NCBI RefSeq assembly: GCF_037975245.1
Contig: NC_092578.1
Coordinates: 17,553,821 to 17,617,820 of the forward strand
Length of the DNA stretch: 64,000 nucleotides
Origin: Apostichopus japonicus
Taxonomy: Eukaryota > Echinodermata > Holothuroidea > Aspidochirotida > Stichopodidae
Direction: 5' to 3'
The notes beneath the pieces are model-generated. The model was not told the DNA's origin. It saw nothing but the letters and a program-made list of their open reading frames with translations, and made no database searches. Shown here one piece after another: positions 1 to 64,000 of the stretch (positions are counted from its first letter, which is position 1; the number at the start of each line of letters is the position of its first letter). The translations under genes and the position numbers were made by a program.

Positions 1-92
1 ACCTGTGAATTTGAGGTTGACTTGGCACACTTTGACAAGTGTATAACTATTATTACCATTTCCCCTTACAACTGACACCTCTCTCACCGCCT

Positions 93-213
93 CCCCCATC
101 CTCTCCCCTCCCCCATCCTCTCCCCTCCCCCATCCTCTCCCCTCCCCCATCCTCTCCCCTCCCCCATCCTCTCCCCTCCCCCATCCTCTCCCCTCCCCCA
201 TCCTCTCCACTCC
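93..213. repeat. 17-bp pyrimidine minisatellite, about 7 copies
   Basis: About seven head-to-tail copies of a 17-bp unit built around CCATCCTCTCCCCTCCC, nearly identical to each other. One strand is almost pure pyrimidine. The apparent open frame across it (Ser/Pro-rich) is a by-product of the repeat and has no gene-like flanks. Confidence 0.9.
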
Positions 214-544
214 AGTCAATCCAATCACATCTTGGTTATATCTTTCTGCTGGTGAGTTTGTTTAGTACATCTTTATTTATATATATCGCCCCTGATTCAT
301 GGTATATATAATGCTAGGGAATGGAACTCTTTACAATGCATATTAGGAACTCTCCATCTGTCTATAGTTTTAAGAAATCTCTGAAGACTAATTGTTCTAA
401 GTATAAGTGTGTATGTATGTATGTATGTGTATTTCTTTGTACACTCTATGGTACACTCTTTGGGGGTGTGAATAGCGTTCTAAATGGCATGGTTAATAAT
501 AAAAATAATGATGCATAACTACAACAACTTGAATCTTATTTCAG

Positions 545-658
545 ACTCGGCGCTGTAAATCGCGTGGTCACCTGCTCCGTGAAAAGACGAAGATCTCGGC
601 CGGTTGGAAGCAGCTGGGCTGGGAAAGGAGCGTGCCTTCAGGATTTTGTCAGATATAA
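545..658 (+). CDS. possible 3'-terminal exon of an unidentified plus-strand gene
   Basis: A pyrimidine-rich tract ending in TTATTTCAG at 544 is followed by a distinctly GC-richer block of about 115 nt in AT-rich surroundings, then stop codons. Two frames stay open after the acceptor: one begins TRRCKSRGHLLREK and stops at TAA 656-658, the other begins LGAVNRVVTCSVKRRR and stops at TGA 660-662. The incoming exon lies off the left edge, so the phase cannot be fixed. I do not recognise either peptide. A non-coding exon or a chance acceptor is also possible; an AATAAA near 1677 is a weak candidate poly(A) signal. Confidence 0.3.
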   Translation, partial: TRRCKSRGHLLREKTKISAGWKQLGWERSVPSGFCQI

Positions 659-740
659 GTGACATCCTTCAAAATTTTTAGCCCTTTCTAACAATTGCTC
701 CCAAAACCAGTCAGCAGTTGTAACAGCAATATCTTTTCAA

Positions 741-1096
741 CTGAATTTTGAACATCTCTTCAATTTCCTCATTTTTCTACATTTTACACATATCATACCA
801 CCTGTTTGCAGTTGTGCTTGAAAGTGTTAACCTTGTAAAACTAATTTAGTTGAAATTGTAACGCCTTGCCCTTATAGAACAAAAGTATCAGCGTAAGAGA
901 CCCAATTAACGACCAAACTGAATTAAGAACATCTCTTAGATTTCCTCATGTTAACATTTTACACGTATCATACCACCTGTTTGCAGGGTTTCAACAGTTG
1001 TGCTTAAAAGTGGTAACCTTGTAAAACTAATTTTGTAGAAATTGTAACGTCTTGCCCTATCAGAACAAAAGTATCATCATAAGAGTCCCGATTAAG
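741..1096. repeat. two-copy tandem duplication, about 180 bp each
   Basis: The block at about 741-913 is repeated at about 918-1096. Shared segments include ATCATACCACCTGTTTGCAG, ACCTTGTAAAACTAATTT and AGAACAAAAGTATCA, with scattered substitutions and a small insertion in copy 2. No coding content seen. Confidence 0.8.
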
Positions 1097-1099
1097 TTC

Positions 1100-4000
1100 A
1101 AAAACTATTTATTGACTAAATGTTGTCATTACTGTATTTTTAGCTTTTTTCTAGGTCCTGTCCTTCATCACAATTTTACGATTTTTCACTGAGCACTTAC
1201 GATTATAGTGTTCAGACTGTGCCAAGAAATGTCAAGTGTAGAAAGTGTCTTTAATTAACAAAGTTCCCGGCCACAGATGTGCCTTAGATGTCTTAGTCCA
1301 GTTGGACAAACTGTCGTGTCGGGTTAACTTGACATGTACACCAATTGCAAGCACACCCTCTGACAATCGTGAGTATCCAAATATTAATAATAGCAACCAA
1401 TCAATCACTTTAAAGAAATATATTGTTTTTTCAGTCAAGATCTTTGAATCAAACGTGTCTGGCTTAGAAGAACATGACTATCAAAGCAAACTATGCTAGC
1501 TCACTGATCATGAATGCTAAACACTAATCTCGCTATACTCTCTCAGAGCTATTTCAGTACAATGGGTGCGACAATTACACGCACACCTCGTAACACTCTG
1601 AACACACTTGAAAAGTAGAAGGGTTGGTAAACGCCAGCATTTATCCATGATCAGTATATGGATAGCAAAAATGTAAATAAATGTAAATAGATGTTTAAAT
1701 TGTATAATCTATATCAATGATGGAAGCTATATTTTATCTTTTTTTTTTTTTTAATATATCCACTTTGCCAGGATCCATCATTACATTAAGTGTCGAAAAT
1801 CGCGACATTCGTTTTAAATTTAATGGGGAAAAAATGATAGTTTTTGAAAAAAATGGTGAATTTTAAAATAATTGCTTGCGGTTGGTTTATGGCCATCTTT
1901 TAGGTGCTTTGAAGAAGGGGAAAAAAATTGTAATTTTTGTACATTTTGGAAGGTTCTTTTGAGGTAAGATTTTTTAATAAAAGTGATGAAAGACACTTTA
2001 TATTTGTATAGAAAATAAAAGTTTTGTTTTCGTTTTTAAGGTCTAACAACACAAGTAACTGTAAGAGGTATTTATTCATAGGATTATAAAATGTTAACAG
2101 AAGAAAAAGAACAGGAATATCATATATATGAGTGTGTAACAGTTTTTGTTGGGCTGCATGGTGGGTAACAGTTTCATGATGCATTCTGGTACGAAAATGG
2201 GAGATTCATCAATTTAAATTCCGCCAATGCATATTTCGCCTATATGTATTTTGTATTCTACGCATGTCACTTTTGAGCGATATGCATAAAATTCAGAGAG
2301 GTTTTTTGACAAAAACTGCCATAGCTCAAACTGCAAAATAGATTAGTTATCAAAGTTTTTGTTAAGTTATATGCAAGAAGTATTTGAAGAATTAAGAAGT
2401 ATCGTCAGTGTAAGAGCCAACTCACAAACATGCAAGAGTATTGGGATGGAAAATGAATAGGTCTGGATGGCTGGAGATGGTTTTACAATATTTATTTGTC
2501 GCCTAGAAACCACGTTGTGTGCACGGTTTGTAGTCGGACATATTGAGTAGATATCAAATGCAATAGTAATAATTCTAATAACTATCTGCAGGGTTTTATC
2601 TTCACTTTATTTATGAAATGTTGTTTTCACACAAACATGTTTTCATTAATTTATATATGTCAGCTACACAAATGCATTTAATTTGCACCCCTCTGTTGAT
2701 TCTGGACGTTGATGAAGATCCACCATAAAAGTATTGTTCATCCTGATATGCAAGGTAACCCTCATGCAAGGTTGGGTTGATAAAGGTTATTTGGTTCATA
2801 TTCAAGAACTACAGTGGTACACAGAAAGCCTGTACCAGTAGCTCTCTCTCTCTCTGGTTGGTCTGCAGTTTTTGGAGAATTGATATGGTAGTATTATATA
2901 AAACATCTGAGTGGTGCTCTGTCCTACCCATCATGCAAAGGTTGGATGTGGTTTTTGGTGCATTAAACACAGATGCAAGAATTCCCTTTTTATTTTTTTA
3001 TTAATTAAGTTGTCACTTATCAGTTTGTGTACTTAAACCTCCTTTTAAGTACATTAAAATCATGAAACTTATAGAATTTCTATTGAAACTAAGTTAAATA
3101 TGTCACACTATTTTTGGTAGGCTTTTTTGTAAGGTATCTTTTTCCCGGCTGAGACATATTTTCATTTGGTTTATGAAAATGAGCACAAAAGTGTTTTTTT
3201 TATATAACAGTAAAACTGTGCTGTGGATAATTGGCAATAACTGCTTATAATGTTATTCTACTCCCGTTCTTTTGTTCTTTAGGATCTTTTTTTGTTCTTT
3301 CTTTTCTTAGAATTTTCAGCTTTCATTTGACCTTTCTCATCCTTTGTCTTTCTTTTCTTATTTCTTTTCTTTTTTTCTGTCTGTTAATTTAAATCTAAGT
3401 TATAGTGTAAAGGACTCAATTGAAAAGTGTAGGGTCACAAACTTGCAAGTGAGGGAAAGGTCACCAAATGTGCTAAAAAAAGTAAAAGATCAGAAAATGG
3501 TGACAAATTATTATGCATCATATTCATATACATACACAAAGTTGTTTTGCTATTTTGTTCCAGTGTGTTCTATCCTATACAAAATGAATAAATGCATTAA
3601 AATGTATTTTAAGTATGTAGGATAAGTATCTTAATAAAACTGGAATATATATAGCTCTTGCAATGCATGCATATCTATTTTTATGTACATTTTAAAGTTT
3701 TCATTGGGGAAAGTTAACTTGTGAAATAAACTTTATGAAAATACCATTAAAAAAAAAACGTTATAAATACTAGTTTTTGTGTTGAGATGTTTACAAGCAA
3801 CTGAAAACAGACTAAGGCATATGTCACTAACAGTGACAATTCTAGTTCTGAACAGGCTCAACACAATAGAAACATGATAAAGCATGTTTAACAACACCAG
3901 GGTAGCCAGTGGAGGGGTGCAGATTGGGAGGAGATTGAAAATGTGCACCATGGCTTCCCCTATTATTTTCAGACCAATTTATTCAAAAAGGCCTCATAAT

Positions 4001-6850
4001 TCAGCAATATGAAATCCAATTTTGTTTCAATTGTATAACATACATGCAAACTGATCGGATGAGGTGTGGGCAGGAGAGGGGGGGGGGGGGTTAGGAGCCA
4101 TTCTAGTATATTTCCGTACCATGACTAGTGTTGATGGACTTGGACTAGAGTCCCACTTTAGTTGCTTCTTTTGTGGACTTGCAGTGTGACATTGACTTGC
4201 AGGTAAATGACTTTGTGGTTTCACTTGTAATAAAATGATAAAATCAAATGACTTAATATGACTAGACTTGCCATAAAACCAAATGATTTGTGCTTTTGAA
4301 TCGACCAATGACTTGGTGACAACGCTATGACCAATATACTGCTCTCTATTTCTCTATATAGTCCCTTAAATTCTCTCTGCTTCAATATCAACAGCTGCAA
4401 ATTCAAATCCACGAAGCTATTTAAAAGTATAGGCTACTATGTCCATATGCTCTACTTGACCCAGTTTCTAAATTAGATCGTAATTTTATTTGTTCTCGAC
4501 TATAAAGTGAGAACAGATGGTCAGGAAACAAATAAAATCAACATTCAGGGTTTGTATGTTTTCTTTTACATTCCAGACGACAGCCAAAACTTCAATGGCT
4601 TTTTTTTTTTTTTGGCATTGGGTTGTAATTTTATACGAAATTTGAATTTGCACTATTGCTGACCAAGGCATGAAAATATTTCCACATAATTGGATATACT
4701 CCCCTCGATAAAATTAGTAAAAGATCTTTTTTGGGTTACGATCGGTAGGCATTTGGCCAGTTTCCTAAATCATTCCATCCAATTCAAAAGTTTTCTCAAA
4801 CAACTTTTAAATTTAATTTTAAATTATTTCAATTGCAAAGTGTTGAAGTTTATGCCTGATTTCTGTGTCATTGCCTGTGTGATTTTGATGGACTAAAATA
4901 ACAAACTATGTTTTGGATGCTGTCACTGTGGTCTTAATATTGTATCACCAGATTTTGACAAAAGTACATATGTTCTTGCATTTTTAACATTTAATGGGTG
5001 CCTGGGATGGGTGGGGTAAGGAGTAAGAGGGTTGAATCTAGCTGGGGGTTGTGGCAGGCACAAACATTGAGCAAAATTATGCATGGGACAGGGACATGTG
5101 ACTATGATTTAACAGTTCAAACCACAAATTTACCTCAACATTTTATTACCCAGAAAATGGATATTCTATCCATTCTGTACTATTTAATTCCAGTTGCAAA
5201 AGTTTTCAAGAAGATGGCATTTTTTTACTACAAAATATTTCAATTGCACAACAAAAGTGACTTTTGTCTTAGACAAAAGTGACTTTTGTCTTAATGACAA
5301 AGATGGTACTTTTCATTGAACAAAAGGGGAACCACATAGGAGATTCCAGAAGTAAAAGGAAACTAACACTGAATACTGTTTAAAAGCAGTGGCATGCACA
5401 AAAAGGAAGAGGGGCAGGGAAACCATGCCCACCTCCCTCCCCCCCCCACCTCAATCATCAGTCAAGGGTAATACCTTCAGTCAGGGGATAATTTTACAAT
5501 TCAGTTAAAGAAGAAAACCACCATACCACAGGGCCAAAGACCATAAAAAGGCCATAAAGGTTCATGCCCCTACCCAAAATCAGTCTGGGAATTTAGAATT
5601 CTCACTCCCTCCCCCCCCCCCCCCAAGTCCCTCTTTGAAATCCTGTGCACATTTGTGCTTTAAGGTGAATTGTATCCCAAAATAGCCACATAATAACAGT
5701 TATAATAATAATAAAAATAAAAATTAATAAAACCTCAATCGGAACTTTTTCAGTCTGTTTAATAAATTATTGCTTTTTTTACATCATTTTGGCGCAAATC
5801 TGAAACCGGTACAGCTGTGATCTAAAACAGCCAATCAATATTTTTTAACGAACATTGTACTTAATTGTTCAGACCAACAGGTTTTGCAACTGTAATAGGT
5901 TGTTGTACTGAAGCAATTTCAAACTGATACTGATTGCAATTTCTAATATAGAACTGAACAATAGACAAATGCAACAGAATTGGTGGTAGGCTAGTTTGCT
6001 AGTGGCAGTAATATGTAACAGCTGGTGAACAGGAGGGGCATAAGAGACATGATGCAACTGTTTATTATCAAGCTAGAATGATATTTATGCCAGAATTTTA
6101 TGCCCTAAAACATTTTCTTACTCAATTAAAAAATTGTTTTTGGTTTGTTTTATGCTGTAAAATAAAAAGGAAGACACACAAACAATCAAATTATGATAAA
6201 ATCAATTTAATTTGGAAATTGCAGACAACAACCATATACAATACATGACAATGACCTTCCTACCTTTTGTTTACCAGATCAAAAACAGACAAAAATGGAG
6301 AAAAAAGGACATAAAAATTAAAGAACAAAGAGATATGACATTTCACATTTTGCTGATGAATAATATTTGTATGTAATTAACCGATTGATGACCAAAGGAA
6401 ATGATGATATTTTTTTGAGAGACATTTGAGCATTACTCATTGATAAACCTTCTTATTTGATATTCCTTATTGATTGTATTTGTGATGATTCTGTAACAAA
6501 TAACATTCAAAGGTTATCAAAGTAAAAACTTAATAACTTAAAAGCGAAGTACTTGTAGAAAAGGACAAAAGAGGTATGTATACACTCATTTTAAGAAGCC
6601 TCTATCCCAACAGTGTTATGTACCTTCAAATTTGATTTCCAACTTTTTATAGTCAAAATAATAAATCAGTATAAAAAATGAGTACATCCATGTTAGCAGT
6701 AATTTCTGAAAGAACTTTTCGAAAATAATTGTCCTTTTAATTCAATTATGACAATTATGAAAAGAAAAAAGGACTAATTATAGCTTAAAACAGATTTACT
6801 GTGAGTCTTCACTCATCCGTTCTAATTTTCTATCATAATGATGACACAAG
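1100..6850. other. non-coding stretch, no supported gene
   Basis: AT-rich DNA with homopolymer runs (poly-G near 4080-4090, poly-C near 5440 and 5610). At about 5250-5292 a short palindromic motif, ACAAAAGTGACTTTTGT, occurs twice. Short open frames here show no flanking splice signals, domains or base-composition change. Confidence 0.6.
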
Positions 6851-6869
6851 CTTGTACTTGCTATACAGG

Positions 6870-7125
6870 ATTTGTACTCATACTGGTACTTGGGGTAATT
6901 TGGAAATCTGGTAGTACTTATAGTACTTACATGATTAAGTACTCGTACTCACACTAAGAACCTTCAATTGTACTCAAACCACAGTGGATGATAGCTGTAC
7001 TCATACTGGTACTCGGGATATTTGGAAATATAGTATCAGGTACTTATAGTACTACAACATGATTAAGTACTCATACACTAAGAACCTTTAACTTGCACTC
7101 AGTCATACCAGGGGAGATTGTAGCC
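6870..7125. repeat. two-copy tandem duplication, about 130 bp
   Basis: Two diverged copies share TACTGGTACT, TTTGGAAAT, ACATGATTAAGTACTC and ACTAAGAACCTT. The internal sequence is dominated by TACT/AGTA words. No coding content. Confidence 0.75.
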
Positions 7126-7159
7126 ATACTCATGCTGCTGTACAAACACTTCAAGCCGT

Positions 7160-7169
7160 TTATATATAT

Positions 7170-7218
<49 letters not shown>

Positions 7219-7349
7219 CACATACATATATATACATACATATATATACATACATTATATATATATATATATATATATATAAATATATATATATACATAT
7301 ATATATATACACATACATATATATACATACATATATATACATACATTAT

Positions 7350-7383
<34 letters not shown>
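7160..7383. repeat. TA / TATACATA microsatellite block
   Basis: Uninterrupted (TA)n alternating with TACATA units over about 220 bp. Long Tyr/Ile open frames in both directions are artefacts of the repeat. Confidence 0.9.
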
Positions 7384-7410
7384 ACACCGGTTCGAATCCC
7401 GGTGAAGTTT
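7384..7410 (+). repeat. tRNA T-arm / B-box fragment, probable SINE remnant
   Basis: CCGGTTCGAATCCCGG forms a perfect T-stem and loop and matches the RNA polymerase III B-box consensus GGTTCGANNCC. There is no A box, acceptor stem or anticodon arm upstream, only TA repeats, so it is not a tRNA gene. It is followed by unique sequence to about 7450 and then another (TA)n run, as in the 3' body and tail of a tRNA-derived SINE. Confidence 0.55.
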
Positions 7411-7448
7411 TTTCACTGTTCTTGACTTTCCAACTCATTACCATTTTC

Positions 7449-7451
<3 letters not shown>

Positions 7452-7498
<47 letters not shown>
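7452..7498. repeat. (TA)n microsatellite
   Basis: About 23 TA dinucleotides immediately downstream of the T-arm fragment and its short unique body. Confidence 0.95.
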
Positions 7499-7499
<1 letters not shown>

Positions 7500-7500
<1 letters not shown>

Positions 7501-10500
7501 ATTTCAATATATTGTCATGTGAACAAGAATGTCAGAGGAAAACCTTTCAGGGATTTTTAGCGGAGGATTACGTGAACTCCATTTTGTACACCTTGGTTAA
7601 CAGCATCGAATCAGCATGCACGGCAGTTACTGTTTTTCAAACTGCATCATACCCGCTGCACATTGATTTTCACGAGAGTCCAGTGCCTCATAGCACATTA
7701 TCTAAGACTTAACCCAATAAATCATACATACCACACAACAGGTGAACAACTCTTTGAAACCACCGGGGACACTTAAAGACAGGTTTGAGATTGCAGGGGT
7801 TGCGGATAGGAGGCGGGGATAGGATTCAGGCCACTGTCAGTGGTGTTAAAATTGCTTTAGACATTATTGGCCAGCCACACGCCCTCTTCTCTCAACCCCA
7901 CCCACTTTTGGCAGTGGGCAGGCCCCTGTCGAAAGCCTAGCCTATCACATCAGAACATTCATTTCATGCTGTAAGTTGTAATGACAAATGTTCAGGCAAT
8001 GAGAGAAAAAAAACCACTATTGAATGCAGAAGAGTTTAACTGACTTTACAGTACATTGTACGTGCCTTTACATCTATGGAGCAAATTCTGCCAACATGTC
8101 GGTCACTTGAAAGTGGAATTGTTATTGACGCATCTGCACGAGCTATAATTCTTGTGGTTAAAACTCATCTGGAAAATCCATATAATTTTTCATTTTATTT
8201 GATCGAATGGATTGTAAATCTCGACTGAAGTTATTATGTCTAAAGTACCAGATATATGTTTTTATCTTAAATGAAAAGTAAATACATTTCGTGAAATATG
8301 CAGTATAGCAGGGATTTTCAATTTATACTTTATACGAAGCATAAAGAAATATTCATAAGAGCAAAGAGACAGAAAAAATATAAATATATATAATCCGGAT
8401 TATGAGATTATATACAATTCGTTCTGTAGGGCTAAAGTTGGGCACTCTAGCCTTAAAATGTACCATATTGGCACATTTTTTTTAGGTATATAAATATCTG
8501 CGGTACATCAAAGATGATATTATGCATATAATTCCACGATGACAACGTTTGTCTAAAACTTAAGTCAACAGACATTGAATTGAACATCACCGCATATCTA
8601 TTTGTTGTTCGATAAATCTGTATGCGTAACCCAAAATCGACTCCGCCCATCTATAACATCCAGCTGGTACAAATTGTGTATATAGATTTTTTTTCTATAA
8701 AAGTACAGAAAATAGATTTTGTATTTCCATACACAACAAATTGTTCACCTACTTTATTGTACCACTTTATTGTATTTTTCTTCTCCAAAGTAGAATTATT
8801 CTCCTGTTTCAGACGTTAAATGGAAGTTATCTTTCAACAAGATTCTTTCAGGATAACCGTTGCAACATAATATTGATGCTATGCACAAAGCTCACCATTA
8901 CCTTACTTTTAAAGACGCATCAATTAAATACACATTTTTTTTACCTTCATCTCGTACACACTCCATTCTAATATTGATGTCATAATTCTGGGTCAATTTC
9001 TCCCCAACATGATTATATAGTAAAGGAATTAATATATTAATTTTCTCTCTTTACCACAAAAATATTTTTTTTAAAACATTTACACACTATCTTAATGAGC
9101 CATAAAGAATATATATCGAAAATTATAAAATCTTCGCAAGCACTCCGTGAAAAATATTCCAAAATTCTCTTTAAGTTTCAACTATTTTAAATTACCATCA
9201 CGATTGTAGTCGTTTTCAGCTTCGGAAAATGGCCTTTATATATCCATCCCATCACACTGACAGCTCACGATTTGGAACTACTCTTGGCTTCCACTTTCAA
9301 ATTTTATCAAATGAAACCAAAGTCACCTCAGTCTAACACTGTAATCGATCAAAGCTTGGATGTTAAGACAAAGTCGAAAGACTTGGTTAAGCTTTTTTGC
9401 TCATTCCACAAACTGAAAAGACATCTTTTGTTTCATCCACAAAGTGAAGGTTTATGAGTAATACCCATTCAATGTCATCAAAACTTTTTTTTCTCATTCA
9501 AAAACTTGAAAAGACAGTTGTTTATCATTCAACAAAGTGGAGGCTTATTTGGTAACAGCATTCAATGCTATCACCCAGGCTATCATTTTCACTTTGGTAG
9601 TGAACTGATCATGCATAAAATCTTTCAAATTAAATCATCCCTGCATGTTGACATTCATTTTTGTATCGAAAGAAACTTGACTTGTCTTGAAACTAAAGAA
9701 GTTATTTTGCATCGTTACAAGGTAGATCAGTGTAGAACAGTATTAAAAAAAAAAGAAGAAAAAAAGAAGGAAATTCAAGGCAAGATAAAAACTTGTACAG
9801 AGAATGTGCAAAGTATCTCTATCGTTTACACACACACAGCTTACTTATATTCTATGACTGGTACAGTTAAGTCTGTCAAAAAATCACTTACATCCTACTG
9901 TAGATGCTTGTCGAGTTAGAATTAACCGAGGTACACAATTGCCTATCTCCAATAAAACTAGGGACACTCCTTATTAGAGATGTATGACCCAGGAATAATT
10001 CCTTAAAGATATGCTATATTAGCCCCAAATATGCTAGATATTCAAATATGGTCACCTTTGGTCAAAATTCTTAAACTATTTTGATTACAACCTTTGAGGA
10101 CATTTTCCTCACTGGGACATTCAGTCATCTTACAGTGTGTTCCTTAAAAATGTCTGAGAACAATTTGGAGAGTAAAGACCTCCAGGAAAGTACTTTTTGA
10201 CACTTCTAGCAATTATAGCGTGCTATAATTTAGGCCTATACAAACTACCTTAAAGTCCTGCTACATAATAGCTTGTTTTCCTTGAAACCTTTTAAATTCA
10301 TGCCTCATGTCATCAAACCCTAGTGAGCTCTTAAGATACCATATCAAAAAAAAGGACACAGTGGCAAAGAGGGGGGGGGGGGGCTGCAGCATAAATGCAG
10401 CCAGGCAACATAGGGCATATATTGTGCTTCAAGAATGGCTGATCTGCGTAGATAATCTCTTTTGTTTAATATTGATTCGGCTTTGCCTCGGGGAATCATT

Positions 10501-11980
10501 TTAACACCTGGGTATTTCTTTTGTAAACTGTCCCGAGTCGATCCCGATATCTGCTCACCTTTTTAAGTACTTTATCTTTTCCACTTGAACTATATTGTAC
10601 ATACAAAATCTTGGCAAATTCAAGGCAAAGTGCAGCTTGTTTTGCTGACAAGACAAGATTGTTGCCCTTTTATCCGGATCAAGAACTATATTTCAGACAA
10701 GATTTAAAACCATTTGACAAAGAAAATCTACCCAAACAGAAGCATTAGACAAAACCACCAGACAGACAGAAACACCAACACAATAAATAAGTGGAATATA
10801 GATAAATTTCAGATTTCCAAACTATGATTCAAAGAGATTGCTTATAGAAGTAACATTGGACAGATTAACATAAAAGAATAGTTGCATTGTACATGCTGCA
10901 AGGTGCAGAATTCCATTTGGGAAAGTCCACAAGTTAGGGATCCAACATAGCCCCCCTTTTTTTTGGGGGGGGGGCCTGTGCTGGCCATAAGCGAGACATT
11001 ACAGTCAGCTGGATTTGAGCACCCCTTGTTGAGAACTAAGAGTAACAACACAAAATAACATCTATGTGTTTTTGTGCACAACTTGTACATCAAGGCAAAG
11101 TAACTGAGTCCTATGAAATTGCTTAAAAAAATACAACTGGTTGCTTGGTAAACAATGAGCTTGGACATTTAACAAAGAGAAAGCTGGACTCCCTGCCTTT
11201 AAAGAACTGACCCTATCGGACAATACAAAACAACAACGAAATCTTCTTTCAATAGAATAACGATGACATCACATAAATTGTCATTTCTTACAAATCTGCT
11301 CAGAGCTGCCTCACAAAGTACACTCTCAACCCTGTACTCATTAATTAATTAATGGTATGGTGTCACACCCACACCTTTAGAGTATTGCTCCTCCGGTTCC
11401 TTCCCATAAATGGCAAGCCTTAGCCAGGTCTTTGCACCTACTGTATCATCAGTGGTAAACTCAACCATATTCAGGTTTATCATAAAAATCTGATGTAATC
11501 ACAACTTTATGTATTAGTCCGGCACGTATGATTTTAAGTAAGAAGCAACATAAAGACCAAAAAAAAAAAAAGGTACCAATTGGACTATCCCAAAATCTTG
11601 GATGCACATGATACATAAATAAACCCTTCCCCATGAAAACCGCCGTGACCTCAGAATAAAAACGTACCATGAAGGATACAGAATAGCCACGAGGCAGAGC
11701 TACTGTACCCTGCAGTTATAAGGCAAAGGATTTGCAAACTCTGAGTAAAAGGCAAGTTGAACTACCGATATAAACTCTCTTCCACCGATGGAAATACACC
11801 TCTTCGCGTCATGAAAACAAAGAGGACAGAAAGATTAACCGAAACAATCGACCGTCGACGATCCCGCTGTGGAGAGGTCACGATATCTTAATAGAAATCT
11901 TTGACGTGGTCTTTTAATCGAAATGAAAGACCTTGTTGGGCTGGCTATGATTTCTTCATCGTCACTTCCGTATTAATTAT
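7500..11980. other. intergenic stretch, no supported gene
   Basis: AT-rich sequence with poly-G runs near 10370 and 10965. A diverged tandem duplication of about 100 bp (9395-9480 and 9490-9585) shares CTCATTC, AAAAGACA, CAACAAAGTGRAGG and ATTCAATG words; the 137-residue open frame across its second copy has no initiating ATG and no recognisable domain. The 3' UTR of the minus-strand C1GALT1 gene must occupy part of the right end of this stretch, but I cannot place its poly(A) site. Confidence 0.55.
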
Positions 11981-11985
11981 AATCT

Positions 11986-12390
11986 TCACTCTCCACTTTG
12001 AGCGGCATTCTCTTTCCCTCCTCCTTTGGGTGTTTCTTCTTCCTCTCCCGTTTGTTTTTCTTCCTTCTCTTCCGCCTGCTTCTGTTTGGTCAAATCGATC
12101 GCTGCCTCTCCCTCCGTTTTCTTTTTCTCATCTTTGTCTTCCACCTCTACTCCAGTCTCCTTCTTATCATCTTCTCTCTTCTCGTCTGCGACGACGGTCT
12201 CTGCCTTACCTGCGCTGGACTCGGATCCAGTGACCTCCGGAAGACCTACGATGGAGCGGATCTCCGCGGGACAGGAGTAGTAACCGACGCCGAAGGGACG
12301 CATGTGGTATATCATGTACTCTAATTGATACATGATGTTAGGCGCTACGTAGTGAAAGCTGATGGAGAAATCCGAGCAGCACTCAGGACC
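11986..12390 (-). CDS. C1GALT1: C1GALT1-like terminal coding exon (CC motif and charged tail)
   Basis: Acceptor TTTACCCAG ending at 12391; opens with [15 protein letters not shown] as in other T-synthases, then [11 protein letters not shown]. After the family's usual end it continues as a Lys/Glu/Asp/Gly-rich, low-complexity tail ending KENAAQSGE before TGA 11988-11986. The opposite strand shows open frames here that are shadows of this low-complexity stretch. Confidence 0.9.
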
Positions 12391-15300
12391 CTGGGTAAAG
12401 ACAGAGAAAGGAAGAGGAACAGAAAACATCCGTGTGAGGGAAAGTGAATGGCAGAAGAGAGAAACTTTAAAAGACAACATTCCTTTGGAAAAGGAATTTT
12501 AGTTCCAGACTTACTGTGTGATCATATATTTAATATCGTGGATGTTGGAAATCAAACCCCAGCATATTTGACAATTTTTGGACACTTGACGACTTAGCAC
12601 TCCCAAGATGAGCCAACAATAAGTACACTAATTTGATGAAATGGCTATTTTCTTCGGAGGGTACGTGCACACATTTTTCGCTCTAAAAAATAAAGAGGCT
12701 GACCAATTCCTCATGCACATAGTCCTGAGATGAAGAGAATTTAATATTTGAAGCCCCACAAACCAAAATAGAGGTATTCAGACCATTCTTTGTTATTGCT
12801 TTGGTGAAGATGAAAACATTGATCGGCGCATGCTTCCATCTCCACCAACACAATAACACAGAACTGGGGAGAATTTCATTTGAAAACCATTTCATTTGGA
12901 AAATTATTGCAAAATCTTGTCATAAAACTTTCAATGGATGTGTGACCCATTTTTCATCGCTCTTCACTACTGTACAGCAAAGGGATATCAAAAACCTGCA
13001 TTCAAGAAAAGATCAATATTTAATTTTCCGGAAACCATTAAACATTAACAACTATTCCCTTAGTGACCTTGAATGAAGGAAAGAACACCAAAACCAGGTC
13101 AACAGTGAAAGAATTGATTTTCGGTTATCAATCACACTGTACACAGTATAGTTGTAACAAGGCATTTCAATGGATTAAAATTGCTTCTCTTTGCTTTCAT
13201 GCAAAATTAAATGTATATTCCAGTGGTGAATAATATTACACTTACAGTACCTTAAAAAGAACAATATTCCATACAGTTTGGGGAGTAATCTACATCCAAT
13301 ATCGCATTGAAAAATGCTACTCAAAATGGTGAAATTGTTACTCTATATCAAAAAAAAAACATTGCAGTGTTTTGTACTGTATACAAACCATAGTAATTTT
13401 TTAGTATAAATGTTATAGTATTTCTAACAACACACAAAGCTACAGATCACAAAGAAACCTGTTATAGCAGCTGTCTTCCTAATTTGACAGATGTTCTTCA
13501 ATAAAACACTAAAACTGGCAAAATTTACTGATTAAACTAAACTAAACTCTGTATTTGTCATCATCAATTCATCATATTGACAAAATTTTTACCAGGTGAA
13601 ACTGACATACAGTAGTTATTCAATTATTTTTGTGCTACAGCCAACACATGTGAGTAGTGTATAGAGTAACTGATATCACCAATAAAATTTTGAGATATAT
13701 TTTAATTAGTTATGAATTGGAGAAGCTGTTTAAATTTTACAAACAGCTTCATGCCGCTGGAAACAAGTACCAGAACATGGATTACGGTATTTGTTCCGAC
13801 CGTAAGTACACACGGGTGTGCCGTGCCGCGTGCATGTTGACATTTGTCATTGATGAGAAGTTTACTCAATATCATAACAACTGAAATGATTACACGGATT
13901 ATGAAATGACAAACAAAGACTGCCGTTAGAGAGACGTAACCTTAATGAAAGAAAATGTAAGCGACCGAGCTACCTCTTTAACAGGATAGTAATTGTAATC
14001 CCAGTACCAAAATTTTCGCGGTAATATGTTAGGCACTATCATTTGCATTGGAACGAACGGGTGGAAAGTCTCGTACTCCCCAGTTCTCGAGTCACCGGCA
14101 GTGACTCCTACGTTCATAAGGCACCTTCCCATATCCACATCTTCCGCACCACCGACTTTGGAAAACGGTTTACACAGTTTCGGGTCGGAGAAACCCTTCT
14201 CGACCAACAACTCCACTGCCTTGTGGCTTAAAATGTATCCGGCTCCTCCGCTCATATAACCTTGACGGACATAGGGCTTGAACTTCCTTCCAAAGAAGAT
14301 GGGCTCGTTTGGGCTGTGGGTCGATACCAGTTTCCTAAGATTCTCGACGATGACGTAGGTATCGTCGTCGGCCTTTAGAAACCAGTCGGCCTCATTTAGA
14401 TAATTATCGTAGATGTGTTGAAAGGCACCTCTCGTCTTCTGCCACAGGTATTCCCTGCCTTCGTGGTCTACAACTGCCACTGTCGGAAAGTCTGTATCTT
14501 CGGAACTGATGAACAAAACTTTGTTGCATCGTTTGGCCCAGGTGGATTTCACGTGGATCGCTTTCGACTGGAGGTTCTTGGGATTAGTCATCACCCAGCA
14601 TAAAATACGTACATGCTGCACCATCCAACCGCTGAGAGCGTCTTCACCTGTGTGTACAGATTAGAAAGGATTACTCTAGGTATAGGTACAAATTGAGCAT
14701 TACAAGACAGTAATAGCCTGCTTTGCTAATAAAAAATAAACATTAATAAAAACAGGGCTTTTCTGTTTCACAAAACATTATTCATGGCTGCCCTGAGTTT
14801 TTGCTGTCTCGCTGAACCTTTTGAAAGCGTTCGAAAACTATCTAGTACTGTGCATAGACATTGACTCCGGAGTAAGAAGTACGCAGTTGTAGTCCTACTT
14901 AAGTAGATGAGCTATAACTTTTATCACTAAACAAATCAATGAAGGACAAAATGGTCTCCTTGCCAGCTAAGAAGGCAAACTGACTGTTCAATCAGAGTCA
15001 ACAGAAACATCTACACTGCACATGGGTTACTGCTCAAGTCCAATATATGAGAATGAGATACGTTAAATGGAAACTGCAATGATCCATGATAACATACTGC
15101 ATTACCAACAACAAAACACAATAGAAGATACCAGACAAAGGTCTGAACACAGCCTGGCTAAGTAGGTAGCATTTAATGTGTCTGGGTGGATAGGCATATA
15201 AGGACTGTATTGAATAAAAAATTTACAAATTATTCAAACAAAACCCATGTATACAAATAAACCACACTCCAAGCCAGTGTGTTTGTTAGTTAGCAAATGA

Positions 15301-15676
15301 GTAAAGAAAATATCATTATATGCAATATCCATAGTTAAGTTTATGACCTAATAAAGCTTACCATATTAACAGACAAGTTGACAAAGATAAAAAAAAAGGG
15401 CGAAAGCTTACCTAGCATAGAGCTGTCCAAGTGCGAGACAAAACGTGAGGCCTCCTCTTCGGATACTTGGTTATGATCATTCACTTCAACGTGTGTGTTA
15501 CCATGGGGATCCTTTATTAGACTTAAAAGGGAACTTTCTCTACTCAGTATATTTAGGTACAAAGTTTCTGACCTGCCTGGCTCTGAAAATTCTATTACAA
15601 CGAACGTCACAATACTTCCAAATATTAAGCCAAATATGAAGTTTAAAAAAATTTGTTGCGTGGATGACCCTGCCAT
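11986..15676 (-). CDS. C1GALT1: C1GALT1-like core-1 beta-1,3-galactosyltransferase (T-synthase), 3 coding exons
   Basis: Adds galactose in beta-1,3 linkage to GalNAc-Ser/Thr, making the core-1 (T antigen) O-glycan in the Golgi. Coding exons on the minus strand are 15412-15676, 13974-14647 and 11986-12390, joined in phases 1 and 0, giving 447 aa. The start is ATG at 15676 in GCCATGG; a more upstream in-frame TTG is ignored. Residues about 8-28 form a signal-anchor helix (type II membrane protein). The catalytic part carries [26 protein letters not shown] (DDD at about 182-184, binding Mn/UDP), [29 protein letters not shown] and [15 protein letters not shown], all colinear with vertebrate C1GALT1. 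It is longer than the vertebrate protein (about 363 aa) because of an acidic Lys/Glu-rich tail of about 80 residues. The next gene upstream is its Cosmc-like relative in the same orientation. Confidence 0.93.
12391..13973 (-). other. C1GALT1-like intron 2
   Basis: About 1.6 kb of AT-rich intron, phase 0. No additional exon or mobile element recognised. Confidence 0.8.
13974..14647 (-). CDS. C1GALT1: C1GALT1-like coding exon 2 (catalytic core)
   Basis: Acceptor CACACAG at 14648; donor GAG|GTAGCT at 13973, phase 0 after Glu of YYPVKE. It carries the DDD metal-binding motif and most of the glycosyltransferase-31 domain. In-frame translation beyond the donor diverges from the family at once, confirming the splice site. 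Confidence 0.92.
14648..15411 (-). other. C1GALT1-like intron 1
   Basis: 764 nt, phase 1, no recognised features. Confidence 0.8.
15412..15676 (-). CDS. C1GALT1: C1GALT1-like coding exon 1 (cytosolic tail, signal anchor, stem)
   Basis: Starts at ATG 15676 in a GCCATGG context and ends at donor AG|GTAAGC (GT at 15411-15410), phase 1. It encodes MAGSSTQQ, a hydrophobic helix and a stem region ending SHLDSSML. An AAAG acceptor-like site at 15691-15690 suggests a separate 5' non-coding exon further upstream. Confidence 0.85.
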
Positions 15677-15689
15677 GGCTCCCTTCAAC

Positions 15690-16460
15690 CTTTACAAGAG
15701 AAACACAATGTTCAGTATAACTTATGATTTTCACACCTATCTTAGGTCATAGGCCTTACTGCCAATTATCATGCTGTAATTAGCCGACACTCTACTTTCA
15801 GTTCTTGCCATGTCTTTTGGGCTGGTATACACAAAAACCTAGGGCTACCTAGGCTAGGCCCTGTACGCCCAATACTGCTCAACGAGTTTGACGAATAAGA
15901 GCGAGCTATTGCCAACCGTTGCTTAGGGCTTAGTTCAGCTGGTAGTGTTCTTAAACCAAGTTTGACCTTCACGGTGAGCAATCAGACGCGTTAATTTTGT
16001 TTGAGGCCTAACGTTACAGCTCTTGCAGGTTATATTATATAACGTTAGGCACAACGCCAGCCTCGTCCCTTTTCGGAAGCTGTGCTAGCCTATTATTCGA
16101 TTTTAGTGTACAGTAGGCTAGTTGGATTAAACATATCTTTTAAGTCGGTAGGTTAGCTGGGCCGACGAATGAGTAAAAATGGCATTCCTAAGTCTTACAC
16201 TGCAACGTTAGCTCCACAGTAAAGAAGTGGTTAGCACAAAGTGCATAAACTGTCGCGAGTGTAACACGTTACAACTCCTCAAACGACTAACGAAAACTTC
16301 TGAGACACCAAACAATCGAGCACGATTACTCCCTAGTTAAAAAAATACCTAACATCGAGTGGCAAAGTTATTTGCACTTCATATGATTCGTTATAAAGCA
16401 AATCCGTCAAGTTACTCAGCTCATATGACTACCCTAGCGTTCACCTTTCTGGAATTTGTA
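15690..16460 (-). promoter_or_regulatory. probable C1GALT1-like promoter / 5' non-coding region
   Basis: Upstream of the start codon base composition becomes less AT-rich and CpG-bearing. The palindromic word AACGTTA or close variants recurs: TAACGTTA near 16009, AACGTTAG near 16041 and 16205, ACGTTACA near 16266. Open-frame and repeat signals are absent. Assignment as promoter rests on position only. Confidence 0.4.
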
Positions 16461-16469
16461 GCTATACAC

Positions 16470-17719
16470 GTACGTACGTAAGTACAACAAATTCTATTGA
16501 CTTTCTGGTTACAAAGCTGAAGCCAGCGCACAATTCATCATCAGATTCATTGCGTTATATGAATGAACATCACAGAGAACAGTTACGTGGAAGTTGCATG
16601 CTCACCATTTCCACGATGGGGGATTCTTAATTTTCAGACTTATTTAGGGAGGGTCTTGAGTTAAATGCTAGAGCAAGAGTCAGAGAAAAATAACATAGAG
16701 AATTTTATGGATCAAGTCTCTCTCATACCTGGGGTACTATAATATGGATTGTACCATTTGATAATAGGTTGGCATCTAGGTTAGGGATTTCAGTAATTGT
16801 ATTTAAATCATTGTGGTTTTCTGTCGTATTATGACATGTATTTATATATGGTGATAGTGTAAACAATACAAGAACATAAATAAAACTCTTGTCTCTGTGT
16901 ATTTTTACCTGCAAATCATGTTTTTTAGGACATGTAATACACATGGTGATACTTAAATGTTCATACAAAAATAAATCGTTTTATTTGTCTCTGCCACATG
17001 TCCGATACCATAAAAGAAAATATAATTACTCCAAAATTGTAGCGATTATTTTTCAATTGCCACATGTCCCATAACAATGTATGTTCAATACAACAACTGT
17101 GTGAGACTCTACACATAAACAACATTACCAAAACCAAAGTTGAAAACACTCCTCTCTGAATAGTGGAATATGCCAGCCGGTTATGAGAGGGACATGATCC
17201 GATTTTACATAAATAGGAGGTGTGTGGCCCCTGGGGTCATTGAAGCCAACTCACATAGGGGTGTCTGGATGTCCTCCCTAAATAATCAAATGCCACTAAT
17301 TAGGGGATAGGGCATCATGAACAATATCAACAACAATATTCACACTCATGTGAAGGCATAGCCTTATATTTCACAATATGTCTTACATAAGAAGAAAATT
17401 GGTAAACTATGATAAACTCAAGTACACATAAAGATGACAGCCAGTTGCTGCACACATTCTTCTCTTTATTGACACTACATATAATACAGTATTAACTACT
17501 AAGATAGTCGCAGGGTGGAGAGAATCATCTATATCATAGTTAAATGTACAAATTGCAGAAGAGGTATAACTTTGCGTATCTAAGACAATATCCAAACTTT
17601 TACAGTATAATGTTACTTGAACTAAAAAAGAATTGTATTTTAATGACATTCTTGATACACTGACAGCTACAAGGAACATTCCAAACGAATCTCATTTTGA
17701 AGATAAATCCACAAGAAGA
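16470..17719. other. spacer between the Cosmc-like and C1GALT1-like genes
   Basis: About 1.25 kb of AT-rich DNA with no supported gene. I searched its minus strand for the usual Cosmc/C1GALT1 C-terminal block (CCSD..V.F) and found none apart from the short exon at 17720-17779. Confidence 0.5.
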
Positions 17720-17779
17720 TTAAAAGAGGGAAGTAACAACTTTTGTAGAACATCTACCACCACTACAACACAGATCCCC
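17720..17779 (-). CDS. C1GALT1C1: candidate Cosmc-like terminal exon (short)
   Basis: After an unusually short intron of 87 nt with a long pyrimidine tract, acceptor GGTAG at 17780 opens in the correct phase onto GDLCCSGGRCSTKVVTSLF and TAA 17722-17720. The Gly-x-x-Cys-Cys-Ser start matches the GPECCS block that opens the last exon of the neighbouring T-synthase. The rest of the usual C-terminus (about 35 residues) is missing. It could be a truncated end, or the true exon may lie elsewhere. Confidence 0.5.
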   Translation of the reverse strand, partial: GDLCCSGGRCSTKVVTSLF

Positions 17780-18769
17780 CTACCACAAGTGAAAATTAAA
17801 AGAAAGAAAAAAGAAGAAAGAAAAGAAAAAGTAAACCTTTTTTTAAGGAGAGAAAGAGTGACTTACCTCCACTGATGGGTGGTGTATATACCTCATATAC
17901 CATGGATTATATTTTATGGTATTGCCTGGCAACTCATGATCAGGAATGAGCATCTGGAATCGGGGTTTCCCCTCAGCATCTTTGGACTCTTTTGTGTGAT
18001 AGACATGTAGAGGCTGTAGGCACTCCACTAATTCCACATCTTCCTTTTTCCCTCCTTTTTGAGCAGGACAAGATGGAATGGCCTCGTGTAGAATACTCAG
18101 GCCCTCCCTGGTCAAAATGGTCACCACTCCCCTGTCCTTGTCATCAGTCAAAACGTGACCGAGATATCCCGGTATGTAAGCTTGGTGTAATAAAGACATG
18201 AAACAGACATTTTCTGGGACCACAAAAATATCGTACTCCAACTTGATGAATAGATCATAATCTAACCTAAACTGATTGTAGACGTACTCGGTTGCCTTCT
18301 TATAACGTTCCCAAGATTGGCTTTCGACTAATTCAAAACCCAGATCGACTGTTCCAATATCTTTCTCTGTACCCTTGGTGAACAGAACAACTTTATGGCA
18401 GTGTTTTTCAGTGACAGCCTTAACAGCAATCATAGCCGGCTTGCTGCCTCTGGCGCACATGACATAGCAAAGAATTTTAATATTTTCTCTTAATAGAGAG
18501 GAGTTGAAGTTTGGATCAAATGGGAATGACTTTACCATACGTGTCATCTCATTATCGATCGTAGGTGTACTAGTCATGTTATTTAGACTTCTTCTCTGAA
18601 GATAAAAGCTGTTTCCTCCCAACGAGTAGTCTCTGTTTCCGTAAAAAATGGGTTGTCTCTTCATCGATGTTGTTCTCTTGGAAATTGCATCGTATTGAGT
18701 AAATATGTAAGAAAGCATGACACCGACGATCAAGCCGAGGGCCAGGGGAAATATATTACTCTTCGCCAT
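17720..18769 (-). CDS. C1GALT1C1: C1GALT1C1/Cosmc-like T-synthase relative (probable chaperone)
   Basis: Cosmc is an ER membrane chaperone that folds C1GALT1. Main coding exon 17867-18769 plus a short candidate terminal exon 17720-17779 give 320 aa (human Cosmc is 318). Start ATG at 18769 lies in GCCATGG. Residues about 5-24 (FPLALGLIVGVMLSYIF) form a signal anchor. Family landmarks follow: IKILCYVMCARG, VTEKHCHKVVLF, ATEYVYNQF, PGYLGHVLTDD, IPSCPAQ and KDAEGKPRFQ. These resemble Cosmc more than T-synthase, notably the C-P-x-Q and DA-x-GK segments. The catalytic DDD is replaced by EYD (about 178-180), which argues against transferase activity. Its last intron has the same position and phase as C1GALT1-like intron 2. 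A divergent inactive C1GALT1 paralogue is the alternative reading. Confidence 0.78.
17867..18769 (-). CDS. C1GALT1C1: Cosmc-like main coding exon
   Basis: Contains 301 codons from ATG 18769 to HHPSVE, ending at donor GGAG|GTAAGT (GT at 17866-17865). Without splicing the frame would add only VSHSFSP and stop. The exon extends 5' as untranslated sequence to acceptor TTTCATTTCAG at 18833. Confidence 0.85.
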
Positions 18770-18832
18770 GGCTTCAGCTACAAACTGTCTGCTCCCTCTT
18801 CTTCCTAGTAAAAGAAGGTCCTTTGTCAAAAA
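18770..18832 (-). other. Cosmc-like 5' UTR part of exon 2
   Basis: From acceptor TTTCATTTCAG (ending 18833) to the ATG. The frame upstream of the ATG is open but has no ATG. Confidence 0.6.
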
Positions 18833-18872
18833 CTGAAATGAAAAGATAACATAAATGTTATATAGACAAGTA

Positions 18873-19147
18873 AGAGCGTGGTGGTCAAGTGGTTAAGGCA
18901 GTGGACTTGTGATCTAAGGTTTGCAGGTTTGAGTCCTGGCCAGATCATTGTATGGCTGAGGCACCCATTATCTCCATTGCCTCTCTAATCCAGGTGTATA
19001 AATGAGGACCTGTGAGATAAATTGTCAGTTCAAGGGTGCTGTTTAGCTGCTGCCATGTTACTAAATATTGTGATGTGCCTTGAAACTGCTATTGGTGGAT
19101 AAGTCTGCACTTAATAAATTTAAATATTATTTTTTATTATTATTAAA
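18873..19147 (+). mobile_element. tRNA-derived SINE, family A
   Basis: Pol III A box TGGTCAAGTGG at 18882-18892 and B box GGTTTGAGTCC at 18926-18936 are spaced as in a tRNA promoter. A tRNA-unrelated body follows (ATCTCCATTGCCTCTCT, CCAGGTGTATAAATG), ending in an AT-rich TTATTATTATTA tail. A second copy lies at 42188-42535. It sits inside the Cosmc-like 5' UTR intron, on the opposite strand to that gene. It does not fold as a tRNA: the 5' half lacks a matching acceptor stem. Confidence 0.8.
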
Positions 19148-20771
19148 GGAAATTAGACTGTGCTGATAATATTCCATACCTGTGACACTGCTACACTACA
19201 ATAAGTACTTCCTGAAATTAAATATCTCAAGAAAAGTGGAGAATCTTCAGGAATGTCTAAATTAAAAGGATTACCAAATAGTATACTGAGAGCTACAGTA
19301 CTACAATTCACAATTTTTTTTTCACAAATGTATAACAGCATAAGGGTACTTATCTCCTTATCCCAAGATTGCTAGATTTAGTAGGCTATCTTTATGGACT
19401 GGTCTACCATTGAATATAAAAGCAGGTGGTTTTCCCCAGATACTGAATACAACTACTGTACACTACCTGTACATTGACAAATCCTTCCAGACTTTTTAAT
19501 AAAATAAACATCCAGTATAAAGTGACTAGTGTAATCAATCATTAACACATTTTGTAGCCCAGACAATCTTGCATATTTTCCAATGGAAATTTTCTTCATT
19601 ACTTGAAACAAAACTAACTTACAGTAGTTCTTACTAATTTAATTATTTTAACATTCAATGTTTTTATGAATAAATTTTACTACTGTAAAGAAAGGCAAAA
19701 TGGCATTTAGCTATATGCACTTGAGCGTATTTGTCCGGCAACCAGCAAAATCACATATAGGCATTTTATTATTTTGCCTGGCAGCTGGACAAACACGGTG
19801 TAGTGCCCTCATTATTCATCAGGCAGACAGACCAATACATAAGGACTAACACTTATCACATAAAACTGACAGCTGGATAGAAATGGAATTTGCATGTTGA
19901 AAGCATCAAATTCTGCTTTAACAGTAGTAAAATGTAACTAGTATGTCAGATAGAATTGTTACTTGCATACGCTGATTAACTTAAGAGAGGTTGTTACTGA
20001 AATGGCACCAAAATGACCAAATATTACTATCTAGAGTAAATGCTCATCACCGTAATGTTTTAAGTTGTCATTGTGGTTGATATTATCTTGTCCAGTGACA
20101 TGCCAAGTGTTATGTTGGATAGAACATTGTGGAAGTTCATTGAAGGTCTACCTGATATTCAATCTACAGTTTCATAGAATGTAACTTAGGCTAATGTGAA
20201 GACTGATTGGGTTGAACCCTCAGGGTGGAACTTCTGGTACTCTGCACCTTCTCAATTCTGCACTCAAATTGACAAATAACTGTCAGACGATTATGAGGCA
20301 TACATAGTTATTCACCTGGCTGTCAGGCTAATAGCCACAACTATAAAGAATATGGTCCAAAAAAGAATGCACCAAAATCCAATTCATCAAAATCCAGTTC
20401 AATTACAAACAGCATAATATGAGATTTTCCTTTTTACATTCAACTGTTACTTATTTTACCAAACCTCGAATCTCCCATTTGTTCAGAATAATTCAATACA
20501 AAATATCGCTATTGTTGTGAAAGACAGGTTGGCAGGTCTTAGTGTGACTTAGCCTTGTCCTGTTGTGAAACGATCGTGTTGTAACGTAAGGCTTATTACG
20601 AATGAAACATAACGTTTCGCTAAATAGGTACCTACACAAGGAGGCCAAGACTAGTGACAACATTACAGTAGTTCCGAATTAGCATTTTATATCTGCATCG
20701 AACTGAAAAGGTATCAATTTGGAATATTAAAAAGGACATTTAAGAAAGCAATAAAATATGGAAGTACTTAC
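19148..20771 (-). other. inferred 5' UTR intron of the Cosmc-like gene
   Basis: No open frame, splice pair or mobile element recognised beyond the SINE at its left end. Sequence is AT-rich. Confidence 0.45.
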
Positions 20772-20870
20772 TTTTGCATTTATTCTAAGTTATCTTTGCG
20801 AAGTCAGACGTTGCCTGCGTGTTTCTTTTTGTATTACGTAAAGTGACCAAAACGCAATGATTCGAATCTG
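20772..20870 (-). other. probable Cosmc-like 5' non-coding exon and start region
   Basis: A strong minus-strand donor, AAAA|GTAAGTAC (GT at 20771-20770), ends a stretch with higher CpG content. Joined to acceptor 18833 it would leave the main ATG as first long frame, preceded by a five-codon upstream frame, ATGCAAAA/TTTTTGA, spanning the junction. The 5' limit is not visible. Confidence 0.4.
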
Positions 20871-21711
20871 CCCACAGAGCTGAATGTAAATAAACAACTC
20901 AATATGCAGCAGTACAGCTATGCAAACATGAAAATTGATGGCAGAAATCTTAAATTATCAAGAAGGAAACTTCAGAATAGCAAAAAACTATAACTTTAAA
21001 GCTCAATGTCACATAAACATAAACTCCATCTTTGAACCAAATTTCTTATTTCCCGGTGACACCTGCCTTGGTGTCTGCAGTTCCCAAGGAAGGTAAATCC
21101 GACTTTTTCATAATATTAGAACGGAAATTGAAATTCATTTGCAGGTTTGTTAGAGACACAACAATGTTTAACACTGTTTTTTAAAAAGGACTTCTTTATA
21201 CTATTTAACTCACTTATTCATTCAAGCCATCCAAAACAGGTTACGTCCAACCAATCATATCTCGAGTTAGGAACAAAATATGAATCAATGGTTTTCACTG
21301 AACTAAACAAAGTGGAAATATATATTTTGTCTTAAACTATTTTAAGTATTTAGGTCTGTGTGTTACATGCATTGTCTACCACCGCCGATATCACTTTAAC
21401 GTGGCCCATTAAAAATATAACGAACAAATCCTCCTTCGATGGGTTTTTAATAATTCCTAATTGAGATCTGCTTGTACCACATTGATTTCTTTCGAAACCG
21501 TACAGTACACATTACATTGATATTATACGTCTGTATTTTCCGACTTGAAGGGCGCCCCTGATAATAGTACAATGACCTTTCTCTCAAGTAAAAGTTAGTT
21601 ACCATCTTGATGCAGTTCACAGCAGTATCTTGGCTCTCAATCAATATAAATCGATACCTAAGCAAGATAATCATTTTGTCTTCAAAGAATGGAACGATTA
21701 GAACCACCACC
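20870..21711. promoter_or_regulatory. inferred divergent promoter region
   Basis: About 0.85 kb separates the presumed first exon of the Cosmc-like gene (minus) from the start codon of the polycystin-like gene (plus). No TATA box is assigned with confidence. Called on head-to-head position only. Confidence 0.35.
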
Positions 21712-21787
21712 ATGGAAATCTGGACGAAGCAGGTGCTATTGAAAATTGCCGTGATTGTTTTGATAAACTTTAGAAGTGGATTAACAG
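21712..21787 (+). CDS. PKD1: polycystin-like exon 1 (signal peptide)
   Basis: ATG in ACCACCATGG (strong Kozak); encodes MEIWTKQVLLKIAVIVLINF then RSGLT, a typical signal peptide. Donor ACAG|GTGAGT, phase 1. Confidence 0.8.
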
Positions 21788-24700
21788 GTGAGTTTGCTTT
21801 CATTTTCGAACATAAACACAGCTTATTTTCTATTTATTGAAGCCATCTTGAGAAAACAGTGTTGTTATGCCAATGGTACAGACCTAAGCTGCTACTGTAT
21901 GTATCTGTGTTCTGTGTGTACTAGCATGGTAGGACTTAATTGTACTTGGTAGTTGCCAAAGGGCCTACTGTTTAGTTAGGCATATAGGCCCAAGTATTCA
22001 CGAAACCCACCAAAATGGTGTCGGGCTTTGGACCATGTACCATTCATTTTAACCATGTGACAAATACAACAAATGACACTAAGTTTCTACATGGTAAGTT
22101 CTTTCAATTGTTGTTTGCCACAGTAGGCCTTTGATAAACAATAAAATACAATTATATCAACTTATATTAATATCTTCTTGTATAAAATTAAATGAACAAA
22201 AACTGATTGGAGTGGGGCCATTGGCTTCATCTTTATTTGGATTCATCTTAATGCAGGCTTAATACCTCACATGCTTATTGCATTGTCAGGTTCTTGATAC
22301 AACTTCAATCTTCATAAAGTTTTATTTTCTTCCACAATGTCAAGAAAATAAGACATTTAAAACAAGAAAATGAAGAACAGAATAAGCAAAAAAAAAGGAA
22401 AGGAATGGAAAAGAAGACGTAAAGAGTGAAATGATGATTATTTTTTGCTTGTAACATTTGATGGACAGAGTCCAAGTTTGAATGAATCATTCAATTTTGA
22501 CAATTTAAGATTTGTTGGGCAAAAAATGAAACACATAACTTAGAAAGTTATCACAAGTTTTAGCAAAGTTATAGTGATGACTGATGACAATCATGTTTTG
22601 AACAACACCCAAAAGTAATTTGTTTGTTGGACAGAATAAAGAAATCAAATTTTTTATCATCCATATTTCAATTGATATATAGAACTTTTTGATTGCCAGA
22701 GAACTTTAAAATATGCAATCAAGATCTGAAATTCCTAGTCTTAGGAGATTTTTCAACATCAATGGAATTTAAATAAGGAGTCATTCAGAGTTGAAACCTT
22801 TCCTTCAATTTTTTTTAAAAATCAAAGTCAAAATCATATTTTTCAGTGATTTGCTACATAATAATGTGAATGTAGCTACTAAATGGTAAATTTATGGCAA
22901 CCAGGCAACTCCATCATCTACTTAACCTTAAAAATCTGTTACTTCTGCCCTCAAATGATGTAGATATGATCAGGACAATATTTCATCAAACAGTAAAATG
23001 TACAAAAATGAGAGGTCCCAACTGTGTCTCTTCATGTATCCTTACTACTTTATATTTGGTTTTGAACAGTTAGCCTCTGAACAAGATCCTGTTAGGATCA
23101 AAAAGACAAGGCCCTCCCTTAGTTTTGCATATTTATTTAAACAGGCGTCAGTTTTTGCAGTACAATAAGCAGTTTGGTGTAAACAGCTATCTCTCTCTTT
23201 CAAACAGTAAATAGATGTAATTCAATGAATAGTGTGGGCAAATTTGTGCTTTTAAAAAGACAAACTCTAAATTTCCAGAATGAAATTGGAGCTGATGAGG
23301 AAAAGTTAACCACCTCACATACAGTACTGTAGGCATAACTGCGCTTGAATTTCCTGGGTCTCGTCAAAAGTTTCAGAGAGAAGGAAATTATGAAAACATG
23401 TCGAAAGAAGACCAAAATTTATAGTCCTTTAGCTGAGCATGTGGAAAGTGTGGTTAGTGGACACAAGAGAAAGGTAGGGCAAACATTTAGGTTTTCTTTC
23501 AGGTTGTCCAGGGTTCTGACAATCAGGTCAAGATATTTGTTTTGATTGTCTGAACAATAAATTGTTTGTTTGCGATCATCGCAGTTTCTCTAGATTTTCA
23601 CAATTTCACAATCTCCTGTATTAAATGGGTCTTTGTGAGACCTCCCTTTGCCTTGCTCTGCCCAGGATTCTCTCATATATGGAAGTTGAATTGTTTCTAC
23701 AACACCAAAAATTTATCCTATTTATATATATAAATATCCTGTTGATAAATGTTTTATAATTTATACTGTCCATAAAGGAATTGAGATTGAAATTTGAAAT
23801 CAAAGAACATGTATATCAAGACTTAGTTTGCAAGGGAATTCATACATGTCTTCATTCATATATCTCTAAGTCTGTACATCTAATCCTTATTTGTAATATC
23901 TCATGCATTGTTATATCTTTCAAATGGATTCTAATTATATAACTTCTTGCATAATGTGTCTTCTGTTTCGTATAAAATTATGTACATCCTATGGTGAATC
24001 TCAAGGGACAATTGAATCGTAGGGTTCCTGCGTTCTGGTGTAACCCACATTTGATGTTAACTTGTCAAGTTCTTGCCATGTTAACTGTATTACTTGACAA
24101 GTCAACAAATGCGACCAATCACTGACCAATAATCTGAGGTACTGTTAAAGCTCAAATAATGGGTTAACCTAGCTCAATGAGTGAACAGTATACATTGTGC
24201 AACATTGTGCTTGTGGGCATATTGGCATCATGTCGCAGTTGGTTGGTCTCTTGCTTTCAAAACAACATGATCAACATTGACTGTATGATAGACCTACAAC
24301 ACTTTTATAATGTATTAGATATAGCTGAAGTATAGTATGTGATAGTTGAGTGGGGTAGGGGGCGGGGAGGGGTGGGGGTGAGAAAATGTCTATCCTGGGG
24401 AACAGTCTAAGAGGAGATGTCTAGAGGGGGGTATCCCATCCCCTTTAATAAATTTAGTGAAAGAAAAATAAAAGAGGTCACAATCTTGAAAATTTCCCAA
24501 TTTGTTCTGCATGCAAATATTTATACAGGATTAATACAGTTTACAACATCAAAATGTGTCTGGGCAGCAAAGTCTGAAATTACAGTAGACATCGTCTTAA
24601 GCTAATTAACATTACTTTAGAGGTAAAGTCTGTCTGGCAGGCTCGTATAGTTTGATCAAGTACATTCTTTATTTTGAATATTTAATAAAGTTCTCTGTTG

Positions 24701-27700
24701 TCATAAAAAAATCTGCAATGTTGTATTGATTTAAGTCACAGTGAAACTGTTTTTTTGTGTGTGTTGATTCACACATAACTGGATATTGTACGTCCGATCT
24801 CACTACTGTATAAAGAGCTACAGTTAGTACAGTATGACATTATGTGACAAAAGATGTATTGTTGCAATCACTTACAGAGGTATACAGTAGCTGCTTCTAA
24901 GATGTGTGACTTTACCGGTGTAACACAGAGTAAAATGCTATGCCCACTAGTAAGTTAAGTATAAAGAGATACTTTTGGACTAATCATTGGGAACTACCAA
25001 ATTGTGGTGAAGTTTAACTCAAATGGAGCTTTGGAAATTAGTGAGAAAAGTTGCAAACAGCTCCTGTAGTCCTGTCCCACATTAGATAGCCAAAAGCAAA
25101 CAATAACTTGGTGTAAATCAAGGTATGTCAAGTGCCTTAACTGTATAGAGTTTATTTTCATGTTAAATCTGTCCCAAGGTTCACTGAGACCTAGTTTTGA
25201 AAGCATTTTAAATAAAGCTTAAAAAAACCAACAAATATTCGGTCAATTCCTTAATTTTTTTTGGATAAAATGTGGTCAAGGTACAATACTTCTTCCAAGT
25301 AAAGGTACCATTCAAACAATGGAGATTACACTTGGAGTTATAAAATTCAAACTTTGAACTCACTTGTAACAATTAAATAATTTTAAATTAAATACTAAAT
25401 TTCTTCATTGAAAGGTTTTGCCTAGTATCATCATTCTAATCCTAATAATATTGTTAGTTTGATAGACTTCGTCTAGGGATAGCATCTTACTTTTTTATTG
25501 ATTTGCGCACTTGTTATGTACTTTGGGACTAAGCTATTGGAAACGATCAAATTGTGGTTGAACTCAAATGTACTGTAGATCTCTTAAAGTTTCTTAATGG
25601 CTTGAAATTAGTGACAGGAAAACTGCAAACAGCTGCCTAAGATACTCAAAATTAATTTGTGGTTTAAATCATGGTAGATTTCTCTATGGATGCAGGTAAA
25701 GTTAATTTTGATGTAATATCTGTCCCAGGGTTCAAGGGGACCTAGTTTCCAAAGAATTTTAGAATGAAGTTACAAAAACCAAGAAATGTAGATTGGCAGA
25801 CTTTTTATTTTGAAGGGATGGAGAATATGACAGAATATTTGGTCGATTTCTTCATTTTTGGATTAAATGTGGTCAAGTTATCTTCCAAGTAAAGAAAACC
25901 ACCTTGCTGGTCATTTGTGGTTTTACATAATATGATGTTAAAAATCTATTACAAATTAAATTTTTTAAAGAAATAAACCCTATGGAATACTGTATGGCAA
26001 ACAAACTTCAAGGCAAACCCACCAAACTGGTCAGTAGTACCCGGAATTTTAACTAAAAAGTTTTATTAGACAATCACCCAACTTTGCTGTCCTTTCAAGT
26101 GTAGTTGTATTCCCTTAAGTGTTTTTCTTGGCTTTTTGAACTTTGGTCATCATGAATTTATTACAAAATATATGATTCATATCAATTTTTGGACAAAGTT
26201 TTCATCTTCTAGAATGGTCAGTGGTCATGTATAGACCTGTCAATCATTCACAACTTCATGTAAAGTAATCCTATATGCATGATTTTATTAAAAAATAATA
26301 TAATAACAAAAATATGGGTTTGGTTTTGTTTTGTTTTGTGTGCTCCCTTTTGCTTCATACAATTGTTTATTCGTGACATACATATACCAGTGAATATAAT
26401 CTAGGCAAGAGAGTAAGTATCTCAGAAAAATGTCAATCTTATTTTGGCTCTGCTCTGTTGTTTATATTAATAATTAATATCCCTGACATTTCTCCGTCAA
26501 ACACTCAATTACGTAAGTAGTTCAAACTTGTTCCACGTACATAATAATAACAAAAATGACTCAAAGTCTCAAATTCCTGTTCGGTGATGGCAACCGTGGG
26601 TCTGGTACCCACCGGGGGCCGGGAGATGGGGGTCACAGGATCTTATATGACCAAGGAATCAGATGTTCAGAATCGATTGGGACTTGTTTTGATATTTAAC
26701 ACAAAGTGCAGGGTCAGATCCAAAAACGAAAAATGCAGGTAAGCTTCAAGCTGTGAGTCGATCACTGATGTAGTGTAATTATAGAAACATGTGGATCACA
26801 CTATATTTATCTGCCATATCCCATGGTTCACTACATCTTCCAATTCCGACCATATTCAAACTGGGCTGCTTTACCGGAAGTGAGGCAAAACTCAAGCAAG
26901 ACTCACTGCCCGGAGATTAAAATACATTACTTGACCCCCACTTACTCAATAGTACACAGACGGTTGACCGTTTAAACTTTCAATTAGGAATCTTACAGAA
27001 CTTCCTGACCAGTAACAAGAGCCTCTCAGCTTCATATTAACAGGTCTACTGTCCTGTACTTTCCCCCTCAAACCGTCAAACGTTCTTTTGTATAAAAGGT
27101 GTGCATGCGTACATGTAGAGGAAAGCAACTGCAATATATATACATGCATGTAAAATGCAGGAAAAAGTTTGTCAGGTAAATCCTTCCTTTGTGTGTTATA
27201 AACTCTTCAATAAACAGAATTGTCAGAAGAGTGCAATCTTATGCAACCTCTCTTGGAGAATTAAAGTCACGCATCACTGCATCCTCTGAAAGACTGATTA
27301 GTTCGGTATCTTTAAAGAGAGTCTGAGAAAACTCCAAGAAAGTTAGAGAAATACCAGCTGGGCTTCTACTGTACTTTATAGTGAAAGATGATTCTCTGTA
27401 ACATATTGCATACAGTACAGTATCTATAGTAAGAATGTATAGAAGGCAGCCTTGTGGGCTACTGTAATATGTGTGACTGTCGTATACAGATGTTTGGGGT
27501 TGGGGGGGAACTGTGATCACAGTCCCATATATATGAGGACTGGGGGCTGAAAGGGTATTAGCACAGTGAATTTGCTTTGGTTGTCATGCCCAGGTGTTCT
27601 TTGCTAGGTGGCCGTTTAAAAAAAAAAAAAAAAAAAAAAATAATTAATTAATTAATTCTTTTTATTTGTTCTTTTTACCTAAACAACATTAGGTTGTCAC

Positions 27701-30700
27701 ATTTGTGTTACCAATACTTTCAGCTTACAGTGCTACATTCAAGTATAATTGCATACTACTTGAGAATAAGTTCAGAGTGATGTTTGTAGACTTAACAACT
27801 AAGTTTATGGCTGCTTATTTGTGAGACTGTGCAGTATTTAATGCCTGTTCGATCCAATTCGGAAAATTTTGCGTCCCACAAATTTAATGTACATAATTGT
27901 TTGTTTCGTAAATGACAAATGCTCTTGCCAAGTTTTAATTCATCATTCCTACTGCAAGTTTGCTCCAAGTACGGGTACTTGGGTCAAAGGGTAGTTGAAC
28001 GTATTGTATGGTACCTCCATTTGTTTCATTTTTCACCACAAAACTTATGGGAGTCTCAAAATGGAAGTCTCACAAGACACATAAATGTATGGTATTTAGG
28101 CCTTCAATATTTGGCTATAGGTTAAATGAGTGTTTACATTTTATTTGTTTTCTTACGAAATAAGTAATCTCTGCTTACTGTTTTCGACTGTGTTTTTCAA
28201 AGCATTTCAAGTTATACACAATTTCACACTTTTGAATTCTAACATTGTACAGTGGTGCCTCCTATTGGGTATCAGGGCGTAGTTTGAACTTTCAAAAGCA
28301 TTACACATTCCATTGTAAATTGGAACAGTGTATAGTTTGTTGCATAACTGGCTCTACAGATTTTGCAAGAATTTGAGTTCTTTTCCCAAAAAAGTAGAAA
28401 CACCCATTGCTAGCCACATTTTCAATCAAGTAAAGCTTTTTCGCTTCATTTTCATTTTGGTTTCTCGTTAATAAAATTATCTTTTTCCGTTGTTCTTTGC
28501 CTTAACAGGGGAAACAACATGGCACATGGGATGTGCTATATATAATTCAACTCAAACTTTTGAATTTATGCCAATACCGGTATCACCTGCAGGGTGCTGT
28601 AATTCCTGCTTGGATCAGGGGTAAGTACTGTTCCTTGCAAAGTAACTTTTCTTTTCTTTCATTTTGGAGAAAGCTCAACATTATCGCTTAGTGAAAGGCA
28701 TTATTAAATGTATCAATCCAGTTAAAGAGAGTGAAGACTTGCGCACAAAGAAAAGTCTGATGCTGGTAATCTGACCTAGTGTAGTTTCAAATGAGGTGTA
28801 AGAGAAGTGTTAGACACCAACATCGATCCCAGAAAATACACACACAGCTTGCTACCGTCGGTAATTAGACACTAGTGTACAGTCAATACATGCAGCTACT
28901 GTCAGTACCCACAACAGTGCACATTGCAGCGATGGACATCTCAGGTCCAGATAAAAGATCACAAGGTATCACGTTTCATTACTGTCTGCATTTTGTAGCG
29001 ACAAGAAAAAACTTCACTTGCAAGCAACCAAAGTTAACTTTTTTCAGAGGGCGGCACACAGTTTGGGGCGAGTCTTAAATACCTTTAAGCGTTTTAACTA
29101 GTTGTACGATTCATTTAAAACTTTGCTTAATGTCCATTTTCGTTGTTGTTGTTGTCCAATTTGCTTAAAATTGGGAATAGTTATTATAACATTTAGAATC
29201 TTTTCAAAACTTTTTAGAACATGGTGGGAAATCATTAATAACATACAAGTCTTGCAGGCTTTCTGAAACTGATTTTCTGAAACAGGAAGAAGAAGAACAA
29301 AAAATAAAAAAAAGAGAAGGAAAAACTAAGGACTCTCTTCAGGGTCACTGTCCTCTTCATTTTTAATCTACCAAATGTCCAAACGTTTACGGTCAACAGT
29401 TTGTGGCTGAAATTCCATCCACCATATAAATCCACCTTCAACTTTTTGTCTACTGTCAATCTCCAAGGATTCTGTTTTTGAAGTCTTAACTCCTAAAATA
29501 GGTTTTAACCCTGAGCTAAAACTAAGAGCTGGTTTAATACTCTGTCAGAAATCATCATGTCATATATGCAAACTGCTGAACCTAGAGAGCTTTAGCGTAT
29601 GAGAATGTATACTGGTGAAGGATAGATATATAATCATTACTGCATACAGTGTTCTTTCTTAGATTTCTGTTAACTCACTATCCCCAACATCCCCCCTCCC
29701 TCCCCATCCTCCCCCTTCTCCACACTTTTCTGTCATTATTTGACCCAGCCTTGCTTTGCTTTGCGATCTCGAAAAGTAAACTCGTTGTTTATCTCCAGTT
29801 TTGATAAAAGTTCAAAACTTAGAATTGTATGTCCACACCACATATCCTCAAAAATGTTTCAGGATAATCCTAAAGGTCAGAATTTTTAGGAAAGAACTTT
29901 TTTTGTAGCCTGTTAAGTAGTTTTGACATGCTAAAACTTAAAGGTCAGTCTTTGGTGAACTTTAACTCCAGTACAGTACAGTACAGTAGTTGTGCCAAAC
30001 AGTGCCATTAAAATTATTTCATGCTTTGTTTAATTTGTGTGAGTTTACTTTACATAGTCAGACCTGTAATAAAATTTTGTTTCCAGATGAGTTTGACTTT
30101 AAGTTTAATTGGCTTTTGCTTCAATTAGCCCCGGTAGCAGTCAAAGTTGGTTATATCGTTTATGCTAGCGTCATTCAGTGGACCATTAAAAACCTAGCTC
30201 ATCAGATTCAAACATATCGCAGGGTTTTATGAAAACGAAAGGTCTACGTACATCGTACCGTAGCCGGTAAGGGGTCAACGTCCGATCGGGAGAATGGAAA
30301 GTGCTGTTTGTACATTATTAGGATTGTAAAATAAGGAAAATCCTGGTGAGGAAAATGTCACAGATGGTAAAAACAGTTACAAAAGGATTTTTTTCTTTTA
30401 GTCTGCTGTTTTTGATTTTGCTTTTCTTATTTTTTCTTTTATTTTCTCGAGAACTGTCTGTTTTCTTCAGTACTTGTTTGAAAAGGTCAGGGAGTCAATG
30501 CTCTTGGGTGGCGAGGTTCATTGTGCTCGCTGGTCGAAGCTGCTGTGAAGTTGGTTCTATCGGAGTTTATAATTTCACTGATTTTACAAGAACAATGATA
30601 ACAGTAAAACAGTTGGATAACAAATTGGCAGGAAATTTCATCAGATAATTTGAATTTTTTCATGTGATGAGAAAAAGTCTGAAAGTTTAAGAAGAAAAGG

Positions 30701-33700
30701 CGAGGAATAGATCTAAATTGATAAAATTGCTCGAAAAAATGTTAGATCTCTCAAAAACCCTTTTAGGCAGTGCAGTAAGAAAATTCTGGCTCTTTGTATC
30801 GGTGAGATAATTTATAAAATTAGTAGTGCAAAATATGGGGACGGTTGTAGGTTTTACCATAGGTTGGTGAAGAGGGATTAACTGTGGACAAGGTTAAACA
30901 TGTACAAAACTTTTGGCCCCGTGCATGCTGTGTGTAATTTGTTATAGGTGCATGTTTAACTGTGCCTTTTGCAATATAAAATTAGAGGAAAATATGGGGA
31001 CGGATGTAGGTATTTAGGAACGACGATACTTACCTGTCTCCAGTCTCCTACTACACTAATGGACTTTCCTAATCTACCAAGACGCCACTGGTATGATTTT
31101 AGCACTGTGACCCGGTGACCTCTTCTGCAGGTCACCACCACTATCTCTTCCTTCCGAAGAAAAACGTGTATATTTCGACTCAGTTTTCGTTGACGGCTTT
31201 TCTCACGTTTTCTTGTGCGAATCCTACTGGTTTACAGTAGCTTGGTGAAGAGGAATTAACTGTGGGGAACGTTTTACACTTTTGAACAACACTTTTTGCT
31301 GTGTGTAATCTGTTATCTGCATATTTAACTTTCCGAACAGTTTTTCTCCCTTGTATTAAAAAAATGAACATTTCTCATGTCAGGAATAACAACTGAAATG
31401 TGGGTATCTTTGACTCCATTGTGTGGCAAAATACATTTCAAATTGAAAAGTTAATATATATACTGAATTAATATAGATATTCGGCCTTTTGCAATGTAAT
31501 AGGATGATGGATAGGCCGGTCTATTATTTTATTTCATCAGATCTGCCACAACCAAGATTTAAAAGACAACTAAAGGAATAACCTAGTGGAAAAAATAAAA
31601 AAATCCCAGTTGCAGCGTATCTTATCTTATATCCAAATTTTTAATATTCAAAGTTGGTTCATAACATTCTTTGCCATTTCTCTAGTTATTCATATGCAGG
31701 GTTGCAGGAAAATCAGTGTGTATGCTTTCATGAACTACCAGGGTATTTAAATGTCTCGCAGGAGCAATGCACAGAGAGGTAAGTTCTTGTCGTCATGGTG
31801 ATTTTGTATTTCAGTTAACACACTGTTTCTACAGTAGACCAGTTACCCTCTGCCCAGATTAGGGGAATATTTTTTTTTTCTGGTATTGAATCATAAAGTA
31901 CTATGCAAAAGTGGGCAAATTGCTGTGTAAAGATGCATATATATATGCAGTTTCTTTTATCACAGAAACCATAGTATTTTATAAGAAAAAGATGAAATCT
32001 AAGAAGTACTGTACCTGTGTATTATAAGTTATTTCAGTATTTCCAGAACATTAGTTAAACCATATGGCACCAAAGCTTAAAGACTCCCCAGTATGACACT
32101 TTGAATTATCAATTTCTCGGTCTTGTGTTCCAAATGGGCTGCGAAGGGGAGGGAGAGGGAGAGGGAGGGGAGGGGGAGGGAGGGGGAGGGGAAGGAGAGG
32201 GGGAGGGAGAGGGGATACAGTTTTCTGGTTGCAAGCTGCGGCCTACAACAAGGGCTTAATCTAATTTTACCCCTGTCGATATTCCTGTCCGTGTATGGCT
32301 CACCTGTCGCTCACCTGTCTCCAGTTTACAAGTACTTTTCTATCCACCTAACCTATCCAGTTGGTAATATCTTGGCACCACCATTCCCCCTTCCCCATTC
32401 CTTACACCAATCCTGGGAAACTCAATTTCACGATCCAGCTAATTTTTTATACTCAGAAAACATTGTGGTGGGTGAAATATGTATCGGGACGTTCTTTTTA
32501 TTTATTGATCTGTATTTCTTTTTATGTTGACATTCAGGTGCGGCAGTCTGCCTTGTGGTGGGAACTCCTCCCTAAGTCTCTATACAACGTACGGTCCCTA
32601 TGTCCGTCACGTTCGATTAAAGTCAGTCGGTGTTAACCAAATAGATGCCGATACTTTGTTTGAAGCAAAGATTTTACTTGCCAGCGACTATTTTCAGCCC
32701 ACAGGTTCGTAAACGAGGTCCGTTTTGCCTTTCATCATAATAGAAAAATGTAGTGATCTCTCTCGAGGCTCAAGAAATAAGTGCCGAATGTCCTGTCTGC
32801 TTCTCGCTTTGTTCTCTCCTTGACATTGCACATGTACGGAACATCAAGAACTCGAAATATTAGTCTGTTTTACCTTGCATTGAAAGCTTCCCGTCTTTGT
32901 GGAACAAATCCTCCACATGGCCTAAATATTGCAAAACTTTTGAAACGAATTCTGCCAAATGTTTAGTCTGAGTACTTTGTAAAGAACATATATGGGACTA
33001 TGTTAGCACCCATTACAAGCTAAGTGCACTTTTCTTGTTCAGGAACTTGAAGAGGACATGCTTAAATCCTAACTTGAACAGCACATGCCATGATTTTGTA
33101 TTAAGACACATACAGTAATGCTAATCGCTGTACTTTGCTAAATTGTAATCTAGTATCAAAAGAGATGTTTAGTAACTCCTGAAGGTCTGTCACTTGTTTT
33201 CAAACAGATGCTGACAATTTTGGACTAGGCCTTCAAAACTTTCATAGCAGATGTACCTAGCATTACCTGGACAGATGTAATTTCTCTCATCGAGTCAATT
33301 AAGCCTTGTTTTCCCAGTTTGATTGAATCATTCATGGTTAAAGAAGTATTAACATGTTTGTACGTAACAGAACAATATGTTATTGTTTTTTACTACTGAA
33401 GCACCAATGGGTTAATTAGATTCCGTCCATTGTTAATTACTCTTCCAGGGCTTGAAAGTTTCAACTCGACAGACTTGGAGAAAGTCGGTTACACTTGGTA
33501 CCTAAACGGGAGCGCCATCTCCACTGGGAGCAAAACGGTCGGGAACGACTCGGCTGTCGTGGCATTTCTACACAAGTTTGACGCAGAGGGACTCTATGCA
33601 ATTGGTAAGAAGTTTCGGTGTATTCTTAGATGTAATCATCAAGTTAAAGCAGCTTTCTGAGTTTATTTTTTGTGAGCATCTTTGATAATTTTTTGGGAAA

Positions 33701-36700
33701 CTAGAATCCAATGACAATGCAGTTCATCGGCATAATTTATTAACCTACAATTTGGAATAATTAGGGATAGTGAAGATGAAAAGATCATTGATTTGGAATT
33801 ATAATGCAATGCTGGTAACAACCTTATAGGGAATTTTGTGGAAGTGAAACCACACGTTCCCACAAGTTGGTAGGTTGAAGACAAAATGACGAAAAAGCAA
33901 AATAACGAGTTAATTCCAAGTCCTCCGACTTAACCCAGAAGGTAAACTTGTAAGAAGCAAAAATCGAACCACAACAACTCACCTGTTTGCATTCTAAATT
34001 TATGCAAAATTTGTTCTGGAAGCATGTACAAGTGGAGCATTATGGGGAGTTGTCATGGTGATAGGGGAAGGGATTAATCTGCATCTGTCAGTCCTCTGTT
34101 TTGTTGAGAATCAGTTCATACGATCACATAAAAACCGGCGGTCTGATATTTTTTCCTTACATGGTCTACGCCAGCTTTCATCAAGATATGAATTGGCTGC
34201 TTTCCCTATTTTTCAGATCTGGTAGCTAACAACTCAGTCTCTCAACTCAATTCTACCACCACACTCATCAATATTGTACTCCCGTACCCAGCGGAACTTC
34301 AGGTCTCTCTCAGCCCAGGCCAGCAGGATATCCCATCATGCATCCCTCTCTTAGACGGTCTGGATCCCACGATCCCGGCCGTCAGCGTCTTCGTTGACGA
34401 GCCGGCCTCTTTTCAGGCGTCTCTCGTCCGAGGAGTGAACGTCACGTTTTCCTGGCAATTCGGAGGTGAAAGCGTCCAGTCAGAGCCTCAAGAGTCATGT
34501 TTTGGACTCGAATGCTTGCAAGATTATCAGGTAGATTAAAAATTTATTAAAGGATTAATTTACCTGATTTACCTGATTAAAAGATGTTTTAGTAGTTATT
34601 TTGTTTTGCTACATTATCATCTGATTATATCAAAATTTGAGAACCCTAGGCTAGATACTATAATGATACACAAAGTTGTAGACACTAACTAATACCCAGG
34701 TACAAGATCTGCATTGCTGCTACCTAATATTAATAATTTTGTTATAATATTTTGGCTTTTGTTAGTTTCTTTGGTCAGATCTCAATTTCTACCGTATGGT
34801 AGAACTTGTTCTTTTACCAGTTGATTTTCTTTTCATTTACAGCCATTTTAGCAATTCTCTCTCTGTGGAATCCTTATTTCAGCTAAAGTGTGTACATTTA
34901 CTTGCACCTACTTTGTGAACTTTTCCATGTACCCTTTAAAGGAGGGATCTAAAACATTTGGTTCATTTGTTTTGTTTTGTTCTGTTTTCCCCTCAAAACA
35001 TTTTTTTTTTCTGAGAATGTGATGGTGTCTTTGTCATTCCATTCCTGGAGAAAAGAACTTTAAAGTGGAAAACAAAGAAAGAAAGGAAGTTGATGAAGTC
35101 CATGTGGTTCTCACAGCCAAGAATTATGTGTGGCTCCCATCATCATTCTGGTCCTTGGGTTTGGTTTTAATTGTCTTCTGCGTTTGTAGAAGCACCCCCT
35201 CGAGAGCATTTACACCCTCACCAATCAAAAGGGCACAAGTTCAATCGATAGAAGAAAGGGAAAACTTCTCCCCTTTGTTATCTTTTGTTCTTTTGTAAAC
35301 TTATTTCCACTTCATAAATGCTATGTGGGGTCTTAGCTGGATTTAAGGAAAAAAAGTCTCCGATATATATCTCAAAGAGTTGCGTGAGATGTCATGTCGA
35401 ATTTGATAGTTTTATGTGAAAGGTGATTTAACCTTAACAGTCATTGGCAAGGACCTCCTAGCACTGGCTGAAAGCCAGACCGATCTGTCAGATAAACAGT
35501 CCATTTATAACTTGGAAATTCATTTTTATTGAAGGACAAATGTAAATCGTTCTAAAAATACCATTTTTAGGAGTTCATCAACAGTCAGTGGTGGCAATTG
35601 TGATACGCAGACTCCCGATCCCTGCTTCTTCCGGTGGAGAAAAAAAAACCTGAAGAAGCGTCACTAATTATTAGAGAAGATGTAGAGGAAGTAATAAAAA
35701 TATTTGATTTAAAACAAAAAATTACAGATAATCTCACCTCTACCACCCCTAACCTATGTTTCAGATAAATACAAGTGTATTTGTCATCTGTTGATAATAC
35801 CTTTTTCTATTTTCGGGAGATTTTTTTTTCCTTCAGGAAAAATTAAATCAATATGTTTAAATTTAGCACTGGGAAGCGAGTGTTTCTGATTTGGTGTATT
35901 TCCATAGTTTGAAACTTTTATCATCGCCTGAGAATTCTCTCCGCATCTTAATAGGCCCGTAGTATAATAACTCCCTCGGCATAAAATCCGAAGTTCTTTT
36001 GTGAAATGCTTTGATACAGCAGTTTCTTCCTCGAGAGAGATTTCTCCCTTAATGCCGGATAAAGATTTAGATGCCAGAACTGTAATTTGATCTGTGGGTA
36101 GCATGAGTTCAGACAGACTTTATTCATTAGCAAGCCCTGTCCTAAAACTTGAGGAGGCAATATTGAGTAACATTGACTTATGGGGGGTTCATCGTTGCTA
36201 GTGGATCTTAGGTCTAGTTGAGTTTTCTTTTGGTTTTCTTTTTGGCGGTCCTTTAAAACTTAAATTCAGAAACATTGTTAGTCTGAACTTTCTTTTTTGT
36301 AAAAGGTTACTCAGGTGGCAGACGACGTAATGCTTGTCTTAACGAGAAAAAGTATTCCAAAGTTGTTTGACAACTCCAGCTAAATATCTTGCATCTAACT
36401 TGAAAGTCTTGCTTCAAAATTTGAAAAACTCATATTTTTGACATTCAAAAGTCTATGAGGATGTCGGTATGACGTAAAAATGCAGATAAATTTCCAGCAA
36501 GTTTGTAAAGCAGTCAGTCTCGGCCGCCAGGATATCTCCTTTATAAATCTTATATATTGCCATTCTTGTGGACACGCATGTTAACAGCATGACGTTTGAG
36601 CCAGAATTGATTCCTATTCATAAAAATTCCTCCTAGGTATTCCATTCTCTAGTCTCTTCTATCTTCCAACAAACTGCAATGATTTTCCCCCCAAAAATAA

Positions 36701-39700
36701 AAAGTTTTTTTGAATTCCTGCTTTTGAGGTTCTTATCGATAAAGCTGTCATATATTTTTCATTTTGTTGTGGTTTGATATCAATTTTTGTAATAAGAAAA
36801 AAATTTGATTATGATAATAACGTTGTTTTGACATCTCTTTCTGATTTTTTTACTGTCGACAGGTTTACACCTTTGTTGAAAAGGGTATCGTTACGGTTTC
36901 TGTGAATGCCACCAATTATCTTGGAACCGTTTCAAAAACTCTCAGCATGGTAAGTTTTTTGTGAGGTCCAACTATGAGAATCATCAGGACTTGTAGGAAA
37001 ATAAGGGGGTAAAATATCTGGTATTTGGACTGCAGTACTAACATAAATGATTGACAAAGTATCAGTGAGATTACTAAGTGACCTATTCAACAGTATAAAG
37101 GAACTGTGGATGGGAAACAGGTGACATAGGGGGAGGGGAGGGGGAGGGAGATAGGTAAATTGAGAACATAGAGGACGGGATGGATTTGGAAGAGGGAATA
37201 TTTATATACCAGAGAGTAAAATTATAATCATGTTGGAGTTGAAACAATACAATGTTGCATACCTATTCTCTCTCAAAGCCATGCATATTCTCATCTTTTC
37301 ATTTACTTTCCATGTGGATCAATGCTCTTTTGTGGGTCAATGTGGGTCAAATTCTCTTTGTGGGTCAATGTGGGTCAGTTCTCTTTGTGGGCCACAATTT
37401 GTGGCCCACAATACTTTGCATGTGGGTCAGTGCTCACAAGTGGGTCAATGTGGGTCAATTCTCTTTGTGGGTCATTTTTTGTGGGCCACAATTTGTGGCC
37501 CACAATTCTCAATGTGGGTCAATTCTCTTAAGTACCTTTATAAAATTTCTCTCGACCAACCGTGTGTCAAATTGTCCTAGGTGGGTCTGAAGGAACAACA
37601 CTGTATAGTTCACAGGACATGCAACCCTTTCTGTCAAATCAATTAAAAAGCTTTCTTGGATGATTTTACAAAAAGATTGCATTCTGATATTAATCAGTTT
37701 ACCTTCCACAGTACATTTCCCAATTGTAGCTTCGTCATTGCAGTATTCATTTCATGACCTGAAACAAATCGTTCATTCTCTTATTAGTCTCATCCAGTGA
37801 TAGATCTGTTGAGCTGTGTTTAATATAGTTTATGAGGCATTAATCAGTTTTTATTGTTAAAATAAATTTCTCACAATTAGAAAAAAAAAGAAAAATTTAT
37901 TAGTTGAGTTTTGGTTTCTGTTTCCATCTTTCGCAAATAAGTGCTAAAGGAATCATATCAAAAATAGAGGTAAAATATGAGGTGAATTAATTAGGATCCC
38001 AGATGCTAATTAAACTGCATAGTCGATTGATTAGTGGGGCATTTCATTATTAGAAGGTGATCAGCATTGTGATATTGTAGGCATAGTTTGAGGCATAGTT
38101 AGGTCAGTATTAATTTATGAAAAAGACAACAATTACTGGATGGAATGCAAACCTAACCACTTACCTCACTATTTTAACCCAGGGCTATGTCTACCAACTA
38201 AGCTGTGCACTCTGATGTCTGTGACCCTGAACATCAGTGTTTTTGTTCAAGCGGTGGGGGGGGGTGGGGAATGGGGATGGAAGGGGTTGCGGAGGGAGAA
38301 GTAGCCAGGAGTCACAGTACTTTGCATATATATATGTGAGTTACACCCTGTGGCCATTCAACACAACCTAGAACACATGCAGCTGGGAAATTAGTTAAAG
38401 TACATTTGGCTTTTTTTGATATATTAGCATTACCTTTAATAAAAATGTTGTATGAAAAGCTGATGGTAAATAAGTGTTGCAAAAGCAAAGTGTGACCTTT
38501 GTTTTGTTTGCTTATTGTCTGGGGGATGAAGCTTGTGAAGTTATCTTGTGTGTTTTTGGCTGTTTTTGTATATTCCACGACAAAGTGCAGCACTTTTATA
38601 TGATAGCTTCATGACAACTCATGACAAACCCATTGAAATGCTATCGATTGCTTACAAGGTAGTGGAAATGGAGATTGATATGGTATGCTAGCGCTAAATT
38701 CAAAGAAAAGAGAAATGCATTCATGCATATTTTCTCTCCTCTCATCTTTGATTTTGCCTCTTTTCAATTGAAACAGGGAAACAACAATATCCCAATTTTT
38801 TCTTCATTTTCCAAAAGGTCATCCTTTTGGGTCTTTGTCTAACCATTTTGTTTTGCCCAATTTTTTTTTCTTTTGCCCCCCTAAGGTGGTTTTGGACAAG
38901 AGGATATCAAACCTGACAGTGAATCTTGCTGGACATCAATCCAGCCATCGCGAGGTCAACACCACCGTGTATTACCTGATCACACTGGACACTGCAGGGA
39001 GGGCGGTCAGCACCCTATCGGTGGACTTTGGCGACGGTACCTCGTACAGTCACACCCTGCAGGACGTCAATGACACCTTCATCAGCGGCGGTGCCGGAAA
39101 CTCCGCCCACCTGCACCTCTCTGCCAGCTACGGCGAAGGTTGCCGGCTGTTCGTCTCGTTGGATCACAAGTACCGGATGGAAGGAGTGTTCCAAGTATCT
39201 GTGGAAGTCTTCAATAATCTCACCTCGGAGACGGCGGTAATGGAGGATCGGCTTGTCGTGCAGAATCCGATCGCAACGGTCGGCTTCAGCAAGGAGATTG
39301 CATACGAGACGGGAGAATCATTCAATGTGAGTCTGTTACTCTCTGAGGAACATGCCATCGGTGTCACATATCACTGGTGGCTGCTAAACTCGAACCGGTC
39401 CGTCTGGCGGCATCAGAGCGAAGACAGTTGGCAGACCTTTAGAATCGACGCACCGGGAGTGTACGAATTGAACGTGACTGCTGCCAACGTCGTCAGTCAA
39501 CGTTCCGCGCAGACTGTGCTGACCGTGGAGGATGCGATTGAAGTTCTCGGTATCTCTTCGGACAAGCATGTCACAAATCCTGGAGATGCCGTCACCTTTT
39601 CTGTTGAGATTCTGCGAGGGAGCAACCTCTCGGCGATCTGGGACTTTGGAGACGACACCAGAAAGTCGATGCAAGTGGATGGGAGCTTCGGAACGCAGGT

Positions 39701-42700
39701 CGCTCATGAATATTCGACGGAAGGTGTCTTTAACGCCTCTCTGCGTCTGTGGAATTCAGTGGACGAAGTAACGGTCTATCTCGATCACAAAATGATCATC
39801 TTAGACGCCTTGGAGGGCATGACCATCCATTCTCCATGTCCGACGCTATTTCCGAGTGTGACGACTCTCGAAATTTCATTTACCAAAGGAACCGACATAA
39901 GCTTTACGGTGTCCAGTAATGGAGAGATTCTACCAGCTAGTGTGCAAACGCTCAGCACCGGAGGGTACCTCTTGGAGTTAAATGTCACCACAGTCGGCAC
40001 TCAGCGTGTGAATGTGACGGCATCAAATGCCGTTTCCTCCATCAACCAGGAGTTTTTACTTTTGATTCAAAAAGACGTTGGCGACGTCTCTATTGAGGTT
40101 TTGCGGAGGGAGCAGGACATCGTTTTGCTGGCAAGAGAGAATGGTAGGCACAGAAATACTTTCTCCTTTTGGCATTTTAATCAAATGTAATATAGGAAGT
40201 GGGGGCAATGTGGGAAAGTGGGGGAGGATGTGGGATTGAGGTTAGTATTGGGGGCAAGGGGTGAATGGCTTAAGGGTGGTTAGTGGACTGAAATGTTTGG
40301 AAGAATTTGTTCAGGTACCTACTAATATTGACTGGGTGTTAGCTTTTACTTGATACACATATTGTATATATCTATTTACAAGAACTCCCTGGTAATTGTT
40401 TTTTTTTAAATTTGATGAAAATTGGTTCATTGTTCACACCAGGGCCAGTGTACAGTATATACTGCACATGGTATGATATGGTAAACTCATGAAACATTAT
40501 CATATTACTGTACATATCACTGGTCACATTTCCATCATAACATTCATGTTTCATGTTCCTATCGACTGAATCATGCCCGAGGCAATTTTTAATGCTTTAG
40601 GAACGAAACAATTGCACTCCAAATTGCCAATTCTTTCAGTTTAAAGGCATTGAAGACTCGCCCCAAACCCCGTACTGCCCTCTGAAAAAGTTAACTTTCC
40701 GTAGCTTGCAAGTAAAGTTTTTTTCTTGTCGCTACAAAATGCAGACAGTAATGAAAAGTGATACCTTGTTATCTTTTATCTAGACCTGAGATGTCCATCG
40801 CTGCTATGTACACTGTGTTGTGGGTATTGACCGTAGCTGCATGTATTGACTGTACACTAGTGTCTAATTACCGAAGGTAGCAAGCTGTGTGTGTATTTTC
40901 TGGGATCGATAGTGGTGTCTAACACTTCTGTTACACCTCATTCGAAACTAGGTCAGATTACCGGCATCAGACGTTTCTTTGTGTGCGAGTCTTTGATGCC
41001 TTTAAGCAACAAGTTCGGGAATTCCTGTGGAGAACTATCTAATCAGACTAGCTCTGATTTCTCCACAGTCACTATGTGTTTATGTTTGCTAGTACAGTAT
41101 CAAACCAATATCCATATACATGCATAGTTGGCCTAGTTCCTTCCATGGAAACTTGACACAAGTTAGTGCCTGTTCTCTCCGAATACTTCATTCAGGTGTG
41201 GAGTTAGGTGCTCTGATGTAGGTCACCACATTTGCATTGAAGTTATAAGATAAATTATTTAAAGAGGTGTGAAACTTTCTTCTATTCTTTTTTATCCAAA
41301 GAAAATATGCAAAATTATATCATGCAGTGCTGTTGACAATTAACAATTCATAATCATGGACGTTAAATATGAATGTGAGAGACTGACTTCAGTCAGCTTG
41401 CTGCTTTGGTAAGCCAATGAGGCTTCTTCGCGATTTCTTGCTTGCAGGAGGATCTATTATACATACATACATACATGATACAAATATCCAACACTGACAT
41501 TTCACAGCAAATTCAGATCTATCTTTTTGACAATTAATCCAAAACAGAGAAAGAAAAATTCCCACAGAAGGGAACCAACAACCTGGGGTTTTGTTTTAGA
41601 GTAATTCTTTTTAATACAGCAGGAACATCCTGGGATTTCCCTCAGCTATTTTAAGTTTAAACAGAACTGACATTTTGCAGTGCTCACACACAGACTGTGG
41701 AATAATATATGATATTTCTAACATAGCAACATGACTGTAGCCAGAAATTGGAAGTAAGGGGTATCCATCGTACAGTCTCGGTATCAACACCACAGCCCAG
41801 GGGAAGGGGGGTGTAAGGGTCGGTGACCTTTCAGCAGACAGGTCTAGTGGGAGGGGAATATATCCTTTGGCAAAATTCATACTACTGTGCGTGCATAAAG
41901 TGCAAAGTGGTGGGATCTTTTACAGCTTTTCAAACAGACAGACCAGTCCTCTATTCCCATTGGTCAGTATATATCTAGTGAAATCTACATAATTCGTTAC
42001 TTGGAACTTGCCAGTTTTTTTTATTTTTTTAATGTGCACTAATGAAAAGTTGACTCGGCGTGACATCGCTGGGTTAGGGTGCTGTCATGCCCAGAGTATC
42101 TTACTCACAAACCTCTTCCCAACACACAATCTGACACTTTTCAGTCACAACCACTAGTATACAGTACTGTCATCGGGGGGGGGGGGCGTTGTGGACTGGT
42201 GATCTAAGGATTACAGGTTCGAGCCCTGGCCAGATCATTGCGTTGTGTCCTTGGGCAATGCACTTTATCTCCATTGCCTCTCTTCACCCAGGTGTATAAA
42301 TGGGGACTTGCGAGGTAACTTGTAAATATAGTTGCGTGCGCCGGTTTGTGGCTGAACCCTATGGGAAGTCCCCGGGGGGACACGTGGTTGTGGTGCACTG
42401 TGGTGCCCCAGGAGAGATTGATTGAATTGCGCACACTTTGGTGTGTAGGTGTGACAAGTTACCAATGACCAAGGCTAAGTTGTCAAAGTACTACGATCTC
42501 GATGTAGCAGCGCTATATAAGTGTGTAATATGTATGTATGTACAGGCTATAATCTGAACAGGGAATAATAGAGTGTTCAAATTTTGTGTAGCAGGTTTTA
42601 AATGGATCTGAAGTTTGTCTCTAATAAAATGTTAAAGTTTCTGTGTTAAAAACTTGCTAAACTGCATAGTTTTTGCCATGCAATACTGGATAAATCATGC

Positions 42701-45700
42701 CCTGACCACTTCCTATTTGTCACCCTTAACCCCCCCCCTTCCCCCACCACATACACCCCATTCTACACAGTACACTTTATAGTCACACAAGTTATATCTT
42801 CATTTTCGCCCACCCACATCCCCTCTCCAACCCACCTTATACTATTCCACCCTCAACTCATCACATGATATATAGTATAAACAGTTTAAGTTTTGTATGC
42901 AATACATTTTTGCTTTTTAAAGGGACAATATCATCATACAAACACTTGACAGATATAAGTATATATGTTGATATGGTCACAAAGTTTCAAGAAGGCCTTA
43001 AAAACACTCTTTGAAGCATAATTGGGCAGTTTTGGAATATCTGTTGCCATGGTTTCACATCTTTCTACTGTACAATATGCTTGTCACAACACTTCACCAT
43101 AATATTAAAGCCAAACAAGGAAGATTTTACTGAATTTTGTTACAATCAAAATGGATAGTTCTTCTCACTTTTCTTCACAAATCCTGTTTAAAAATATGCA
43201 GTTAACCATGAGCAGCAGCTAAACTTTATAAGAAAGAATTTTTCAGTTTTCACCATCATAACATGTGACCTTCAAGCAATCCATGCTTCACTGAATGAAT
43301 GATATTACAATTTTCTAGAAAACTTTCAAAAATGTCTGTGTCATTGTCCCCCTGTCCATCAAATCCCTTATAAGATAATATTGTAAATATTAAAAAGTTT
43401 TGTTACAAATAGTTGGCATATTTGTGTCTGAAAAGTCCTCTCAATTTCTTTGTAGATACATATAGCTGACAGTTTAAATTTATTTTGTTTACAAAATAAC
43501 TGACTGTTTGATGTATAAATATAGTAACGCTCCTTGGGACCTCTCCTCCTCCTCATGTCAATATCCGGTTTATTGTTTTGATAGGTTTCTTCCCTGACCG
43601 ATCTGACCTACTCTACAGCTGGCTGGACCAGCAGACTGGTGAGGTCATACAACGAGGATCTCCATTCCTACTTTTGCCTGATGTGAAGCAATTACCCAAG
43701 TCCTTTAATTTAACTGTTTCGAACCATGGTAAGGACATTTTTTTCTTCATTTGTTGTCATGAAATTGTAATAGGACATGTCGTACTCGAAATCTAGGGAT
43801 CTAATTCCCGAGCTTCAGAGGAGGGGGGTTATTAAGTTCGAATTTTAATGTTATTATGGTCATAGTGCAAAACTACAGTATGACTTATACCTGATATGAA
43901 GCAATTACCCAAGTCCTTTAATTTAACTGTTTCTAACCATGGTATTGAAATTGAATACTCTTTTTTTTTTCTTTATTTGTCATGAAATTTTAATGCTACG
44001 ACGCCGTACTCGAATCTAGGGATCTAATTTCTGAGCTTCAGAGGAGGGGGATTTTTAAGTTAGAATTTTTATGTTTATCATGGTCATAGTGTAAAAAGAA
44101 AAGAAAAGAAACATGAAATAAAAGAAAAATTAAAAAAAGAGGAAAATCTGAGTTCTAGTAATGTTTTTTTGTTTTATTTTCATGTTTTTTTCCTTAATTC
44201 CTGTCTGGCTAATTTCTGTCGGTCCCTGGATACCTGTGTTCATTATGCATTAATGTACAGCTTAGAACACGATAATTGTAAAAAGCGAGGATGTTGTTTG
44301 GCTATGTGTACAGTATTAAAAGGCTTTATGGCTATGTTGTGTCTACAAAGACATGTTAAATTTTTCCTTTAGTTTTAATAATAAGTTACTGCAAACTTCA
44401 TGTAAGTAATACGTACATCAATAATATCAGTTACGGTATTATTAATAGTACCAGTTGCGTTATAATTAAAAACAGCTTTGTCTTCTGTTGAAGACAACCA
44501 TAAATAATACTACAGTTTATGTTTTTGTGTACATTTCTCATGACATACTTTAAGGTAATGACTGGTTCATCACACCATAATAAAAGTATCACTTATAATG
44601 AAAAATTGGGAATTACTGAATATTGAATAAGTACTTAAAAGATAAAAAGACTTCAGATCGATTGGTGAAAGATCTCGCAACCGGGCAAACGTCTGTGCTC
44701 AGCATTAATGAGGAGAAATCTTTCCACAAGTTTTACGAGAACTTTGGCTGTTCACAATAAATCCACTGTACGACATCCTGTCGAGATATTAAATTTTGTA
44801 CCTTCTAGATCTGTATCATTTAATTTCTGCAGTGCTTTTCCTGAAGTACAGAAATCTTATGATTTTTGGTTTTGATGATAATCGTAACCTTTGCAATCAT
44901 GCGTGTGTGTATGTGTGTGTGTATGTATGTGTGTGTGTGTGTGTGTGCGTTTGTGACGCCCAGCTTGTAAACACGATATCTCAAGAAGGGAAGCTTGGAC
45001 AGTTCTCATATTTGGTACATAGGAGTATCTTATTGAGTACAAGAAGCCTATTGTTTTTGGTGTAGGTCAAAGGTCACTTGGGGTCACCAGGGGTCAAATA
45101 GTGAAAAGCTTGTAAACATGATATCTCAAGAAGCAAAGCTTGGATTGATTTCATTTCTGGTATATAGGTTGACCACATTAAGTACAAAAAGCCTATCGTT
45201 TTTGGTGGATATCGAAGGTCATTTAGGGTCACCAGGGGTCAACTTGTTAAAACCTTTTCATAATATACGGTATCTCCCATCGTCCAGCCTATAAGTATAT
45301 GACATGGGCGATTCGCCTCATAAGAAAAGGAGAGCCTACTGACAATTGAAAATGATCGTACGGGCATCCGTAGATTTGAATCTGAACTCGCGACAATATC
45401 CCCATTGACTTAAGTGTGTCGCTAGAAGTCCTGAATTGCTATGTACATATCTACATACATGTACAGTGTCTTCCAAGGCTTGCTTGCAGACCATAGATAT
45501 ATAAAAGTGCTAGAGCTACTTCAACACTTGTGACTCATCCGTATGGATATTTTGCTAAAGAGTTGATGTGATTTCGATGGAATAGTGCACTTGAATGGCG
45601 AAGCATGCCTTCTCTAGAAAATATTTGTAGATCATTGGTAGTTCTGGTTGGATGTAAGTTGCACAGGTACCACGAATTTCAAAACATTTCTTGGCCAGCT

Positions 45701-48700
45701 GCCAAGGAGAAACTAGGTCAAGCACCTGTGAACTTGAGATTTGCTTTCACTCCATGGAGTTGGCTGTAATGTTGGCCTAGTTTTTCTCAATAATTTGTGA
45801 AACTACCATTGACAGGGTGTGACAAGGTTGATATTTTGGGACTAGTTGTGAATGGGGTAAGGGATTGTTTCAAAACATAACAGTCATGTGATCCAATGTC
45901 AACAAAGGTCAATCAGGGGTCAAAAACTAGTATTTTTGCGATAACTTGAGAACCAAATGTCCATTAAGGTTGGGAGTTAAGCTATTGTAATACAATAGTA
46001 GACCTGCATTTGGGTGACCTTTGACCTCAGGTTGACCTCCAGTGACCTGTATTAGCTTCTTTCAAGTTGATTCTTTGAAGTTTTGTGGGCATATTCCAAT
46101 CTAAATTGTCCATAAGTAGACTCCTCTGCAACCTTAATGTGCGAAGTTATTAGAGATTTGGTTTGGTTTGTAATACTTGGTGTGCGGATTCATAAAATTG
46201 AGTACAAGAACCCTACTGTTTTTGATGGAGGTGTGTATAACCACGTACAGACTGACCTGTGTTAGCATGCCATAGTGTTATTGTAACAGCTAGTTCTGGT
46301 TATACTAACAAGCAGAAGTCTAGTGCATTGAAGTCATCGAAACCTCAATGCATTTTGCATTCTGGTTTTGTTTTTGAACATGTATTATAAAATGCAGCTA
46401 CAACTGGTTTTTGTGCTAAGGCCAGTACATTGTGACACACTGTGTGAGGAGGCCCCTCCCCTTTGAGAAATGATTGCAAACTTAAGGATGCTGTAATAGA
46501 TACAAAATGGTGCTTTTATTTTGCAATTTTTGAAACAATGTTGAAGAATTTTCAACTGTTTAGTTTGTACGGTATATTACATGTTGACTGTACACTAGGA
46601 AGGTTTGTAACATTCTTAGGGGGGGGGAGAGGGGGCTGAGCCTCCCTGATTTTATTCTATATGGTTGCACCCCATCTTCTCCCTCCATCACTCCCCATCC
46701 TCATTTGTCCTAAACAGTTGGAAGGAGAGCTCATAGATTTTAAACTGAATATGTTTTTTTCATTGAGATCACAGACAGTAGCAAGTAACAGACTCTTTTC
46801 TTATTGTTTTTTTTTCTTTTTAATTCAATAATCCATTTCATAAATATTCTAAGAGATATTCCTTGCAGGATATCTTCTTACATCTTTTTTGCCTTGTTTT
46901 GAAAAGATTGCACAGTAGTTGATGACCTTGGCCCTTTTTTGATAACTCGTACCCCAAGCAGAGTTTTTTCTCTGTGACTTTGTTGTTGTTCTTAAAGCTA
47001 GTTTCCTGTTAGCATATCTGGGATCTTTGGTGTCCTGGATAAAAGCAAGATTCAGGGGTATGAAGTTTTCCAATTTTTTTTGTGAATATATATCCTGCCT
47101 AATGCAAAAGTCATCTAAGGTACGGTGATGTGCACATTGTGTACATTATGTCCAAAGTGAAGCTTGTGTGAAGTTCATACTTTAATACCTGTACATTGGA
47201 TGCACCTTAGTGAATACAAGAACCCTATTGTTTTTGTTGGAGATCTCAGAGGTCATTTGAGGTCAACAGAGACCCGTAACAGTCCGAAAACCTTGTTTGC
47301 ATGATAACTCCAACAGTAAAAGCTACGAAGGCATTGATATCAAGATGCATTTTGTTGTGTACAGTACAAGAATCTTATTGTTCTTATATGTGGATATATG
47401 GCAAAGGTCATTTGAGGTCAATAGAGGTCAGAGTTTGAAACCTAAAAAATTTTTAATTTCCAATTTAAGCAAAGCATCAATCGACTTTGTATAAAGGTAA
47501 GGTGATGCACCTCAGCCATGAATATTGCTATGTATTTTGTGTATGTCGAAGGTCATTTGAGGTCAAAAGAGGTCAAAGTCTAAAAACCTTTGTAATGCTA
47601 GGATGAACTTTTACAACTGATATGTAGGTCCAATATGGGTTCCAGTATCTTGTTGGTAACAATTGTCAAATCCTGAAAAAAAATTGGGTACAGTGTCCTT
47701 TTGAAAAATTTGTAAAAGTAAATTTTTACCTTTTCTTTATCTGCCATCACCTGTTGTATATTACCACATTGTACATTAATGTTTCATCAGTACATGATCA
47801 TTCTCACATTCATTTTGTAAAATGTTTGCCGTTGAACATTTACATGAAAGAGAGTTCTTGTTTGGTGCACTAAGATCAGTGCGTTACAGTTCTGTGTCAG
47901 ATTCTGGAGGCTGAATCACTTTAAGCTCATTTCAACGCTTACCTGTCTCTGCACAACCTCAGCAGTCCTGGTTCCTGCTTTAAGCATGCATATAGATCAG
48001 GTTTATTATTTTAAAGACAACTGAAGTTTAAGGTTTCCAATTAGAGTAGATGAGTGCAGCTTACTTTATATTTGCTGGATCACATATGTTACATTGCTAT
48101 GGGATTTGAGTACCAAATAGCATGACAAAAATGACCAGAAGTTAACTCAACATGCTGCTGTCCTAGGTAAATGTTGATACAAGTTATGCTCTTTGATAAA
48201 TCCTGTTATAACAGCGGCACCTTTTCATTATTGTGTCTGGTTTAGAAGTATGTTTTGTCTGGTTGATGTTAGTTCTTGTGTGTAAAAATAATAAAATATG
48301 CAGTTTTAATGCAGAAAAACCGAGAAAGAAAGAAACAAGACGAAGGAGAAAGCCGTATTTGAAATGTTTCTTTCTTGATGATTTTTACTGTACATGTTTG
48401 CAACCATGGTTACCGATGGCATTGTAATTTGAAACCATGAAAACCTTGTTTTTTCCACATGCAATGCTGATTGTCTTTTTGCAGAGCTGCATTGGAAGAA
48501 CCTAATGGTCTGTGTATTAGACTGATGAGTCCAGTCACTTTTATTGATGAACCTCACTTTTTGTTGAAAGGGTCAATTTGTAACAGTAATTCAACTTACT
48601 TAAAAGTGACACAGACATGCAATCTGCACTGATAGCCGTGTTTCTGTGACAGTCTGCAACATATCAACATTAAATTGCGCCGATAGTCATCCCTCTAAGG

Positions 48701-51700
48701 CAGGGGTGGGCAACCTTTTTGAATGAATGGGCCAGATATAAGGGGTGAAAAATTGACTGGGCCGCACCTAACCAACGACCTGCTATTGATTTCAAACCTT
48801 TGATTCCGAGGACTTTTAAGCAATAGGTGTGTGTACTTAATCTGTATTCACAAATATATAGTGTCAATACAGTACAGTTGATAATTAATGGGGATAATAG
48901 GCCTACCTGACAGCATCATTAGTGCCGATTAATTCTAAGCAGCTAGCTCGTTTTTTGTGATGATGTAAAATAGATTGATTTTCTTCTTCTTTCTCTTGAG
49001 AGATATTAAGGGCCGCAGAACAATCACTGGCGGGCCGCATGTGGCCCGCAGGCCGTAGGTTGCCCACCCCTGCTCTAAGGATATGTATTAAATGGGAGAT
49101 TAGGAAGGGGCTGAAAGCCATGTCATTGTGGATGGACATGACATGTAGTGAAGAGAACAATGGAAAGGTGACAGGGAGGGGGGGGGGGGTGAGGGGGCAT
49201 AAAAGTGGGGCATCAAAATTACAGCTTGAAGATGGCATACGAGTGATAAGATGGCTTAATTTTCTTCTCTCTGTTACAGTCGGTTCGAAATGGATTTTAG
49301 CCAATGTGGATCCAGATACCTCACATCATCAGGTCAACGTATCGCATCCTCTGTACGCAGAAGTTGGAAGTGATGTTCATTTTGAGGCTATGGTAAGTTT
49401 TGATCTTAATCATCACGATTGCCTGGCTTAAATGCTAGAAAGAGAAGAAACTCAGAAATGGTAACCTTTTGTCAAAATTCATATATTCCTTATATTCATG
49501 TTCCGCTTTGAGCATTTGGTCTGAATATTGAAACTTTGAATAATTATTGTGTTGTTTCTCTTGCAAGGCCTGGCAATAAGTTGGAAATAAAAAGTGGTTG
49601 GGACAGGGGGGGGTGGTGTGGGGTTTGAGATAGATCGATAGAGTATGATTTGGGGAAAAATTTGTAATCATATTTACAGACATCAAATTTCAGAATATCA
49701 TGTTTTTAATACAAACATTGTGTATATATCTTAAAAACTAGCATATTATGTAGACAAATCTGAACTCTGAATAGCCTCACTGAACAGAAGTTTGAATTTG
49801 AAGGGCAAAAGATATATTTATTATAAGTATTACTTCAAGAGCGAAATTGTATGACACAAACAACAAAACAAGTAGGTGAAGGTCGATGCTAAACCTACAT
49901 TTATAAAACTCAGGGGTACAGATTAGGCCACAGTTACTGGCTGCCAAAAACAGAAAAGAAAAGAAAAGAAAAGAAAAGAGGGGCAGTGATACACAGGACA
50001 TGGGGTGTAATATGGAATATCTCACCATGTCATCTGGGTGTGGGATCACTAAGAGTAACAAAAGGACCCTGCTGTTCGGGAAAGTGCAGACGGTTTTGAC
50101 GATTCAAGCAAGTGACAGAGGCCTCCTTAGGGGTGTAATGACAAAAGCAATTGTTACAACAACTTGTGGAAAGGATGTTTGTTTGCATCCATTGTTTCAG
50201 GATTGGAATGTACCCCTATGGTCCTCGGTCTTTCCTTCGTCGTCACAGATCCTTCTCTTGTTTGGCAATGGGAACAAAACAAAAAAGTTGTCCCATTGTG
50301 ATCTTTGGAATCTTTTGTTTGATGTATTATTGTTTTGTATTTTTTCTCCTTTATTTTCAAAAAGAGGTGCACAGGGGGTCGATAATTAGCAGTAGGGGGA
50401 AGTAAATAGATCAAAAATGAGAGAAATTTTCTGATCCAGCTGTCCAATTGTTTTACCGAAGAAGGAAAACCTGTTGCGAATTGCGAAACTTCTCCGCAGG
50501 GTTTAGTCGAGTTGACCATCGAGGACAAAATGGCCAATTATCAGTATTGTCTTTCGTCAGGAAGTTTTACCTCTGATGTCTCTGTACATTGTACTTGTGA
50601 TATTCATCCTCGTCTGTTTGTCACGTGTCAGTTCGGCGTCATGCCGCTATTTTTTAACGTTTCCCGTCGGTCTTTCTTTGTTTTCTGATGCTAGCTGCTT
50701 TGACTTGTTCGTTATAAGCTGCGGAGGTTGTTTTTTGAATTTGGCGAGTCCCACGTCTCGCCATTGATTTGTATGAGAAAATACCACGTAGGGCCGCCCG
50801 TCAGCAGAGGCTGAAAGTTACACCAAACGAATGCGGCACATAGCACCAGAGAAATATAGATAAACAGTATAAACACAGCTCGGTCTTGTTCACACTGGGG
50901 AATGAGAAATTGATCAGGTTAAGCTTGGATTCTTTGCTAGAGATCAACTTTTTTAGAGTGAACTCTCTCATTTACCCAGCAAATTTGTACCACCAGTTTT
51001 TAATTTTTTTTTTTTTTTTGGCAGTCCAACAAATTAAAGAAAAACTCAGTACTTAGACATTATGGCTTTCCAATTTCTTCTGTTATTAGAAACTTTCCAT
51101 ACGAATAAAGTGACATATGTCTTAAACTGCATTTGGCTTTCTTTTTTTTTCAAAAATAGTGAAAATTGTAAAATCTGACATTTTATCAAACTGAAGAATT
51201 TGACCCTGTTCCATACAGTCATGGTTGTATATATTGCTTGTTAGCATGTTTTGTGGATAAGGTCAAGCCATGGCTCCTGCTATTATAGAAGCAAGGAATA
51301 TGTTTGAACATACAAATTTATGTAAAAGCCAGTCTTAAATTGCTTAATATGCTATTGTCAGTCTTATAACAATAGGCCTTACTTTATACTCTGTTGTTAA
51401 TCTTATGACAATAGGCCTTGTTCTTTTAGTCTATTGTCCATCTTATAACAATAGGCCTAACCTTAAACTCTAATATCAACCTTATGACAATAGGCCTTGC
51501 TTTGCATTGTATTGTGAATCTTATAACATTAGGCCTTGCTTTATATATTCTATTGTCAATTTTATAACAATAGGCCTTTATACTCTATACTCTTTAATGT
51601 CAATCTCAATGTCCCCCCCCCCCTGAAACCCTAGCTATGTCACTGCCTTTATACCAATTCTATTGTTCACCTTCTTACATTACATTATTATTCCTCTCAG

Positions 51701-54700
51701 CTGAAGACATTTCAAATTCTATTTTGATCATTTTTGCAGATTTATTTAAGGGAAAATCAAGTGTTATAAGCAACGTTATATAAATACATCACAGTTAGCT
51801 ACTGCTCTAAAGCTTTTTCCTTTATAATGTGAAATCTATGCCAGGGTTTTGATTTGTGCCAGCCTTTTGGTGACCCCTACTGTTGGCCGTAGAGCTAATT
51901 GAGAGGGATAAGTCCACCCAGTGGTTTACAGGCAGCTAGTTCAAGGTTGACTTTTCTTGATTAATTCTCGCTCAGCAGTATGGGACCACTTCAATGGGGT
52001 TCGGGTTGCATTTTAGCAGCGGGTACAATTAAACTGTTAGAGGAACCTCTTGGAGACTGTTGTGGGTGCCTGTGTTGGATACTTAACAAGTTCAAGGGCA
52101 ACTATAAACTAAATATATTAAAGAGGGGTAGGAAGGAGATTAAAATCACAAGTTTTGTTTTATAAGGTGGGTACGATTCGATCTAATTGTAATATATTTG
52201 CCATTGTCGATGAAAAAAAGGTAAATAGCGAGATGGTTTTGATACAGTACGCTTGCGAGATGAGAAGATATTTGAATATATGAGCCCAATATGGTCTGTG
52301 TACTATAAGTACTGTCAGACACAACAAAAATGGATGTGAGGTAAAGAAAGTTATGAATTATATGAATCAATTGTGGAAGCCCCCAAAAAGTTCAAATGGT
52401 TAAATAGGTTCAAAGGTTAAATAATGTCTTTTTACTTCATTTGCTGTTATGTGATTTTTTTGATCCTGCAAAGTTGAGGAATAAACCTCCTCTATCAACT
52501 AACCCACCTCCCCCCCCCCCCATGGGACCTGTTCCCCATTAAACCAATCCCCTCTTGTATTCTGTTCTTGTGTAGGTGCCATGCTTTTATGCTATTCAAT
52601 TGCCCCTTTTCCTCTATTCATTTCCCCCTCTATTCATTTCCCGTCCTCTTGTGTTATTGTCTTTCCCTGTCTGGTTCCCCTCACGTCCCTCCCCCAGCCA
52701 GTTTTCCTTCCCCCAGCCATTTCTCCTTCCCCCTGCCCAAATCTTCCATATCCCATCTTTCCCTTTTACCATCTACGGGTATTCTCCCCCCCCCTCCCCT
52801 TGTCCTTCTTTTCCTATGTAAGTAACTCAATTGTACCTACAGAATAGTCTTGATCATGTTACTGAATCAAGCATTTTGATCAGGTACCAGGTACTGTACT
52901 GTGCATTACAAACTCCCTGCTATACAAAAAGCCCACAGAATACCCCCCCCCCTCTCCCTACCTGTACCTCTCAGATCTGTAGTAACCTTGCAAAAGCACA
53001 GGTGGACTCAACCTGTCAGACCCCTGCTTGCCTTTTCAAAATCTATTGTAAAGTATTCAGTAATAAACCTTTACACTGTTTTGTACAAACAAGTCTCAGT
53101 TAATGTTACATCTTGTATCATGATCATGAATAATCAGTTCAACTTTACACATAATTCACCTGATGTTTTCACCCACCTCTCCCCCTCCCCAAAACTTACA
53201 AATTGTAAATAAATAACTTTTCTCTTCTCTCAGGTTAATAGTGTCGCCATTCTCAACGTTCGTTTTGGAGATGGGGAGGTGATTTCTCAACCAATTGATG
53301 AAGCCCACTTTTCATGGTCTCATGCATATTCATCACCTGCCAGTTATGATATCAACATGTCATTCATCTTCCAAAACGGCAGCAGTTTGAATACGACCTC
53401 GGTAGTTTCAGTGCAAGAAAGAATTTTAGATCTCAAAATTAATGGACCGAATGTTTCAGTTTATTCAGGGTAAGTGGTAGCAATTAAAAGATTGATATAA
53501 TTGCTTGTTACATTTAAACAATAGCCAGCGTTGGGAATGAGACAATAGTGAAGTGATCGTTGAGGCTCCGGATGGGGTTTTGGGAGGATGAAACAACCTC
53601 TGTTTAAATCTTTTTTCCCAATCCCAAACTTCCTTGTGCTCTTATTCATTGCTGTATTCAACTTGTTTAGGTCATGTTCATGATTATTGCCAATGATTTT
53701 TTATTTATCTTGCACAACTTGTAATCTTGTCACACAAGCATCCCAAAGTTGGAAGGAGAAACAATCACATTCAAATACATAAATATCTGCTTCTTTTTCT
53801 CCAGCCAGTACTTGTAAATCTGGAGGTACGATGTTGATCCAGCTTTCGTTTAGGTGTGGTCCAAATTTGGGGCTTTTCTTTGGAAGCATGGCATATGGTT
53901 GCTGCTCATTAATTCACACTCATAACTCATTACATGTCTTTCTTTGAAATTGACGTTTCTTCAGGTTTCTTCAAATGCCATGTTACCTGTACGCTCATTT
54001 CGAACTCATTCGAAACTCAAACAAGTATATGAACTATCAAACGCTATCAAAATAGACGGAACTATGTAGAAAGCATATATATAATACCACAACATCTGAT
54101 ACAAAGAATTGCGCTAATGTGTTAACAATACAAAGAATACAGTTTGCCTAAATACAAGCCAATGGCAACCTATAAATTCACTCCAAATATTGCCTTTGCA
54201 TTAAATATCCGCTACTAGTTGAGATTCTCTTACATAGCTACAATATGCACAATACCTTCACCTAAACAAAGAACATATTTACCAGTCATTGCATCGTCCA
54301 GTCTCCCGTGCAAAGCTGTTACTCTATATGTTATATGTTAATCTGTACGCTACGGACAACGCCCGACGCTAGCTACACGTATACCTCGACACACACGACC
54401 ATGTCTGACCCGTTGCCTTAGGGTTTTGACTTTGTGACCGTAGTCCATGCCGGACAGTGTTCAAGAATAAATGCTAACTTGCCGCTACATTACTCATACC
54501 TTTATAAATGTCTCTCTCTGCATTTCACAGGCCGTCGACTTCACAAGGATGGGAGGTTATACCCGGAGAGGGAACCAACATTGTCTATGAGTGGCAGGTC
54601 ACCCTCCTTCGAGACCACTCGGTGACACGGGAAGGAAGGTTGGCCGGTGATCATACTAAGGTAAGACATTTTGCACTAGTAGTCAGTCTTCCATGCATTG

Positions 54701-57700
54701 AAGTATATATCTATATAGGTCATGAGTGCTATTCTTCATAAGGAATAACTTAAATGGTTATTATTGAATCGGAAAGATTCTTCATGTAAAATGGCTTAAT
54801 CGCTTCACAAATGTATGCAGAGATGTATGGATGTGTTTTGTAATCAGCATCTTATGATTTTTCAGTGGTTTTACAGCATGCCTCCCTCCCCCCTCCCCCC
54901 CCCCAAATTTTATCTCTCACAATGGTAACACTTTACTAAATTTTACTCTATTATGATTTCAGGTGAAGTGGAAACCTTTTTAGAATACAGTAACTAGAAG
55001 GATACAGTTGATCCGAGGTTCTTTCTGATACCCCCCCCACCCCAGCCCCACCTCTCTCCTTCACACACATACACACACACCCATGCAGCCCTTTCTTTCT
55101 ATCCCATTTCCCTCTGTTATTGAACAGTACAGTAGACAAATAAATAAAAAATTGCATTCGCCTTAAATCAATCTGGGAACAGAGCTTGATAGAAAATAAC
55201 GTAATATTTTTAGCATTTTAAGCAAGGATCAGAAAGATCTTGAAAAGTCTTGCAAAGAAGAATAAACAAAACAATGAAATTATCACTCAGTCACATATAT
55301 ATATCTCTATTTTCATTGACAGAAAATTTGCCAAAATAGGTGAAAAATGTGATAGTGTCTACTTAATTACACAATGACAGTCTGATCTTACACCGGCAGG
55401 TTTTTGCCGGCCGCTAGAAATGTCGAAAGTGGGGTTTATCTTCGACTGTCTCTCACGAAGAGAGCCCTCTGAAGTTAGAATATCAGACATCACAACCCAT
55501 TTGCGTCTTACATCTTTGAAAATTTGCAGCAACAAAAACAAACCAAATAAATGCCTTTTTTGTCTCCCTTTCATCAGAAAATATCTCCATTTTCAATTTG
55601 TCTGATGTGTCGACAGATTGAAATCATAAGCCTACGTACATGTTACATGTGTACGGTAGTGTTTGCATTGCAAGAAAATGAACTGCCCCCCCCCCCGACT
55701 GTGGTTGTCATCGCTCTTCATTCTATTAAAAAAAAAAAGAAGAAAAAATGACCATATTTCAAGTGAAAACCTTTTCTGGGATTTAATATGTTAGTTTCCT
55801 TGCTAACTAACAAAGATGTGATCAAAAGGTTTACAATCTCTCTTGAGAGAGAGATTTAGATTTCGTAGGCATGATGTAGTTATGTACATGGTTGTAGGAG
55901 TCTGAAGAAGGGAAATTTTGTTATTTTGCAGTTGTATGTTTTGCCATATTTAGTTTGATAAATTCAGTATATAAAGGTTGTCCTGTAGCAGTTAAAATAA
56001 AAAATTACATTTAGATAATAAATATGAAAAAATTAAACAGGGGAAGGAAATGTCTTTTTTTTCCTTTCTATTTCAGCTGTATCTACCATTTCCTGATTCT
56101 GGACTATACAATGTCACCGTTACGGCTAGCAACGACATTTCGTCAATGACCGTCTCAGTTACCACCCTACTGCAGGAGCCAATCAGGAGCCTCAGTGTGA
56201 CCTGCAAGCCTACTGTAATCGGCACAAACTCTGAAATATGTGTCCAGGTGGAGGGCAGCACACCATTAGAAATTCAAGTGGACTTTGGCGACATGGTTGT
56301 CGACAACTGGTCATCGGAAGACACAGAGATTCAGGTCACGCCTGTCGCAGAGCCGACAGAGGGCGCCAACATGCTGGACAGTCACATGTACTCCATCGTG
56401 AGAAATTTTTCCTCGTCGGGTGAACAGCCGATCAAAGTGACCGTCAAGAACGCAGTGTCCTCTCAGTTTCGCCACCACGTGATCATGGTGGAGGACAGGG
56501 TCAGTGGTCTGGAGGTGACCTCGAATACCTCGTGGCTGGTGGACATCCAAGTCCCCATCAAGATGTCCGCCTCAGTCGAGACCGGGACGGACGTCGTCTT
56601 CGAATGGGATTTCCATGATGCCTACGGGAAGACCACTGTAGAATCGTGAGTTTTCACAGTCGTGTACAATTCGTTTTTCATTGATGATTTAAGTTTTCCT
56701 GATTTGTTGGTTTATTTTAAATTTTGAATTTTTCTCCTCTTTGAGTGGTTATCAACTATAATGGACAGAATGGCACAGAACTTCATAAGTCTTCACATAG
56801 CTCCACAAATATTCACATGTCTTCCCATAGCTTCACAGAGCTTCACATTGCTCCATAGAACTTTACATAGCTTCACAGAGGTTTACATATCTTTGTGTAG
56901 CTCCATAGAGCTTCACAAGTCTTCACATAGCTCCACAAAGGTTCACAAATCTTCGCATAACTTCACAGAGCTTCACAGATCTTCACATAGCTCCACAGAG
57001 CTTCACATAGCTCCATAAAACTTAACATAGCTCCACAAAGGTTCAAATATCTCTGCATAGTTTCACAGAGCATCACAGATCTTGACAGAGTTTTGCAGAG
57101 CTTCATAGATATTTTAGAGAAAATCACATCGCTTTCCTGTTTACACGAAAAATATGAAAACTTGATTTTGTAGAGTTTTTCTCATCCATCTTAACTTGCA
57201 GTCTTAATACTTTCCTTGGTAGTGCCCTCCCTCTTCCCCATAATATGATTTTATCCTTCCATTTTCCGTTCTCCCATTTCGCTACTTAGCAACGGAACAT
57301 TTTCGGAGGCCTTGCATTACTTTGGGCTTCCCGGAGAATACAATGTAACGGTCAGAGCCACCAATGACATCCAGTCTTCCCCAGTAGAGGTCTCTTACAA
57401 GTATACCTTCTCTGTTCTGGAGGCTATCTATGGGCTGGATCTGAGAGTCCAGGATCAGTCCAGGAATGCTGCGCTGTTATCAGAAGGGGGTGGTGTTTGG
57501 CAGACCTCACCGGTAAGCAAACACTTCCTTCCGCTAGTTACAAGCTCTTTGTCTTGTTGAGTTTTTGGGCGAGAAAAAAACATATTGTCAGTGTGGTGTC
57601 AGTTTGTAATCTTGTAATTAAAATGGACTGAAGAAAGAACAAGTTTGTGTTAATTAAGTATTTGCTCAATCACACTTACACTTTGACTGATATTTCTCTT

Positions 57701-60700
57701 TATATTTTGGTTGAAATTCCTGCAACCTGCTTTGTGTAACTTTGAGTTTTCATCTAAAGTGTTTCAGGAAGTTTACCAAAACAAAGGTTGAATCTCTTAG
57801 AATCAATTTCGAGACTTTGTTTGTTTGATTTATATTTTTAGTATTTCAGGAAACACGAAATGTCACACAATTCTGCTTTAGTAGAAACGTATCCAGGGAC
57901 ATCATGTACCTTAAAAACGTATCACACTTGATTTTGTGCTTCTTGTTTACTTGGAAATGATATCTTGCGTTTCTCCAGGTCGTGTTTCGAAACAAATTGC
58001 TGGGGATCAGAGGTTTCCTTTCCGTTTGAGCGTCACACTAATCTGCCTTTAGTTAAAACATATCCAGGGCCATCATGTACCTTAAAAACGACACATGATT
58101 TTGTGCTATTTGTTTTTACAAGGAATGATATCTTACGTTTTTCCAGGTCGTGTTTCGAGCAAGTTGCTGGGGATCAGAGGTTTCTTTCCAGTTTGATTTT
58201 GATGACGGTACCAGAATAGAGAGGAAAGGAACTGGAAGTTGGTCGCAAGGATTTTCCGCTTCCGTGGCCCACCGTTTCTTGGAAGGCAAGTCACCGATTC
58301 AGTTCTCAAGCAACCTGTATTTCACTGGCAATGATTTTTGCATCACAACTTGAAAAAAAAAAAATGAAAACAAGAGTTGTTGTGTCTAGTCAAGCAAAAT
58401 TGTGCCAAGGAAATGGTTTGATAAGGCTTAATTAAACTAAAGGGCTAAAGGTTGTAAGGAAAAAAGTTTTGTGTCGCATGAAATGGTTTTCTGGAAATGA
58501 TATGACATTAAACCTCTTTTAGAAAAAGTACTTTCCAATGTAAATCAATCCGAGTAGTATTCTGTTGATGCAACTACAGGGGGGGGGGGGGGGGGGCACA
58601 TCAAAAGGTTTGTTAAGTCTCAATACGTGTTTGCTGATGAATCTGGAAAACAAACTTCCGAAGCAGATTCAATGTTTCTTATTCTAAATGCACTCTGACC
58701 ATGTGGGTTTAATGGAGAAAAGCTGTCGCAATCGAAAGAAAGAAATTTATTTTCTGTTGCCCTTATGGCGCACACGATTTATGGTAAAGTGACAAGGCTT
58801 GCCAAATTTGATTGAAGTTTGTAGAATCTACGGACTCGTCAATAAATTTTTATTCAGCTCAAAATGTTTAACGACAGATAACTCAATAAAAATAATATAT
58901 ATTGATATGGATATTGCATGGAACGGTGTCATTTTCACTGAGCTTTCAGTGCAGTAAGCTGAAAAGGTCGAAGTTTAAATTTGCAAACACGTACTGAAAT
59001 TTAGAGTTGTTTTTGAACATCAAAACAAGTGTTTAATTGATCAAAACCTGTAGTGTAGGCCTCCAATACTTTTAGTATTGTTGATGTACATTTTGATCTG
59101 GCCTAATCATGCGTGTAATTTTGTTTCATTTAGATAAAAGTCGCTCTGGGTGTAAACGAAGAAGAGACAATACTTCCTATTGTTTGCGCAGAACCAAACA
59201 CTATTTTACTTCATCAGTTAGCATAAAGAGTGGCTCTATTGGGAAGTTCCTTTAGGTATTATTTGCAGCGAAATTAACCTTTCAAGTATTACCGCAGTTT
59301 TCCTTTTTTGCGAAAGCAGACTGATTTATAGCACTTTGTTGTTTGGGCTCTTACAGAGGGAGAATACTCGGTCTCAGTAACAGCGATTAACCTACTGAAG
59401 AATGTGACGACCGAGTTGGGGGAGCCCTTCCTAGTTCAGATTCCACCGACAGAGGTTCACTTTGAGAAGAACTTCCACGCTTACCGTTTCGGCGAAGTTA
59501 CGTATTTATCTGTGCAGCTCGACTTTGGTAGTCAGGTGGCTTTCAATTGGTCGATGGGAGATCAGACAGACTACATCAACGCTCCTTCTGAAATCCAACA
59601 TGTTTACCATTCTGTCGGGACCTTCACGGTCACCGTGGTAGCGTTCAATAAAGTGCACTATAGCCAGACATCCTGCCTGGTGGCCATCCAGAATCCACTG
59701 CAGGGTAAGTTACACAGAGTATTTTTAAGACCGGCCGCACAGTACAGACAGACTGCATGCGATTCATCCGACTCAACTTGACCTTTGACCCTTCATTTTC
59801 TATAGTTTTAAGACTTCCGACTTGAACCATGCACACTAAACAACTGTTTCTATTGTCGAATGATGCAGAATGATTTCCTGCGATTGGTTGTCTGTGGAAA
59901 CTAAGCGTTTGTAAATGTATGTATGTATTTAAGATCCTCCTGCAAGCAGGAACTTGCAAAGAAGCCATCATTGGCTTATCAAAGCCGCAAGCTGACAGAA
60001 GTCAGTCTCTCAGATTCATATTTTAACGTCCATGATTATGAATTGTCAATTGTCAACAACTCTATAACTGGATGACAAACATTAATCTTGGAGTGACTCG
60101 AAGTGGGGACCTTATGATTGAAAGGCACCGGCGTTAACCACTGAGCTAACACTCCATGAACTGCCGTGCACTGGTAGACTGCCACTCAGGAAACAGCACA
60201 ACTGAAAACTGGCAAAATCTTGATCAGTTGTGGACTTGAGTAGAGACACACTGCCCTACTATCCATGGTATTGTTTACATTACAACATTTGAGTTGAGAC
60301 AGGTTGTCTTCAGTCATGCAGAGTATAGTGGTAGAAAGGGGAAAGGAGGGAGCTACACCTCCCCATCAGAGGATAATCCTGATGCAACTTTTCGTCCAAC
60401 AACTATACTAACAGTATTACAACAGTGTAAAAAATCAGCTGGCACTAGCTCATGAAAGGCAATCTTGTTGGTCTAACATTGGGGAAGACCAAAAAAAAAC
60501 TATACTCGGTTGGCATTTGTTTTCACCACCATTGCAATAATTGATAAAATACTTTTCTTTAGGTGTTGAATTGGTGACGTCCAACCTCCTTGTTGCCACT
60601 AAATCTGAAATTCATCTCGAAGCCAGAACCGTTGGTGATTATGGTCATTGGTTCGACTGGGACGTCGGAGACAACAGGAACGTCCGTCAAACATCCAAGC

Positions 60701-63427
60701 CGACGTTCTCATACTCTTATCGAGAAGCAGGAATGTAAGTATTAGTTCCCGAGAAGCAGGAATGTAAGTATTAGTTCCCGAGAAGCAGGAGTGTAAGAAT
60801 TAGTTCCCGAGAAGCAGGAATGTAAGTATTAGTTCCCGAGAAGCAGGAATGGAAGAATTAGTTCCCGAGAAGCAGGAATGGAAGTATTAGTTCCCGAGAA
60901 GCAGGAATGCAAGTATTAGTTCCCGAGAAGCAGGAATGGAAGTATTAGTTCCCGAGAAGCAGGAATGCAAGTATTAGTTCCCGAGAAGCAGGAATGCAAG
61001 TATTAGTTCCCGAGAAGCAGGAATGCAAGAATTAGTTCCCGATATGCAGGAATGTAAGTATTAGTTCCCGAGAAGCAGGAATGTAAGTATTAGTTCCCGA
61101 GAAGCAGGAATGTAAGTATTAGTTCCCGAGAAGCAGGAATGTAAGTATTAGTTCCCGAGAAGCAGGAATGTAAGTATTAGTTCCCGAGAAGCAGGAATGT
61201 AAGAATTAGTTCCCGAGAAGCAGGAATGTTAGTATTAGTTCCCTCTCGACGTCTTGTGGATCGGTGAAGATGTCGGACATCTTCGTTTTCTGTTAACAGT
61301 GGCCCTGAAAGTTGCTGGATATTTGTTCATTGTGGGTTCAGGAACTTTAGAATTGTCGTAGGCAATGGACACTAAAACACTGTTAATCAGTAGTAGTAGT
61401 CCATTCCATGCAGCTAGAACAGAACAGGATTTTGATGGTGTTTGAGTGCTTCAAATTATGATCAACAGCTTTTACAGCTCAGGTAGTAGTGGATAACAAG
61501 AAGTGCCATTAGCAGTGATTGAATTTTATCTCACAGATGCCTTAAACATGTTAAACTATTACTAAAATGCTATCATAACAGCATAGTCTCCCTCATATCA
61601 TTGTCCGCTCAGCTACTTCTCTCAGGAGTGTCCAAAGTTACCTGAAAAATCTCTTTTTGTAAACTTTGAACTTTGAAAACTTAAATTTTTTTATTAGATA
61701 TAGTAACTTTATATAGTTACTTTATATAGTTTAATACAGACCGTAAGTTTTTCTCACAGTCGCAAAGTTTCACATGAGTATAAGGGGGCACTCCTCTTCA
61801 CCTTCTCACAGATACTTTGTGACGGTGGTCACAGGAAATCACGTCAGTAACGCGACGTCTTCCCCCCTGCAACTGATAATAGAGGCTTCCATATCCCGGC
61901 TGGAGATCCACGTGGAGGACGACGCCTCCCTGATCGGCACGATCACCGTCCTGGCCGCCCAGACGTACTCCGGTAGCGACGTCCGATACATCTGGGACTT
62001 TGGAGACGGTACCCCCGAACTGAACACCCACCAGGCTGTCGTTAACCATAACTACAATAGGTGTGGCTCTTTGCTATTTAATCTCCAAAACTTTGTTGTG
62101 AAGGTTATTACTAACGGTGTATTTCGTTGGTTTGTCATTATTCCAAGCAAATATTTAACTTATTATTAGTATTTTCGTCCGATCTTTTGACGTTTGTTGC
62201 TTTCTTTTTTTTTTGGTGACATTAATAAAATCTTTTCTCTGTTGGTTCCCTCCAAACAGCACGGGTGTGTACCACGTAAGGGTGTCGGGCTACAACCAAG
62301 TCAGTAATAAGAGCGCCACCACCCGGATCTTCGTCCTGGAGCAGATGTGCCATCCACCCAGTCTTGAACTCTTTGGTGTCGAAAACCATTTGGTGAGTCT
62401 GCCATTGGTAGTCCATATGTAGATTAAATGGATGTGTGTGGTATGTTAAAAAATTGGAGTGGGCTTGAGTATTTTTAGGTATCTGCTATTTCTTTGAGAC
62501 CGTCTAGAGGTAAAACAAGGAGAGTTGAAAGGGTTTGTGGTTGGGAGAAGAGGGTCTGGTGAGTGCCCACTCACTCTGGAGAAGGCAGGTTACTGGAGCA
62601 GCCAACCTGGGCTCAAAAGAGATGATTTGGACAATTGAAAAGTGAAGAACCAACAAATTTAATGACAACCTCTTTGCTGATATTTTTTTTAATATGTATG
62701 TATTTTAGATCGTCCTGCAAGCAGGAACTCGCGAAGAGGTCTCATTGGCTTATCAAAGCCGCAAGCTGACCAAAGTCAGTCTCTTAGATTCATATTGAAC
62801 GTCCATGATTATGAATTGTCAATTGTCAACAACTCTATAACTGGACGACATACATTAATCTTGGAGTAACTCGAACTGGGGACCTTATGATTGGAAGGCA
62901 CGGGCGTTAACCACTGAGCTAACACACCTTAACATCTCTGTCATTTTTCCAAAATTGTTTTCTCAAGGTTAAGGAGCCAATGTGCTCTATTCTTTGGGTG
63001 ACTGTTATTACTCGATAAATTTTGAGGTCTTGTGCGCTAGTTAACCAACCAATAATCTGAAAAACAGACATTAGGCTATGTACCACCTTTGTTTTTTTCT
63101 GTTCTTCATTTGCTAAACTGGCTCAAGAGAAAAAAGAAAAAAAATACACACAAATTAATGCTATACATGATGTCGAAAAGAAAAACATTTATATAATTAT
63201 CCAACCTTACGTTCTGGTAGTTCCGACAGTCGGAAGATATCCGATTGGAGGCTGAGGTCAAGATTGACTGTGAGGTCACAAACATGGCGGCCTACAAGTG
63301 GACCTTAAATGGATCCCATAACGTCCTGGGGGTACCACTGCAGGGTAGATTTAATTATCTAGAGAGGAGGACGATGTTTATCCCGAGGAGGACTTTACAG
63401 GTCGGAACTTACTTGGTATCTCTAGAG
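21712..63427 (+). CDS. PKD1: polycystin-1-like receptor, 5' part (20 exons, continues past the window)
   Basis: Large membrane receptor/GPCR-like family working with TRPP channels. In this window 20 exons add up to 4,917 nt with every junction in phase and no stop (1,639 aa). Order: signal peptide (1-26); WSC domain (about 30-95: GCAIYN, CCNSCLDQGYSYAGLQ, CVCF, Cys pairs); then PKD-type repeats with the family's YxWxFGDG signature at about 381 (VDFGDG), 585 (WDFGDD), 850 (RFGDGE), 1030 (VDFGDM), 1138 (WDFHD), 1242 (FDFDDG), 1338 (WSMGD), 1421 (WDVGD), 1507 (WDFGDG), plus degenerate ones; then a Cys-bearing block from about 1556 matching the start of the REJ module. GPS, PLAT and transmembrane parts are not reached. 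Unlike vertebrate PKD1 there are no LRRs, C-type lectin or LDLa domains in this part. Many N-glycosylation sequons. The exact PKD1/PKD1L orthology is unresolved. Confidence 0.88.
24960..25880. repeat. diverged direct repeat, two copies of about 310-350 bp
   Basis: Copies at about 24970-25275 and 25515-25880 share CAAATTGTGGT, CTGTCCCA.GGTTCA, GACCTAGTTT, CAAACAGCT and TTTGGAT.AAATGTGGTCAAG. Old duplication with no coding potential. Confidence 0.7.
27619..27657. repeat. poly-A run followed by (TTAA)n
   Basis: About 21 A residues, then four to five TAAT units. It could be a retrotransposon tail, but no element body is recognised beside it. Confidence 0.6.
28509..28620 (+). CDS. PKD1: polycystin-like exon 2 (WSC, first half)
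   Basis: Acceptor TTAACAG, donor CAGGG|GTAAGT, phases 1 to 2. Encodes WHMGCAIYN...SPAGCCNSCLDQG, the N-terminal cysteines of a WSC domain. Confidence 0.82.
28722..29088 (+). mobile_element. TTAA-flanked MITE, copy 1
   Basis: About 367 bp with TTAA at both ends and imperfect terminal inverted repeats (left TTAAAGAGAGTGAAGACTTG; right, read inward, TTAAAGGTATTTAAGACTCG). The interior matches the element at 40641-41005 in reverse complement over its whole length. No transposase frame. Lies in intron 2. Confidence 0.85.
29089..31685 (+). other. rest of polycystin-like intron 2
   Basis: No supported exon on the plus strand. A diverged pair of segments (about 30810-30960 and 31200-31335) shares TTGGTGAAGAG.GATTAACTGTGG and GCTGTGTGTAAT.TGTTAT. 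A weak minus-strand acceptor/donor pair at 31022-31111 is treated under rejected items. Confidence 0.5.
31686..31778 (+). CDS. PKD1: polycystin-like exon 3 (WSC, second half)
   Basis: Acceptor TTTCTCTAG, donor GAGAG|GTAAGT, phase 2 to 2. Encodes YSYAGLQENQCVCF, the characteristic WSC Y-A-x-x-x-x-x-C-x-C segment. Confidence 0.82.
32141..32215 (+). repeat. G-rich purine tract with quadruplex potential
   Basis: About 75 nt of almost pure G/A with more than ten runs of three or more G separated by one to three bases. The plus strand could form G-quadruplexes in the nascent intron 3 RNA. Confidence 0.8.
32538..32704 (+). CDS. PKD1: polycystin-like exon 4 (end of WSC, linker)
   Basis: Acceptor ACATTCAG; encodes CGSLPCGGNSSLSLYTTYGP and a linker. 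Donor ACAG|GTTCGT is weak at +3/+4, but the alternative GTAAAC four bases downstream would shift the frame. Confidence 0.78.
33449..33604 (+). CDS. PKD1: polycystin-like exon 5 (PKD-like repeat)
   Basis: Acceptor CTCTTCCAG, donor ATTG|GTAAGA, phase 1 to 1. Contains VGYTWYLNGS and FDAEGLYAI, the first degenerate PKD fold. Confidence 0.82.
34217..34530 (+). CDS. PKD1: polycystin-like exon 6
   Basis: Acceptor TTTTTCAG, donor TATCAG|GTAGAT, phase 1 to 0. Finishes one PKD repeat (VANNSVSQ) and begins another (NVTFSWQFGGE). Confidence 0.82.
34531..36862 (+). other. polycystin-like intron 6
   Basis: 2.3 kb, phase 0. No exon, mobile element or clear repeat recognised. Confidence 0.6.
36863..36949 (+). 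CDS. PKD1: polycystin-like exon 7
   Basis: Acceptor GTCGACAG, donor GCATG|GTAAGT, phase 0 to 0, 29 codons. Encodes VYTFVEKGIVTVSVNATNYL, the G-x-V-x-V-x-A-x-N closing strand of a PKD repeat. Confidence 0.85.
37313..37525. repeat. GTGGGTCA minisatellite with 25-nt palindromes
   Basis: Irregular array of GTGGGTCA units spaced by AAT and TTCTCTTT. Twice (about 37387 and 37480) it contains a perfect inverted repeat of arms TGTGGGCCACAA and TTGTGGCCCACA around a single T. Intronic (intron 7). Confidence 0.85.
38886..40143 (+). CDS. PKD1: polycystin-like exon 8 (large multi-PKD exon)
   Basis: 1,258 nt, the largest exon. Acceptor CCCCCCTAAG, donor AATG|GTAGGC. Holds about four PKD-like units, including TLSVDFGDGTSYS, GVTYHWWLL and SAIWDFGDDTRKS, each ending in a G-V-x-x-V/L-x-x-x-N strand. 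Rich in N-x-S/T. Distinctly GC-richer than flanking introns. Confidence 0.93.
40641..41005 (-). mobile_element. TTAA-flanked MITE, copy 2 (inverted)
   Basis: 365 bp, bounded by TTAA (40641-40644 and 41002-41005). Terminal inverted repeats are TTAAAGGCATTGAAGACTCG on the left and, read inward, TTAAAGGCATCAAAGACTCG on the right. Better preserved than copy 1. Non-autonomous, in intron 8. A TTAA target is typical of piggyBac-type insertion, but the termini do not match the classic CCC/GGG ends, so the superfamily is open. Confidence 0.88.
41315..41476 (+). mobile_element. tRNA-derived SINE family B, 5'-truncated
   Basis: Matches the 3' two-thirds of the family B elements at 59.9 and 62.7 kb: TAATCATGGACGTTAAA, TGACTTCAGTCAGCTTGC, GCCAATGAGGCTTCTTCGC, CTTGCAGGAGGATC. 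Ends in (ATAC)n/CATACATACATA. The promoter-bearing head is missing. Confidence 0.85.
42188..42535 (+). mobile_element. tRNA-derived SINE family A, second copy
   Basis: B box GGTTCGAGCCC at 42216-42226, then CTGGCCAGATCATTG and ATCTCCATTGCCTCTCT as in the 18.9-kb copy, with a longer body and an end resembling AGCGCTATATAAGTGTG followed by a GTATGTATGT tail. The A-box half is lost next to a poly-G run. Confidence 0.82.
43585..43728 (+). CDS. PKD1: polycystin-like exon 9
   Basis: Acceptor TTTTGATAG, donor CATG|GTAAGG, phase 1 to 1. Encodes LLYSWLDQQTGEV and FNLTVSNH, one PKD-like repeat. Its 3' half is duplicated, in decayed form, 213 bp downstream. Confidence 0.85.
43890..43941 (+). pseudogene. 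decayed copy of the 3' half of exon 9
   Basis: Repeats the last 52 coding bases of exon 9 (PDMKQLPKSFNLTVSNH, Val changed to Met) but has no acceptor in front, and its donor has become GTATTG instead of GTAAGG. It is part of a tandem duplication with units at about 43677-43870 and 43890-44096, offset about 213 bp. Confidence 0.85.
44906..44953. repeat. (GT)n microsatellite
   Basis: About 45 nt of alternating GT with occasional GTAT. Confidence 0.9.
44964..45247 (+). repeat. tandem repeat, two units of about 140 bp with AGGTCA half-sites
   Basis: Two copies share GTAAACAYGATATCTCAAGA, AAGCTTGGA, AGTACAA.AAGCCTAT.GTTTTTGGTG and a closing cluster of AGGTCA/GGGTCA words. The first has a perfect DR1, AGGTCAAAGGTCA, at 45064-45076. 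Diverged relatives recur at about 45900-46060 and 47135-47590. Confidence 0.8.
47135..47590 (+). repeat. diverged AGGTCA-bearing repeats, about 3 units
   Basis: Segments near 47245, 47405 and 47550 each read GAAGGTCATTTGAGGTCA or close to it, followed after a few bases by another GAGGTCA, with AATACAAGAACCCTATTGTTTTT-like lead-ins. They are related to the pair at 44.96-45.25 kb. Confidence 0.7.
48701..49072. mobile_element. hAT-type non-autonomous transposon (MITE)
   Basis: 372 bp with terminal inverted repeats CAGGGGTGGGCAACCT (left) and GGTTGCCCACCCCTG (right), flanked by the identical 8-bp duplication CTCTAAGG (48693-48700 and 49073-49080). GGCCGC-rich subterminal blocks are typical of hAT MITEs. 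No transposase. Inserted in intron 9, about 200 bp upstream of exon 10. Confidence 0.93.
49280..49392 (+). CDS. PKD1: polycystin-like exon 10
   Basis: Acceptor CTGTTACAG, donor CTATG|GTAAGT, phase 1 to 0. Encodes VGSKWILANV and YAEVGSDVHFEAM, leading into the next PKD repeat. Confidence 0.8.
49393..53233 (+). other. polycystin-like intron 10
   Basis: 3.8 kb, phase 0. Contains (AAAAG)n at about 49950-49980, a 47-bp tandem array at 51.35-51.59 kb and C-rich tracts near 51610, 52510, 52790 and 52945. No supported gene. Confidence 0.6.
51354..51590. repeat. tandem array, about 6 copies of a 40-50 bp unit
   Basis: Each unit contains ATCTTATAACAATAGGCCTT or a near match followed by a T-rich spacer ending in TCTATTGT. 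Copies are 75-90 percent alike by eye. Confidence 0.85.
53234..53469 (+). CDS. PKD1: polycystin-like exon 11
   Basis: Acceptor CTTCTCTCAG, donor TCAGG|GTAAGT, phase 0 to 2. Contains NVRFGDGEV and HAYSSPASYDINM. Confidence 0.85.
53470..56076 (+). other. polycystin-like introns 11 and 12 (either side of exon 12)
   Basis: AT-rich with poly-C tracts near 54890, 55030 and 55685. No mobile element or extra exon recognised. Confidence 0.6.
54531..54660 (+). CDS. PKD1: polycystin-like exon 12
   Basis: Acceptor CATTTCACAG, donor CTAAG|GTAAGA, phase 2 to 0. Contains EGTNIVYEWQVTL, a PKD core strand. Confidence 0.83.
56077..56645 (+). CDS. PKD1: polycystin-like exon 13
   Basis: Acceptor TCTATTTCAG, donor GAATC|GTGAGT, phase 0 to 2. 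Contains SGLYNVTVTASND, IQVDFGDMVVD, IKVTVKNAVSS and VVFEWDFHDAYG, about two and a half PKD repeats. Confidence 0.92.
56773..57112. repeat. 10-bp periodic minisatellite (CTTCACATAG / CTCCACAGAG)
   Basis: About 34 decamers related to CTTCACATAG, CTCCACAAAG and CTTCACAGAG in a loosely repeating higher order. Lies in the short intron 13. The open frame through it (Ser/His/Leu-rich) is a repeat artefact. Confidence 0.88.
57290..57512 (+). CDS. PKD1: polycystin-like exon 14
   Basis: Acceptor GCTACTTAG, donor CACCG|GTAAGC, phase 2 to 0. Contains GEYNVTVRATNDIQSSP. Confidence 0.85.
57979..58030 (+). pseudogene. decayed upstream copy of the start of exon 15
   Basis: A 168-171 bp tandem duplication (about 57856-58026 and 58027-58198) copied the end of intron 14 and the first part of exon 15. 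The upstream copy keeps an acceptor (GTTTCTCCAG) but an inserted base after GTCGTGTTTCGA shifts the frame and a TGA follows at 58027. No donor follows. Confidence 0.85.
58147..58285 (+). CDS. PKD1: polycystin-like exon 15, GC donor
   Basis: Acceptor GTTTTTCCAG; donor GGAAG|GCAAGT is a GC-AG splice site with an otherwise perfect match to the donor consensus. Phase 1 joins to exon 16 to read HRFLEEGEYSVSVTA, which restores a canonical PKD ending. Contains SFQFDFDDGTR. A broken partial copy of this exon lies 168 bp upstream. Confidence 0.85.
58286..59356 (+). other. polycystin-like intron 15
   Basis: GC-AG intron, with an 18-nt poly-G run near 58580. Nothing else recognised. Confidence 0.65.
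59357..59704 (+). CDS. PKD1: polycystin-like exon 16
   Basis: Acceptor GCTCTTACAG, donor CAGG|GTAAGT, phase 1 to 1. Contains VAFNWSMGDQTD and HSVGTFTVTVVAFNKV. Confidence 0.88.
59913..60156 (-). mobile_element. tRNA-derived SINE family B, full length
   Basis: Read on the minus strand: A box TAGCTCAGTGG (60148-60138), a B-box-like ACTTCGAGTCA (60104-60094), a tRNA-unrelated body and a CATACATACAT tail. The head resembles a tRNA with a GTTAACGCC D-arm. Lies in intron 16. Confidence 0.88.
60563..60734 (+). CDS. PKD1: polycystin-like exon 17 (donor seeds a minisatellite)
   Basis: Acceptor TTTCTTTAG, donor GGAAT|GTAAGT, phase 1 to 2. Contains WFDWDVGDNRN and ends SYSYREAG. The last 14 coding bases and the donor are the first unit of an 18-copy tandem repeat. 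Reading past the first donor hits TAA within it, so only the first donor preserves the protein. Confidence 0.87.
60721..61249 (+). repeat. 29-bp minisatellite carrying the exon 17 splice donor, 18 copies
   Basis: Unit starts CGAGAAGCAGGAATGTAAGT and ends ATTAGTTCC. The first unit is the real end of exon 17 plus the first 15 bases of intron 17. By unit the donor dinucleotide is GT in 1-4 and 12-18, GG in 5, 6 and 8, and GC in 7 and 9-11. Copies are almost identical, so expansion is recent. Confidence 0.95.
61250..61811 (+). other. rest of polycystin-like intron 17
   Basis: Non-repetitive AT-rich sequence leading to the acceptor of exon 18. Confidence 0.7.
61812..62060 (+). CDS. PKD1: polycystin-like exon 18
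   Basis: Acceptor CTTCTCACAG, donor AATAG|GTGTGG, phase 2 to 2. Contains VTVVTGNHVSN and RYIWDFGDGTPE, the best PKD consensus in the window. Confidence 0.9.
62260..62392 (+). CDS. PKD1: polycystin-like exon 19 (last PKD, start of REJ)
   Basis: Acceptor CCAAACAG, donor TTTG|GTGAGT, phase 2 to 0. Encodes GVYHVRVSGYNQVSN then EQMCHPPSLEL, comparable with the C-x-x-P-x-V block opening the REJ module in polycystin-1. Confidence 0.87.
62692..62930 (-). mobile_element. tRNA-derived SINE family B, third copy
   Basis: Same orientation and nearly the same sequence as the 59.9-kb copy, including TTAGCTCAGTGGTTAACGCC on the minus strand and an ATGTATGTATTTTAGAT tail. Lies in intron 19. Confidence 0.88.
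63230..63427 (+). CDS. PKD1: polycystin-like exon 20 (REJ module)
   Basis: Acceptor TCCGACAG, donor AGAG|GTAATT, phase 0 to 0. EAEVKIDCE, AAYKWTL and RRTLQVGTYLVSLE follow the pattern of the first REJ segment of polycystin-1. The gene runs on beyond the window. Confidence 0.83.
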
Positions 63428-64000
63428 GTAATTTGACCAAAATTTCTTATGTTGGAAGCAATTATTTATATCTGAATTTTTGCAGATTGGAAAGTCTATA
63501 ACAAAGCAGTTGCATAAATGTCAGTTTTAAACAAATTTCCATTCGACGTAGGAATTTTTTAATTTGGTGTTGTGGCGTTTTTAAATCTTATTTATGTTAG
63601 ATTATTTTACACTTTTCCGCCATATATTCGGGGAGAAGTGTTTTTAGTGTTGAATCAAGGCACAATATATCTAATGCCTCCACATCCAGATAGTTGTGTG
63701 GTAGGGAGAAGGGAAGGGGGTCAGGTGGGGGGGATTTTTTGTTTGTGAGATAATAGATACAGCCTTAACTGAATTTTCTGTAATCTTTTATTGAAACAAT
63801 TTTGTATCAATTTAAAAACAGGCTCTTAAAGTTAGAGTGAAAACAAAATTATAAGAAAAAGAGTAAATTGTCCTATTTGTGTATTATAAGTGGTTTGAAA
63901 GGCAGCTGTGGGAAACTGTGCCCCCCAGCCCACCCCCACAACATTTGGTATGTCTTCATTATGCCATGCAGTGGAGAAATTTGTTACGGACAAGCTTTGG
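63428..64000 (+). other. start of polycystin-like intron 20
   Basis: No exon recognised before the window ends; contains short G runs near 63725. Confidence 0.65.

Follow-up and report, generated by a model that had tools for sequence, protein, structure and literature searches.

A minisatellite covers the splice donor of a polycystin-like exon

Within the window, the 64,000-nucleotide stretch of Apostichopus japonicus (sea cucumber) DNA analysed here, a polycystin-1-like gene carries a head-to-tail minisatellite over the end of one of its exons (Table 1). TRF reports a period of 29, 18.0 copies, 95% matches and a score of 941, and all 18 units lie within two changes of the consensus. Each unit consists of 14 exonic and 15 intronic bases, the latter being GTAAGT plus nine more. 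TRF and the unit table thus agree with the earlier note, made from the sequence alone, which had described an exon's donor amplified into 18 copies of a unit with 14 coding bases, GTAAGT and 9 intronic bases; the array end that it gave, 61249, has to be moved to 61242/61243. No further copies of the unit were found elsewhere in the window on either strand with up to three mismatches, 100 shuffled sequences gave 0 matches, and the array occurs at a single place in the 671.6-Mb assembly.

Our exon-chaining script predicts that the exon at 60563-60734 is spliced to 61812. Because the script permitted only in-frame joins and its training set included this exon in part, completion of the PKD domain is the better test of the join. 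Indeed, the PKD domain scores 36.7 bits in Pfam with the first-donor join, but only 20.2 in the truncated form. The gene's predicted downstream exons contain REJ, PLAT and Polycystin_dom. If the first donor is passed, the protein ends in ...REAGM at one common TAA from all 17 later unit positions, as had been claimed. These results support the conclusion that a minisatellite has expanded across the donor of a real exon.

Table 1. Positions of the array, of neighbouring features and of arrays at other exon ends
Feature	Position or locus	Strand	Detail	Basis
Polycystin-like exon (exon 17 of the earlier note)	60563..60734	+	PKD repeat; phase 2 end at GGAAT	Exon-chaining scripts; Pfam PKD completed by junction
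Minisatellite, 18 x 29 bp	60721..61243	+	Over exon end and splice donor	TRF, unit table, pattern search
Authentic donor GTAAGT	60735..60740	+	Unit 1 (AAT/GTAAGTAT)	Unit table, exon chaining, frame reading
In-frame TAA	60736..60738	+	Reached if first donor passed; common to 17 later-donor products	
Contiguous block, units 5-11	60837..61039	+	GG/GC in place of GT	Unit table, variation test
Next exon	61812..62060	+	Acceptor ctcacag/ATACTT; finishes REAG-I-YFVTVV of PKD repeat	Exon chaining, frame reading, Pfam
Second donor duplication	43670..44096	+	2 copies of about 213-223 bp	TRF and follow-up analysis
Acceptor duplication	57876..58200	+	2 copies, 168-bp shift	
Exon with inferred GC donor	58147..58285	+	AAG/GCAAGT	Reading-frame continuity only
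Saf4_Yju2 (Yju2-like) exon end	L043			
TIL exon end	L046			
Glyco_transf_21 (glycosyltransferase) exon end	L049			
Serine palmitoyltransferase 1 exon end	L050			
Y_phosphatase (tyrosine phosphatase) exon end	L051			
Aa_trans (amino-acid transporter) exon end	L053			

Donor variation within the array

The unit table gives GT at the donor in 11 units (1-4 and 12-18), GC in four (7, 9, 10 and 11) and GG in three (5, 6 and 8), identical to the counts reported earlier. The accompanying statement that the 11 GT units are identical or nearly so to the true donor is exact for the eight that keep GTAAGT; units 3 and 17 have GTAAGA and unit 18 has GTTAGT. The seven units with a base other than T at +2 are contiguous (probability of contiguity 0.0004), as expected under local spread of units, and the block is consistent with a couple of mutations that were copied along as units duplicated. 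This ordered pattern of unit differences also speaks against an assembly artefact: tandem arrays are notoriously prone to such errors, but the mean A. japonicus HiFi read length of 14.7 kb would easily span 523 bp, and we regard this explanation as very improbable.

Variation in this array is concentrated at the donor. Four of the six variable columns (P = 0.056, post hoc) and five of the seven distinct variants (P = 0.033, post hoc) fall within the donor 9-mer, and the donor differs more than the rest of the unit (8.3% versus 0.6% in 16 of the 18 units; second among 29 circular shifts). Pure drift does not explain this focus, on statistics that are weak and post hoc. Every variant donor pairs with U1 less well than unit 1 does; seven inner units equal the true donor in both 11-nt sequence and pairing energy (-7.3 kcal/mol).

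Eight copies of a U1-complementary 8-mer lie within the 523 bp, which would suit an array that titrates U1 snRNP or sponges a splicing factor. U1 is very abundant, however, and no sequence feature marks the array for such a role. Given the U1 footprint of 35 nt described in PMC6002489, which exceeds the 29-nt period, at most six of the 11 GT units could be bound simultaneously. We found no evidence for the sink that had been proposed, and consider it extremely unlikely.

Similar arrays at other splice junctions

Two further junctions of the polycystin-like gene are duplicated. The second copy of the other donor duplication has the weaker donor (ATG/GTATTG versus ATG/GTAAGG); in the acceptor duplication, the upstream copy retains TTTCTCCAG/GTCGTG and its exonic part, judged by eye, has a 1-base length change. 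The exon with the candidate GC donor suggests that GC donors with G at -1 may be used in this gene.

Triples of AGGTRAGT number 782, compared to 707 for the reversed motif, and a stricter 9-mer yields 8 loci compared to 7 (counted from rows). Arrays of the donor motif and of its reversed form thus occur at roughly the same rate. Since this is so, and since 3/30 junctions of the polycystin-like gene are locally duplicated compared to 5.6% of positions, no targeting of donors is needed. A point on the other side is that, per motif occurrence and counting overlapping matches, the donor triples are somewhat commoner (782/44,102 versus 707/59,166).

Six of 18 further donor-motif arrays that we fetched start where an exon with protein-family support ends (Table 1); in the other 12, the first donor showed no such exon. 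First-donor splicing restores HCSAGAGRTG in the tyrosine phosphatase and the SPT1 sequence in serine palmitoyltransferase 1, and lengthens the GT21 match in the glycosyltransferase; counting the polycystin-gene array, a join from the first donor to an acceptor downstream recovers a conserved domain at four loci.

If strong decoy donors cost protein, selection might erase them, and inner copies would weaken. The excess of variants in the donor 9-mer of the polycystin-gene array and their poorer U1 pairing are in the direction expected, as are the slightly more variable donors of L043 (3.6% versus 2.8% for the rest of the unit) and L046 (9.3% versus 3.5%). However, the donor 9-mer deviates less than the rest in four of the six other arrays with usable rows (L044, L049, L050 and L051), and in none of the six is the difference extreme among circular shifts. 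Pooled over seven arrays including that of the polycystin-like gene, 55/972 donor cells differ (5.7%), compared to 214/3063 elsewhere (7.0%). Moreover, GT is kept in 124/128 units summed over the seven other exon- or ORF-anchored arrays, although these were found through intact donors and only one triple per array was excluded on that account, and the weakened units of the polycystin-gene array form one block. There is no general decay of donors in the arrays examined; the suggestion that part of the array is losing donor strength is not supported as a rule, and we think erasure of decoys improbable.

Comparison with known systems

Arrays of this kind are already known, with the same anatomy, as the mirages of lancelets and the 31-bp VNTR of human CBS; the echinoderm host and the recurrence of the architecture in several unrelated genes are new. 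Mirages are described in Adh3, the globins BflGb6 and BflGb9, PGBD5 and troponin C, where regular splicing is reportedly undisturbed (PMC3087553, PMC3902484). They affect both donors and acceptors, as does duplication in the polycystin-like gene, but BflGb6 is described with 3 or 6 units in two haplotypes, compared to 18 here. The CBS VNTR, c.1444_1467+7(16_21), lies at the exon 13-intron 13 boundary (PMC1395315, PMC5188458); its name implies 24 exonic and 7 intronic bases, placing the donor inside the unit as in the sea cucumber. It likewise has 16-21 copies of fixed unit length with single-base substitutions (PMC2630376), is polymorphic, and enzyme activity reportedly falls with more repeats (PMC5188458). 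The duplicated intron-exon boundary of CBS 844ins68 resembles our acceptor duplication, although as a single 68-bp duplication it is unlike the long array. One copy is described as strongly preferred in splicing, giving normal mRNA (PMC2630376), while the yield of normal transcript is reportedly reduced (PMC7277093).

Origin and tolerance of the array

Most probably, ordinary minisatellite growth chanced to cover the junction, and the array is tolerated through use of the outermost donor or destruction of misspliced RNA. A 29-bp segment, made up of the final 14 coding bases of the PKD exon plus the 15 bases that open the intron, would have been duplicated and brought to 18 copies, presumably by slippage or unequal exchange, as for minisatellites generally in this genome. 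Because growth would be directed into the intron, the first donor could still link the exon to the next one, and the 17 inner units would be intron. The splicing machinery may choose the first donor, or inner-donor transcripts, with their immediate stop, may be removed by nonsense-mediated decay; the GC/GG block would reflect drift and local unit copying.

Alternatively, variable use of inner donors could lower full-length protein in proportion to copy number, a tunable brake acting through truncation and RNA decay. The seven inner donors equal to the true one, the immediate stop after each inner donor and the fall of CBS activity with repeat number agree with such a brake. GT is nonetheless kept in 30/30 units of L043 and 47/49 of L050, in genes that we presume to be essential, which speaks against each copy being very costly, and we judge the brake unlikely. 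The array might instead be a source from which new exons or introns arise: the 18-nt segment from TTAG to the next donor preserves phase and could form an in-frame microexon adding ISREAG, and mirage-derived intron gain has been proposed for lancelet globins (PMC3087553). We give this very little credence, as the acceptor score of TTAG from a weight table is -5.9 to -9.8, compared to 0.5 to 7.3 for the gene's 15 modelled acceptors.

The array poses the problem of how the right copy is recognised during splicing. When two donors are comparable, splicing is described as favouring the intron-proximal one (PMC6002489), which counts against use of the first donor, since the opposite choice is required here. 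Tolerance may also be incomplete, given the lower CBS activity with more repeats (PMC5188458) and the reduced transcript yield of the 68-bp duplication (PMC7277093). By analogy with the lancelet and CBS precedents, it is plausible that copy number differs between individuals.

The array and its host gene

The window contains a single array of 29-bp units (see the table), and the repeat unit, CGAGAAGCAGGAAT/GTAAGTATTAGTTCC, straddles an exon-intron boundary, marked here by the slash. Unit length is fixed at 29 bp in 18 of 18 units, each unit carries 0-2 differences, and 6 of the 29 columns in the unit alignment are variable; the count of 18 is that of one assembly. The donor dinucleotide is GT in units 1-4 and 12-18, GC in units 7 and 9-11, and GG in units 5, 6 and 8, and this unit-by-unit tally of 11 GT, 4 GC and 3 GG agrees with that of the earlier note. 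A pattern search found no further copies of the unit elsewhere in the window, where none would be expected by chance. We rejected a higher-order repeat structure, as the difference between units grows approximately with their distance, without a clear periodic dip, and we rejected a DNA hairpin as the motor of expansion (four-unit fold z -0.44). The fold of the array RNA is mild (z -2.07).

The first unit of the array forms the end of exon 60563-60734, which was joined through the unit 1 donor to the acceptor at 61812 by an exon-chaining script that scores in-frame joins by codon use and splice signals. The same junction was obtained with the window alone and again with 50 kb extra, but this is not independent proof because the script was trained partly on exon 60563-60734 and makes in-frame joins only. 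Exon 58147-58285, which the script missed, and the exon at 43585, which it shortened, were placed manually by following the reading frame. The predicted protein joined at the first donor (...SYSYREAGIYFVTVV...) has a PKD domain score of 36.7 bits, compared to 20.2 for the truncated end, and both the reading frame and the PKD domain would be continuous across the junction. Predicted exons downstream of the window encode REJ, PLAT and Polycystin_dom, and there is a partial match to the NCBIfam polycystin model TIGR00864 (105 bits, relative to a whole-protein cut-off of 1861). Based on these downstream domains and the partial NCBIfam match, the host gene is polycystin-1-like, with PKD, REJ, PLAT and channel domains. 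We found no match to the PKD stretch in the PDB at E 0.001, and no Rfam match in the window at gathering scores.

Later donors and U1 pairing

Use of a donor other than the first would be expected to truncate the protein. Indeed, all 17 later unit positions read into the TAA within the first donor, yielding a protein that ends in ...REAGM, the common truncation point that had been claimed for every later donor. Seven of the later units (2, 4 and 12-16) carry an 11-nt donor identical to that of unit 1, with the same computed U1 pairing of -7.3 kcal/mol; the pairing of unit 1 is itself weaker than that of most other modelled donors of this gene. Computed pairing is -5.3, -4.3 and -3.4 kcal/mol for units 3, 17 and 18, respectively, and -3.3, -3.3, -3.3 and -0.3 kcal/mol for the four GC units. 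The GC units are probably silent as donors since they have T at position -1, where the GC donor inferred at 58285 in the same gene has G (see the table). For the three GG units, the values are -3.1, -6.1 and -6.1 kcal/mol, and both values of -6.1 arise from a pairing in which position +2 is skipped; GG is not known to be a donor dinucleotide. The birth of an exon from the TTAG in the unit was rejected, as TTAG is a weak acceptor. Given the U1 footprint of 35 nt quoted in PMC6002489, at most 6 of the 11 GT units could be occupied by U1 simultaneously.

Donor arrays at exon ends in other genes

The window lies at C18:17553821-17617820 of an assembly (G000) with 671,581,487 bases in 35 contigs. 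To find similar arrays in that assembly, we used a pattern of three AGGTRAGT motifs at 18-48 bp spacing, by which the array in the window would itself be missed, and obtained 782 overlapping matches genome-wide. Ten loci were fetched among the matches listed (the first 100 of the 782, reaching C2:13.56 Mb), and in five of these ten (L043, L046, L049, L050 and L051), the exon ending at the first donor has protein-family support. A crude extrapolation from the five supported loci, by the share of rows (100 of 782) or of bases (∼35 of 672 Mb), would put this pattern class at ∼40-95 members genome-wide. A stricter triple, AAGGTAAGT, yielded 43 matches in 8 loci genome-wide, namely L052 and seven others, and L053 was found by chance. 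Overall, 6 of the 18 fetched loci are supported exon-anchored donor arrays, besides the window array. The donors are GT in all 30 units of L043, many of which have A in place of G at -1, and in 47 of 49 units of L050. Saf4/Yju2, the family that the L043 gene resembles, comprises splicing factors.

We saw no first-donor exon with family support in the remaining 12 of the 18 loci. L044 and L052 have open frames with no Pfam match; L045, L047, L048, L055, L056, L058, L059 and L060 were assessed from open frames alone, and no exon is visible at the array in L045, L047 and L048; L057 and L061 were assessed from both open frames and Pfam. None of the seven AAGGTAAGT loci other than L052 has a supported exon. 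L052 is open in frame through the whole array, encoding an 11-residue repeat that ends VTK/VS. The L052 array may thus simply encode a protein repeat, or it may hold donors among which an alternative choice would add entire repeats.

Splice-related features in the window, arrays at other loci and further coding or tRNA-like stretches. Bare coordinates refer to the window; the last two columns give the donor decay test.
Feature	Position	Description	Cells differing from consensus, donor vs rest	Rows used
Window array	60721-61243	Period 29, 18.0 copies, 95% matches (TRF)	8.3% vs 0.6%	16/18
Donor duplication, one copy downstream of 43728 donor	43670-44096	4/59 exonic bases differ; copy donor GTATTG		
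Acceptor copy, upstream of 58147 acceptor	168 bp away	One copy		
Inferred GC-AG intron after exon 58147-58285	Donor at 58285	AAG/GCAAGT; U1 pairing -5.9		
L043	G000:C1:1921200-1924200, positions 1499-2687	39 bp x 30 copies; Saf4_Yju2 exon ends at first donor (Pfam)	3.6% vs 2.8%	25/30
L044			14.8% vs 28.3%	3/9
L046		TIL exon ends at first donor (Pfam)	9.3% vs 3.5%	6/8
L048	G000:C1:12873300-12878200, reverse strand 1359-3311 (∼C1:12874890-12876842)	30 bp x 65 copies; GT at donor-like site in 56/64 units		
L049		Glyco_transf_21 exon ends at first donor (Pfam)	1.6% vs 8.7%	7/12
L050	G000:C2:10267500-10272500, positions 1604-3407	38 bp x 47 copies; serine palmitoyltransferase 1 exon ends at first donor	5.7% vs 9.2%	41/49
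L051		Y_phosphatase exon ends at first donor (Pfam)	4.4% vs 8.3%	10/15
L052	G000:C2:13553500-13556700, ∼1481-1675, reverse strand	33-bp unit	Outside test	0/5
L053		76-bp unit, 19 motif copies; ends Aa_trans exon		
Galactosyltransferase-like stretches	13929-18892, minus strand	Like core 1 beta-1,3-galactosyltransferase		
First stretch	13929-14660, minus strand	PDB 7q4i match, E 1.4e-80		
Second frame	17843-18892, minus strand	Looks related, by eye		
tRNA-like stretch	∼60060-60150, minus strand	GTTAGCTCAGTGGTTAACGC, by eye		

Predicted productive use of the first donor

In three of these loci, a predicted splice from the first donor to an acceptor further downstream restores a recognizable product. 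The joined exons of L051 encode LLVHCSAGAGRTGVL, a phosphatase active site, with a Pfam score of 90.2 bits compared to 41.0 for the upstream exon alone; the join in L049 lengthens the GT21 match (57.0 versus 42.0 bits); and the joined product of L050, GFYGTIDVHLFLEEKLAQFFG, has serine palmitoyltransferase 1 (7yiu, E 6e-26) as its best PDB match. Thus, in four loci (the window, L049, L050 and L051), the productive donor is, judged by the predicted products, the first one. No convincing next exon was found within the fetched flanks of L043, L044, L046, L052 and L053.

A tentative reading, about which we have a little more doubt than confidence, is that there is a genome-wide class (tens, perhaps at least 100) of exon-anchored donor minisatellites, some with 30-47 copies that keep GT and near-identical donors, in which the spliceosome reliably chooses the outermost, intron-distal donor. 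Such use of the outermost donor would go against the preference for the intron-proximal site that has been described where two donors compete. According to PMC6002489, it is not known what makes the spliceosome prefer one 5' splice site over a comparable one. If this reading is correct, donor-array loci would be natural experiments on 5' splice site choice among many identical sites. Arrays that place 18 to ∼47 nearly identical donors at the ends of real exons, in genes whose conserved domains require the first one, make the question of donor choice testable.

Tests of donor decay and targeted amplification

The earlier note had suggested that part of the array may be losing donor strength. 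Over seven arrays including that of the window, departures from the consensus number 55 in 972 donor cells and 214 in 3063 other cells. This comparison left out the first unit and, where an array had been detected through its intact donors, one perfect triple. It is biased towards conservation because intact donors were the basis for picking those arrays and only a single triple was removed. The suggestion fits the window array and, weakly, L043 and L046, but L044, L049, L050 and L051 vary less in the donor than elsewhere (see the table). With three arrays pointing one way and four the opposite, decay of decoys is no rule in this sample, and general donor decay is not supported. GT is kept in 124 of 128 units of seven other exon- or ORF-anchored arrays.

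If donors were specifically targeted for amplification, donor arrays would be expected to exceed arrays of control motifs. Donor arrays are approximately as frequent as arrays of an arbitrary motif, based on 782 AGGTRAGT triples versus 707 reversed-motif triples (overlapping matches) and on 9-mer triples in 8 loci for AAGGTAAGT versus 7 for the control, genome-wide. Across C1 and the first 13.6 Mb of C2, there are 10 donor-motif loci versus 6 reversed-motif loci among the matches listed, and 2 of these 6 are tetranucleotide microsatellites. A modest excess per motif occurrence is possible, since the single motif occurs 44,102 times and its reverse 59,166 times; this excess would be accounted for if about half of AGGTRAGT sites were real donors, which is our guess from general intron numbers. 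Similarly, 3 of 30 junctions in the host gene have a local copy (at least 36 of 50 bases matching), compared to 5.6% of positions in the region (binomial P ∼0.23), and splice junctions are thus not clearly preferred for duplication. Targeted donor amplification is therefore not supported by the motif, locus or 9-mer counts, or by the duplicated junctions.

Known relatives of the array

Repeats of this type have been named mirages, and PMC3087553 cites the lancelet Adh3 case with somatic instability and describes mirages as seemingly not interfering with regular splicing; PMC3902484 adds PGBD5 to the list and cites troponin C. The window array shares with mirages a unit that straddles the exon-intron boundary and a splice signal in many, but not all, copies. 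It differs in its echinoderm host from these lancelet cases, although the host is not part of the mirage definition. A lancelet host was rejected on the mitochondrial code: contig C35 (16,099 bases) carries COX1, and among codes 2, 5, 9 and 13, only table 9, with AAA as asparagine, yields STNHKDIG and GGFGNWLIP and so places N at the conserved COX1 sites. Echinoderms and flatworms both use table 9. The window array also resembles the human CBS VNTR, c.1444_1467+7(16_21) in PMC2630376, in having the exon end and donor within a unit of fixed length; more CBS repeats are associated with lower activity, according to PMC5188458. No report of donor arrays in sea cucumbers was found among the open-licence papers listed, judged by title and the start of the abstract. 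The anatomy is thus already known from lancelets and human CBS, and the new facts are the echinoderm host and the recurrence in several genes, which extend to an echinoderm a phenomenon from lancelets and one human gene. The finding also suggests that boundary arrays arise wherever minisatellites are common.

Other features

Two further features of the window, both on the minus strand, are coding stretches like a galactosyltransferase and a tRNA-like stretch suggestive of a SINE (see the table); ARAGORN found no tRNA in the window. Elsewhere in the assembly, the 31-kb contig C29 contains five separate COX1 pieces and is likely either mitochondrial, in rearranged or concatenated form, or a nuclear copy.
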